Below the pieces are notes generated by a model that searched no databases, was not told the DNA's origin, and worked only from the letters and a program-made list of their open reading frames with translations. Shown here piece by piece: positions 1 to 64,000 of a DNA stretch of 64,000 nt. A program made the translations under genes and the position numbers. The first letter of the stretch is position 1. The number at the start of each line of letters is the position of its first letter. Source of the DNA: Pagrus major (lineage: Eukaryota > Chordata > Actinopteri > Spariformes > Sparidae); assembly GCF_040436345.1 (NCBI RefSeq), contig NC_133238.1, positions 5,396,150 through 5,460,149 on the forward strand. The letters are read 5' to 3'.

Positions 1-561
1 GGACCGGTGAGAAAATGTTTGCCATGAAAAAGATCCAAATTCAGCAAGTCCAGGCTAGGAAACTTGCTTGAAAATCCTTTTTTCAGTCAAATACAGCTTA
101 CTCTACTGCAGAGTGCCAAAACGTGCTCCAATCGCTCTGAAACGCTCAAAATTGACATAAGCCAGTTTGTACCTTTAATGAATGAAAGTGCAGGAAAAAC
201 CTTGTTTGCCATCAAGAAGACCCAAATTCAACCAGTTCAGGCTAGAAAACCTCAGTGAAAAACCTTTTTTCAGTCCAATACAGCTTAGGCTATTACACAA
301 TGCAAAAAGACGCTTCTCTCGCTCTGAAACGCTCAAAATTGACATAAGCCAGTTTGCACCTTTAATGAATGAAAGTGCAGGAAAAACCTTGTTTGCCATC
401 AAGAAGACCCAAATTCAACCAGTTCAGGCTAGGAAACCTCAGTGAAAAACCTTTTTATAGTGAAATACAACTTTAGTTACTGCACAGTGCAAAAAGAGGC
501 TTCTATCGCTCTGAAACGCTCAAAATTGACATGAGTGAGTGTTCACCATAAATGAATTAAA
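1..561 (+). repeat. Representative A-B-C trimer of the satellite
   Basis: Monomer A is 1-187, B is 188-374 and C is 375-561. The next unit starts with the same GGACCGGTGAG at 562, so the basic higher-order unit is 3 x 187 = 561 bp. Other units insert extra B-type monomers (for example 562-1309, 748 bp) or drop B to leave A-C dimers of 374 bp (for example the unit starting near 12532). An A monomer always follows a C ending, so A and C act as fixed borders and B varies in number. Confidence 0.9.
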
Positions 562-3500
562 GGACCGGTGAGAAAATGTTTGCCATGAAAAAGATCCAAA
601 TTCAGCAAGTCCAGGCTAGGAAACTTGCTTGAAAATCCTTTTTTCAGTCAAATACAGCTTACTCTACTGCAGAGTGCCAAAACGTGCTCCAATCGCTCTG
701 AAACGCTCAAAATTGACATAAGCCAGTTTGCACCTTTAATGAATGAAAGTGCAGGAAAAACCTTGTTTGCCATCAAGAAGACCCAAATTCAACCAGTTCA
801 GGCTAGAAAACCTCAGTGAAAAACCTTTTTTCAGTCCAATACAGCTTAGGCTATTACACAATGCAAAAAGACGCTTCTCTCGCTCTGAAACGCTCAAAAT
901 TGACATAAGCCAGTTTGCACCTTTAATGAATGAAAGTGCAGGAAAAACCTTGTTTGCCATCAAGAAGACCCAAATTCAACCAGTTCAGGCTAGGAAACCT
1001 CAGTTAAAAACCTTTTTATAGTGAAATACAACTTTAGTTACTGCACAGTGCAAAAAGACGCTTCTCTCGCTCTGAAACGCTCAAAATTGACATAAGCCAG
1101 TTTGCACCTTTAATGAATGAAAGTGCAGGAAAAACCTTGTTTGCCATCAAGAAGACCCAAATTCAACCAGTTCAGGCTAGGAAACCTCAGTGAAAACCCT
1201 TTTTATAGTGAAATACAACTTTAGTTACTGCACAGTGCAAAAAGAGGCTTCTATCGCTCTGAAACGCTCAAAATTGACATGAGTGAGTGTTCACCATAAA
1301 TGAATTAAAGGACCGGTGAGAAAATGTTTGCCATGAAAAAGATCCAAATTCAGCAAGTCCAGGCTAGGAAACTTGCTTGAAAATCCTTTTTTCAGTCAGA
1401 TACAGCTTACTCTACTGCAGAGTGCCAAAACGTGCTCCAATCGCTCTGAAACGCTCAAAATTGACATAAGCCAGTTTGCACCTTTAATGAATGAAAGTGC
1501 AGGAAAAACCTTGTTTGCCATCAAGAAGACCCAAATTCAACCAGTTCAGGCTAGAAAACCTCAGTGAAAAACCCTTTTTCAGTCCAATACAGCTTAGGCT
1601 ATTACACAATGCAAAAAGACGCTTCTCTCGCTCTGAAACGCTCAAAATTGACATAAGCCAGTTTGCACCTTTAATGAATGAAAGTGCAGGAAAAACCTTG
1701 TTTGCCATCAAGAACACCCAAATTCAACCAGTTCAGGCTAGGAAACCTCAGTGAAAAACCTTTTTATAGTGAAATACAACTTTAGTTACTGCACAGTGCA
1801 AAAAGAGGCTTCTATCGCTCTGAAACGCTCAAAATTGACATGAGTGAGTGTTCACCATAAATGAATTAAAGGACCGGTGAGAAAATGTTTGCCATGAAAA
1901 AGATCCAAATTCAGCAAGTCCAGGCTAGGAAACTTGCTTGAAAATCCTTTTTTCAGTCAAATACAGCTTACTCTACTGCAGAGTGCCAAAACGTGCTCCA
2001 ATCGCTCTGAAACGCTCAAAATTGACATAAGCCAGTTTGCACCTTTAATGAATGAAAGTGCAGGAAAAACCTTGTTTGCCATCAAGAAGACCCAAATTCA
2101 ACCAGTTCAGGCTAGAAACCCTCAGTGAAAAACCCTTTTTCAGTCCAATACAGCTTAGGCTATTACACAATGCAAAAAGACGCTTCTCTCGCTCTGAAAC
2201 GCTCAAAATTGACATAAGCCAGTTTGCACCTTTAATGAATGAAAGTGCAGGAAAAACCTTGTTTGCCATCAAGAAGACCCAAATTCAACCAGTTCAGGCT
2301 AGGAAACCTCAGTGAAAAACCTTTTTATAGTGAAATACAACTTTAGTTACTGCACAGTGCAAAAAGAGGCTTCTATCGCTCTGAAACGCTCAAAATTGAC
2401 ATGAGTGAGTGTTCACCATAAATGAATTAAAGGACCGGTGAGAAAATGTTTGCCATGAAAAAGATCCAAATTCAGCAAGTCCAGGCTAGGAAACTTGCTT
2501 GAAAATCCTTTTTTCCGTGAAATACAGCTTACTCTACTGCAGAGTCCCAAAACTTGCTCCAATCGCTCTGAAACGCTCAAAATTGACATAAGCCAGTTTG
2601 CGCCTTTAATGAATGAAAGTGCAGGAAAAACCTTGTTTACCATCAAGAAGACCCAAATTCAACCAGTTCAGGCTAGGAAACCTCAGTGAAAAACCTTTTT
2701 TCAGTCCAATACAGCTTATGCTATTACACAATGCAAAAAGACGCTTCTATCGCTCTGAAACGCTCAAAATTGACATAAGCCAGTTTGCACCTTTAATGAA
2801 TGAAAGTGCAGGAAAAACCTTGTTTACCATCAAGAAGACCCAAATTCAACCAGTTCAGGCTAGGAAACCTCAGTGAAAAACCTTTTTTCAGTCCAATACA
2901 GCTTAGGCTATTACACAATGCAAAAAGACGCTTCTCTCGCTCTGAAACGCTGAAAATTGACATAAGCCAGTTTGCACCTTTAATGAATGAAAGTGCAGGA
3001 AAAACCTTGTTTGCCATCAAGAAGACCCAAATTCAACCAGTTCAGGCTAGGAAACCTCAGTGAAAAACCTTTTTATAGTGAAATACAACTTTAGTTACTG
3101 CACAGTGCAAAAAGAGGCTTCTATCGCTCTGAAACGCTCAAAATTGACATGAGTGAGTGTTCACCATAAATGAATTAAAGGACCGGTGAGAAAATGTTTG
3201 CCATGAAAAAGATCCAAATTCAGCAAGTCCAGGCTAGGAAACTTGCTTGAAAATCCTTTTTTCCGTGAAATACAGCTTACTCTACTGCAGAGTCCCAAAA
3301 CTTGCTCCAATCGCTCTGAAACGCTCAAAATTGACATAAGCCAGTTTGCACCTTTAATGAATGAAAGTGCAGGAAAAACCTTGTTTACCATCAAGAAGAC
3401 CCAAATTCAACCAGTTCAGGCTAGGAAACCTCAGTGAAAAACCTTTTTTCAGTCCAATACAGCTTATGCTATTACACAATGCAAAAAGACGCTTCTATCG

Positions 3501-5961
3501 CTCTGAAACGCTCAAAATTGACATAAGCCAGTTTGCACCTTTAATGAATGAAAGTGCAGGAAAAACCTTGTTTACCATCAAGAAGACCCAAATTCAACCA
3601 GTTCAGGCTAGGAAACCTCAGTGAAAAACCTTTTTTCAGTCCAATACAGCTTATGCTATTACGCAATGCAAAAAGACGCTTCTCTCGCTCTGAAACGCTC
3701 AAAATTGACATGAGCCAGTTTGCACCTTTAATGAATGAAAGTGCAGGAAAAACCTTGTTTGCCATCAAGAAGATCCAAATTCAACCAGTTCAGACTAGGA
3801 AACCTCAGTGAAATACCTTTTTATAGTGAAATACAACTTTAGTTACTGCACAGTGCAAAAAGAGGCTTCTACCGCTCTGAAACGCTCAAAATTGACAAGA
3901 GTGAGTGTTCACCATAAATGAATTAAAAGACAGGTGAGACCATGTTTGCCATGAAATAGATCCAAATTCAGCAAGTCCAGGCTAGGAAACTTGCTTGAAA
4001 ATCCTTTTTTCCGTGAAATACAGCTTACTCTACTGCAGAGTCCCAAAACTTGCTCCTATCGCTCTGAAACGCTCAAAATTGACATGAGTGAGTGTTCACC
4101 ATAAATGAATTAAAAGACAGGTGAGACCATGTTTGCCATGAAATAGATCCAAATTCAGCAAGTCCAGGCTAGGAAACTTGTTTGAAAATCATTTTTTCAG
4201 TAAAATTCAGCTTTCTCTACTGCAGAGTGCAAAAAGACGCTTCTATCGCTCTGAAACGCTCAAAATTGACATAAGCCAGTTTGCACCTTTAATGAATGAA
4301 AGTGCAGGAAAAACCTTGTTTGCCATCAAGAAGACCCAAATTCAACCAGTTCAGGCTAGGAAACCTCAGTGAAAAACCTTTTTATAGTGAAATACAACTT
4401 TAGTTACTGCACAGTGCAAAAAGAGGCTTCTATCGCTCTGAAACGCTCAAAATTGACATGAGTGAGTGTTCACCATAAATGAATTAAAGGACCGGTGAGA
4501 AAATGTTTGCCATGAAAAAGATCCAAATTCAGCAAGTCCAGGCTAGGAAACTTGCTTGAAAATCCTTTTTTCAGTCAGATACAGCTTACTCTACTGCAGA
4601 GTGCCAAAACGTGCTCCAATCGCTCTGAAACGCTCAAAATTGACATAAGCCAGTTTGCACCTGTAATGAATGAAAGTGCAGGAAAAACCTTGGTTGCCAT
4701 CAAGAAGACCCAAATTCAACCAGTTCAGGCTAGGAAACCTCAGTGAAAAACCTTTTTTCAGTCCAATACAGCTTAGGCTATTACACAATGCAAAAAGACG
4801 CTTCTCTCGCTCTGAAACGCTCAAAATTGACATAAGCCAGTTTGCACCTTTAATGAATGAAAGTGCAGGAAAAACCTTGTTTGCCATCAAGAAGACCCAA
4901 ATTCAACCAGTTCAGGCTAGGAAACCTCAGTGAAAAACATTTTTATAGTGAAATACAACTTTAGTTACTGCACAGTGCAAAAAGAGGCTTCTATCGCTCT
5001 GAAACGCTCAAAATTGACATGAGTGAGTGTTCACCATAAATGAATTAAAGGACCGGTGAGACCATGTTTGCCATCAAAAAGATTCAAATTCAGCAAGTCC
5101 AGGCTAGGAAACTTGCTTGAAAATCCTTTTTTCAGTCAAATACAGCTTACTCTACTGCAGAGTGCCAAAACGTGCTCCAATCGCTCTGAAACGCTCAAAA
5201 TTGACATAAGCCAGTTTGCACCTTTAATGAATGAAAGTGCAGGAAAAACCTTGTTTGCCATCAAGAAGACCCAAATTCAACCAGTTCAGGCTAGGAAACC
5301 TCAGTGAAAAACCCTTTTTCAGTCCAATACAGCTTAGGCTATTACACAATGCAAAAAGACGCTTCTCTCGCTCTGAAACGCTCAAAATTGACATAAGCCA
5401 GTTTGCACCTTTAATGAATGAAAGTGCAGGAAAAACCTTGTTTGCCATCAAGAAGACCCAAATTCAACCAGTTCAGGCTAGAAAACCTCAGTGAAAAACC
5501 TTTTTTCAGTCCAATACAGCTTATGCTATTACACAATGCAAAAAGATGCTTCTCTCGCTCTGAAACGCTCAAAATTGACATAAGCCAGTTTGCACCTTTA
5601 ATGAATGAAAGTGCAGGAAAAACCTTGTTTGCCATCAAGAAGACCCAAATTCAACCAGTTCAGGCTAGAAAACCTCAGTGAAAAACCTTTTTTCTGTCCA
5701 ATACAGCTTATGCTATTACACAATGCAAAAAGATGCTTCTCTCGCTCTGAAACGCTCAAAATTGACATAAGCCAGTTTGCACCTTTAATGAATGAAAGTG
5801 CAGGAAAAACCTTGTTTGCCATCAAGAAGACCCAAATTCAACCAGTTCAGGCTAGGAAACCTCAGTGAAAAACCTTTTTATAGTGAAATACAACTTTAGT
5901 TACTGCACAGTGCAAAAAGAGGCTTCTATCGCTCTGAAACGCTCAAAATTGACATGAGTGA
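1..5961 (+). repeat. Large satellite duplication, copy 1 (offset 6545 bp)
   Basis: This stretch matches 6546-12506 in monomer order and in private variants. Examples are the A monomer reading TTTGTACC near 171 and 6716, the CTCAGTTAAAAA variant near 1003 and 7548, and the AAGAACACCC variant near 1711 and 8256. The offset is exactly 35 monomers, so the pair most likely arose by unequal exchange in register. The match ends near 5962, where copy 1 has GAGTGTCCACC and copy 2 has GAGTGTTCACC. Confidence 0.88.
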
Positions 5962-6545
5962 GTGTCCACCATAAATGAATTAAAGGACCGGTGAGACCAT
6001 GTTTGCCATCAAAAAGATCCAAATTCAGCAAGTCCAGGCTAGGAAACTTGCTTGAAAATCCTTTTTTCAGTCAAATACAGCTTACTCTACTGCAGAGTGC
6101 CAAAACGTGCTCCAATCGCTCTGAAACGCTCAAAATTGACATAAGCCAGTTTGCACCTGTAATGAATGAAAGTGCAGGAAAAACCTTGTTTGCCATCAAG
6201 AAGACCCAAATTCAACCAGTTCGGGCTAGGAAACCTCAGTGAAAAACCCTTTTTCAGTCCAATACAGCTTATGCTATTACACAATGCAAAAAGACGCTTC
6301 TCTCGCTCTGAAACGCTGAAAATTGACATAAGCCAGTTTGCACCTTTAATGAATGAAAGTGCAGGAAAAACCTTGTTTGCCATCAAGAAGACCCAAATTC
6401 AACCAGTTCAGGCTAGGAAACCTCAGTGAAAAACCTTTTTATAGTGAAATACAACTTTAGTTACTGCACAGTGCAAAAAGAGGCTTCTATCGCTCTGAAA
6501 CGCTCAAAATTGACATGAGTGAGTGTTCACCATAAATGAATTAAA

Positions 6546-9500
6546 GGACCGGTGAGAAAATGTTTGCCATGAAAAAGATCCAAATTCAGCAAGTCCAGGC
6601 TAGGAAACTTGCTTGAAAATCCTTTTTTCAGTCAAATACAGCTTACTCTACTGCAGAGTGCCAAAACGTGCTCCAATCGCTCTGAAACGCTCAAAATTGA
6701 CATAAGCCAGTTTGTACCTTTAATGAATGAAAGTGCAGGAAAAACCTTGTTTGCCATCAAGAAGACCCAAATTCAACCAGTTCAGGCTAGAAAACCTCAG
6801 TGAAAAACCTTTTTTCAGTCCAATACAGCTTAGGCTATTACACAATGCAAAAAGACGCTTCTCTCGCTCTGAAACGCTCAAAATTGACATAAGCCAGTTT
6901 GCACCTTTAATGAATGAAAGTGCAGGAAAAACCTTGTTTGCCATCAAGAAGACCCAAATTCAACCAGTTCAGGCTAGGAAACCTCAGTGAAAAACCTTTT
7001 TATAGTGAAATACAACTTTAGTTACTGCACAGTGCAAAAAGAGGCTTCTATCGCTCTGAAACGCTCAAAATTGACATGAGTGAGTGTTCACCATAAATGA
7101 ATTAAAGGACCGGTGAGAAAATGTTTGCCATGAAAAAGATCCAAATTCAGCAAGTCCAGGCTAGGAAACTTGCTTGAAAATCCTTTTTTCAGTCAAATAC
7201 AGCTTACTCTACTGCAGAGTGCCAAAACGTGCTCCAATCGCTCTGAAACGCTCAAAATTGACATAAGCCAGTTTGCACCTTTAATGAATGAAAGTGCAGG
7301 AAAAACCTTGTTTGCCATCAAGAAGACCCAAATTCAACCAGTTCAGGCTAGAAAACCTCAGTGAAAAACCTTTTTTCAGTCCAATACAGCTTAGGCTATT
7401 ACACAATGCAAAAAGACGCTTCTCTCGCTCTGAAACGCTCAAAATTGACATAAGCCAGTTTGCACCTTTAATGAATGAAAGTGCAGGAAAAACCTTGTTT
7501 GCCATCAAGAAGACCCAAATTCAACCAGTTCAGGCTAGGAAACCTCAGTTAAAAACCTTTTTATAGTGAAATACAACTTTAGTTACTGCACAGTGCAAAA
7601 AGACGCTTCTCTCGCTCTGAAACGCTCAAAATTGACATAAGCCAGTTTGCACCTTTAATGAATGAAAGTGCAGGAAAAACCTTGTTTGCCATCAAGAAGA
7701 CCCAAATTCAACCAGTTCAGGCTAGGAAACCTCAGTGAAAACCCTTTTTATAGTGAAATACAACTTTAGTTACTGCACAGTGCAAAAAGAGGCTTCTATC
7801 GCTCTGAAACGCTCAAAATTGACATGAGTGAGTGTTCACCATAAATGAATTAAAGGACCGGTGAGAAAATGTTTGCCATGAAAAAGATCCAAATTCAGCA
7901 AGTCCAGGCTAGGAAACTTGCTTGAAAATCCTTTTTTCAGTCAGATACAGCTTACTCTACTGCAGAGTGCCAAAACGTGCTCCAATCGCTCTGAAACGCT
8001 CAAAATTGACATAAGCCAGTTTGCACCTTTAATGAATGAAAGTGCAGGAAAAACCTTGTTTGCCATCAAGAAGACCCAAATTCAACCAGTTCAGGCTAGA
8101 AAACCTCAGTGAAAAACCCTTTTTCAGTCCAATACAGCTTAGGCTATTACACAATGCAAAAAGACGCTTCTCTCGCTCTGAAACGCTCAAAATTGACATA
8201 AGCCAGTTTGCACCTTTAATGAATGAAAGTGCAGGAAAAACCTTGTTTGCCATCAAGAACACCCAAATTCAACCAGTTCAGGCTAGGAAACCTCAGTGAA
8301 AAACCTTTTTATAGTGAAATACAACTTTAGTTACTGCACAGTGCAAAAAGAGGCTTCTATCGCTCTGAAACGCTCAAAATTGACATGAGTGAGTGTTCAC
8401 CATAAATGAATTAAAGGACCGGTGAGAAAATGTTTGCCATGAAAAAGATCCAAATTCAGCAAGTCCAGGCTAGGAAACTTGCTTGAAAATCCTTTTTTCA
8501 GTCAAATACAGCTTACTCTACTGCAGAGTGCCAAAACGTGCTCCAATCGCTCTGAAACGCTCAAAATTGACATAAGCCAGTTTGCACCTTTAATGAATGA
8601 AAGTGCAGGAAAAACCTTGTTTGCCATCAAGAAGACCCAAATTCAACCAGTTCAGGCTAGAAACCCTCAGTGAAAAACCCTTTTTCAGTCCAATACAGCT
8701 TAGGCTATTACACAATGCAAAAAGACGCTTCTCTCGCTCTGAAACGCTCAAAATTGACATAAGCCAGTTTGCACCTTTAATGAATGAAAGTGCAGGAAAA
8801 ACCTTGTTTGCCATCAAGAAGACCCAAATTCAACCAGTTCAGGCTAGGAAACCTCAGTGAAAAACCTTTTTATAGTGAAATACAACTTTAGTTACTGCAC
8901 AGTGCAAAAAGAGGCTTCTATCGCTCTGAAACGCTCAAAATTGACATGAGTGAGTGTTCACCATAAATGAATTAAAGGACCGGTGAGAAAATGTTTGCCA
9001 TGAAAAAGATCCAAATTCAGCAAGTCCAGGCTAGGAAACTTGCTTGAAAATCCTTTTTTCCGTGAAATACAGCTTACTCTACTGCAGAGTCCCAAAACTT
9101 GCTCCAATCGCTCTGAAACGCTCAAAATTGACATAAGCCAGTTTGCGCCTTTAATGAATGAAAGTGCAGGAAAAACCTTGTTTACCATCAAGAAGACCCA
9201 AATTCAACCAGTTCAGGCTAGGAAACCTCAGTGAAAAACCTTTTTTCAGTCCAATACAGCTTATGCTATTACACAATGCAAAAAGACGCTTCTATCGCTC
9301 TGAAACGCTCAAAATTGACATAAGCCAGTTTGCACCTTTAATGAATGAAAGTGCAGGAAAAACCTTGTTTACCATCAAGAAGACCCAAATTCAACCAGTT
9401 CAGGCTAGGAAACCTCAGTGAAAAACCTTTTTTCAGTCCAATACAGCTTAGGCTATTACACAATGCAAAAAGACGCTTCTCTCGCTCTGAAACGCTGAAA

Positions 9501-12500
9501 ATTGACATAAGCCAGTTTGCACCTTTAATGAATGAAAGTGCAGGAAAAACCTTGTTTGCCATCAAGAAGACCCAAATTCAACCAGTTCAGGCTAGGAAAC
9601 CTCAGTGAAAAACCTTTTTATAGTGAAATACAACTTTAGTTACTGCACAGTGCAAAAAGAGGCTTCTATCGCTCTGAAACGCTCAAAATTGACATGAGTG
9701 AGTGTTCACCATAAATGAATTAAAGGACCGGTGAGAAAATGTTTGCCATGAAAAAGATCCAAATTCAGCAAGTCCAGGCTAGGAAACTTGCTTGAAAATC
9801 CTTTTTTCCGTGAAATACAGCTTACTCTACTGCAGAGTCCCAAAACTTGCTCCAATCGCTCTGAAACGCTCAAAATTGACATAAGCCAGTTTGCACCTTT
9901 AATGAATGAAAGTGCAGGAAAAACCTTGTTTACCATCAAGAAGACCCAAATTCAACCAGTTCAGGCTAGGAAACCTCAGTGAAAAACCTTTTTTCAGTCC
10001 AATACAGCTTATGCTATTACACAATGCAAAAAGACGCTTCTATCGCTCTGAAACGCTCAAAATTGACATAAGCCAGTTTGCACCTTTAATGAATGAAAGT
10101 GCAGGAAAAACCTTGTTTACCATCAAGAAGACCCAAATTCAACCAGTTCAGGCTAGGAAACCTCAGTGAAAAACCTTTTTTCAGTCCAATACAGCTTATG
10201 CTATTACGCAATGCAAAAAGACGCTTCTCTCGCTCTGAAACGCTCAAAATTGACATGAGCCAGTTTGCACCTTTAATGAATGAAAGTGCAGGAAAAACCT
10301 TGTTTGCCATCAAGAAGATCCAAATTCAACCAGTTCAGACTAGGAAACCTCAGTGAAATACCTTTTTATAGTGAAATACAACTTTAGTTACTGCACAGTG
10401 CAAAAAGAGGCTTCTACCGCTCTGAAACGCTCAAAATTGACAAGAGTGAGTGTTCACCATAAATGAATTAAAAGACAGGTGAGACCATGTTTGCCATGAA
10501 ATAGATCCAAATTCAGCAAGTCCAGGCTAGGAAACTTGCTTGAAAATCCTTTTTTCCGTGAAATACAGCTTACTCTACTGCAGAGTCCCAAAACTTGCTC
10601 CTATCGCTCTGAAACGCTCAAAATTGACATGAGTGAGTGTTCACCATAAATGAATTAAAAGACAGGTGAGACCATGTTTGCCATGAAATAGATCCAAATT
10701 CAGCAAGTCCAGGCTAGGAAACTTGTTTGAAAATCATTTTTTCAGTAAAATTCAGCTTTCTCTACTGCAGAGTGCAAAAAGACGCTTCTATCGCTCTGAA
10801 ACGCTCAAAATTGACATAAGCCAGTTTGCACCTTTAATGAATGAAAGTGCAGGAAAAACCTTGTTTGCCATCAAGAAGACCCAAATTCAACCAGTTCAGG
10901 CTAGGAAACCTCAGTGAAAAACCTTTTTATAGTGAAATACAACTTTAGTTACTGCACAGTGCAAAAAGAGGCTTCTATCGCTCTGAAACGCTCAAAATTG
11001 ACATGAGTGAGTGTTCACCATAAATGAATTAAAGGACCGGTGAGAAAATGTTTGCCATGAAAAAGATCCAAATTCAGCAAGTCCAGGCTAGGAAACTTGC
11101 TTGAAAATCCTTTTTTCAGTCAGATACAGCTTACTCTACTGCAGAGTGCCAAAACGTGCTCCAATCGCTCTGAAACGCTCAAAATTGACATAAGCCAGTT
11201 TGCACCTGTAATGAATGAAAGTGCAGGAAAAACCTTGGTTGCCATCAAGAAGACCCAAATTCAACCAGTTCAGGCTAGGAAACCTCAGTGAAAAACCTTT
11301 TTTCAGTCCAATACAGCTTAGGCTATTACACAATGCAAAAAGACGCTTCTCTCGCTCTGAAACGCTCAAAATTGACATAAGCCAGTTTGCACCTTTAATG
11401 AATGAAAGTGCAGGAAAAACCTTGTTTGCCATCAAGAAGACCCAAATTCAACCAGTTCAGGCTAGGAAACCTCAGTGAAAAACATTTTTATAGTGAAATA
11501 CAACTTTAGTTACTGCACAGTGCAAAAAGAGGCTTCTATCGCTCTGAAACGCTCAAAATTGACATGAGTGAGTGTTCACCATAAATGAATTAAAGGACCG
11601 GTGAGACCATGTTTGCCATCAAAAAGATTCAAATTCAGCAAGTCCAGGCTAGGAAACTTGCTTGAAAATCCTTTTTTCAGTCAAATACAGCTTACTCTAC
11701 TGCAGAGTGCCAAAACGTGCTCCAATCGCTCTGAAACGCTCAAAATTGACATAAGCCAGTTTGCACCTTTAATGAATGAAAGTGCAGGAAAAACCTTGTT
11801 TGCCATCAAGAAGACCCAAATTCAACCAGTTCAGGCTAGGAAACCTCAGTGAAAAACCCTTTTTCAGTCCAATACAGCTTAGGCTATTACACAATGCAAA
11901 AAGACGCTTCTCTCGCTCTGAAACGCTCAAAATTGACATAAGCCAGTTTGCACCTTTAATGAATGAAAGTGCAGGAAAAACCTTGTTTGCCATCAAGAAG
12001 ACCCAAATTCAACCAGTTCAGGCTAGAAAACCTCAGTGAAAAACCTTTTTTCAGTCCAATACAGCTTATGCTATTACACAATGCAAAAAGATGCTTCTCT
12101 CGCTCTGAAACGCTCAAAATTGACATAAGCCAGTTTGCACCTTTAATGAATGAAAGTGCAGGAAAAACCTTGTTTGCCATCAAGAAGACCCAAATTCAAC
12201 CAGTTCAGGCTAGAAAACCTCAGTGAAAAACCTTTTTTCTGTCCAATACAGCTTATGCTATTACACAATGCAAAAAGATGCTTCTCTCGCTCTGAAACGC
12301 TCAAAATTGACATAAGCCAGTTTGCACCTTTAATGAATGAAAGTGCAGGAAAAACCTTGTTTGCCATCAAGAAGACCCAAATTCAACCAGTTCAGGCTAG
12401 GAAACCTCAGTGAAAAACCTTTTTATAGTGAAATACAACTTTAGTTACTGCACAGTGCAAAAAGAGGCTTCTATCGCTCTGAAACGCTCAAAATTGACAT

Positions 12501-12506
12501 GAGTGA
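6546..12506 (+). repeat. Large satellite duplication, copy 2
   Basis: Second copy of 1-5961, with the same monomer order and the same private variants at a 6545-bp offset. After about 12507 the monomer order differs from the sequence following copy 1. Confidence 0.88.
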
Positions 12507-14393
12507 GTGTTCACCATAAATGAATTAAAGGACCGGTGAGACCATGTTTGCCATGAAAAAGATCCAAATTCAGCAAGTCCAGGCTAGGAAACTTGGTTGA
12601 AAATCCTTTTTTCAGTCAAATACAGCTTACTCTACTGCAGAGTGCCAAAACGTGCTCCAATCGCTCTGAAACGCTCAAAATTGACATAAGCCAGTTTGCA
12701 CCTTTAATGAATGAAAGTGCAGGAAAAACCTTGTTTGCCATCAAGAAGACCCAAATTCAACCAGTTCAGGCTAGGAAACCTCAGTGAAAAACCTTTTTAT
12801 AGTGAAATACAACTTTAGTTACTGCACAGTGCAAAAAGAGGCTTCTATCGCTCTGAAACGCTCAAAATTGACATGAGTGAGTGTTCACCATAAATGAATT
12901 AAAGGACCGGTGAGAAAATGTTTGCCATGAAAAAGATCCAAATTCAGCAAGTCCAGGCTAGGAAACTTGCTTGAAAATCCTTTTTTCAGTCAAATACAGC
13001 TTACTCTACTGCAGAGTGCCAAAACGTGCTCCAATCGCTCTGAAACGCTCAAAATTGACATAAGCCAGTTTGCACCTTTAATGAATGAAAGTGCAGGAAA
13101 AACCTTGTTTGCCATCAAGAAGACCCAAATTCAACCAGTTCAGGCTAGAAAACCTCAGTGAAAAACCTTTTTTCTGTCCAATACAGCTTAGGCTATTACA
13201 CAATGCAAAAAGACGCTTCTCTCGCTCTGAAACGCTCAAAATTGACATAAGCCAGTTTGCACCTTTAATGAATGAAAGTGCAGGAAAAACCTTGTTTGCC
13301 ATCAAGAAGACCCATATTCAACCAGTTCAGGCTAGGAAACCTCAGTGAAAAACCTTTTTATAGTGAAATACAACTTTAGTTACTGCACAGTGCAAAAAGA
13401 GGCTTCTATCGCTCTGAAACGCTCAAAATTGACATGAGTGAGTGTTCACCATAAATGAATTAAAGGACCGGTGAGAAAATGTTTGCCATGAAAAAGATCC
13501 AAATTCAGCAAGTCCAGGCTAGGAAACTTGCTTGAAAATCCTTTTTTCAGTCAAATACAGCTTACTCTACTGCAGAGTGCCAAAACGTGCTCCAATCGCT
13601 CTGAAACGCTCAAAATTGACATAAGCCAGTTTGCACCTTTAATGAATGAAAGTGCAGGAAAAACCTTGTTTGCCATCAAGAAGACCCAAATTCAACCAGT
13701 TCAGGCTAGAAAACCTCAGTGAAAAACCTTTTTTCTGTCCAATACAGCTTAGGCTATTACACAATGCAAAAAGACGCTTCTCTCGCTCTGAAACGCTCAA
13801 AATTGACATAAGCCAGTTTGCACCTTTAATGAATGAAAGTGCAGGAAAAACCTTGTTTGCCATCAAGAAGACCCAAATTCAACCAGTTCAGGCTAGGAAA
13901 CCTCAGTGAAAAACCTTTTTATAGTGAAATACAACTTTAGTTACTGCACAGTGCAAAAAGAGGCTTCTATCGCTCTGAAACGCTCAAAATTGACATGAGT
14001 GAGTGTTCACCATAAATGAATTAAAGGACCGGTGAGAAAATGTTTGCCATGAAAAAGATCCAAATTCAGCAAGTCCAGGCTAGGAAACTTGCTTGAAAAT
14101 CCTTTTTTCAGTCAAATACAGCTTACTCTACTGCAGAGTGCCAAAACGTGCTCCAATCGCTCTGAAACGCTCAAAATTGACATAAGCCAGTTTGCACCTT
14201 TAATGAATGAAAGTGCAGGAAAAACCTTGTTTGCCATCAAGAAGACCCAAATTCAACCAGTTCAGGCTAGAAAACCTCAGTGAAAAACCCTTTTTCAGTC
14301 CAATACAGCTTAGGCTATTACACAATGCAAAAAGACGCTTCTCTCGCTCTGAAACGCTCAAAATTGACATAAGCCAGTTTGCACCTTTAATGA

Positions 14394-14690
14394 ATGAAAG
14401 TGCAGGAAAAACCTTGTTTGCCATCAAGAAGACCCAAATTCAACCAGTTCAGACTAGGAAACCTCAGTGAAAAACCCTTTTTCAGTCCAATACAGCTTAG
14501 GCTATTACACAATGCAAAAAGACGCTTCTCTCGCTCTGAAACGCTCAAAATTGACATAAGCCAGTTTGCACCTTTAATGAATGAAATCCAATACAGCTTA
14601 GGCTATTACACAATGCAAAAAGACGCTTCTCTCGCTCTGAAACGCTCAAAATTGACATAAGCCAGTTTGCACCTTTAATGAATGAAAGTG
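14394..14690 (+). repeat. Truncated satellite monomer
   Basis: At 14586/14587 the 187-bp phase breaks. The monomer start ATGAATGAAA is joined directly to TCCAATACAGC, losing about 86 bp of a B-type monomer and leaving a monomer of about 101 bp. This is the largest phase break seen in the array. Smaller ones are a 7-bp loss near 14973, a short change near 16459 and an 8-bp loss near 30486. Confidence 0.85.
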
Positions 14691-17600
14691 CAGGAAAAAC
14701 CTTGTTTGCCATCAAGAAGACCCAAATTCAACCAGTTCAGGCTAGGAAACCTCAGTGAAAAACCTTTTTATAGTGAAATACAACTTTAGTTACTGCACAG
14801 TGCAAAAAGAGGCTTCTATCGCTCTGAAACGCTCAAAATTGACATGAGTGAGTGTTCACCATAAATGAATTAAAGGACCGGTGAGACCATGTTTGCCATG
14901 AAAAAGATCCAAATTCAGCAAGTCCAGGCTAGGAAACTTGCTTGAAAATCCTTTTTTCAGTCAAATACAGCTTAGCAGAGTGCCAAAACGTGCTCCAATC
15001 GCTCTGAAACGCTCAAAATTGACATAAGCCAGTTTGCACCTTTAATGAATGAAAGTGCAGGAAAAACCTTGTTTGCCATCAAGAAGACCCAAATTCAACC
15101 AGTTCAGGCTAGAAAACCTCAGTGAAAAACCTTTTTTCTGTCCAATACAGCTTATGCTATTACACAATGCAAAAAGATGCTTCTCTCGCTCTGAAACGCT
15201 CAAAATTGACATAAGCCAGTTTGCACCTTTAATGAATGAAAGTGCAGGAAAAACCTTGTTTGCCATCAAGAAGACCCAAATTCAACCAGTTCAGGCTAGA
15301 AAACCTCAGTGAAAAACCTTTTTTCAGTCCAATACAGCTTAGGCTATTACACAATGCAAAAAGACGCTTCTCTCGCTCTGAAACGCTCAAAATTGACATA
15401 AGCCAGTTTGCACCTTTAATGAATGAAAGTGCAGGAAAAACCTTGTTTGCCATCAAGAAGACCCAAATTCAACCAGTTCAGGCTAGGAAACCTCAGTGAA
15501 AAACCTTTTTATAGTGAAATACAACTTTAGTTACTGCACAGTGCAAAAAGAGGCTTCTATCGCTCTGAAACGCTCAAAATTGACATGAGTGAGTGTTCAC
15601 CATAAATGAATTAAAGGACCGGTGAGAAAATGTTTGCCATGAAAAAGATCCAAATTCAGCAAGTCCAGGCTAGGAAACTTGCTTGAAAATCCTTTTTTCA
15701 GTCAAATACAGCTTACTCTACTGCAGAGTGCCAAAACGTGCTCCAATCGCTCTGAAACGCTCAAAATTGACATAAGCCAGTTTGCACCTTTAATGAATGA
15801 AAGTGCAGGAAAAACCTTGTTTGCCATCAAGAAGACCCAAATTCAACCAGTTCAGGCTAGAAAACCTCAGTGAAAAACCTTTTTTCTGTCCAATACAGCT
15901 TAGGCTATTACACAATGCAAAAAGACGCTTCTCTCGCTCTGAAACGCTCAAAATTGACATAAGCCAGTTTGCACCTTTAATGAATGAAAGTGCAGGAAAA
16001 ACCTTGTTTGCCATCAAGAAGACCCAAATTCAACCAGTTCAGGCTAGGAAACCTCAGTGAAAAACCTTTTTAGAGTGAAATACAACTTTAGTTACTGCAC
16101 AGTGCAAAAAGAGGCTTCTATCGCTCTGAAACGCTCAAAATTGACATGAGTGAGTGTCCACCATAAATGAATTAAAGGACCGGTGAGACCATGTTTGCCA
16201 TCAAAAAGATCCAAATTCAGCAAGTCCAGGCTAGGAAACTTGCTTGAAAATCCTTTTTTCAGTCAAATACAGCTTACTCTACTGCAGAGTGCCAAAACGT
16301 GCTCCAATCGCTCTGAAACGCTCAAAATTGACATAAGCCAGTTTGCACCTGTAATGAATGAAAGTGCAGGAAAAACCTTGTTTGCCATCAAGAAGACCCA
16401 AATTCATCCAGTTCGGGCCAGGAAACCTCAGTGAAAAACCTTTTTATAGTGAAATACAAGATAGTTACTGCACAGTGCAAAAAGAGGCTTCTATCGCTCT
16501 GAAACGCTCAAAATTGACATGAGTGAGTGTTCACCATAAATGAATTAAAGGACCGGTGAGAAAATGTTTGCCATGAAAAAGATCCAAATTCAGCAAGTCC
16601 AGGCTAGGAAACTTGCTTGAAAATCCTTTTTTCAGTCAAATACAGCTTACTCTACTGCAGAGTGCCAAAACGTGCTCCAATCGCTCTGAAACGCTCAAAA
16701 TTGACATAAGCCAGTTTGCACCTTTAATGAATGAAAGTGCAGGAAAAACCTTGTTTGCCATCAAGAAGACCCAAATTCAACCAGTTCAGGCTAGGAAACC
16801 TCAGTGAAAAACCTTTTTATAGTGAAATACAACTTTAGTTACTGCACAGTGCAAAAAGAGGCTTCTATCGCTCTGAAACGCTCAAAATTGACATGAGTGA
16901 GTGTCCACCATAAATGAATTAAAGGACCGGTGAGACCATGTTTGCCATCAAAAAGATCCAAATTCAGCAAGTCCAGGCTAGGAAACTTGCTTGAAAATCC
17001 TTTTTTCAGTCAAATACAGCTTACTCTACTGCAGAGTGCCAAAACGTGCTCCAATCGCTCTGAAACGCTCAAAATTGACATAAGCCAGTTTGCACCTTTA
17101 ATGAATGAAAGTGCAGGAAAAACCTTGTTTGCCATCAAGAAGACCCAAATTCAACCAGTTCAGGCTAGGAAACCTCAGTGAAAAACCTTTTTATAGTGAA
17201 ATACAACTTTAGTTACTGCACAGTGCAAAAAGAGGCTTCTATCGCTCTGAAACGCTCAAAATTGACATGAGTGAGTGTTCACCATAAATGAATTAAAGGA
17301 CCGGTGAGAAAATGTTTGCCATGAAAAAGATCCAAATTCAGCAAGTCCAGGCTAGGAAACTTGCTTGAAAATCCTTTTTTCAGTCAAATACAGCTTACTC
17401 TACTGCAGAGTGCCAAAACGTGCTCCAATCGCTCTGAAACGCTCAAAATTGACATAAGCCAGTTTGCACCTTTAATGAATGAAAGTGCAGGAAAAACCTT
17501 GTTTGCCATCAAGAAGACCCAAATTCAACCAGTTCAGGCTAGAAAACCTCAGTGAAAAACCTTTTTTCAGTCCAATACAGCTTAGGCTATTACACAATGC

Positions 17601-19516
17601 AAAAAGACGCTTCTCTCGCTCTGAAACGCTCAAAATTGACATAAGCCAGTTTGCACCTTTAATGAATGAAAGTGCAGGAAAAACCTTGTTTGCCATCAAG
17701 AACACCCAAATTCAACCAGTTCAGGCTAGGAAACCTCAGTGAAAAACCTTTTTATAGTGAAATACAACTTTAGTTACTGCACAGTGCAAAAAGAGGCTTC
17801 TATCGCTCTGAAACGCTCAAAATTGACATGAGTGAGTGTTCACCATAAATGAATTAAAGGACCGGTGAGACCATGTTTGCCATGAAAAAGATCCAAATTC
17901 AGCAAGTCCAGGCTAGGAAACTTGCTTGAAAATCCTTTTTTCAGTCAAATACAGCTTACTCTACTGCAGAGTGCCAAAACGTGCTCCAATCGCTCTGAAA
18001 CGCTCAAAATTGACATAAGCCAGTTTGCACCTTTAATGAATGAAAGTGCAGGAAAAACCTTGTTTGCCATCAAGAAGACCCAAATTCAACCAGTTCAGGC
18101 TAGGAAACCTCAGTGAAAAACCTTTTTATAGTGAAATACAACTTTAGTTACTGCACAGTGCAAAAAGAGGCTTCTATCGCTCTGAAACGCTCAAAATTGA
18201 CATGAGTGAGTGTTCACCATAAATGAATTAAAGGACCGGTGAGAAAATGTTTGCCATGAAAAAGATCCAAATTCAGCAAGTCCAGGCTAGGAAACTTGCT
18301 TGAAAATCCTTTTTTCAGTCAAATACAGCTTACTCTACTGCAGAGTGCCAAAACGTGCTCCAATCGCTCTGAAACGCTCAAAATTGACATAAGCCAGTTT
18401 GCACCTTTAATGAATGAAAGTGCAGGAAAAACCTTGTTTGCCATCAAGAAGACCCAAATTCAACCAGTTCAGGCTAGGAAACCTCAGTGAAAAACCTTTT
18501 TATAGTGAAATACAACTTTAGTTACTGCACAGTGCAAAAAGAGGCTTCTATCGCTCTGAAACGCTCAAAATTGACATGAGTGAGTGTCCACCATAAATGA
18601 ATTAAAGGACCGGTGAGACCATGTTTGCCATCAAAAAGATCCAAATTCAGCAAGTCCAGGCTAGGAAACTTGCTTGAAAATCCTTTTTTCAGTCAAATAC
18701 AGCTTACTCTACTGCAGAGTGCCAAAACGTGCTCCAATCGCTCTGAAACGCTCAAAATTGACATAAGCCAGTTTGCACCTGTAATGAATGAAAGTGCAGG
18801 AAAAACCTTGTTTGCCATCAAGAAGACCCAAATTCAACCAGTTCGGGCTAGGAAACCTCAGTGAAAAACCCTTTTTCAGTCCAATACAGCTTATGCTATT
18901 ACACAATGCAAAAAGACGCTTCTCTCGCTCTGAAACGCTGAAAATTGACATAAGCCAGTTTGCACCTTTAATGAATGAAAGTGCAGGAAAAACCTTGTTT
19001 GCCATCAAGAAGACCCAAATTCAACCAGTTCAGGCTAGGAAACCTCAGTGAAAAACCTTTTTATAGTGAAATACAACTTTAGTTACTGCACAGTGCAAAA
19101 AGAGGCTTCTATCGCTCTGAAACGCTCAAAATTGACATGAGTGAGTGTTCACCATAAATGAATTAAAGGACCGGTGAGAAAATGTTTGCCATGAAAAAGA
19201 TCCAAATTCAGCAAGTCCAGGCTAGGAAACTTGCTTGAAAATCCTTTTTTCAGTCAAATACAGCTTACTCTACTGCAGAGTGCCAAAACGTGCTCCAATC
19301 GCTCTGAAACGCTCAAAATTGACATAAGCCAGTTTGCACCTTTAATGAATGAAAGTGCAGGAAAAACCTTGTTTGCCATCAAGAAGACCCAAATTCAACC
19401 AGTTCAGGCTAGGAAACCTCAGTGAAAAACCTTTTTATAGTGAAATACAACTTTAGTTACTGCACAGTGCAAAAAGAGGCTTCTATCGCTCTGAAACGCT
19501 CAAAATTGACATGAGT

Positions 19517-22030
19517 GAGTGTCCACCATAAATGAATTAAAGGACCGGTGAGACCATGTTTGCCATCAAAAAGATCCAAATTCAGCAAGTCCAGGCTAGG
19601 AAACTTGCTTGAAAATCCTTTTTTCAGTCAAATACAGCTTACTCTACTGCAGAGTGCCAAAACGTGCTCCAATCGCTCTGAAACGCTCAAAATTGACATA
19701 AGCCAGTTTGCACCTGTAATGAATGAAAGTGCAGGAAAAACCTTGTTTGCCATCAAGAAGACCCAAATTCAACCAGTTCGGGCTAGGAAACCTCAGTGAA
19801 AAACCCTTTTTCAGTCCAATACAGCTTATGCTATTACACAATGCAAAAAGACGCTTCTCTCGCTCTGAAACGCTGAAAATTGACATAAGCCAGTTTGCAC
19901 CTTTAATGAATGAAAGTGCAGGAAAAACCTTGTTTGCCATCAAGAAGACCCAAATTCAACCAGTTCAGGCTAGGAAACCTCAGTGAAAAACCTTTTTATA
20001 GTGAAATACAACTTTAGTTACTGCACAGTGCAAAAAGAGGCTTCTATCGCTCTGAAACGCTCAAAATTGACATGAGTGAGTGTTCACCATAAATGAATTA
20101 AAGGACCGGTGAGAAAATGTTTGCCATGAAAAAGATCCAAATTCAGCAAGTCCAGGCTAGGAAACTTGCTTGAAAATCCTTTTTTCAGTCAAATACAGCT
20201 TACTCTACTGCAGAGTGCCAAAACGTGCTCCAATCGCTCTGAAACGCTCAAAATTGACATAAGCCAGTTTGTACCTTTAATGAATGAAAGTGCAGGAAAA
20301 ACCTTGTTTGCCATCAAGAAGACCCAAATTCAACCAGTTCAGGCTAGAAAACCTCAGTGAAAAACCTTTTTTCAGTCCAATACAGCTTAGGCTATTACAC
20401 AATGCAAAAAGACGCTTCTCTCGCTCTGAAACGCTCAAAATTGACATAAGCCAGTTTGCACCTTTAATGAATGAAAGTGCAGGAAAAACCTTGTTTGCCA
20501 TCAAGAAGACCCAAATTCAACCAGTTCAGGCTAGGAAACCTCAGTGAAAAACCTTTTTATAGTGAAATACAACTTTAGTTACTGCACAGTGCAAAAAGAG
20601 GCTTCTATCGCTCTGAAACGCTCAAAATTGACATGAGTGAGTGTTCACCATAAATGAATTAAAGGACCGGTGAGAAAATGTTTGCCATGAAAAAGATCCA
20701 AATTCAGCAAGTCCAGGCTAGGAAACTTGCTTGAAAATCCTTTTTTCAGTCAAATACAGCTTACTCTACTGCAGAGTGCCAAAACGTGCTCCAATCGCTC
20801 TGAAACGCTCAAAATTGACATAAGCCAGTTTGCACCTTTAATGAATGAAAGTGCAGGAAAAACCTTGTTTGCCATCAAGAAGACCCAAATTCAACCAGTT
20901 CAGGCTAGAAAACCTCAGTGAAAAACCTTTTTTCAGTCCAATACAGCTTAGGCTATTACACAATGCAAAAAGACGCTTCTCTCGCTCTGAAACGCTCAAA
21001 ATTGACATAAGCCAGTTTGCACCTTTAATGAATGAAAGTGCAGGAAAAACCTTGTTTGCCATCAAGAAGACCCAAATTCAACCAGTTCAGGCTAGGAAAC
21101 CTCAGTTAAAAACCTTTTTATAGTGAAATACAACTTTAGTTACTGCACAGTGCAAAAAGACGCTTCTCTCGCTCTGAAACGCTCAAAATTGACATAAGCC
21201 AGTTTGCACCTTTAATGAATGAAAGTGCAGGAAAAACCTTGTTTGCCATCAAGAAGACCCAAATTCAACCAGTTCAGGCTAGGAAACCTCAGTGAAAACC
21301 CTTTTTATAGTGAAATACAACTTTAGTTACTGCACAGTGCAAAAAGAGGCTTCTATCGCTCTGAAACGCTCAAAATTGACATGAGTGAGTGTTCACCATA
21401 AATGAATTAAAGGACCGGTGAGAAAATGTTTGCCATGAAAAAGATCCAAATTCAGCAAGTCCAGGCTAGGAAACTTGCTTGAAAATCCTTTTTTCAGTCA
21501 GATACAGCTTACTCTACTGCAGAGTGCCAAAACGTGCTCCAATCGCTCTGAAACGCTCAAAATTGACATAAGCCAGTTTGCACCTTTAATGAATGAAAGT
21601 GCAGGAAAAACCTTGTTTGCCATCAAGAAGACCCAAATTCAACCAGTTCAGGCTAGAAAACCTCAGTGAAAAACCCTTTTTCAGTCCAATACAGCTTAGG
21701 CTATTACACAATGCAAAAAGACGCTTCTCTCGCTCTGAAACGCTCAAAATTGACATAAGCCAGTTTGCACCTTTAATGAATGAAAGTGCAGGAAAAACCT
21801 TGTTTGCCATCAAGAACACCCAAATTCAACCAGTTCAGGCTAGGAAACCTCAGTGAAAAACCTTTTTATAGTGAAATACAACTTTAGTTACTGCACAGTG
21901 CAAAAAGAGGCTTCTATCGCTCTGAAACGCTCAAAATTGACATGAGTGAGTGTTCACCATAAATGAATTAAAGGACCGGTGAGAAAATGTTTGCCATGAA
22001 AAAGATCCAAATTCAGCAAGTCCAGGCTAG
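19517..22030 (+). repeat. Third copy of part of the large satellite duplication
   Basis: Monomer order and private variants match about 5960-8473 at an offset of 13557 bp: TTTGTACC near 20270, CTCAGTTAAAAA near 21105 and AAGAACACCC near 21813. The part from about 20103 therefore also matches the start of the window (offset 20102). The offset is not a multiple of 187 because of indels such as the truncated monomer near 14587. Confidence 0.8.
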
Positions 22031-22794
22031 GAAACTTGCTTGAAAATCCTTTTTTCAGTCAAATACAGCTTACTCTACTGCAGAGTGCCAAAACGTGCTC
22101 CAATCGCTCTGAAACGCTCAAAATTGACATAAGCCAGTTTGCACCTTTAATGAATGAAAGTGCAGGAAAAACCTTGTTTGCCATCAAGAAGACCCAAATT
22201 CAACCAGTTCAGGCTAGAAAACCTCAGTGAAAAACCTTTTTTCAGTCCAATACAGCTTAGGCTATTACACAATGCAAAAAGACGCTTCTCTCGCTCTGAA
22301 ACGCTCAAAATTGACATAAGCCAGTTTGCACCTTTAATGAATGAAAGTGCAGGAAAAACCTTGTTTGCCATCAAGAACACCCAAATTCAACCAGTTCAGG
22401 CTAGGAAACCTCAGTGAAAAACCTTTTTATAGTGAAATACAACTTTAGTTACTGCACAGTGCAAAAAGAGGCTTCTATCGCTCTGAAACGCTCAAAATTG
22501 ACATGAGTGAGTGTTCACCATAAATGAATTAAAGGACCGGTGAGACCATGTTTGCCATGAAAAAGATCCAAATTCAGCAAGTCCAGGCTAGGAAACTTGC
22601 TTGAAAATCCTTTTTTCAGTCAAATACAGCTTACTCTACTGCAGAGTGCCAAAACGTGCTCCAATCGCTCTGAAACGCTCAAAATTGACATAAGCCAGTT
22701 TGCACCTTTAATGAATGAAAGTGCAGGAAAAACCTTGTTTGCCATCAAGAAGACCCAAATTCAACCAGTTCAGGCTAGGAAACCTCAGTGAAAA

Positions 22795-25700
22795 ACCTTT
22801 TTATAGTGAAATACAACTTTAGTTACTGCACAGTGCAAAAAGAGGCTTCTATCGCTCTGAAACGCTCAAAATTGACATGAGTGAGTGTCCACCATAAATG
22901 AATTAAAGGACCGGTGAGACCATGTTTGCCATCAAAAAGATCCAAATTCAGCAAGTCCAGGCTAGGAAACTTGCTTGAAAATCCTTTTTTCAGTCAAATA
23001 CAGCTTACTCTACTGCAGAGTGCCAAAACGTGCTCCAATCGCTCTGAAACGCTCAAAATTGACATAAGCCAGTTTGCACCTGTAATGAATGAAAGTGCAG
23101 GAAAAACCTTGTTTGCCATCAAGAAGACCCAAATTCAACCAGTTCGGGCTAGGAAACCTCAGTGAAAAACCCTTTTTCAGTCCAATACAGCTTATGCTAT
23201 TACACAATGCAAAAAGACGCTTCTCTCGCTCTGAAACGCTGAAAATTGACATAAGCCAGTTTGCACCTTTAATGAATGAAAGCGCAGGAAAAACCTTGTT
23301 TGCCATCAAGAAGACCCAAATTCAACCAGTTCAGGCTAGGAAACCTCAGTGAAAAACCTTTTTATAGTGAAATACAACTTTAGTTACTGCACAGTGCAAA
23401 AAGAGGCTTCTATCGCTCTGAAACGCTCAAAATTGACATGAGTGAGTGTTCACCATAAATGAATTAAAGGACCGGTGAGAAAATGTTTGCCATGAAAAAG
23501 ATCCAAATTCAGCAAGTCCAGGCTAGGAAACTTGCTTGAAAATCCTTTTTTCAGTCAAATACAGCTTACTCTACTGCAGAGTGCCAAAACGTGCTCCAAT
23601 CGCTCTGAAACGCTCAAAATTGACATAAGCCAGTTTGCACCTTTAATGAATGAAAGTGCAGGAAAAACCTTGTTTGCCATCAAGAAGACCCAAATTCAAC
23701 CAGTTCAGGCTAGGAAACCTCAGTGAAAAACCTTTTTATAGTGAAATACAACTTTAGTTACTGCACAGTGCAAAAAGAGGCTTCTATCGCTCTGAAACGC
23801 TCAAAATTGACATGAGTGAGTGTTCACCATAAATGAATTAAAGGACCGGTGAGAAAATGTTTGCCATGAAAAAGATCCAAATTCAGCAAGTCCAGGCTAG
23901 GAAACTTGCTTGAAAATCCTTTTTTCAGTCAAATACAGCTTACTCTACTGCAGAGTGCCAAAACGTGCTCCAATCGCTCTGAAACGCTCAAAATTGACAT
24001 AAGCCAGTTTGCACCTTTAATGAATGAAAGTGCAGGAAAAACCTTGTTTGCCATCAAGAAGACCCAAATTCAACCAGTTCAGGCTAGGAAACCTCAGTGA
24101 AAAACCTTTTTATAGTGAAATACAACTTTAGTTACTGCACAGTGCAAAAAGAGGCTTCTATCGCTCTGAAACGCTCAAAATTGACATGAGTGAGTGTCCA
24201 CCATAAATGAATTAAAGGACCGGTGAGACCATGTTTGCCATCAAAAAGATCCAAATTCAGCAAGTCCAGGCTAGGAAACTTGCTTGAAAATCCTTTTTTC
24301 AGTCAAATACAGCTTACTCTACTGCAGAGTGCCAAAACGTGCTCCAATCGCTCTGAAACGCTCAAAATTGACATAAGCCAGTTTGCACCTGTAATGAATG
24401 AAAGTGCAGGAAAAACCTTGTTTGCCATCAAGAAGACCCAAATTCAACCAGTTCGGGCTAGGAAACCTCAGTGAAAAACCCTTTTTCAGTCCAATACAGC
24501 TTATGCTATTACACAATGCAAAAAGACGCTTCTCTCGCTCTGAAACGCTGAAAATTGACATAAGCCAGTTTGCACCTTTAATGAATGAAAGTGCAGGAAA
24601 AACCTTGTTTGCCATCAAGAAGACCCAAATTCAACCAGTTCAGGCTAGGAAACCTCAGTGAAAAACCTTTTTATAGTGAAATACAACTTTAGTTACTGCA
24701 CAGTGCAAAAAGAGGCTTCTATCGCTCTGAAACGCTCAAAATTGACATGAGTGAGTGTTCACCATAAATGAATTAAAAGACAGGTGAGACCATGTTTGCC
24801 ATGAAATAGATCCAAATTCAGCAAGTCCAGGCTAGGAAACTTGCTTGAAAATCCTTTTTTCCGTGAAATACAGCTTACTCTACTGCAGAGTCCCAAAACT
24901 TGCTCCTATCGCTCTGAAACGCTCAAAATTGACATGAGTGAGTGTTCACCATAAATGAATTAAAAGACAGGTGAGACCATGTTTGCCATGAAATAGATCC
25001 AAATTCAGCAAGTCCAGGCTAGGAAACTTGTTTGAAAATCATTTTTTCAGTAAAATTCAGCTTTCTCTACTGCAGAGTGCAAAAAGACGCTTCTATCGCT
25101 CTGAAACGCTCAAAATTGACATAAGCCAGTTTGCACCTTTAATGAATGAAAGTGCAGGAAAAACCTTGTTTGCCATCAAGAAGATCCAAATTCAACCAGT
25201 TCAGGCTAGGAAACTTGCTTGAAAATCCTTTTTTCAGTGAAATACAGCTTACTCTACTGCAGAGTGCCAAAACTTGCTCCTATCGCTCTGAAACGCTCAA
25301 AATTGACATAAGCCAGTTTGCACCTTTAATGAATGAAAGTGCAGGAAAAACCTTGTTTACCATCAAGAAGACCCAAATTCAACCAGTTCAGGCTAGGAAA
25401 CCTCAGTGAAAAACCTTTTTATAGTGAAATACAACTTTAGTTACTGCACAGTGCAAAAAGACGCTTCTATCGCTCTGAAACGCTCAAAATTGACATAAGC
25501 CAGTTTGCACCTTTAATGAATGAAAGTGCAGGAAAAACCTTGTTTACCATCAAGAAGACCCAAATTCAACCAGTTCAGGCTAGGAAACCTCAGTGAAAAA
25601 CCTTTTTTCAGTCCAATACAGCTTATGCTATTACACAATGCAAAAAGACGCTTCTCTCGCTCTGAAACGCTCAAAATTGACATGAGCCAGTTTGCACCTT

Positions 25701-26534
25701 TAATGAATGAAAGTGCAGGAAAAACCTTGTTTGCCATCAAGAAGATCCAAATTCAACCAGTTCAGACTAGGAAACCTCAGTGAAATACCTTTTTATAGTG
25801 AAATACAACTTTAGTTACTGCACAGTGCAAAAAGAGGCTTCTACCGCTCTGAAACGCTCAAAATTGACAAGAGTGAGTGTTCACCATAAATGAATTAAAA
25901 GACAGGTGAGACCATGTTTGCCATGAAATAGATCCAAATTCAGCAAGTCCAGGCTAGGAAACTTGCTTGAAAATCCTTTTTTCCGTGAAATACAGCTTAC
26001 TCTACTGCAGAGTCCCAAAACTTGCTCCTATCGCTCTGAAACGCTCAAAATTGACATGAGTGAGTGTTCACCATAAATGAATTAAAAGACAGGTGAGACC
26101 ATGTTTGCCATGAAATAGATCCAAATTCAGCAAGTCCAGGCTAGGAAACTTGTTTGAAAATCATTTTTTCAGTAAAATTCAGCTTTCTCTACTGCAGAGT
26201 GCAAAAAGACGCTTCTATCGCTCTGAAACGCTCAAAATTGACATAAGCCAGTTTGCACCTTTAATGAATGAAAGTGCAGGAAAAACCTTGTTTGCCATCA
26301 AGAAGATCCAAATTCAACCAGTTCAGGCTAGGAAACTTGCTTGAAAATCCTTTTTTCAGTGAAATACAGCTTACTCTACTGCAGAGTGCCAAAACTTGCT
26401 CCAATCGCTCTGAAACGCTCAAAATTGACATAAGCCAGTTTGCACCTTTAATGAATGAAAGTGCAGGAAAAACCTTGTTTACCATCAAGAAGACCCAAAT
26501 TCAACCAGTTCAGGCTAGGAAACCTCAGTGAAAA
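22795..26534 (+). repeat. 3740-bp tandem satellite block, copy 1
   Basis: This 20-monomer block (20 x 187 = 3740) is followed directly by a second copy at 26535-30274. Both share the rare GAATGAAAGCGCAGG variant (23276 and 27016), the same run of A' monomers and the same TACCGCTCTG variant (near 25842 and 29582). Such close identity indicates a recent duplication. Confidence 0.88.
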
Positions 26535-29500
26535 ACCTTTTTATAGTGAAATACAACTTTAGTTACTGCACAGTGCAAAAAGAGGCTTCTATCGCTCTGA
26601 AACGCTCAAAATTGACATGAGTGAGTGTCCACCATAAATGAATTAAAGGACCGGTGAGACCATGTTTGCCATCAAAAAGATCCAAATTCAGCAAGTCCAG
26701 GCTAGGAAACTTGCTTGAAAATCCTTTTTTCAGTCAAATACAGCTTACTCTACTGCAGAGTGCCAAAACGTGCTCCAATCGCTCTGAAACGCTCAAAATT
26801 GACATAAGCCAGTTTGCACCTGTAATGAATGAAAGTGCAGGAAAAACCTTGTTTGCCATCAAGAAGACCCAAATTCAACCAGTTCGGGCTAGGAAACCTC
26901 AGTGAAAAACCCTTTTTCAGTCCAATACAGCTTATGCTATTACACAATGCAAAAAGACGCTTCTCTCGCTCTGAAACGCTGAAAATTGACATAAGCCAGT
27001 TTGCACCTTTAATGAATGAAAGCGCAGGAAAAACCTTGTTTGCCATCAAGAAGACCCAAATTCAACCAGTTCAGGCTAGGAAACCTCAGTGAAAAACCTT
27101 TTTATAGTGAAATACAACTTTAGTTACTGCACAGTGCAAAAAGAGGCTTCTATCGCTCTGAAACGCTCAAAATTGACATGAGTGAGTGTTCACCATAAAT
27201 GAATTAAAGGACCGGTGAGAAAATGTTTGCCATGAAAAAGATCCAAATTCAGCAAGTCCAGGCTAGGAAACTTGCTTGAAAATCCTTTTTTCAGTCAAAT
27301 ACAGCTTACTCTACTGCAGAGTGCCAAAACGTGCTCCAATCGCTCTGAAACGCTCAAAATTGACATAAGCCAGTTTGCACCTTTAATGAATGAAAGTGCA
27401 GGAAAAACCTTGTTTGCCATCAAGAAGACCCAAATTCAACCAGTTCAGGCTAGGAAACCTCAGTGAAAAACCTTTTTATAGTGAAATACAACTTTAGTTA
27501 CTGCACAGTGCAAAAAGAGGCTTCTATCGCTCTGAAACGCTCAAAATTGACATGAGTGAGTGTTCACCATAAATGAATTAAAGGACCGGTGAGAAAATGT
27601 TTGCCATGAAAAAGATCCAAATTCAGCAAGTCCAGGCTAGGAAACTTGCTTGAAAATCCTTTTTTCAGTCAAATACAGCTTACTCTACTGCAGAGTGCCA
27701 AAACGTGCTCCAATCGCTCTGAAACGCTCAAAATTGACATAAGCCAGTTTGCACCTTTAATGAATGAAAGTGCAGGAAAAACCTTGTTTGCCATCAAGAA
27801 GACCCAAATTCAACCAGTTCAGGCTAGGAAACCTCAGTGAAAAACCTTTTTATAGTGAAATACAACTTTAGTTACTGCACAGTGCAAAAAGAGGCTTCTA
27901 TCGCTCTGAAACGCTCAAAATTGACATGAGTGAGTGTCCACCATAAATGAATTAAAGGACCGGTGAGACCATGTTTGCCATCAAAAAGATCCAAATTCAG
28001 CAAGTCCAGGCTAGGAAACTTGCTTGAAAATCCTTTTTTCAGTCAAATACAGCTTACTCTACTGCAGAGTGCCAAAACGTGCTCCAATCGCTCTGAAACG
28101 CTCAAAATTGACATAAGCCAGTTTGCACCTGTAATGAATGAAAGTGCAGGAAAAACCTTGTTTGCCATCAAGAAGACCCAAATTCAACCAGTTCGGGCTA
28201 GGAAACCTCAGTGAAAAACCCTTTTTCAGTCCAATACAGCTTATGCTATTACACAATGCAAAAAGACGCTTCTCTCGCTCTGAAACGCTGAAAATTGACA
28301 TAAGCCAGTTTGCACCTTTAATGAATGAAAGTGCAGGAAAAACCTTGTTTGCCATCAAGAAGACCCAAATTCAACCAGTTCAGGCTAGGAAACCTCAGTG
28401 AAAAACCTTTTTATAGTGAAATACAACTTTAGTTACTGCACAGTGCAAAAAGAGGCTTCTATCGCTCTGAAACGCTCAAAATTGACATGAGTGAGTGTTC
28501 ACCATAAATGAATTAAAAGACAGGTGAGACCATGTTTGCCATGAAATAGATCCAAATTCAGCAAGTCCAGGCTAGGAAACTTGCTTGAAAATCCTTTTTT
28601 CCGTGAAATACAGCTTACTCTACTGCAGAGTCCCAAAACTTGCTCCTATCGCTCTGAAACGCTCAAAATTGACATGAGTGAGTGTTCACCATAAATGAAT
28701 TAAAAGACAGGTGAGACCATGTTTGCCATGAAATAGATCCAAATTCAGCAAGTCCAGGCTAGGAAACTTGTTTGAAAATCATTTTTTCAGTAAAATTCAG
28801 CTTTCTCTACTGCAGAGTGCAAAAAGACGCTTCTATCGCTCTGAAACGCTCAAAATTGACATAAGCCAGTTTGCACCTTTAATGAATGAAAGTGCAGGAA
28901 AAACCTTGTTTGCCATCAAGAAGATCCAAATTCAACCAGTTCAGGCTAGGAAACTTGCTTGAAAATCCTTTTTTCAGTGAAATACAGCTTACTCTACTGC
29001 AGAGTGCCAAAACTTGCTCCTATCGCTCTGAAACGCTCAAAATTGACATAAGCCAGTTTGCACCTTTAATGAATGAAAGTGCAGGAAAAACCTTGTTTAC
29101 CATCAAGAAGACCCAAATTCAACCAGTTCAGGCTAGGAAACCTCAGTGAAAAACCTTTTTATAGTGAAATACAACTTTAGTTACTGCACAGTGCAAAAAG
29201 ACGCTTCTATCGCTCTGAAACGCTCAAAATTGACATAAGCCAGTTTGCACCTTTAATGAATGAAAGTGCAGGAAAAACCTTGTTTACCATCAAGAAGACC
29301 CAAATTCAACCAGTTCAGGCTAGGAAACCTCAGTGAAAAACCTTTTTTCAGTCCAATACAGCTTATGCTATTACACAATGCAAAAAGACGCTTCTCTCGC
29401 TCTGAAACGCTCAAAATTGACATGAGCCAGTTTGCACCTTTAATGAATGAAAGTGCAGGAAAAACCTTGTTTGCCATCAAGAAGATCCAAATTCAACCAG

Positions 29501-30274
29501 TTCAGACTAGGAAACCTCAGTGAAATACCTTTTTATAGTGAAATACAACTTTAGTTACTGCACAGTGCAAAAAGAGGCTTCTACCGCTCTGAAACGCTCA
29601 AAATTGACAAGAGTGAGTGTTCACCATAAATGAATTAAAAGACAGGTGAGACCATGTTTGCCATGAAATAGATCCAAATTCAGCAAGTCCAGGCTAGGAA
29701 ACTTGCTTGAAAATCCTTTTTTCCGTGAAATACAGCTTACTCTACTGCAGAGTCCCAAAACTTGCTCCTATCGCTCTGAAACGCTCAAAATTGACATGAG
29801 TGAGTGTTCACCATAAATGAATTAAAAGACAGGTGAGACCATGTTTGCCATGAAATAGATCCAAATTCAGCAAGTCCAGGCTAGGAAACTTGTTTGAAAA
29901 TCATTTTTTCAGTAAAATTCAGCTTTCTCTACTGCAGAGTGCAAAAAGACGCTTCTATCGCTCTGAAACGCTCAAAATTGACATAAGCCAGTTTGCACCT
30001 TTAATGAATGAAAGTGCAGGAAAAACCTTGTTTGCCATCAAGAAGATCCAAATTCAACCAGTTCAGGCTAGGAAACTTGCTTGAAAATCCTTTTTTCAGT
30101 GAAATACAGCTTACTCTACTGCAGAGTGCCAAAACTTGCTCCAATCGCTCTGAAACGCTCAAAATTGACATAAGCCAGTTTGCACCTTTAATGAATGAAA
30201 GTGCAGGAAAAACCTTGTTTACCATCAAGAAGACCCAAATTCAACCAGTTCAGGCTAGGAAACCTCAGTGAAAA
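26535..30274 (+). repeat. 3740-bp tandem satellite block, copy 2
   Basis: Direct second copy of 22795-26534. The two part company after about 30274, where a B-type monomer follows here but a C-type monomer follows copy 1. Confidence 0.88.
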
Positions 30275-30849
30275 ACCTTTTTTCAGTCCAATACAGCTTA
30301 TGCTATTACACAATGCAAAAAGACGCTTCTCTCGCTCTGAAACGCTCAAAATTGACATGAGCCAGTTTGCACCTTTAATGAAAGAAAGTACAGGAAAAAC
30401 CTTGTTTGCCATCAAGAAGATCCAAATTCAACCAGTTCAGGCTAGGAAACCTCAGTGAAAAACCTTTTTATAGTGAAATACAACTTGCACAGTGCAAAAA
30501 GAGGCTTCTATCGCTCTGAAACGCTCAAAATTGACATGAGTGAGTGTTCACCATAAATGAATTAAAGGACCGGTGAGACCATGTTTGCCATGAAAAAGAT
30601 CCAAATTCAGCAAGTCCAGGCTAGGAAACTTGTTTGAAAATCCTTTTTTCAGTAAAATTCAGCTTTCTCTACTGCACAGTGCAAAAAGACGCTTCTATCG
30701 CTCTGAAACGCTCAAAATTGACATGAGTGAGTGTTCACCATAAATGAATTAAAAGACAGGTGAGACCATGTTTGCCGTGAAATAGATCCAAATTCAACCA
30801 GTGCAGGGCAGGAAACTTCCTTGAAAAACCTTTTTTCAGTGAAATACAG

Positions 30850-33800
30850 AGCACAAAGTAGAAATACACATACAACAGTAGAAATACACAGTAGAAATAC
30901 ACATCACAGTAAAATACACAATAGACATACACAGTACATAGTAGAAATACACAGGAAAAAATACACATCACACAGTAGTTATACACTGTAGAAATACACA
31001 TCACACATTAGAAATAAAGAGGTTGAATCCACATCACACAGTAGAAACAGACTGTAGAAATACAGAGCACAAATTGGAAATACACATCACACATTTGAAA
31101 TACACTGTAGAAATACACAGTACATAGTAGACATATACTGTTGACATACACAGCACATAGTAGGAATACAGATCAGAAACAAACATCACATAGTCAAAAT
31201 ACACAGTAGAAATACACAGCACACAGTCAAAATACACAGTAGAAATACAGAGCAGACAATAGGATTTCACAGTAGAAATAGACATCACAGTAGAAGTACA
31301 CATCACAATAGAAAAACACAGTAGACATAGCGGACAGTACAAATACAATCGCAATACATATCACAGTCGAAATACACAGGAGAAATGCAGAGCAGACAAT
31401 TGAAATACATAGAAATACACATCACAGTGGAAATACACATCAACATAGAGATACACAGTAGAAATACATAGTAGAAATAAACATCGCACAGTAGAAATAC
31501 ATATCACAGTAGAAATACACATCACAATAGAGATACACAGTTGAAATAAACATCACACAGTCAAAATACACAGTAGAAATACACAGCACAGAGTCGAAAT
31601 ATACAGCAGAAATACAAAGAAGACAATAGAAATACACAGTAGAAATACACATCACCGTAGAAATACACATCACAATAGAGATACACAGTGGAAATACACA
31701 GTAGAAATAAACATCACACAGTCAAAATACACAGTAGAAATACACAGCAGAAATACAGAGAAGACAATAGAAATACACAGTAGTAATACAGAGCAGACAA
31801 TAGAAATACACAGTAGAAATACACAGCACACAGTATAAATACACTAGAAATACATAGCACAGTCGAAATACACAGTAGAAATACTAAGCATACAATAGAA
31901 ATACACTGTAGAAATACACATCACAGTAGAAATACACATCACAATAGAAATACACAGTAGAAATACACAGCACACAGTAGAAATACACTAGAAATACATA
32001 GCACACAGTCGAAATACACAGTAGAAATACAGAGCAGACAATAGCAATACACAGTAGAAATACACATCACAGTAGAAATACACATTACAATAGAGATACA
32101 CAGTAGAAATACACAGTAGAAATAAACATCGCACAGTAGAAATACACATCACAGTAGAAATACACATCACAATAGAGATACACAGTAGAAATACACAGTA
32201 GAAATAAACATCACACAGTAGAAATACACAGTAGAAATACAGAGCAGGCAATAGAAATACACAGTAGAAATACACAGCACACAGTACAAATACACTAGAA
32301 ATACATAGCACACAGTCGAAATACACCGTAGAAATACTAAGCATACAACAGAAATACACAGTAGAAATACTAAGCATACAATAGAAATACACTGTAGAAA
32401 TACACATCCCAGTAGAAATTCACATCACAATAGAGATACACAGTAGAAATTCACAGTAGAAATAAACATCGCACAGTAGAAAACACATCACAATAGAAAT
32501 ACACAGTAGAAATACACAGCACACAGTACAAATACACTAGAAATACATAGCACAGTCGAAATACACAGTACAAACACTAAGCATACAATAGAAATACACT
32601 GTAGAAATACACATCAAAATAGAAATACACAGTAGAAATACACAGCACACAGTATAAATACACTAGAAATACATAGCATATAGTCGAAATACACAGTACA
32701 AATACAGAGCAGACAATAGAAATACACAGTAGAAATACACATCACAGTAGAAATACACATCACAATAGAGATACACAGTAGAAATACACAGTAGAAATAA
32801 ACATCGCACAGTAGAAATACACATCACAGTAGAAATACACATCACAATAGAGATACACAGTAGAAATACACAGTCGAAATAAACATCACACAGTCGAAAT
32901 ACACAGTACAAATACAGAGCAGTCAATATAAATACACAGTACAAATACACATCACAGTAGAAATACACATCAGAATAGAGATACACAGTAGAAATACACA
33001 GTAGAAATAAACATTGCACAGTAGAAATACACATCACAGTAGAAATACACATCACAATAGAGATACACAGTAGAAATACACAGTAGAAATAAACATCACA
33101 CAGTCGAAATACACAGCAGAAATACACAGTAGAAATAAACATCACACAGTCGAAATACACAGTAGAAATTCACAACACACAGTCGAAATAGACAGTAGAA
33201 ATACAGAGCAGACAATAGAAATACACAGAAATACACATCACAATAGAGATACACAGTAGAAATACACAGTAGAAATAAACATCACACAGTCGAAATACAC
33301 AGTACAAATACACTAGAAATACATAGCACACAGTCGAAATACACCGTGGAAATACTAAGCATACAATAGAAATACACTGTAGAAATACACATCACAGTAG
33401 AAATTCACATCACAATAGAGATACAAAGTAGAAATTCACAGTAGAAATAAACATCGCACAGTAGAAAACACATCACAATAGAAATACACAGTAGTAATAC
33501 AGAGCAGACAATAGAAATACACAGTAGAAATACACATCACAATAGAAATACACAGTAGAAATACACAGCACACAGTATAAATACACTAGAAATACATAGC
33601 ACAGTCGAAATACACAGTACAAATACTAAGCATACAATAGAAATACACTGTAGAAATAAACATCACAGTAGAAATACACATCACAATAGAAATACACAGT
33701 AGAAATACACAGCACACAGTATAAATACACTAGAAATACATAGCACACAGTCGAAATACACAGTAGAAATACAGAGCAGACAATAGAAATACACAGTACA

Positions 33801-34927
33801 AATACACATCACAGTAGAAATACACATCACAATAGAGATACACAGTAGAAATACAGAGTAGAAATAAACATCGCACAGTAGAAATACACATCACAGTAGA
33901 AATACACATCACAATAGAGATACACAGTAGAAATACACAGTAGAAATAAACATCACACAGTCGAAATACACAGTAGAAATACACAGTAGAAATAAACATC
34001 ACACAGTCGAAATACAGAGTAGAAATTCACAGCACACAGTCGAAATAAACAGTAGAAATACAGAGCAGACAATAGAAATACACAGTAGAAATACACAGCA
34101 CACAGTACAAATACACTAGAAATACATAGCACACAGTCGAAATACACCGTAGAAATACTAAGCATACAATAGAAACACACTGTAGAAATACACATCACAG
34201 TAGAAATACACATCACAATAGAGATACACAGTAGAAATTCACAGTAGAAATAAACATCGCACAGTAGAAAACACATCACAATAGAAATACACAGTAGAAA
34301 TACACAGCACACTACAAATACACTAGAAATACATAGCACAGTCGAAATACACAGTAGAAATACTAAGCATACAATAGAAATACACAGTAGAAATACACAG
34401 CACACAGTAGAAATACACTAGAAATACATAGCACACAGTCGAAATACACAGTAGAAATACAGAGCAGACAATAGAAATACACAGTAGAAATACACATCAC
34501 AGTAGAAATACACATCACAATAGAGATACACAGTAGAAATACACAGTAGAAATAAACATCACACAGTAGAAATACACAGTAGAAATAAACATCACACAGT
34601 CGAAATACACAGTAGAAATACACAGCACAGAGTCGAAATGTCACAGTAGAAATACACATCACAATAGAAATACACAGTAGAAATACAGAGAAGACAATAG
34701 AAATACACAGTAGAAATACACATCACAGTAGAAATACACATCACAATAGAAATACACAGTAGAAATACAGAGCAGACAATAGAAATACACAGTAGAAATA
34801 CACATCAAAGTAGAAATACACATCACAATAGAAATACACAGTAGAAATTCACAACACACAGTCGAAATAGACAGTAGAAATACACAGTAGCAATACACAT
34901 CACATTACAAATACACAGTAGAAATAC
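30850..34927. repeat. Degenerate ~14-bp minisatellite, block 1
   Basis: Imperfect repeats of a CAGTAGAAATACAC-like motif with variants CACATCACA, CACAGCACA, AATAGAGATACA and TCGAAATACAC. Local higher-order patterns of about 100-300 bp also recur. Satellite sequence ends on the left at CAGTGAAATACAG (30837-30849) and resumes on the right at CTGCACAGTGC (about 34926-34937). In an ordinary satellite monomer these two landmarks lie only about ten bases apart, so the block looks like an expansion inside one monomer. The long minus-strand frames rich in Tyr, Phe, Cys, Val and Leu result from the motif and are not genes. Confidence 0.93.
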
Positions 34928-35354
34928 TGCACAGTGCCAAAAGAAGCTTCTATCCCTCTGAAACGCTCAAAATTGACAGTGAGCTTTCACCATAAATGAA
35001 TTAAAGAGCAAGGGAAACCATGTTTGCCATGATATTTATCCAAATTCAAATATTCCTGGCAAGGCAGCTTCCTTGAAAAACTGTTTTTCAATGAAGTACT
35101 TCATACTCTACTGCACAGTGCAAAAAGACGCTTCTCTCGCTCTGAAACGCTCAAAATTGACATGAGTGAGTTTTCACCATAAATGAATTAAAGGACAGGT
35201 GAGACCATCTTTGCCATGATATTTATCCAAATTCAACTATTCCTGGCAAGGCAGCTTCCTTGTAAAAACCTTTTTTCAATGAAGTACCTCATACTGCACA
35301 GTGCAAAAAGTGAATTAAAGACCAATGGAAACCATGTTTGCAACAATATTAATC
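34928..35354 (+). repeat. Diverged satellite monomers between minisatellite and piggyBac remnant
   Basis: About two and a half monomers related to the main satellite: CTCTGAAACGCTCAAAATTG recurs at about 34958 and 35142, and ATAAATGAATTAAAG at about 34992 and 35178. They differ from the main array by many changes, such as CATGATATTTATCC and TTCCTGGCAAGGCAGC. The last monomer has lost about 80 bp at 35310/35311 (AAAAAG joined to TGAATTAAAG). High divergence is typical of monomers stranded at an array edge. Confidence 0.85.
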
Positions 35355-35414
35355 CAACTTCGGCCATCCACAACAAAATAGAACACAACAGAACAGAAGA
35401 AATATCCATATTTT

Positions 35415-35979
35415 ATAGTTCATTTCTAGCAGAAGACCAGAAGGTCCTGCAGCATGTGACCTGGTGCTCTCTACAAATGCACCTGTTACACTTGGTGCAG
35501 GTGGTAGAAGACCTCTATTTTAGCCTTGTGCACAACCAGCATTCAGCTCTCCTTCTGGTCGAGCTGGTGGCAGCAGTGGCAATGGCGGTGTCGGTGGTTT
35601 CTGCTAGGGCAGCAACAGTGGTCTGTAACTTCACCACCATGGCAGCAGCATGTCGGTCATCGAATCGGAGGCTGGCGCTTATCATTTGAAATCGTTTGTG
35701 GGACATGGTGGCCCTGACGACTGGTCTCCCACTCTGGTCATCCCACAGACTGCGGGTAGAGTCCCCTTTGGACCGGTACACACCTGCCAGGATGAGAAGT
35801 CCCAAGTACGCTCGAATCTTATGGGCATCCACATCACTCCATCCTGACACTGCACGCCTCCCTGTAAGGTTTGTCATTTGCAAAATCAGCTGGATCATGT
35901 CAGGAGTGAAAAAAGGGTCAAAAGAGGATGACACATCATGGATTCTTGATATGGCATATCTCGTGGGCCCTGGCATCAT
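35415..35979 (-). pseudogene. piggyBac transposase fragment, catalytic core deleted
   Basis: A 154-codon open stretch (35515-35979) starts MMPGPTRYAISRIHDVSSSF and contains the conserved N-terminal part of the DDE_Tnp_1_7 domain: FFTPDMIQLILQMTNL near residues 23-38, IRAYLGLLILAG near 55-66, and RFQMISASLRFDDR at 96-109. In intact family members the region holding the catalytic aspartates comes next. Here residue 109 is followed by a Thr/Ala-rich linker and then the C-terminal cysteine-rich zinc-binding domain: AECWLC, a TAG stop at 35515-35517, and in the same frame TTCTKCNRCICREHQVTCC down to about 35449. Upstream the same frame continues through HAETLRYIQAS but has a stop after NNRQV near 36029, and the acidic part above it shows a frame change. 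No activity is possible. Confidence 0.88.
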
Positions 35980-36204
35980 GCCGGTTGATGCCTGAATGTA
36001 GCGCAGTGTCTCGGCATGAGATGGAGACTAGACTTGCCTGTTATTCGCTGTCCACTCACTGTAAGGATCGGCAGGATCCCCAGTGTCCTCTCCACTTTCA
36101 GAGGACGGGTCAGAGGCACTCACAGAAGTGGGCTCCAGTGAGCATTCTGTGTCAGACTCCCCCTCGAGATTGTGTCTTCTTCAGATGAGTCCTGCAGCTC
36201 GCTG
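35415..36204 (-). mobile_element. Internally deleted piggyBac (PGBD-like) DNA transposon remnant
   Basis: Read on the minus strand this is a piggyBac transposase with its middle missing. From 36204 down come an acidic Ser/Glu-rich N-terminal part (ELQDSSEED, then SASDPSSESGEDTGDP), the start of the DDE_Tnp_1_7 domain, and then a jump to the C-terminal cysteine-rich domain. The right end abuts the second minisatellite directly at about 36204. The left end lies in unassigned sequence (35355-35414). A TTAA, the usual piggyBac target, lies at 35349-35352, but I cannot recognise terminal inverted repeats, so the true ends are uncertain. It is non-autonomous and probably old. Confidence 0.85.
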
Positions 36205-38610
36205 TCGAAATACACAGTAGAAATGCAGAGCACACAATAGTAATACAAAGTAGAAATACACATCACAAAGTAGAAATACATAGCACACAATAGAAATACA
36301 AAGTAGAAATACATAGCATACAATAGAAATACAAAGTAGAAATACAAATCACTCTGTAGAAATACACATCACACAGTCGAAATACACAAGACACAGTAGA
36401 AATACACAGTAGAAATACACATCATACAGTAGAAAGAGAGAGTAGAAATGCAAAGCACACAATAGAAATACAAAGTAGAAATACACAGAACACAGTAAAT
36501 ACACATTGCACAGGAATAATACACAGCACACAGTAGAAATACACTATAGAAATACACAGCACTCAGAAGAAATACACAGCAGAAATACACAGTAGAAATA
36601 TACAGCACTGAGTATTAATACACCGCAGAAATACACATCACACATTAGAAATAGACAGTAGAAACACACAGCACACATTAGAAGTACACAGTAGTAACAC
36701 ACAGCACACAGTAGAAATACACAGTAGAAATACACAGGACACAGTAGAAATACACATCACACAGTAGAAATACACAGCACACAGTCGAAATACACAGTAG
36801 AAATACAGAGCACACAATAGAAATACACATCACACAGTAGAAATACACTGTAGAATACAGAGCACACAGTTGAAATACACAGTAGAAATACAGAGCACAC
36901 AATAGAAATACACATCACACAGTAGAAATACACTGTAGAAATACAGAGCACACAGTAGAAATACACATCACACAGTCGAAATACACAGTAGAAATACACA
37001 TCACACAGTTGAAATAAACAGTAGAAATACAGAACACACAATAGAAATACACAGTAGAAATACACAACACAGTAAAAATACACAGCACACAGTAGAAATA
37101 CATAGGACACAGTAGAAATACACATCAGAGAGTAGAAATACACAGGACACAGTAGAAATACACATCAGAGAGTAGAATTACACAGTACATAGAAATACAC
37201 AGTAGCAATTCACAGCACAGAGTCGAAATACACAGAAGAAATACAGAGCACACAACAGATAGACACAGTAGAAATACACATCACTGTAGAGATACAGAGC
37301 ACACAGTAGAAATACACTGTAGAAATACAGAGCACACAGTAGAAATACACAGTAGAAATACACAGCACTCAGTAGAAATACACATCACACAGCAGAAATA
37401 CACTGTAGAAATACAGAGCACACATCACACAGTAGGAATACACATCACAAAGTCGAAATACACAGAAGAAATACACATCACACAGAAATACACAGTAGAA
37501 ATACAGAGCACATAATAGAAATACACATCACAGTAGAAATACACAGTCGAAATGAACATCACACAGTAGAAATACACAGCAGAAATACATCTCACACAGT
37601 AGAAATACACATCACACAGTAGAAATACACAGTTGAAATGCACAGCACACAGTAAAAATACACAGTAGAAATACACAGCAGAAATACACAGCACACAGTA
37701 GAAATACACAGTCGAAGAAAACATCACAGTAGAAATGTACAGTAGAAATACACAGCACATAGTAGAAATACATAGCAGAAATACACATCACACAGTAGAA
37801 ATACACATCACACAGTTGGAATACACAGTCGAAATACACATCACACGGTAGAATACACAGTTGAAAAACACATCACACAGTCAAAATACACAGCACACAT
37901 ATACATACACAGTACACAGTATAAATACACAAGAAACAGTATAAATAAACTGTACAAAGTATAAATACACAGTTGAAAAACACATCACACAGTCAAAATA
38001 CACAGCACACATATACATACACAGTACACAGTATAAATACACAAGAAACAGTATAAATAAACTGTACAAAGTATAAATACACACTTTAAATTCACATTGC
38101 ACAGTATAAATACAGAGCACACAGTATAAATACACAGTACGCAGTATGAATACACATTACAAGGTATACACACACAGTACACAGTATACATACACAGTAC
38201 ACAGTATGAATACCCAGTACACAGTACAGAGTATAAATATACATCACACAGTAGAAATACACAGTAGAAATACACTTCACACAGTAGAAATACACTGTAG
38301 AAATACACAGTACATAGTAGATATGCACTGTAGAAATACACAGTACATAGTAGAAATACACTGTAGAAATACACATCACACAGTAGAAATACACTGTAGA
38401 AATACAGAGCACACAGTAGTAATACACTATAGAAATACACATCACACAGTAGAAATACACTAGAAATACAGAGCATACAGTAGAAGTACACAGTAGAAAT
38501 ACACTGTAGAAATACACGTCACACAGTAGAAATACACTGTAGAAATACATGTCACACAGTGGAAATACACAGTAGAAATACACAGCACACAGTAGAAATA
38601 GACAACAGAA
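36205..38610. repeat. Degenerate ~14-bp minisatellite, block 2
   Basis: Same motif family as block 1 (CAGTAGAAATACAC) but with different common variants: CACAGCACACAG, CACATCACACAG, CACTGTAGAAATACAC and, from about 37880 to 38240, CAGTATAAATACAC with CAGTACACAGTAT. It starts at the piggyBac remnant and ends at the 5S rDNA-related sequence. The different variant mix suggests it expanded separately from block 1, or has aged separately since the piggyBac sequence came between them. It holds no genes. Confidence 0.92.
37855..38082 (+). repeat. 112-bp tandem duplication inside minisatellite block 2
   Basis: TTGAAAAACACATCACACAG recurs at 37861 and 37973, and the following ~100 bases (CATATACATACAC, CAAGAAACAGTATAAATAAA, CTGTACAAAG) are the same in both, giving two adjacent copies of a 112-bp unit. 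Confidence 0.85.
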
Positions 38611-38650
38611 ACAGGATTTGCTTAATTTCTGGACGTATCCTACCTGCACT
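38611..38650 (+). repeat. Shared 5S upstream block, copy 1
   Basis: ACAGGATTTGCTTAATTTCT followed by GGACGTATCCTACCTGCACT. It recurs with two differences at 39222-39261. Each copy precedes a 5S-like sequence, so this is probably conserved 5S spacer sequence. Copy 1 is followed by about 40 extra bases before the 5S-like part. Confidence 0.8.
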
Positions 38651-38717
38651 CCAAGACAAAATAATGAAACGCAATCTGAGGGCATCTTTAAAAGGCTTGT
38701 TTTGGGGTGCAAGTGTG

Positions 38718-38826
38718 GCTCACGCCCATGCCAATTTGAACACGCCGAATCTCGGAAGCTAAGAAGTGTTGGTCCTGGTGAGAGTTTGGATGGGAGATCG
38801 CTTGGGAATGCCAGGTGCTAAGCTTT
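38718..38826 (+). pseudogene. 5S rRNA pseudogene
   Basis: The sequence follows the vertebrate 5S rRNA gene from GCTCACGCCCATGCC through GAACACGCCGAATCTCGG, AAGCTAAG, TTGGATGGGAGATCGCTTGG and GGTGCTAAGC, ending at a T run like an RNA polymerase III terminator. It is about 109 nt instead of about 120, with roughly ten bases lost around the ATCTCGTCTGATCTCGG part. There are also several changes in the internal promoter, including the start of the gene and box C (AGATCGCTTGGGAATGCCAGG). It is on the same strand as the second 5S fragment 571 bp downstream, so this looks like the remains of a tandem 5S unit rather than a dispersed SINE. It is probably not transcribed into working 5S rRNA. Confidence 0.85.
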
Positions 38827-39221
38827 TTGACTTTGCTCTACAGACACCAGAGGGCGCTGCAGCTTCTTCAGTGGAGACAGGGTTGAAAAAAAACAGCAGC
38901 CTGTTTCTTGTTTTCCGGTTATGCAGGCTGTCTGTTTAGGTGGAGAAATGTAAATGACTAGTCCTTCACTTCCTATTTCCACTTTATGCTGTTTTATACT
39001 ACTACTTCATTCCATTTCAGAGGGAAATATGGTACATTTCCCTCCTCTAAACATGTAATTATTTGATCAAATTGAATACATCAATGGAAATGCTGCTGAG
39101 ACAATAATGTGTCAGTGCTTACCAATCCACTGATAGCTGTTTTTCATACAGCGAAAGCCTTAGAAATGTAAAAACAGGTGACAGCAAAGCTTGTTATGAA
39201 GGCTCATTTTTCATCCTGGTA
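38827..39221 (+). other. 5S rDNA spacer remnant, no gene
   Basis: Between the two 5S-like sequences lies about 395 bp of AT-rich single-copy-looking sequence. I recognise no gene or mobile element in it; the only notable site is a CTCF-like motif at its left end. Confidence 0.5.
38844..38862 (+). promoter_or_regulatory. CTCF-like motif next to 5S pseudogene
   Basis: ACACCAGAGGGCGCTGCAG fits the core of the vertebrate CTCF site (CCAGNAGGGGGCGC-like), with the central AGAGGGCGC intact, about 20 bp downstream of the 5S pseudogene. One motif match of this length can occur by chance, so this is only a candidate. Confidence 0.4.
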
Positions 39222-39261
39222 ACAGGATTTGCCTTATTTCTGGACGTATCCTACCTGCACT
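39222..39261 (+). repeat. Shared 5S upstream block, copy 2
   Basis: Repeats the 38611-38650 block with two substitutions (TTGCCTTATTTC for TTGCTTAATTTC). It is followed within about 28 bp by the second 5S fragment, with a TATAA at 39280-39284 just upstream of it. Confidence 0.8.
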
Positions 39262-39288
39262 ACCGGCCTTTTTTGGGGTATAAGTGTG

Positions 39289-39318
39289 GCTTACGGCCAT
39301 ACCACTCTGAACACGCCC
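39289..39318 (+). pseudogene. 5' 30 nt of a 5S rRNA gene, cut by a LINE
   Basis: GCTTACGGCCATACCACTCT then GAACACGCCC matches nt 1-30 of vertebrate 5S rRNA very closely, and better than the copy 571 bp upstream. After nt 30 the sequence changes abruptly to LINE 5' sequence on the same strand. The rest of the 5S gene should lie beyond the LINE 3' end, which is lost in the assembly gap. Confidence 0.85.
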
Positions 39319-39876
39319 CCTTTGGTGAAGTAGTAAGTGTGTGTATTGGTGAGAAGAAAAAAAATCAAAAAAATCATGGACGGACTAAAAATCAAAAACA
39401 ATATAATCATGGCGAGGGAATTGGGCATAGACGAAATGGTGGTCTCTTTTATTAATTTGCCCACTTATATTGAGGACATGGCAATACTGGAGAAATTAAG
39501 AGACTGGGGAGTCAAGCCTGGTTCCGGAATCAGGAGACGGATGTGGCCAGGGACGGAGATCACGGACGGAACTTTGCATTCGGCCTGGACATATTGTTAG
39601 ACACATGTTTTAAATGTGGAAAACAGGGCCATTATGCCCTGGAGTGCACGGAGCAGCAGACGGGAGGAGGAGGCTGGAGTAAGGAGAGGTCTAAAGACAA
39701 GTGAGAGTACCGGGGTGAGAATGACTGGGTTAGAGTGGACGGTGTCTGATGTTACGGGCAGTGAGGGAGGTACCATGGAGAAGGTGGGAGAAGTGAGGAA
39801 AAGACCCATGACAAGACGGCAAGTGAAAAGAACTCATGGAGACACTCTTTTCAATTTTGCTTATCATGCTCCATAT
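39319..39876 (+). mobile_element. LINE 5' fragment inserted in a 5S rRNA gene (Mutsu-like position)
   Basis: Starts exactly where the 5S gene match stops and runs into the gap. A short 5' UTR with A runs leads to ATG at 39376, opening a LINE ORF1 fragment: MVVSFINLPTYIEDMAILEK, then LRDWGVKPGSGIRRRMWPGT and EITDGT. This resembles the ORF1 (ZCCHC3-like) of LINEs common in fish. The ORF1 has lost an internal piece: after ITDGT the sequence jumps, in another frame, to the paired zinc knuckles LCIRPGHIVR (near 39573) and CFKCGKQGHYALEC (39607-39648). The known 5S rRNA-targeting LINE family of the Tx1 clade is Mutsu. The position in 5S suggests this type, but no reverse transcriptase is present to confirm the clade. 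Confidence 0.75.
39376..39690 (+). pseudogene. Broken LINE ORF1 with two zinc knuckles
   Basis: The first frame runs from ATG 39376 to a stop at 39598-39600 and holds the AILEKLRDWGVKP and MWPGTEITDGT blocks. The second frame resumes with CFKCGKQGHYALECTEQQ, a full CCHC knuckle. By comparison with family members roughly 35 residues are missing at the join, with a frame change. The sequence up to the gap (to 39876) is likely the ORF1 tail but has no long frame. It would bind nucleic acid if whole; this copy is broken. Confidence 0.75.
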
Positions 39877-39976
39877 NNNNNNNNNNNNNNNNNNNNNNNN
39901 NNNNNNNNNNNNNNNNNNNNNNNNNNNNNNNNNNNNNNNNNNNNNNNNNNNNNNNNNNNNNNNNNNNNNNNNNNNN
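39877..39976. other. Assembly gap (100 N)
   Basis: Exactly 100 N, the usual placeholder for a gap of unknown size. It hides the 3' end of the 5S-inserted LINE, any remaining 5S sequence, and the 3' part of the first U1 gene. The closeness of 5S and U1 loci here therefore depends on the scaffold join being right. Confidence 0.99.
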
Positions 39977-40018
39977 ACCACCTTCTTGATCATGGTATCT
40001 CCCCTGCCAGGTAAGTAT
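39977..40018 (-). ncRNA. U1 snRNA gene, 5' part only (cut by gap)
   Basis: nt 1-42 of U1, with the 5' splice-site pairing segment ACTTACCT intact; the rest lies in the assembly gap. Confidence 0.93.
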
Positions 40019-40640
40019 GAGTTGGAACAGTCTGACACAGGATGGCCTTTCCCAGGCTCAGCCCCCTGGCTGACGGTGCCTCTTGGGGGATAATAGCAGA
40101 GTTAGGTGCCTTGGGCAATTTGCTCATCCTCATTGGGCACTAAAAGTTGCTGCAAATTCAAAAACACTGGTGCGACTTGACGAGGGGGGCTGGTCCACAC
40201 ATTGTGCCTGTTTTGTGTCCTTTTTCCAGCGATCCATCGCTCGGCAAAATAGAAAAATAACACTCCGTCAACGGCCACTTGGCATGATGTCTCCGCCCAG
40301 TCTGAATGCAACCAGAGACAATGTGCCGCACAAAAGCCTACCAGTAGGCATTCCAGCAATGGACGCGTCCAGACCACATTTCTTATGCAATGCCTCGCAG
40401 AGGAGGAGACGCAACAAGGTTTGTGCCGTCTCTAGCAGGCCACGCCCACTCTGCCCTTTTACCGGGAAAACGGGTAACCCGCACGCAACGCACTGCGACA
40501 CAGCAGACGCCGGTGTACTGCAACGCTGTGACTTTCAGGACGGATTGAAACGGTAACACAAGGACCCCAAAGCAGCATTCAGAGGTTGAAGGTCGGCTTT
40601 CCGAGCTGCTCGGCAGAAAGCGCGGGAGACGAGCACTCAC

Positions 40641-40657
40641 TTGTTTTTCTTCCACAT
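40641..40657 (-). promoter_or_regulatory. Possible U1 3' box (example from first full unit)
   Basis: Just downstream of the U1 3' end the minus strand reads GTGGAAGAAAAACAAG, a weak fit to the snRNA 3' box (GTTT, 0-3 N, AAARNNAGA) at the expected distance of about 7-20 nt. The same sequence follows every U1 copy in the array. Confidence 0.4.
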
Positions 40658-40663
40658 TGTCAT

Positions 40664-40827
40664 CAGGGGAGAGCGCGGACGCAGTCCCCCACTACCACAA
40701 ATTATGCAGTCGAGATTCCCACATTTGGGGAATTCGCAGGGGTCAGCACAACCGGAGTGCAATGGCTGAGCCTCGCCCTGGGTGAACCACCTTCTTGATC
40801 ATGGTATCTCCCCTGCCAGGTAAGTAT
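40664..40827 (-). ncRNA. U1 snRNA gene (reference copy for the array)
   Basis: Full-length 164-nt U1 snRNA, the RNA of the U1 snRNP that pairs with 5' splice sites in the nucleus. Read on the minus strand it begins ATACTTACCTGGCAGGGGAG, so nt 3-10 can pair with a 5' splice site. Stem-loop I has loop GATCAAGAAG (nt 28-37), fitting the U1-70K site GAUCANGAAG. The U1A-binding loop region carries ATTGCACTCC, the Sm site is AATTTGTGG at nt 125-133, and stem-loop IV has CTGCGTCCGCG and ends in CCCCTG. A PSE-like element and a possible 3' box flank it. One feature differs from human U1 in every array copy: nt 44-48 read CACCC where human has TTCCC or similar, which may weaken stem I. It is likely transcribed by RNA polymerase II if the array is active. 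Confidence 0.97.
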
Positions 40828-40869
40828 GAGTTGGAACAGTCTGACACAGGATGGCCTTTCCCAGGCTCA

Positions 40870-40889
40870 GCCCCCTGGCTGACGGTGCC
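40870..40889 (-). promoter_or_regulatory. Candidate PSE of U1 (example from first full unit)
   Basis: On the minus strand GGCACCGTCAGCCAGGGGGC lies at -62 to -43 from the U1 start, where vertebrate snRNA genes carry the proximal sequence element bound by SNAPc. Its CACCGTCAGC core resembles the CACCGTGACT core of mammalian elements. It recurs in every unit. An octamer-like CTGCAAAT (40959-40966, 7 of 8) lies near -135, closer than a usual distal element. Confidence 0.5.
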
Positions 40890-41472
40890 TCTGGGGGGAT
40901 AATAGCAGAGTTAGGTGCCTTGGGCAATTTGCTCATCCTCATTGGGCACTAAAAGTTGCTGCAAATTCAAAAACACTGGTGCGACTTGACGAGGGTGGCT
41001 GGTCCACACATTGTGCCTGTTTTGTGTCCTTTTTCTAGCGATCCATCGCTCGGCAAAATAGAAAAATAACACTCCGTCAACGGCCACTTGGCATGATGTC
41101 TCCGCCCAGTCTGAATGCAACCAGAGACAATGTGCCGCACAAAAGCCTACCAGTAGGCATTCCAGCAATGGACGCGTCCAGACCACATTTCTTATGCAAT
41201 GCCTCGCAGAGGAGGAGACGCAACAAGGTTTGTGCCGTCTCTAGCAGGCCACGCCCACTCTGCCCTTTTACCGGGAAAACGGGTAACCCGCACGCAACGC
41301 ACTGTGACACAGCAGACGCCGGTGTACTGCAACGCTGTGACTTTCAGGACGGATTGAAACGGTAACACAAGGACCCCAAAGCAGCATTCAGAGGTTGAAG
41401 GTCGGCTTTCCGAGCTGCTCGGCAGAAAGCGCGGGAGACGAGCACTCACTTGTTTTTCTTCCACATTGTCAT

Positions 41473-41636
41473 CAGGGGAGAGCGCGGACGCAGTCCCCCA
41501 CTACCACAAATTATGCAGTCGAGATTCCCACATTTGGGGAATTCGCAGGGGTCAGCACAACCGGAGTGCAATGGCTGAGCCTCGCCCTGGGTGAACCACC
41601 TTCTTGATCATGGTATCTCCCCTGCCAGGTAAGTAT
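41473..41636 (-). ncRNA. U1 snRNA gene
   Basis: Full length, no difference seen from the 40664-40827 copy. Its counterpart in the 17103-bp duplication is 58576-58739. Confidence 0.97.
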
Positions 41637-42281
41637 GAGTTGGAACAGTCTGACACAGGATGGCCTTTCCCAGGCTCAGCCCCCTGGCTGACGGTGCCTC
41701 TGGGGGGATAATAGCAGAGTTAGGTGCCTTGGGCAATTTGCTCATCCTCATTGGGCACTAAAAGTTGCTGCAAATTCAAAAACACTGGTGCGACTTGACG
41801 AGGGTGGCTGGTCCACACATTGTGCCTGTTTTGTGTCCTTTTTCTAGCGATCCATCGCTCGGCAAAATAGAAAAATAACACTCCGTCAACGGCCACTTGG
41901 CATGATGTCTCCGCCCAGTCTGAATGCAACCAGAGACAATGTGCCGCACAAAAGCCTACCAGTAGGCATTCCAGCAATGGACGCGTCCAGACCACATTTC
42001 TTATGCAATGCCTCGCAGAGGAGGAGACGCAACAAGGTTTGTGCCGTCTCTAGCAGGCCACGCCCACTCTGCCCTTTTACCGGGAAAACGGGTAACCCGC
42101 ACGCAACGCACTGTGACACAGCAGACGCCGGTGTACTGCAACGCTGTGACTTTCAGGACGGATTGAAACGGTAACACAAGGACCCCAAAGCAGCATTCAG
42201 AGGTTGAAGGTCGGCTTTCCGAGCTGCTCGGCAGAAAGCGCGGGAGACGAGCACTCACTTGTTTTTCTTCCACATTGTCAT

Positions 42282-42445
42282 CAGGGGAGAGCGCGGACGC
42301 AGTCCCCCACTACCACAAATTATGCAGTCGAGATTCCCACATTTGGGGAATTCGCAGGGGTCAGCACAACCGGAGTGCAATGGCTGAGCCTCGCCCTGGG
42401 TGAACCACCTTCTTGATCATGGTATCTCCCCTGCCAGGTAAGTAT
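42282..42445 (-). ncRNA. U1 snRNA gene
   Basis: Full length, no difference seen from the reference copy. Counterpart at 59385-59548; the unit upstream of both carries the private spacer change GCAACGAGAGAC (42736 and 59839). Confidence 0.97.
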
Positions 42446-43090
42446 GAGTTGGAACAGTCTGACACAGGATGGCCTTTCCCAGGCTCAGCCCCCTGGCTGA
42501 CGGTGCCTCTGGGGGGATAATAGCAGAGTTAGGTGCCTTGGGCAATTTGCTCATCCTCATTGGGCACTAAAAGTTGCTGCAAATTCAAAAACACTGGTGC
42601 GACTTGACGAGGGTGGCTGGTCCACACATTGTGCCTGTTTTGTGTCCTTTTTCCAGCGATCCATCGCTCGGCAAAATAGAAAAATAACACTCCGTCAACG
42701 GCCACTTGGCATGATGTCTCCGCCCAGTCTGAATGCAACGAGAGACAATGTGCCGCACAAAAGCCTACCAGTAGGCATTCCAGCAATGGACGCGTCCAGA
42801 CCACATTTCTTATGCAATGCCTCGCAGAGGAGGAGACGCAACAAGGTTTGTGCCGTCTCTAGCAGGCCACGCCCACTCTGCCCTTTTACCGGGAAAACGG
42901 GTAACCCGCACGCAACGCACTGCGACACAGCAGACGCCGGTGTACTGCAACGCTGTGACTTTCAGGACGGATTGAAACGGTAACACAAGGACCCCAAAGC
43001 AGCATTCAGAGGCTGAAGGTCGGCTTTCCGAGCTGCTCGGCAGAAAGCGCGGGAGACGAGCACTCACTTGTTTTTCTTCCACATTGTCAT

Positions 43091-43254
43091 CAGGGGAGAG
43101 CGCGGACGCAGTCCCCCACTACCACAAATTATGCAGTCGAGATTCCCACATTTGGGGAATTCGCAGGGGTCAGCACAACCGGAGTGCAATGGCTGAGCCT
43201 CGCCCTGGGTGAACCACCTTCTTGATCATGGTATCTCCCCTGCCAGGTAAGTAT
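43091..43254 (-). ncRNA. U1 snRNA gene
   Basis: Full length, reference sequence. Its spacer has CTCTGAGGGGATAA (near 43317), shared only with the counterpart unit near 60420. The counterpart gene 60194-60357 differs by one base in stem-loop IV. Confidence 0.97.
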
Positions 43255-44313
43255 GAGTTGGAACAGTCTGACACAGGATGGCCTTTCCCAGGCTCAGCCC
43301 CCTGGCTGACGGTGCCTCTGAGGGGATAATAGCAGAGTTAGGTGCCTTGGGCAATTTGCTCATCCTCATTGGGCACTAAAAGTTGCTGCAAATTCAAAAA
43401 CACTGGTGCGACTTGACGAGGGTGGCTGGTCCACACATTGTGCCTGTTTTGTGTCCTTTTTCCAGCGATCCATCGCTCGGCAAAATAGAAAAATAACACT
43501 CCGTCAACGGCCACTTGGCATGATGTCTCCGCCCAGTCTGAATGCAACCAGAGACAATGTGCCGCACAAAAGCCTACCAGTAGGCATTCCAGCAATGGAC
43601 GCGTCCAGACCACATTTCTTATGCAATGCCTCGCAGAGGAGGAGACGCAACAAGGTTTGTGCCGTCTCTAGCAGGCCACGCCCACTCTGCCCTTTTACCG
43701 GGAAAACGGGTAACCCGCACGCAACGCACTGCGACACAGCAGACGCCGGTGTACTGCAACGCTGTGACTTTCAGGACGGATTGAAACGGTAACACAAGGA
43801 CCCCAAAGCAGCATTCAGAGGTTGAAGGTCGGCTTTCCGAGCTGCTCGGCAGAAAGCGCGGGAGACGAGCACTCACTTGTTTTTCTTCCACATTGTCATC
43901 AGACAAATAACACTCCGTCAACGGCCACTTGGCATGATGTCTCCGCCCAGTCTGAATGCAACCAGAGACAATGTGCCGCACAAAAGCCTACCAGTAGGCA
44001 TTCCAGCAATGGACGCGTCCAGACCACATTTCTTATGCAATGCCTCGCAGAGGAGGAGACGCAACAAGGTTTGTGCCGTCTCTAGCAGGCCACGCCCACT
44101 CTGCCCTTTTACCGGGAAAACGGGTAACCCGCACGCAACGCACTGCGACACAGCAGACGCCGGTGTACTGCAACGCTGTGACTTTCAGGACGGATTGAAA
44201 CGGTAACACAAGGACCCCAAAGCAGCATTCAGAGGTTGAAGGTTGGCTTTCCGAGCTGCTCGGCAGAAAGCGCGGGAGACGAGCACTCATTTGTTTTTCT
44301 TCCACATTGTCAT
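43255..44313 (-). repeat. Array unit that lost its U1 gene (395-bp deletion), copy 1
   Basis: At 43902/43903 the last three bases of a U1 gene (CAG on the plus strand) are joined to spacer ACAAATAACACTCC, removing 395 bp: nearly the whole U1 gene, its promoter and the nearby spacer. As a result two U1 starts are 1223 bp apart (43254 and 44477) instead of 809. The same junction recurs at 61005, so both derive from one event. Confidence 0.92.
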
Positions 44314-44477
44314 CAGGGGAGAGCGCGGACGCAGTCCCCCACTACCACAAGTTATGCAGTCGAGATTCCCACATTTGGGGAATTCGCAGGGGTCAGCACA
44401 ACCGGAGTGCAATGGCTGAGCCTCGCCCTGGGTGAACCACCTTCTTGATCATGGTATCTCCCCTGCCAGGTAAGTAT
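44314..44477 (-). ncRNA. U1 snRNA gene with Sm-site variant (U127C)
   Basis: Full length, but 44351 is G on the plus strand where all other copies have A. The RNA Sm site would read AACUUGUGG instead of AAUUUGUGG. A change in the U-tract of the Sm site can weaken Sm ring assembly, so this copy may make a poor snRNP. Its duplication counterpart, 61417-61580, has the normal site. Confidence 0.95.
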
Positions 44478-45122
44478 GAGTTGGAACAGTCTGACACAGG
44501 ATGGCCTTTCCCAGGCTCAGCCCCCTGGCTGACGGTGCCTCTGTGGGGATAATAGCAGAGTTAGGTGCCTTGGGCAATTTGCTCATCCTCATTGGGCACT
44601 AAAAGTTGCTGCAAATTCAAAACCACTGGTGCGACTTGACGAGGGTGGCTGGTCCACACATTGTGCCTGTTTTGTGTCCTTTTTCCAGCGATCCATCGCT
44701 CGGCAAAATAGAAAAATAACACTCCGTCAACGGCCACTTGGCATGATGTCTCCGCCCAGTCTGAATGCAACCAGAGACAATGTGCCGCACAAAAGCCTAC
44801 CAGTAGGCATTCCAGCAATGGACGCGTCCAGACCACATTTCTTATGCAATGCCTCGCAGAGGAGGAGACGCAACAAGGTTTGTGCCGTCTCTAGCAGGCC
44901 ACGCCCACTCTGCCCTTTTACCGGGAAAACGGGTAACCCGCACGCAACGCACTGCGACACAGCAGACGCCGGTGTACTGCAACGCTGTGACTTTCAGGAC
45001 GGATTGAAACGGTAACACAAGGACCCCAAAGCAGCATTCAGAGGTTGAAGGTCGGCTTTCCGAGCTGCTCGGCAGAAAGCGCGGGAGACGAGCACTCACT
45101 TGTTTTTCTTCCACATTGTCAT

Positions 45123-45286
45123 CAGGGGAGAGCGCGGACGCAGTCCCCCACTACCACAAATTATGCAGTCGAGATTCCCACATTTGGGGAATTCGCAGGG
45201 GTCAGCACAACCGGAGTGCAATGGCTGAGCCTCGCCCTGGGTGAACCACCTTCTTGATCATGGTATCTCCCCTGCCAGGTAAGTAT
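45123..45286 (-). ncRNA. U1 snRNA gene
   Basis: Full length, reference sequence. It is the last whole gene before the copy split by the LINE. The next unit's spacer carries GGACACGTCC (45631), a variant shared with the units near 54231, 58276 and 63541. Confidence 0.97.
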
Positions 45287-45931
45287 GAGTTGGAACAGTC
45301 TGACACAGGATGGCCTTTCCCAGGCTCAGCCCCCTGGCTGACGGTGCCTCTGGGGGGATAATAGCAGAGTTAGGTGCCTTGGGCAATTTGCTCATCCTCA
45401 TTGGGCACTAAAAGTTGCTGCAAATTCAAAAACACTGGTGCGACTTGACGAGGGTGGCTGGTCCACACATTGTGCCTGTTTTGTGTCCTTTTTCCAGCGA
45501 TCCATCGCTCGGCAAAATAGAAAAATAACACTCCGTCAACGGCCACTTGGCATGATGTCTCCGCCCAGTCTGAATGCAACCAGAGACAATGTGCCGCACA
45601 AAAGCCTACCAGTAGGCATTCCAGCAATGGACACGTCCAGACCACATTTCTTATGCAATGCCTCGCAGAGGAGGAGACGCAACAAGGTTTGTGCCGTCTC
45701 TAGCAGGCCACGCCCACTCTGCCCTTTTACCGGGAAAACGGGTAACCCGCACGCAACGCACTGCGACACAGCAGACGCCGGTGTACTGCAACGCTGTGAC
45801 TTTCAGGACGGATTGAAACGGTAACACAAGGACCCCAAAGCAGCATTCAGAGGTTGAAGGTCGGCTTTCCGAGCTGCTCGGCAGAAAGCGCGGGAGACGA
45901 GCACTCACTTGTTTTTCTTCCACATTGTCAT

Positions 45932-46058
45932 CAGGGGAGAGCGCGGACGCAGTCCCCCACTACCACAAATTATGCAGTCGAGATTCCCACATTTGGGGAA
46001 TTCGCAGGGGTCAGCACAACCGGAGTGCAATGGCTGAGCCTCGCCCTGGGTGAACCAC
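45932..46058 (-). ncRNA. U1 snRNA gene, 3' part (nt 38-164), split by LINE
   Basis: The 3' 127 nt of a U1 gene, from GTGGTTCACCC to the CCCCTG end, with the Sm site and stem-loops II-IV in reference form. Its nt 1-34 lie at 51425-51458 on the far side of a 5366-bp LINE, and nt 35-37 (AAG) are missing. The gene is disrupted. Confidence 0.95.
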
Positions 46059-46076
46059 TTTTCACTTTTTAGAAGC

Positions 46077-46083
46077 TTTTATT
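46077..46083 (-). terminator. LINE polyadenylation signal
   Basis: AATAAAA on the minus strand, 18 bp before the LINE 3' end at 46059, consistent with an intact 3' end made by target-primed reverse transcription. Confidence 0.65.
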
Positions 46084-46248
46084 AATTTCAGTCAAAATTA
46101 GTTACAGACATACATTAATCCCACAATTAAAATTGCCCAACACCAAGTAGATATTCTAATCAAATAAATAATAGTTACATTTCATTCAATAAACATTCTA
46201 TTCAGCAGTTGTAACACCAAATAGATGTTCCATTCAGTTTTCTTAATT

Positions 46249-49200
46249 TTAAAAAAGATCCATTAAAGCAACAGGAATTTTGTCAGTTTTCCACCAGTTT
46301 TTCATTTCTTGATCATTATACTTAATTCTATCCCTAATGATGTAGTCCCTGACACCTGTAATGCCAACCTTTGCCACAGAATCAGGTGAAATAGAGAGCT
46401 TTCTGAAGGCAGTTAGGTTTCTGCATTTCCAGATACCTTCTTTGACACAGTTGATGATTGCCCACCACCTTTCATTTCTGTCCTTTTCATCTGTCTCAAT
46501 GTTTCCATATAAAACATCCATTTCATTAGGGGCTCTAAAAAGGTCTGTTAACCATGGATTTAGAATTTCCCACACTGCCCTTGAAACAGCGCATGACCAA
46601 AAGCAGTGGGCCACATCTTCACCATCATTACAATTTTTTATTGGACATTTAGCACTACGTGTGCATCGCCTTCTCAGTAAGAAGGCTCTTGTAGGGACAC
46701 AATTTTGGGCTATCTTCCAGGCCAGGTCCTTATGTACATTGAACAAAAATGGTAAGTTTACATTTTTCCAAACTCTGATGCATTTGCTCTCAGGTAGGAT
46801 ACCTACCGGCACAAGGCTAGAGGTCGGGGGTGAAAGGCACCCCTCCACATCAACCCTATCTATTTTACCTACCACAGACCAATCTAACTTTGCTACTTTA
46901 AAGAGTGTTAATGCTCTCTCGTATAGAGCTGGTCTACTTTCAGCATTGGGCGTACAAAGAGAAACCCTTTTACCCTTCCCTCGATACATCATGCGGCCTA
47001 CCCAAAACTTGGCAAAATGAAACCAGAGACTGGTATTGCTCTCTGTAAAAACCGCATTTAAAATTGGTGTCAAAAAAAGGGCATCAAATTTGGCCCCCAA
47101 CTCAGGTACAGCTTTCCCTCCTTTAACCAGAGGTTTGTACATGATGTCTCTTTTGACATGTTCTTGTTGGGAGCTCCAAATGAATTGAAACATGATGCGT
47201 CTCAAAGAGGTCAGGAATGTCTTGGGAGCTGGCAGAGTGGCTCCCAGAAAGGTCAAAGAGGCCAGAACCTCAGCCTTAATCACCAAAATTTTGCCAGTGA
47301 ATGTTAGATCCCTCTCCTCCCACTGAAGCAATTTCCCTTTGATAGCTGGTAATCTTGTTTCCCAATTTATGATTTCCATTCCCTTCCCAATTTCCACTCC
47401 CAAAATTTTTACCCTCTCTTCTTTTTCAACCAACCCTAAATCAGGCTTTCTTTCTGGCCAATTAAGGTAGAGGATCTCACTTTTGGCCCGGTTCAGTTTG
47501 GCCCCAGATGCTTGAGAAAATTGCTCACTCCACTGGAGGGCTTTAACCATTGAATTATTGCTGGTACAAAGGATTGTCAAGTCATCCATATACAGGGACA
47601 TTTTAGCCTCCTTTCCATTACTACCAGGGACAGGAAGGCCCCGAATATCAGTGTCATGTTTTATCCCACAGGCCAGAGGCTCCATGGCTAGTACAAACAG
47701 GCTGACTGATAGCGGGCATCCCTGTCTGACCCCTGACTGGATCTTAATAGGTTCACTGAAGTGGCCATTAATGTTTACTCTACTAGAGCAATCAAAGTAC
47801 AGTAAATTAATCCATGCCCTCAACTGTGGGCCAAACCCAAACCTCACCAGTGCTTCTTTGAGATACTCATGGCTTATTCTATCAAAGGCTTTTTCTAAAT
47901 CCAGGCCAGCAATACATAGGGGTACATTGCGATCTAAAGCATACAAGTATGAATCTCTTATTAAAGCAAGGTTATCACTCATGGAGCGACCTGGAACCAC
48001 ACAGGTCTGCTCGACCCCAACCAACCTCTCTATTACCTCTTGTAGGCGAAGAAAGATTGCTTTTGCTAGAATCTTACGATCAACACCAAGGAGTGTAAGG
48101 GGGCGCCAGTTTTTAAGATCTTTTTTCTCACCTTTCTTAAATAGAAGGGAAATGGTACCTTCCTTTAGGGATGGTGGTAACGACCCTTATTGGAGGCTCT
48201 CATTGTACATCTCCAAAAGAGGGGCCTTTAACTCTGCCCAGAAGGTAGTATAAAATTCTTTTGGCAACCCATCTGCCCCAGGGGCCTTGTTATTTTGCAT
48301 GCTTTCTACTGCTTTGGTGAGTTCACTCAGAGATATTTTACTGTCAAGCTTCCCTTTAAATTCGTTAATATTTTTATCTACTTTAGATAGAAGGTTTTCT
48401 AAAGCTGTCTTATCTAAATCTTCACTTTTGTAAAGATCAGAGTAGAAGGAGTGTACACAACTTAGTATCTCATGTATTTCAGTTTTTTCTTGCCCCTCTT
48501 TATTCTTTAATCCTTCTATAAAGTTTTTAGGCCTAGCTAATTTCCTAAAAAAGTATCTAGAGCATTTTTCATTGTTTTCCATGTGGTGGACTCGGCTACG
48601 AATCAGTAGCCCCCGACTGGCCGCCGTGGAGAGGCGTAACATCTCTCTCTTCAATTGAGCTATATCCTCTGCAACATCTAGCCCGGCATAAGCCATTATA
48701 TAAAATCTCTGCAGCTTTGCCTGATATTTCTGGAGCTTCAGACGTCTCTTTTTAGCAGTTCGTTTACCCACCTCTATGAAAAAAGTTTTTGCCCTAATCT
48801 TGACTTCTTCCCACCATTCCCCCACAGAGTTGAAGGAGGGCTTAAGAGAGAGCCATTGGTTAAGCTTCACCTTAAAATCATTGACCACCTTTGCATCTTG
48901 TAGTAGGGAAATATTCAGCTTCCATGAACCTCTACCTTTTTTGATGTTTTCTTTAAACATGAGAGAACATTCAATTTTATGATGGTCAGAGAAAAAAACT
49001 GGCGTGACTGCTGCATCTACAACCTGCAGCCCCCTTGATGTCAACAGAAAGTCTATTCTGGAATGGGTTCTGCCGTTGGACCAGGTATACCCAGGTAAAC
49101 TCGGATTTTTTAAGCGGTAAACATCTATCAGTCTAAAATCTTTAATAATGTTTTTTAGGATTTCAGAACTGGAGTCCAGCCTTACTGTGGAGGTGGTTAA

Positions 49201-49659
49201 CTTTTCTTTTTTGCTTACCAAGCAGTTGAAATCGCCACCCAGAATGACCTCTCTGTTACACAACAAAAGGGGTTGTAATTCTTTGAGCACTGTTAACCGT
49301 TCTCGGAGCTCAACAGGGCAATACACATTGATTACTCTTAACTTAGCGTTAAACAGTGAAACATCAACACATAGAATTCTCCCATCTATCACACGTTGTA
49401 CCTTCTGGATGATAAAATCATGCCCTCTAAATAATACTGCAACCCCTGAAGATCTGTTTTTGTTGTCGCCTGACCATACTGATGGGCCGTGGCTCCATCT
49501 CTCCTCGAAGACCTTGTAATTCTCTCTATAGGATACATTACATTCTTGAAGTAGGAAGATGTCATTACCCTCTGAGTGTAGAAAAGTGAAGGCTGATGAG
49601 CACTTTACTGGGTCATTTAGTCCTCTAGTATTGAGGGATGCTATAGAGAGAGGAGCCAT
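46249..49659 (-). pseudogene. LINE ORF2: endonuclease and reverse transcriptase, one in-frame stop
   Basis: From ATG at 49659 (MAPLSIASLNTRGL) to TAA at 46249-46251 a single frame runs through 1136 codons, broken only by TAA at 48187-48189 after MYNESLQ. The APE endonuclease domain spans residues 1 to about 225: SLNTRGL, FLLQECNV, VILGGDFNCLV, HSRIDFLLTS and FFSDHHKIEC, with the catalytic E, D, N, D and H present. The reverse transcriptase follows: NNKAPGADGLPKEF before the stop, then NWRPLTLLGVDRK, DLEKAFDRISHEYL, SGVRQGCPLSVSLF, SLYMDDLTILC (catalytic YMDD) and KILGVEIG. The C-terminal zinc-binding region (zf-RVT type) holds CPIKNCNDGEDVAHCFWSC. All visible catalytic residues are kept. The stop lies between the first RT blocks, so endonuclease and RT would be separated; one substitution could account for it. 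Confidence 0.93.
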
Positions 49660-49714
49660 AGAAGTGCAGTTCAAAGGGGTGAAGAGGGTTAGTTCAGTGA
49701 CAACTATGTAACAT

Positions 49715-51322
49715 CTACTTTTTCTTAATTATCTTCTTTTTCTTTGGTTTCACATCTCTTTCCACCTTTCTTGACATGTCTTTTATCTGTGTTGTAGATG
49801 TAAAAGCAACTACAACATCTTGCTCAAGAAAGGGGTTTGATGTGGGGGAGGAAACGGGCCAGTTGGAATGAGGTAACACAGAAGAGGTCGAGGGGGAGGA
49901 TTCACCTGATGGGGGGGACTCATTTACCCGTTTTCTTGAAGGAGAGTCCACTGTGTCTGGTACCAAGGTGGTGGCAATGGGAAGGGGCAAAGAGGTCAGT
50001 AAGGACTGGGAGGCATCTTCAGCCCGTTCCATGGAGGTCTGGGAGCTGGGATCTGGCACTGATGCAAGGTTGACTGTAGATGTTGACCTCGGGCGTTGGC
50101 CATCCAATGATGAGGAGGCAGATGAGTCTGGTCCCTGATGGATGGTGATGATTGGCAGCAGGGATGTTGAGCCCTCAACTTCCTCGAAGAGAGAATTGGC
50201 CGTTGGTTCTTGTTTCAAGGTAGCTGCATGAGGAGAGATGCTAGCCAGCAGGTTGTCCAGACGGTTCCCTGCCTCCTGTAGAGTCATCGGTGTCAACTCT
50301 GTCCTTGAGCTGGAGCCAGGTTCGGGAGGATGGTCTGCTTGATGGAAAGCAGTGAGGTCCATTGTGGAGGCAGGGGAGTTGAATGCTTCGTCGTCATTCT
50401 CTAATAGCCCAGCGCTCCAGTCCAAGACTCGTGTTCCCTCTTGTACCTCCTCCTCCAGGTCCAACACCGGTTCTTCACTTGGCTGTTGGAGTGCAGGGCC
50501 AGATGGCTGTCGCACTGGGCTTGTATGTTGAGAGGGCGCCTGATTGTTGCCAGAGTTTTCAGCAATGTGGTCTTGGCCTAAAGAAACAATTGATCTTACT
50601 GTGGACAGTTTCAGCCGGTTGGAGTATGCTTGAGGGCAGTCTTTAAAGCGATGTTGGGCTGAGGCACAGAGATTGCATTTTACAGGGGTTGGACATTGGG
50701 CTGTTGTATGGTCGAATGCTTTGCAGTTCCTGCAGATGTCCACCGTACATGCAGCAGCCAGATGTTCTAGGCTGCCGCATTTACGACATTCTTTTGGCTG
50801 ACCAGAGTAGAACACAGACCCTCTGAAGGCTCCCAACTGGATGGTGCTTGGGAGATGCTGGAGGACCCCCTGTCGCCTTATGAGACGCACTTGAAATCGT
50901 CTGGTGCCTGTCTTGATTCCATCTATGTCAACAACTTCCATGGCATGAATCACCTCACAGTACCGAGCCATCCATGTCCAAACATCCTGGTTCCTGACTC
51001 TCTCAGAGAAAATCATTACATGTACTGTTTTCAGGTCTCTCTCTGCCAAAGGTGACATAATAATGTTCTTGAAGCTTGTTGTTGACTTTTTCTTGATTTC
51101 AAACTTTTCCAGGCAATTTTCGTAGTATCGTGTTGTTGTAAATATCACCTCAAAGATCTTCTTACCCGGAAATGCAAAAACGTAGTCAAGCTGGTTGGTG
51201 GAAATGCCAAGTTCTTTTTGCAAAATCTGTCTGCTGAATTGCAGCCGGTCCATCTGAAGATCTTCCAGAAGGTCGAAGCGGACAGCATTCCTGCGGTTGG
51301 CTTGATTGTTTCCTAACGCCAT
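49715..51322 (-). CDS. LINE ORF1 protein, three CCHC zinc knuckles
   Basis: An intact 535-residue frame from ATG 51322 to a stop at 49715. It is the RNA-binding ORF1 protein of the LINE, expected to coat the element's RNA. Residues 1 to about 165 form an N-terminal domain (RFDLLEDLQMDRLQFS, YVFAFPGKKIFEVIF, LKTVHVMIFSERVRNQDVW), which resembles the RRM-like or esterase-less ORF1 head seen in fish and frog Tx1-type LINEs. Three CCHC knuckles follow with exact C-x2-C-x4-H-x4-C spacing: C179 to C192, C197 to C210, and C216 to C229. The rest is Ser/Pro/Thr-rich and low in structure, ending in a very basic tail (VKPKKKKIIKKK). It is not a host gene; its only neighbour is ORF2, 55 bp downstream. 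No breaks were seen. Confidence 0.92.
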   Translation of the reverse strand: MALGNNQANRRNAVRFDLLEDLQMDRLQFSRQILQKELGISTNQLDYVFAFPGKKIFEVIFTTTRYYENCLEKFEIKKKSTTSFKNIIMSPLAERDLKTVHVMIFSERVRNQDVWTWMARYCEVIHAMEVVDIDGIKTGTRRFQVRLIRRQGVLQHLPSTIQLGAFRGSVFYSGQPKECRKCGSLEHLAAACTVDICRNCKAFDHTTAQCPTPVKCNLCASAQHRFKDCPQAYSNRLKLSTVRSIVSLGQDHIAENSGNNQAPSQHTSPVRQPSGPALQQPSEEPVLDLEEEVQEGTRVLDWSAGLLENDDEAFNSPASTMDLTAFHQADHPPEPGSSSRTELTPMTLQEAGNRLDNLLASISPHAATLKQEPTANSLFEEVEGSTSLLPIITIHQGPDSSASSSLDGQRPRSTSTVNLASVPDPSSQTSMERAEDASQSLLTSLPLPIATTLVPDTVDSPSRKRVNESPPSGESSPSTSSVLPHSNWPVSSPTSNPFLEQDVVVAFTSTTQIKDMSRKVERDVKPKKKKIIKKK

Positions 51323-51424
51323 GCTGGTCCTCTGGCCAGAAAGGAGCCGGTATGATATAGCCGCCGACGCTATTTACTTTATTGTGCCCCATACACCGCT
51401 CGACAACAATAGAGTCAGTTGATA
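51323..51424 (-). promoter_or_regulatory. LINE 5' UTR
   Basis: The 102 bp between the U1 junction and ORF1 ATG. It is short for a LINE with its own promoter. Because the LINE lies downstream of the U1 promoter and 34 nt into the U1 gene, the U1 promoter might drive it; this is inference. Confidence 0.6.
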
Positions 51425-51458
51425 CTTGATCATGGTATCTCCCCTGCCAGGTAAGTAT
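51425..51458 (-). ncRNA. U1 snRNA gene, 5' part (nt 1-34), split by LINE
   Basis: ATACTTACCTGGCAGGGGAG and on to GATCAAG, the first 34 nt of U1, followed directly by LINE sequence. The upstream promoter region is intact (PSE-like element at about 51501-51520). The 3' part of this gene is 45932-46058. Confidence 0.95.
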
Positions 51459-52103
51459 GAGTTGGAACAGTCTGACACAGGATGGCCTTTCCCAGGCTCA
51501 GCCCCCTGGCTGACGGTGCCTCTGGGGGGATAATAGCAGCGTTAGGTGCCTTGGGCAATTTGCTCATCCTCATTGGGCACTAAAAGTTGCTGCAAATTCA
51601 AAAACACTGGTGCGACTTGACGAGGGTGGCTGGTCCACACATTGTGCCTGTTTTGTGTCCTTTTTCCAGCGATCCATCGCTCGGCAAAATAGAAAAATAA
51701 CACTCCGTCAACGGCCACTTGGCATGATGTCTCCGCCCAGTCTGAATGCAACCAGAGACAATGTGCCGCACAAAAGCCTACCAGTAGGCATTCCAGCAAT
51801 GGACGTGTCCAGACCACATTTCTTATGCAATGCCTCGCAGAGGAGGAGACGCAACAAGGTTTGTGCCGTCTCTAGCAGGCCACGCCCACTCTGCCCTTTT
51901 ACCGGGAAAACGGGTAACCCGCACGCAACGCACTGCGACACAGCAGACGCCGGTGTACTGCAACGCTGTGACTTTCAGGACGGATTGAAACGGTAACACA
52001 AGGACCCCAAAGCAGCATTCAGAGGTTGAAGGTTGGCTTTCCGAGCTGCTCGGCAGAAAGCGCGCCAGACGAGCACTCACTTGTTTTTCTTCCACATTGT
52101 CAT

Positions 52104-52267
52104 CAGGGGAGAGCGCGGACGCAGTCCCCCACTACCACAAATTATGCAGTCGAGATTCCCACATTTGGGGAATTCGCAGGGGTCAGCACAACCGGAGTGC
52201 AATGGCTGAGCCTCGCCCTGGGTGAACCACCTTCTTGATTATGGTATCTCCCCTGCCAGGTAAGTAT
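52104..52267 (-). ncRNA. U1 snRNA gene, G28A variant
   Basis: Full length, but 52240 is T on the plus strand, giving A at nt 28 (AUACCAUAAUC). nt 28 is the first base of the U1-70K loop consensus GAUCANGAAG. The same variant is in 56149-56312, 4045 bp away. Confidence 0.96.
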
Positions 52268-52912
52268 GAGTTGGAACAGTCTGACACAGGATGGCCTTTC
52301 CCAGGCTCAGCCCCCTGGCTGACGGTGCCTCTTGGGGGATAATAGCAGAGTTAGGTGCCTTGGGCAATTTGCTCATCCTCATTGGGCACTAAAAGTTGCT
52401 GCAAATTCAAAAACACTGGTGCGACTTGACGAGGGGGGCTGGTCCACACATTGTGCCTGTTTTGTGTCCTTTTTCCAGCGATCCATCGCTCGGCAAAATA
52501 GAAAAATAACACTCCGTCAACGGCCACTTGGCATGATGTCTCCGCCCAGTCTGAATGCAACCAGAGACAATGTGCCGCACAAAAGCCTACCAGTAGGCAT
52601 TCCAGCAATGGACGCGTCCAGACCACATTTCTTATGCAATGCCTCGCAGAGGAGGAGACGCAACAAGGCTTGTGCCGTCTCTAGCAGGCCACGCCCACTC
52701 TGCCCTTTTACCGGGAAAACGGGTAACCCGCACGCAACGCACTGCGACACAGCAGACGCCGGTGTACTGCAACGCTGTGACTTTCAGGACGGATTGAAAC
52801 GGTAACACAAGGACCCCAAAGCAGCATTCAGAGGTTGAAGGTTGGCTTTCCGAGCTGCTCGGCAGAAAGCGCGGGAGACGAGCACTCATTTGTTTTTCTT
52901 CCACATTGTCAT

Positions 52913-53076
52913 CAGGGGAGAGCGCGGACGCAGTCCCCCACTACCACAAATTATGCAGTCGAGATTCCCACATTTGGGGAATTCGCAGGGGTCAGCACAA
53001 CCGGAGTGCAATGGCTGAGCCTCGCCCTGGGTGAACCACCTTCTTGATCATGGTATCTCCCCTGCCAGGTAAGTAT
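52913..53076 (-). ncRNA. U1 snRNA gene
   Basis: Full length, reference sequence. Higher-order counterparts are 56958-57121 and 62226-62389. The next unit's spacer has GTCAACAGCC (53331), shared with the counterpart units. Confidence 0.97.
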
Positions 53077-53721
53077 GAGTTGGAACAGTCTGACACAGGA
53101 TGGCCTTTCCCAGGCTCAGCCCCCTGGCTGACGGTGCCTCTGGGGGGATAATAGCAGAGTTAGGTGCCTTGGGCAATTTGCTCATCCTCATTGGGCACTA
53201 AAAGTTGCTGCAAATTCAAAAACACTGGTGCGACTTGACGAGGGTGGCTGGTCCACACATTGTGCCTGTTTTGTGTCCTTTTTCCAGCGATCCATCGCTC
53301 GGCAAAATAGAAAAATAACACTCCGTCAACAGCCACTTGGCATGATGTCTCCGCCCAGTCTGAATGCAACCAGAGACAATGTGCCGCACAAAAGCCTACC
53401 AGTAGGCATTCCAGCAATGGACGCGTCCAGACCACATTTCTTATGCAATGGCTCGCAGAGGAGGAGACGCAACAAGGTTTGTGCCGTCTCTAGCAGGCCA
53501 CGCCCACTCTGCCCTTTTACCGGGAAAACGGGTAACCCGCACGCAACGCACTGCGACACAGCAGACGCCGGTGTACTGCAACGCTGTGACTTTCAGGACG
53601 GATTGAAACGGTAACACAAGGACCCCAAAGCAGCATTCAGAGGTTGAAGGTTGGCTTTCCGAGCTGCTCGGCAGAAAGTGCGGGAGACGAGCACTCATTT
53701 GTTTTTCTTCCACATTGTCAT

Positions 53722-53885
53722 CAGGGGAGAGCGCGGACGCAGTCCCCCACTACCACAAATTATGCAGTCGAGATTCCCACATTTGGGGAATTCGCAGGGG
53801 TCAGCACAACCGGAGTGCAATGGCTGAGCCTCGCCCTGGGTGAACCACCTTCTTGATCATGGTATCTCCCCTGCCAGGTAAGTAT
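53722..53885 (-). ncRNA. U1 snRNA gene
   Basis: Full length, reference sequence. Counterparts are 57767-57930 and 63035-63198; just 3' of all three the spacer has GAAAGTGCGGGAG instead of GAAAGCGCGGGAG. Confidence 0.97.
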
Positions 53886-54530
53886 GAGTTGGAACAGTCT
53901 GACACAGGATGGCCTTTCCCAGGCTCAGCCCCCTGGCTGACGGTGCCTCTGGGGGGATAATAGCAGAGTTAGGTGCCTTGGGCAATTTGCTCATCCTCAT
54001 TGGGCACTAAAAGTTGCTGCAAATTCAAAAACACTGGTGCGACTTGACGAGGGTGGCTGGTCCACACATTGTGCCTGTTTTGTGTCCTTTTTCCAGCGAT
54101 CCATCGCTCTGCAAAATAGAAAAATAACACTCCGTCAACGGCCACTTGGCATGATGTCTCCGCCCAGTCTGAATGCAACCAGAGACAATGTGCCGCACAA
54201 AAGCCTACCAGTAGGCATTCCAGCAATGGACACGTCCAGACCACATTTCTTATGCAATGCCTCGCAGAGGAGGAGACGCAACAAGGTTTGTGCCGTCTCT
54301 AGCAGGCCACGCCCACTCTGCCCTTTTACCGGGAAAACGGGTAACCCGCACGCAACGCACTGCGACACAGCAGACGCCGGTGTACTGCAACGCTGTGACT
54401 TTCAGGACGGATTGAAACGGTAACACAAGGACCCCAAAGCAGCATTCAGAGGTTGAAGGTCGGCTTTCCGAGCTGCTCGGCAGAAAGCGCGGGAGACGAG
54501 CACTCACTTGTTTTTCTTCCACATTGTCAT

Positions 54531-54694
54531 CAGGGGAGAGCGCGGACGCAGTCCCCCACTACCACAAATTATGCAGTCGAGATTCCCACATTTGGGGAAT
54601 TCGCAGGGGTCAGCACAACCGGAGTGCAATGGCTGAGCCTCGCCCTGGGTGAACCACCTTCTTGATCATGGTATCTCCCCTGCCAGGTAAGTAT
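54531..54694 (-). ncRNA. U1 snRNA gene
   Basis: Full length, reference sequence. Counterparts are 58576-58739 and the copy cut by the window edge at 63844. Confidence 0.97.
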
Positions 54695-55339
54695 GAGTTG
54701 GAACAGTCTGACACAGGATGGCCTTTCCCAGGCTCAGCCCCCTGGCTGACGGTGCCTCTTGGGGGATAATAGCAGAGTTAGGTGCCTTGGGCAATTTGCT
54801 CATCCTCATTGGGCACTAAAAGTTGCTGCAAATTCAAAAACACTGGTGCGACTTGACGAGGGGGGCTGGTCCACACATTGTGCCTGTTTTGTGTCCTTTT
54901 TCCAGCGATCCATCGCTCGGCAAAATAGAAAAATAACACTCCGTCAACGGCCACTTGGCATGATGTCTCCGCCCAGTCTGAATGCAACCAGAGACAATGT
55001 GCCGCACAAAAGCCTACCAGTAGGCATTCCAGCAATGGACGCGTCCAGACCACATTTCTTATGCAATGCCTCGCAGAGGAGGAGACGCAACAAGGTTTGT
55101 GCCGTCTCTAGCAGGCCACGCCCACTCTGCCCTTTTACCGGGAAAACGGGTAACCCGCACGCAACGCACTGCGACACAGCAGACGCCGGTGTACTGCAAC
55201 GCTGTGACTTTCAGGACGGATTGAAACGGTAACACAAGGACCCCAAAGCAGCATTCAGAGGTTGAAGGTTGGCTTTCCGAGCTGCTCGGCAGAAAGCGCG
55301 GGAGACGAGCACTCATTTGTTTTTCTTCCACATTGTCAT

Positions 55340-55503
55340 CAGGGGAGAGCGCGGACGCAGTCCCCCACTACCACAAATTATGCAGTCGAGATTCCCACAT
55401 TTGGGGAATTCGCAGGGGTCAGCACAACCGGAGTGCAATGGCTGAGCCTCGCCCTGGGTGAACCACCTTCTTGATCATGGTATCTCCCCTGCCAGGTAAG
55501 TAT
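55340..55503 (-). ncRNA. U1 snRNA gene
   Basis: Full length, reference sequence. It lies at the end of the first five-unit repeat; the next unit carries GCAGCGTTAGG (55581), a variant also seen right after the LINE-split gene (51536). Confidence 0.97.
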
Positions 55504-56148
55504 GAGTTGGAACAGTCTGACACAGGATGGCCTTTCCCAGGCTCAGCCCCCTGGCTGACGGTGCCTCTGGGGGGATAATAGCAGCGTTAGGTGCCTTGGG
55601 CAATTTGCTCATCCTCATTGGGCACTAAAAGTTGCTGCAAATTCAAAAACACTGGTGCGACTTGACGAGGGTGGCTGGTCCACACATTGTGCCTGTTTTG
55701 TGTCCTTTTTCCAGCGATCCATCGCTCGGCAAAATAGAAAAATAACACTCCGTCAACGGCCACTTGGCATGATGTCTCCGCCCAGTCTGAATGCAACCAG
55801 AGACAATGTGCCGCACAAAAGCCTACCAGTAGGCATTCCAGCAATGGACGTGTCCAGACCACATTTCTTATGCAATGCCTCGCAGAGGAGGAGACGCAAC
55901 AAGGTTTGTGCCGTCTCTAGCAGGCCACGCCCACTCTGCCCTTTTACCGGGAAAACGGGTAACCCGCACGCAACGCACTGCGACACAGCAGACGCCGGTG
56001 TACTGCAACGCTGTGACTTTCAGGACGGATTGAAACGGTAACACAAGGACCCCAAAGCAGCATTCAGAGGTTGAAGGTTGGCTTTCCGAGCTGCTCGGCA
56101 GAAAGCGCGCCAGACGAGCACTCACTTGTTTTTCTTCCACATTGTCAT

Positions 56149-56312
56149 CAGGGGAGAGCGCGGACGCAGTCCCCCACTACCACAAATTATGCAGTCGAGA
56201 TTCCCACATTTGGGGAATTCGCAGGGGTCAGCACAACCGGAGTGCAATGGCTGAGCCTCGCCCTGGGTGAACCACCTTCTTGATTATGGTATCTCCCCTG
56301 CCAGGTAAGTAT
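56149..56312 (-). ncRNA. U1 snRNA gene, G28A variant
   Basis: Full length with T at 56285, the same nt-28 change as 52104-52267. The matching gene of the third repeat, 61417-61580, lacks it. Confidence 0.96.
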
Positions 56313-56957
56313 GAGTTGGAACAGTCTGACACAGGATGGCCTTTCCCAGGCTCAGCCCCCTGGCTGACGGTGCCTCTTGGGGGATAATAGCAGAGTTAGG
56401 TGCCTTGGGCAATTTGCTCATCCTCATTGGGCACTAAAAGTTGCTGCAAATTCAAAAACACTGGTGCGACTTGACGAGGGGGGCTGGTCCACACATTGTG
56501 CCTGTTTTGTGTCCTTTTTCCAGCGATCCATCGCTCGGCAAAATAGAAAAATAACACTCCGTCAACGGCCACTTGGCATGATGTCTCCGCCCAGTCTGAA
56601 TGCAACCAGAGACAATGTGCCGCACAAAAGCCTACCAGTAGGCATTCCAGCAATGGACGCGTCCAGACCACATTTCTTATGCAATGCCTCGCAGAGGAGG
56701 AGACGCAACAAGGTTTGTGCCGTCTCTAGCAGGCCACGCCCACTCTGCCCTTTTACCGGGAAAACGGGTAACCCGCACGCAACGCACTGCGACACAGCAG
56801 ACGCCGGTGTACTGCAACGCTGTGACTTTCAGGACGGATTGAAACGGTAACACAAGGACCCCAAAGCAGCATTCAGAGGTTGAAGGTTGGCTTTCCGAGC
56901 TGCTCGGCAGAAAGCGCGGGAGACGAGCACTCATTTGTTTTTCTTCCACATTGTCAT

Positions 56958-57121
56958 CAGGGGAGAGCGCGGACGCAGTCCCCCACTACCACAAATTATG
57001 CAGTCGAGATTCCCACATTTGGGGAATTCGCAGGGGTCAGCACAACCGGAGTGCAATGGCTGAGCCTCGCCCTGGGTGAACCACCTTCTTGATCATGGTA
57101 TCTCCCCTGCCAGGTAAGTAT
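56958..57121 (-). ncRNA. U1 snRNA gene
   Basis: Full length, reference sequence. The adjoining spacer has a private GGCATTTAAGCAATG (57451) where all other units have GGCATTCCAGCAATG. Confidence 0.97.
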
Positions 57122-57766
57122 GAGTTGGAACAGTCTGACACAGGATGGCCTTTCCCAGGCTCAGCCCCCTGGCTGACGGTGCCTCTGGGGGGATAATAGC
57201 AGAGTTAGGTGCCTTGGGCAATTTGCTCATCCTCATTGGGCACTAAAAGTTGCTGCAAATTCAAAAACACTGGTGCGACTTGACGAGGGTGGCTGGTCCA
57301 CACATTGTGCCTGTTTTGTGTCCTTTTTCCAGCGATCCATCGCTCGGCAAAATAGAAAAATAACACTCCGTCAACAGCCACTTGGCATGATGTCTCCGCC
57401 CAGTCTGAATGCAACCAGAGACAATGTGCCGCACAAAAGCCTACCAGTAGGCATTTAAGCAATGGACGCGTCCAGACCACATTTCTTATGCAATGGCTCG
57501 CAGAGGAGGAGACGCAACAAGGTTTGTGCCGTCTCTAGCAGGCCACGCCCACTCTGCCCTTTTACCGGGAAAACGGGTAACCCGCACGCAACGCACTGCG
57601 ACACAGCAGACGCCGGTGTACTGCAACGCTGTGACTTTCAGGACGGATTGAAACGGTAACACAAGGACCCCAAAGCAGCATTCAGAGGTTGAAGGTTGGC
57701 TTTCCGAGCTGCTCGGCAGAAAGTGCGGGAGACGAGCACTCATTTGTTTTTCTTCCACATTGTCAT

Positions 57767-57930
57767 CAGGGGAGAGCGCGGACGCAGTCCCCCACTACCA
57801 CAAATTATGCAGTCGAGATTCCCACATTTGGGGAATTCGCAGGGGTCAGCACAACCGGAGTGCAATGGCTGAGCCTCGCCCTGGGTGAACCACCTTCTTG
57901 ATCATGGTATCTCCCCTGCCAGGTAAGTAT
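57767..57930 (-). ncRNA. U1 snRNA gene
   Basis: Full length, reference sequence; fourth gene of the second five-unit repeat after the LINE. Confidence 0.97.
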
Positions 57931-58575
57931 GAGTTGGAACAGTCTGACACAGGATGGCCTTTCCCAGGCTCAGCCCCCTGGCTGACGGTGCCTCTGGGGG
58001 GATAATAGCAGAGTTAGGTGCCTTGGGCAATTTGCTCATCCTCATTGGGCACTAAAAGTTGCTGCAAATTCAAAAACACTGGTGCGACTTGACGAGGGTG
58101 GCTGGTCCACACATTGTGCCTGTTTTGTGTCCTTTTTCCAGCGATCCATCGCTCTGCAAAATAGAAAAATAACACTCCGTCAACGGCCACTTGGCATGAT
58201 GTCTCCGCCCAGTCTGAATGCAACCAGAGACAATGTGCCGCACAAAAGCCTACCAGTAGGCATTCCAGCAATGGACACGTCCAGACCACATTTCTTATGC
58301 AATGCCTCGCAGAGGAGGAGACGCAACAAGGTTTGTGCCGTCTCTAGCAGGCCACGCCCACTCTGCCCTTTTACCGGGAAAACGGGTAACCCGCACGCAA
58401 CGCACTGCGACACAGCAGACGCCGGTGTACTGCAACGCTGTGACTTTCAGGACGGATTGAAACGGTAACACAAGGACCCCAAAGCAGCATTCAGAGGTTG
58501 AAGGTCGGCTTTCCGAGCTGCTCGGCAGAAAGCGCGGGAGACGAGCACTCACTTGTTTTTCTTCCACATTGTCAT

Positions 58576-58739
58576 CAGGGGAGAGCGCGGACGCAGTCCC
58601 CCACTACCACAAATTATGCAGTCGAGATTCCCACATTTGGGGAATTCGCAGGGGTCAGCACAACCGGAGTGCAATGGCTGAGCCTCGCCCTGGGTGAACC
58701 ACCTTCTTGATCATGGTATCTCCCCTGCCAGGTAAGTAT
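58576..58739 (-). ncRNA. U1 snRNA gene
   Basis: Full length, reference sequence. Around here the sequence switches from matching the five-unit repeat to matching the 42-44 kb segment (offset 17103); the switch is near 59100. Confidence 0.97.
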
Positions 58740-59384
58740 GAGTTGGAACAGTCTGACACAGGATGGCCTTTCCCAGGCTCAGCCCCCTGGCTGACGGTGC
58801 CTCTTGGGGGATAATAGCAGAGTTAGGTGCCTTGGGCAATTTGCTCATCCTCATTGGGCACTAAAAGTTGCTGCAAATTCAAAAACACTGGTGCGACTTG
58901 ACGAGGGGGGCTGGTCCACACATTGTGCCTGTTTTGTGTCCTTTTTCCAGCGATCCATCGCTCGGCAAAATAGAAAAATAACACTCCGTCAACGGCCACT
59001 TGGCATGATGTCTCCGCCCAGTCTGAATGCAACCAGAGACAATGTGCCGCACAAAAGCCTACCAGTAGGCATTCCAGCAATGGACGCGTCCAGACCACAT
59101 TTCTTATGCAATGCCTCGCAGAGGAGGAGACGCAACAAGGTTTGTGCCGTCTCTAGCAGGCCACGCCCACTCTGCCCTTTTACCGGGAAAACGGGTAACC
59201 CGCACGCAACGCACTGTGACACAGCAGACGCCGGTGTACTGCAACGCTGTGACTTTCAGGACGGATTGAAACGGTAACACAAGGACCCCAAAGCAGCATT
59301 CAGAGGTTGAAGGTCGGCTTTCCGAGCTGCTCGGCAGAAAGCGCGGGAGACGAGCACTCACTTGTTTTTCTTCCACATTGTCAT

Positions 59385-59548
59385 CAGGGGAGAGCGCGGA
59401 CGCAGTCCCCCACTACCACAAATTATGCAGTCGAGATTCCCACATTTGGGGAATTCGCAGGGGTCAGCACAACCGGAGTGCAATGGCTGAGCCTCGCCCT
59501 GGGTGAACCACCTTCTTGATCATGGTATCTCCCCTGCCAGGTAAGTAT
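59385..59548 (-). ncRNA. U1 snRNA gene
   Basis: Full length, reference sequence; counterpart of 42282-42445. Confidence 0.97.
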
Positions 59549-60193
59549 GAGTTGGAACAGTCTGACACAGGATGGCCTTTCCCAGGCTCAGCCCCCTGGC
59601 TGACGGTGCCTCTGGGGGGATAATAGCAGAGTTAGGTGCCTTGGGCAATTTGCTCATCCTCATTGGGCACTAAAAGTTGCTGCAAATTCAAAAACACTGG
59701 TGCGACTTGACGAGGGTGGCTGGTCCACACATTGTGCCTGTTTTGTGTCCTTTTTCCAGCGATCCATCGCTCGGCAAAATAGAAAAATAACACTCCGTCA
59801 ACGGCCACTTGGCATGATGTCTCCGCCCAGTCTGAATGCAACGAGAGACAATGTGCCGCACAAAAGCCTACCAGTAGGCATTCCAGCAATGGACGCGTCC
59901 AGACCACATTTCTTATGCAATGCCTCGCAGAGGAGGAGACGCAACAAGGTTTGTGCCGTCTCTAGCAGGCCACGCCCACTCTGCCCTTTTACCGGGAAAA
60001 CGGGTAACCCGCACGCAACGCACTGCGACACAGCAGACGCCGGTGTACTGCAACGCTGTGACTTTCAGGACGGATTGAAACGGTAACACAAGGACCCCAA
60101 AGCAGCATTCAGAGGCTGAAGGTCGGCTTTCCGAGCTGCTCGGCAGAAAGCGCGGGAGACGAGCACTCACTTGTTTTTCTTCCACATTGTCAT

Positions 60194-60357
60194 CAGGGGA
60201 GAGGGCGGACGCAGTCCCCCACTACCACAAATTATGCAGTCGAGATTCCCACATTTGGGGAATTCGCAGGGGTCAGCACAACCGGAGTGCAATGGCTGAG
60301 CCTCGCCCTGGGTGAACCACCTTCTTGATCATGGTATCTCCCCTGCCAGGTAAGTAT
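60194..60357 (-). ncRNA. U1 snRNA gene with stem-loop IV variant (G154C)
   Basis: Full length, but 60204 is G on the plus strand where others have C, so nt 154 becomes C (CCGCCCUCUCC). This should break a pair in stem-loop IV. Its counterpart 43091-43254 is normal, so the change is younger than the duplication. Confidence 0.96.
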
Positions 60358-61416
60358 GAGTTGGAACAGTCTGACACAGGATGGCCTTTCCCAGGCTCAG
60401 CCCCCTGGCTGACGGTGCCTCTGAGGGGATAATAGCAGAGTTAGGTGCCTTGGGCAATTTGCTCATCCTCATTGGGCACTAAAAGTTGCTGCAAATTCAA
60501 AAACACTGGTGCGACTTGACGAGGGTGGCTGGTCCACACATTGTGCCTGTTTTGTGTCCTTTTTCCAGCGATCCATCGCTCGGCAAAATAGAAAAATAAC
60601 ACTCCGTCAACGGCCACTTGGCATGATGTCTCCGCCCAGTCTGAATGCAACCAGAGACAATGTGCCGCACAAAAGCCTACCAGTAGGCATTCCAGCAATG
60701 GACGCGTCCAGACCACATTTCTTATGCAATGCCTCGCAGAGGAGGAGACGCAACAAGGTTTGTGCCGTCTCTAGCAGGCCACGCCCACTCTGCCCTTTTA
60801 CCGGGAAAACGGGTAACCCGCACGCAACGCACTGCGACACAGCAGACGCCGGTGTACTGCAACGCTGTGACTTTCAGGACGGATTGAAACGGTAACACAA
60901 GGACCCCAAAGCAGCATTCAGAGGTTGAAGGTCGGCTTTCCGAGCTGCTCGGCAGAAAGCGCGGGAGACGAGCACTCACTTGTTTTTCTTCCACATTGTC
61001 ATCAGACAAATAACACTCCGTCAACGGCCACTTGGCATGATGTCTCCGCCCAGTCTGAATGCAACCAGAGACAATGTGCCGCACAAAAGCCTACCAGTAG
61101 GCATTCCAGCAATGGACGCGTCCAGACCACATTTCTTATGCAATGCCTCGCAGAGGAGGAGACGCAACAAGGTTTGTGCCGTCTCTAGCAGGCCACGCCC
61201 ACTCTGCCCTTTTACCGGGAAAACGGGTAACCCGCACGCAACGCACTGCGACACAGCAGACGCCGGTGTACTGCAACGCTGTGACTTTCAGGACGGATTG
61301 AAACGGTAACACAAGGACCCCAAAGCAGCATTCAGAGGTTGAAGGTTGGCTTTCCGAGCTGCTCGGCAGAAAGCGCGCCAGACGAGCACTCACTTGTTTT
61401 TCTTCCACATTGTCAT
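60358..61416 (-). repeat. Array unit that lost its U1 gene (395-bp deletion), copy 2
   Basis: The junction at 61005/61006 is identical to that at 43902/43903 and lies exactly 17103 bp away, with flanking variants also shared up to about 61300. It is a copy of the same deletion event, spread by segmental duplication within the array. Confidence 0.92.
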
Positions 61417-61580
61417 CAGGGGAGAGCGCGGACGCAGTCCCCCACTACCACAAATTATGCAGTCGAGATTCCCACATTTGGGGAATTCGCAGGGGTCAGC
61501 ACAACCGGAGTGCAATGGCTGAGCCTCGCCCTGGGTGAACCACCTTCTTGATCATGGTATCTCCCCTGCCAGGTAAGTAT
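61417..61580 (-). ncRNA. U1 snRNA gene
   Basis: Full length, reference sequence. By position it matches both the Sm-variant gene (44314-44477) and the G28A genes, yet it carries neither change. Confidence 0.97.
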
Positions 61581-62225
61581 GAGTTGGAACAGTCTGACAC
61601 AGGATGGCCTTTCCCAGGCTCAGCCCCCTGGCTGACGGTGCCTCTTGGGGGATAATAGCAGAGTTAGGTGCCTTGGGCAATTTGCTCATCCTCATTGGGC
61701 ACTAAAAGTTGCTGCAAATTCAAAAACACTGGTGCGACTTGACGAGGGTGGCTGGTCCACACATTGTGCCTGTTTTGTGTCCTTTTTCCAGCGATCCATC
61801 GCTCGGCAAAATAGAAAAATAACACTCCGTCAACGGCCACTTGGCATGATGTCTCCGCCCAGTCTGAATGCAACCAGAGACAATGTGCCGCACAAAAGCC
61901 TACCAGTAGGCATTCCAGCAATGGACGCGTCCAGACCACATTTCTTATGCAATGCCTCGCAGAGGAGGAGACGCAACAAGGTTTGTGCCGTCTCTAGCAG
62001 GCCACGCCCACTCTGCCCTTTTACCGGGAAAACGGGTAACCCGCACGCAACGCACTGCGACACAGCAGACGCCGGTGTACTGCAACGCTGTGACTTTCAG
62101 GACGGATTGAAACGGTAACACAAGGACCCCAAAGCAGCATTCAGAGGTTGAAGGTTGGCTTTCCGAGCTGCTCGGCAGAAAGCGCGGGAGACGAGCACTC
62201 ATTTGTTTTTCTTCCACATTGTCAT

Positions 62226-62389
62226 CAGGGGAGAGCGCGGACGCAGTCCCCCACTACCACAAATTATGCAGTCGAGATTCCCACATTTGGGGAATTCGCA
62301 GGGGTCAGCACAACCGGAGTGCAATGGCTGAGCCTCGCCCTGGGTGAACCACCTTCTTGATCATGGTATCTCCCCTGCCAGGTAAGTAT
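62226..62389 (-). ncRNA. U1 snRNA gene
   Basis: Full length, reference sequence; counterpart of 52913-53076 and 56958-57121. Confidence 0.97.
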
Positions 62390-63034
62390 GAGTTGGAACA
62401 GTCTGACACAGGATGGCCTTTCCCAGGCTCAGCCCCCTGGCTGACGGTGCCTCTGGGGGGATAATAGCAGAGTTAGGTGCCTTGGGCAATTTGCTCATCC
62501 TCATTGGGCACTAAAAGTTGCTGCAAATTCAAAAACACTGGTGCGACTTGACGAGGGTGGCTGGTCCACACATTGTGCCTGTTTTGTGTCCTTTTTCCAG
62601 CGATCCATCGCTCGGCAAAATAGAAAAATAACACTCCGTCAACAGCCACTTGGCATGATGTCTCCGCCCAGTCTGAATGCAACCAGAGACAATGTGCCGC
62701 ACAAAAGCCTACCAGTAGGCATTCCAGCAATGGACGCGTCCAGACCACATTTCTTATGCAATGGCTCGCAGAGGAGGAGACGCAACAAGGTTTGTGCCGT
62801 CTCTAGCAGGCCACGCCCACTCTGCCCTTTTACCGGGAAAACGGGTAACCCGCACGCAACGCACTGCGACACAGCAGACGCCGGTGTACTGCAACGCTGT
62901 GACTTTCAGGACGGATTGAAACGGTAACACAAGGACCCCAAAGCAGCATTCAGAGGTTGAAGGTTGGCTTTCCGAGCTGCTCGGCAGAAAGTGCGGGAGA
63001 CGAGCACTCATTTGTTTTTCTTCCACATTGTCAT

Positions 63035-63198
63035 CAGGGGAGAGCGCGGACGCAGTCCCCCACTACCACAAATTATGCAGTCGAGATTCCCACATTTGGG
63101 GAATTCGCAGGGGTCAGCACAACCGGAGTGCAATGGCTGAGCCTCGCCCTGGGTGAACCACCTTCTTGATCATGGTATCTCCCCTGCCAGGTAAGTAT
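63035..63198 (-). ncRNA. U1 snRNA gene
   Basis: Full length, reference sequence; counterpart of 53722-53885 and 57767-57930. Confidence 0.97.
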
Positions 63199-63843
63199 GA
63201 GTTGGAACAGTCTGACACAGGATGGCCTTTCCCAGGCTCAGCCCCCTGGCTGACGGTGCCTCTGGGGGGATAATAGCAGAGTTAGGTGCCTTGGGCAATT
63301 TGCTCATCCTCATTGGGCACTAAAAGTTGCTGCAAATTCAAAAACACTGGTGCGACTTGACGAGGGTGGCTGGTCCACACATTGTGCCTGTTTTGTGTCC
63401 TTTTTCCAGCGATCCATCGCTCTGCAAAATAGAAAAATAACACTCCGTCAACGGCCACTTGGCATGATGTCTCCGCCCAGTCTGAATGCAACCAGAGACA
63501 ATGTGCCGCACAAAAGCCTACCAGTAGGCATTCCAGCAATGGACACGTCCAGACCACATTTCTTATGCAATGCCTCGCAGAGGAGGAGACGCAACAAGGT
63601 TTGTGCCGTCTCTAGCAGGCCACGCCCACTCTGCCCTTTTACCGGGAAAACGGGTAACCCGCACGCAACGCACTGCGACACAGCAGACGCCGGTGTACTG
63701 CAACGCTGTGACTTTCAGGACGGATTGAAACGGTAACACAAGGACCCCAAAGCAGCATTCAGAGGTTGAAGGTCGGCTTTCCGAGCTGCTCGGCAGAAAG
63801 CGCGGGAGACGAGCACTCACTTGTTTTTCTTCCACATTGTCAT

Positions 63844-64000
63844 CAGGGGAGAGCGCGGACGCAGTCCCCCACTACCACAAATTATGCAGTCGAGATTCCC
63901 ACATTTGGGGAATTCGCAGGGGTCAGCACAACCGGAGTGCAATGGCTGAGCCTCGCCCTGGGTGAACCACCTTCTTGATCATGGTATCTCCCCTGCCAGG
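63844..64000 (-). ncRNA. U1 snRNA gene, cut by window edge
   Basis: nt 8-164 of U1 in reference form. The 5' end would fall at 64007, so the array continues past the window. Confidence 0.95.

What the first reader, a model, noticed from the sequence alone, without database searches (positions are those of the whole stretch)
46059..51424. Near-complete Tx1-like LINE lodged inside a U1 snRNA gene at nt 34/38
Seen: the LINE 5' end abuts U1 nt 34 and its 3' end abuts U1 nt 38, in U1 orientation, with only the AAG triplet lost. Known: the Tx1 clade contains families that insert at fixed sites in multicopy RNA genes (5S, U2, tRNA). Inferred: this may be a U1-targeting family, with its site in the stem-loop I loop, the U1-70K binding site. 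Sitting in a tandem array would make insertions tolerable and supply a strong upstream promoter. A single copy cannot prove specificity.
Basis: partly seen in the sequence, partly recalled or inferred. Interest (0 to 1): 0.88.

Follow-up and report, generated by a model that had tools for sequence, protein, structure and literature searches.

The report
U1 snRNA gene-specific LINE family
A selfish copy-and-paste DNA element has inserted itself repeatedly at one exact base inside the U1 splicing-RNA genes of its host, a target that we did not find reported for this class of element.

Summary
Confirmed and strengthened. Window 46059-51424 (- strand) is a 5,366-bp LINE between U1 nt 34 and nt 38. 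Whole-genome searches found ten copies, all in one U1 tandem array on contig C24; 10 of 10 end at U1 nt 38, in U1 orientation. Different 5' ends (full-length at nt 34; truncated at nt 54, 48/49 and 42/43) mark at least four separate insertions at one nick, so array duplication alone cannot explain them. Six of nine dispersed U1 genes were read; they keep an identical, empty target. Five copies have an unbroken ORF2; the window copy has not. The RT lies in a 25-row clade (100/100), sister (94/85) to Keno, the U2-targeting Tx1-type LINE, which sits in U2 on the same chromosome. A divergent relative lies outside U1 but carries U1 nt 3-48 as its 5' leader, without U1 upstream sequence: the likely trace of an RNA begun at the U1 start site. 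Best reading: a U1-specific Tx1-group lineage that nicks U1 after nt 37 and is transcribed from the U1 promoter. Specificity is near certain in this genome; promoter use is likely but rests on one locus.

The parts
46059..51424 (-). U1-specific LINE, window copy, 5,366 bp, 5' end at 51424, 3' end (GTGAAAA) at 46059
51425..51458 (-). U1 nt 1-34, upstream half of the interrupted U1 gene (promoter side)
45932..46058 (-). U1 nt 38-164, downstream half of the interrupted U1 gene
49715..51322 (-). ORF1, 535 aa: two ZCCHC3-type RNA-binding domains and a CCHC zinc knuckle
46249..49728 (-). ORF2 reading frame: APE-type endonuclease, reverse transcriptase, C-terminal zinc-binding domain; one premature stop in this copy
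   Evidence: Pfam Exo_endo_phos, RVT_1, zf-RVT
48957..49674 (-). Endonuclease region, aligned to L1 endonuclease structures
40664..64000 (-). Part of the tandem U1 array (unit mostly 809 bp) in which all ten LINE copies found lie

Best explanation
This is one copy of a two-ORF, APE-endonuclease LINE family, close to Keno in the Tx1 group, that retrotransposes specifically into U1 snRNA genes. Shown: ORF2 with endonuclease and RT domains; ten 3' ends at U1 nt 38; several different 5' ends; no copy found outside the U1 array; a divergent relative whose 5' leader is U1 nt 3-48. Inferred: the endonuclease nicks the bottom strand between nt 37 and 38 and reverse transcription of the short A tail starts there (target-primed reverse transcription). 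A looser top-strand cut gives duplications of about 5-17 bp in 5'-truncated copies, while full-length copies resolve at nt 34 with loss of nt 35-37. Because all ten copies lie in U1 orientation and keep the U1 start, the U1 promoter most likely makes a U1-LINE fusion RNA, whose U1 leader may help place the 5' end. More than 160 intact array genes plus dispersed intact U1 genes make the damage tolerable.
For: 10 of 10 genome matches to the last 642 bp and to the last 200 bp, the same ten, lie in the C24 U1 array; each is followed by GTGGTTCACCC, U1 nt 38 on. 5' junctions of the ten: nt34|TATC in 4, nt34|GATC in 2, nt54 in 2, nt48/49 in 1, nt42/43 in 1; A tails of 4 in six copies, 5 in three, 7 in one. 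A nested double insertion fits a target rebuilt by the duplication. In the genome-wide RT search (75 rows) the 12 rows at 87-100% identity are the array copies; then come the relict (2 rows, 47 and 58%), 16 Keno-like rows (33-35%) and 45 scattered rows (31-36%). Five copies have an unbroken ORF2 frame of 1,159 aa. Between the two subtypes pN is 0.0034-0.0037 against pS 0.024-0.026. Control: Keno on the same chromosome joins U2 at the published site in 5 of 5 3' ends read, out of 16 rows. Relative: 46 of 46 bases of U1 nt 3-48 directly before its 5' UTR, with decayed U2/Keno sequence upstream and no match to U1 upstream sequence.
Against: Array duplication has multiplied some copies: the two nt34|GATC copies look like one segment repeated about 62 kb apart, and 5' forms and 3' subtypes are reshuffled, so ten copies are fewer than ten events. 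The nt54 duplication is 13-17 bp, because four bases fit U1 and LINE alike. Within one subtype the few differences are not biased to silent ones (3 silent, 6 changing). One interrupted gene (5608832) has a changed upstream region, 24 mismatches in 250 without gaps, against 0-1 in the other six compared. All data come from one assembly; the target sites of the clade's other 23 tree rows are unknown. The U1-leader evidence is one locus whose 3' end is lost, so where that element was inserted is unknown, and the element with the leader was itself not in the tree. No RNA data.
Confidence: 0.88

Rival explanations
1. One chance insertion of an unspecific LINE into a U1 gene, multiplied afterwards by unequal crossing-over in the tandem array.
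For: All ten copies found are in one array; the two GATC copies look like a duplicated segment and subtypes are recombined.
Against: Truncated copies with three different 5' ends and their own target duplications share the same 3' base, and no copy was found outside U1. A divergent relative also carries U1 sequence at its 5' end.
Confidence: 0.04
2. The family is U1-specific but has its own internal promoter in the roughly 100-base 5' UTR; the U1 promoter plays no part, and the U1 leader of the relative came from recombination or template switching.
For: No ribozyme match and no U1/5'UTR structure beyond chance that would process a fusion RNA; the U1 leader is seen at one locus only.
Against: The leader starts at U1 nt 3, next to the start site, without U1 upstream sequence; all ten copies lie in sense orientation with the U1 start kept.
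Confidence: 0.25
3. The element is a Keno family that recently switched from U2 to U1, not a separate older lineage.
For: Keno is the sister clade (94/85); both insert about 37 nt into an snRNA (PMC6136364 for Keno); U1 and, as recalled, U2 share GATCAAG just upstream (about 1% by chance, noticed after the fact).
Against: The U1-LINE clade (25 rows) and the Keno clade (5 rows) are each 100/100 and about 34-38% identical, and two divergent members of the former are tied to U1.
Confidence: 0.08

Closest known systems
Keno (Tx1-type LINE in U2 snRNA genes)
   Same: APE-type endonuclease, RT and zf-RVT, zinc-knuckle ORF1 upstream (read), sense insertion about 37 nt into an snRNA gene (PMC6136364, passages), target bases lost in the one in-U2 full-length 5' end read; closest named lineage in the tree.
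   Different: Different gene (U1, not U2), different clade (25 rows, 100/100), 34-38% amino-acid identity, 3-base rather than about 12-base target loss (the U2 numbering is recalled).
Dada-U1 DNA transposons (zebrafish)
   Same: Insert at a fixed site in U1 genes (PMC3706591, passages).
   Different: DNA transposons with a DDE transposase and short duplications at CTGCGAAT, further along U1; no reverse transcription.
Utopia (U2-associated, restriction-like endonuclease)
   Same: snRNA-gene-specific non-LTR element; tandem insertions reported for one family (PMC4640811, passages).
   Different: Different endonuclease type, generally one protein, U2 target.
Mutsu, Dewa and Tx1L
   Same: Target-specific LINEs; Mutsu for 5S rRNA and Dewa for the tRNA-Leu spacer in PMC3706591 (passage). 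That they belong to the Tx1 group, and the target of Tx1L, are recalled.

Membership tests
Target-specific non-LTR retrotransposon (LINE) | Reverse transcriptase and endonuclease in ORF2 | tested here: met
Target-specific non-LTR retrotransposon (LINE) | Fixed 3' junction across separate insertions, variable 5' truncation | tested here: met
   10 of 10 3' ends at U1 nt 38; at least four 5' ends
Target-specific non-LTR retrotransposon (LINE) | No copies outside the target | tested here: met
   by searches that score best candidates only; a 5'-end search did not complete. The divergent relict family lies outside U1.
Tx1 clade | RT groups with Tx1-type elements | tested here: met
   34-row clade 100/100 with Keno; sister to Keno 94/85, not a starred branch. 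Xenopus Tx1L itself was not in the tree.
Tx1 clade | APE-type endonuclease and CCHC ORF1 | tested here: met
Keno | Insertion in U2 after about nt 37 | tested here: not met
   Inserted in U1; this genome's Keno is in U2
Keno | RT inside the Keno clade | tested here: not met
Target-specific non-LTR retrotransposon (LINE) | Endonuclease cuts the target in vitro | not testable with these tools
   needs biochemistry

The most novel reading that the evidence does not exclude
The whole 25-row clade is an old U1-specific lineage that lives off the U1 promoter: its RNA starts at U1 nt 1, and the U1 leader in that RNA both helps align the 5' end at the target and, in rare off-target events, travels with the element. 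With Keno this would make 'about 37 nt downstream of an snRNA start site, sense strand' a shared rule of snRNA-targeting LINEs.
Probability: 0.4. Interest if true: 0.82.

Novelty: new variant of a known kind. Interest (0 to 1): 0.72.

Why it matters
It adds U1 to the targets of LINEs. A 2015 paper listed only Keno and Utopia (U2), Dada-U1 and Dada-U6 for snRNA genes (PMC4640811, passage), and the listings of my seven answered paper searches showed no paper on a LINE in U1. U1 is high-copy, almost invariant and strongly transcribed (the last recalled), so a family with five unbroken ORF2 frames and one exact site is a natural system for target choice, promoter capture and site-specific insertion. 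The same chromosome also holds its U2 counterpart, which allows direct comparison.

Tried and rejected
Ribozyme at the 5' end: Rfam at E up to 10 gave two weak matches, to a COG2908 RNA (E 0.42) and to the CoTC ribozyme (E 8.8), neither near its cut-off. A U1-leader/5'UTR structure: no more stable than with shuffled U1 (145 of 300 shuffles as low or lower). Context of relatives: genome contigs gave one hit at 30%, viral contigs none, a U1-junction pattern in viral contigs none. The A/B label printed came from a wrong test string and is not used; subtypes are taken and from locus lengths. The relict piece at C24 2.02 Mb could not be tied to U1: upstream stretches read N and its 3' side runs into other sequence. 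Searches for further copies of the divergent family by DNA, for the LINE 5' end, and for U2 did not complete.
Full report
OBSERVATION. The window is C24:5396150-5460149 of an unnamed 785.9-Mb genome in 25 contigs, probably a bony fish (inference from genome size and from fish-labelled relatives). The LINE fills 46059-51424 on the - strand, 5,366 bp, between U1 nt 34 and nt 38; nt 35-37 are missing. Rfam reports 22 U1 matches in the window. In Rfam's U1 structure the stem-loop I loop is nt 28-37, so the 3' junction is the loop/stem boundary. That this loop binds U1-70K is recalled, not tested.

THE ARRAY. I read C24:5390001-5620000 continuously. It holds 166 full-length U1 matches and 16 partial ones. 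The partial ones are eight genes interrupted by LINE (the one at 5619987 has its 5' half beyond the stretch, in L032) and one gene cut at nt 42 by a 100-N gap at the array's lower end. Leaving that last one out, 8 of 174 genes are interrupted. A ninth, at 5627777, lies beyond; its 3' end was read in L001 and its 5' end in L033, the pairing inferred from the matching distance of 5,366 bp. Of 181 spacings between neighbouring U1 matches 149 are 809 bp and 24 are 1,223 bp; in the one long unit compared, 414 bp of spacer are duplicated.

TEN COPIES, ONE BASE. Whole-genome DNA searches with the last 642 bp and the last 200 bp each returned ten matches, the same ten, all in this array. All ten are followed by U1 nt 38 onward and lie in U1 orientation. 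U1 nt 37 is G and the LINE ends in A, so the 3' junction is not ambiguous. Tails have 4 A in six copies, 5 in three and 7 in one. 5' ends: nt34|TATCAACTG in the window copy, 5603438, 5619987 and 5627777; nt34|GATCAACTG in 5548121 and 5486033; nt 54 joined to LINE position 109 in 5530296 and 5465786; and two short copies nested in one gene. That gene reads U1 1-43, truncated LINE, U1 38-48, truncated LINE, U1 38-164, each 5' junction ambiguous by one base. The simplest history is that the downstream copy came first and left a duplication of nt 38-48, which rebuilt the site for the second. If so, U1 up to about nt 48 is enough downstream target. The nt54 duplication is 13-17 bp, because four bases fit U1 and LINE alike. 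The T/G form at nt 34 may be a mere point change, so 5' ends give at least four separate insertions; duplication and recombination inside the array account for the rest. Six longer copies compared in full fall into two 3' subtypes that are combined with different 5' forms.

ACTIVITY. Of those six copies, three keep ORF2 as one 1,159-aa frame, the window copy has one premature stop, and two share a one-base deletion late in ORF2; one of these two also has a two-base deletion in ORF1. The two nt54 copies lack the ORF1 start, so among the six only 5603438 has both frames whole. Genome-wide, five copies have the 1,159-aa frame without stops: 5530296, 5627777, 5619987, 5603438 and 5465786. Between subtypes pN is 0.0034-0.0037 and pS 0.024-0.026; within one subtype 3 silent and 6 changing differences are too few to judge. 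ORF1 has two ZCCHC3-type RNA-binding domains and a zinc knuckle; ORF2 has APE endonuclease, RT and zf-RVT. ORF2 matches L1 ORF2 chains over residues 4-859, and the endonuclease aligns with L1 endonuclease chains. Upstream of seven interrupted genes, 250 bp differ from the array majority by 0-1 base in six and by 24 (ungapped) in the seventh, whose unit is shortened; the 114 and 124 bp read for two more differ by 0 and 1.

OTHER COPIES IN THE GENOME. The RT search scored 74 of 3,131 candidates and listed 75 rows. By position 12 rows are the ten array copies, 2 are a relict at C24 2.02 Mb (47 and 58%), 16 are a family at 33-35% clustered at C24 5.65-5.79 and 1.87-1.89 Mb, and 45 are scattered rows at 31-36%. 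An RT-bearing U1-LINE elsewhere should have outranked the last three groups. The 33-35% family is Keno: Rfam finds U2 at the two 3' ends given to it, and 5 of 5 3' ends read, out of 16 rows, join U2 at TCTGTTCTTATC, the target quoted for Keno in PMC6136364 (passages). Two Keno 5' ends were seen: one joins U2 at nt 25/26, the other follows spacer instead of the U2 5' half (L030), perhaps by recombination.

DISPERSED U1 GENES. Rfam's genome search scored 42 of 10,000 candidates, and nine of the 42 lie on C2, C10, C13 and C22; the list is a lower bound. I read six of the nine; all six have nt 1-60 identical to the array gene and are uninterrupted. With so few genes the absence of LINEs there is no surprise, but the host has intact U1 elsewhere.

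TREE. The homologue search scored 7,995 candidates and found 132 proteins, 120 listed. With own-genome loci I used 76 rows; left out were P0019, a likely clade member, 52 of P0054-P0121, and L039. The U1-LINE belongs to a 25-row clade (100/100), made of itself, the relict at 2.02 Mb and 23 database proteins; P0004 is nearest (76%). Its sister is the Keno clade (94/85, not starred), and both lie in a 34-row clade (100/100). The program warned of long branches in outer rows.

THE RELATIVE WITH A U1 LEADER. A search with P0020, from another branch of the clade, found broken pieces at C24 2.02 and 2.05 Mb, 79 and 84% identical over the two longer ones, while P0020 is 53-55% identical to the U1-LINE. 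Upstream of the 2.05-Mb element (L047) stand 46 of 46 bases of U1 nt 3-48, then its 5' UTR and an open ORF1 frame of 524 aa. Rfam scores this U1 piece 32.8 bits, under its cut-off of 69.5. Before it there is no match to U1 upstream sequence but decayed U2 spacer, the start of U2 and Keno's 5' end, 69% identical over 584 columns to the Keno locus at 5.65 Mb. The simplest reading is an RNA that began at the U1 start site, ran through U1 nt 48 into the LINE, and was inserted off target. This ties a second, distant member of the clade to U1, with a 5' junction at nt 48 as in one truncated array copy (nt 48/49), and supports transcription from the U1 promoter. It is one locus, its 3' end is lost, and this element was placed by its 84% match to P0020, not by the tree.

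MECHANISM. Shown: fixed 3' base, orientation, variable 5' ends with duplications, U1 leader on a relative. Inferred: bottom-strand nick at 37/38, target-primed reverse transcription, second cut near nt 42-54, full-length 5' ends resolved at nt 34, RNA from the U1 promoter. A GATCAAG just upstream of the U1 site is also present in U2 as recalled; a simple simulation gives about 1% by chance, but it was noticed after the fact.

LITERATURE. The listings showed no paper on a U1-targeting LINE; they give titles and abstract starts only. Passages were read of PMC3706591, PMC8869645, PMC4640811, PMC3747384, PMC12274263, PMC6136364 and PMC10361878. Kojima and Fujiwara 2004 was not seen, and Repbase cannot be searched here, so a database-only U1 family is possible.

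Noticed in passing
C24:5649005-5794398 and C24:1869849-1887984 (L029, L030, L034, L044-L046): A large Keno/U2 cluster lies just beyond the U1 array on the same chromosome; many of its rows have an unbroken ORF2 frame of 1,141 aa.
   Followed up: partly
window 39877-39976: A 100-N gap cuts the last U1 gene of the array at nt 42 (39977-40018); the array may go on in the gap.
   Followed up: no
C24:5436126-5620000: 24 of 181 spacings in the array are 1,223 bp; in the one unit compared, 414 bp of spacer after U1 are duplicated.
   Followed up: partly
for example C24:5602665, 5585574, 5555941: Several array U1 genes carry G to A at nt 28, the first base of the stem-loop I loop.
   Followed up: no
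C24:5553514 and 5491424: Two LINE copies and their neighbouring U1 variants repeat about 62 kb apart, a sign of large duplications inside the array.
   Followed up: no
L030 (C24:1874600-1875800): A Keno 5' end follows spacer sequence instead of the U2 5' half.
   Followed up: no
P0101: An annotated Dissostichus mawsoni protein matches the LINE at 74% over 13% of the query, hinting at the family in another fish.
   Followed up: no
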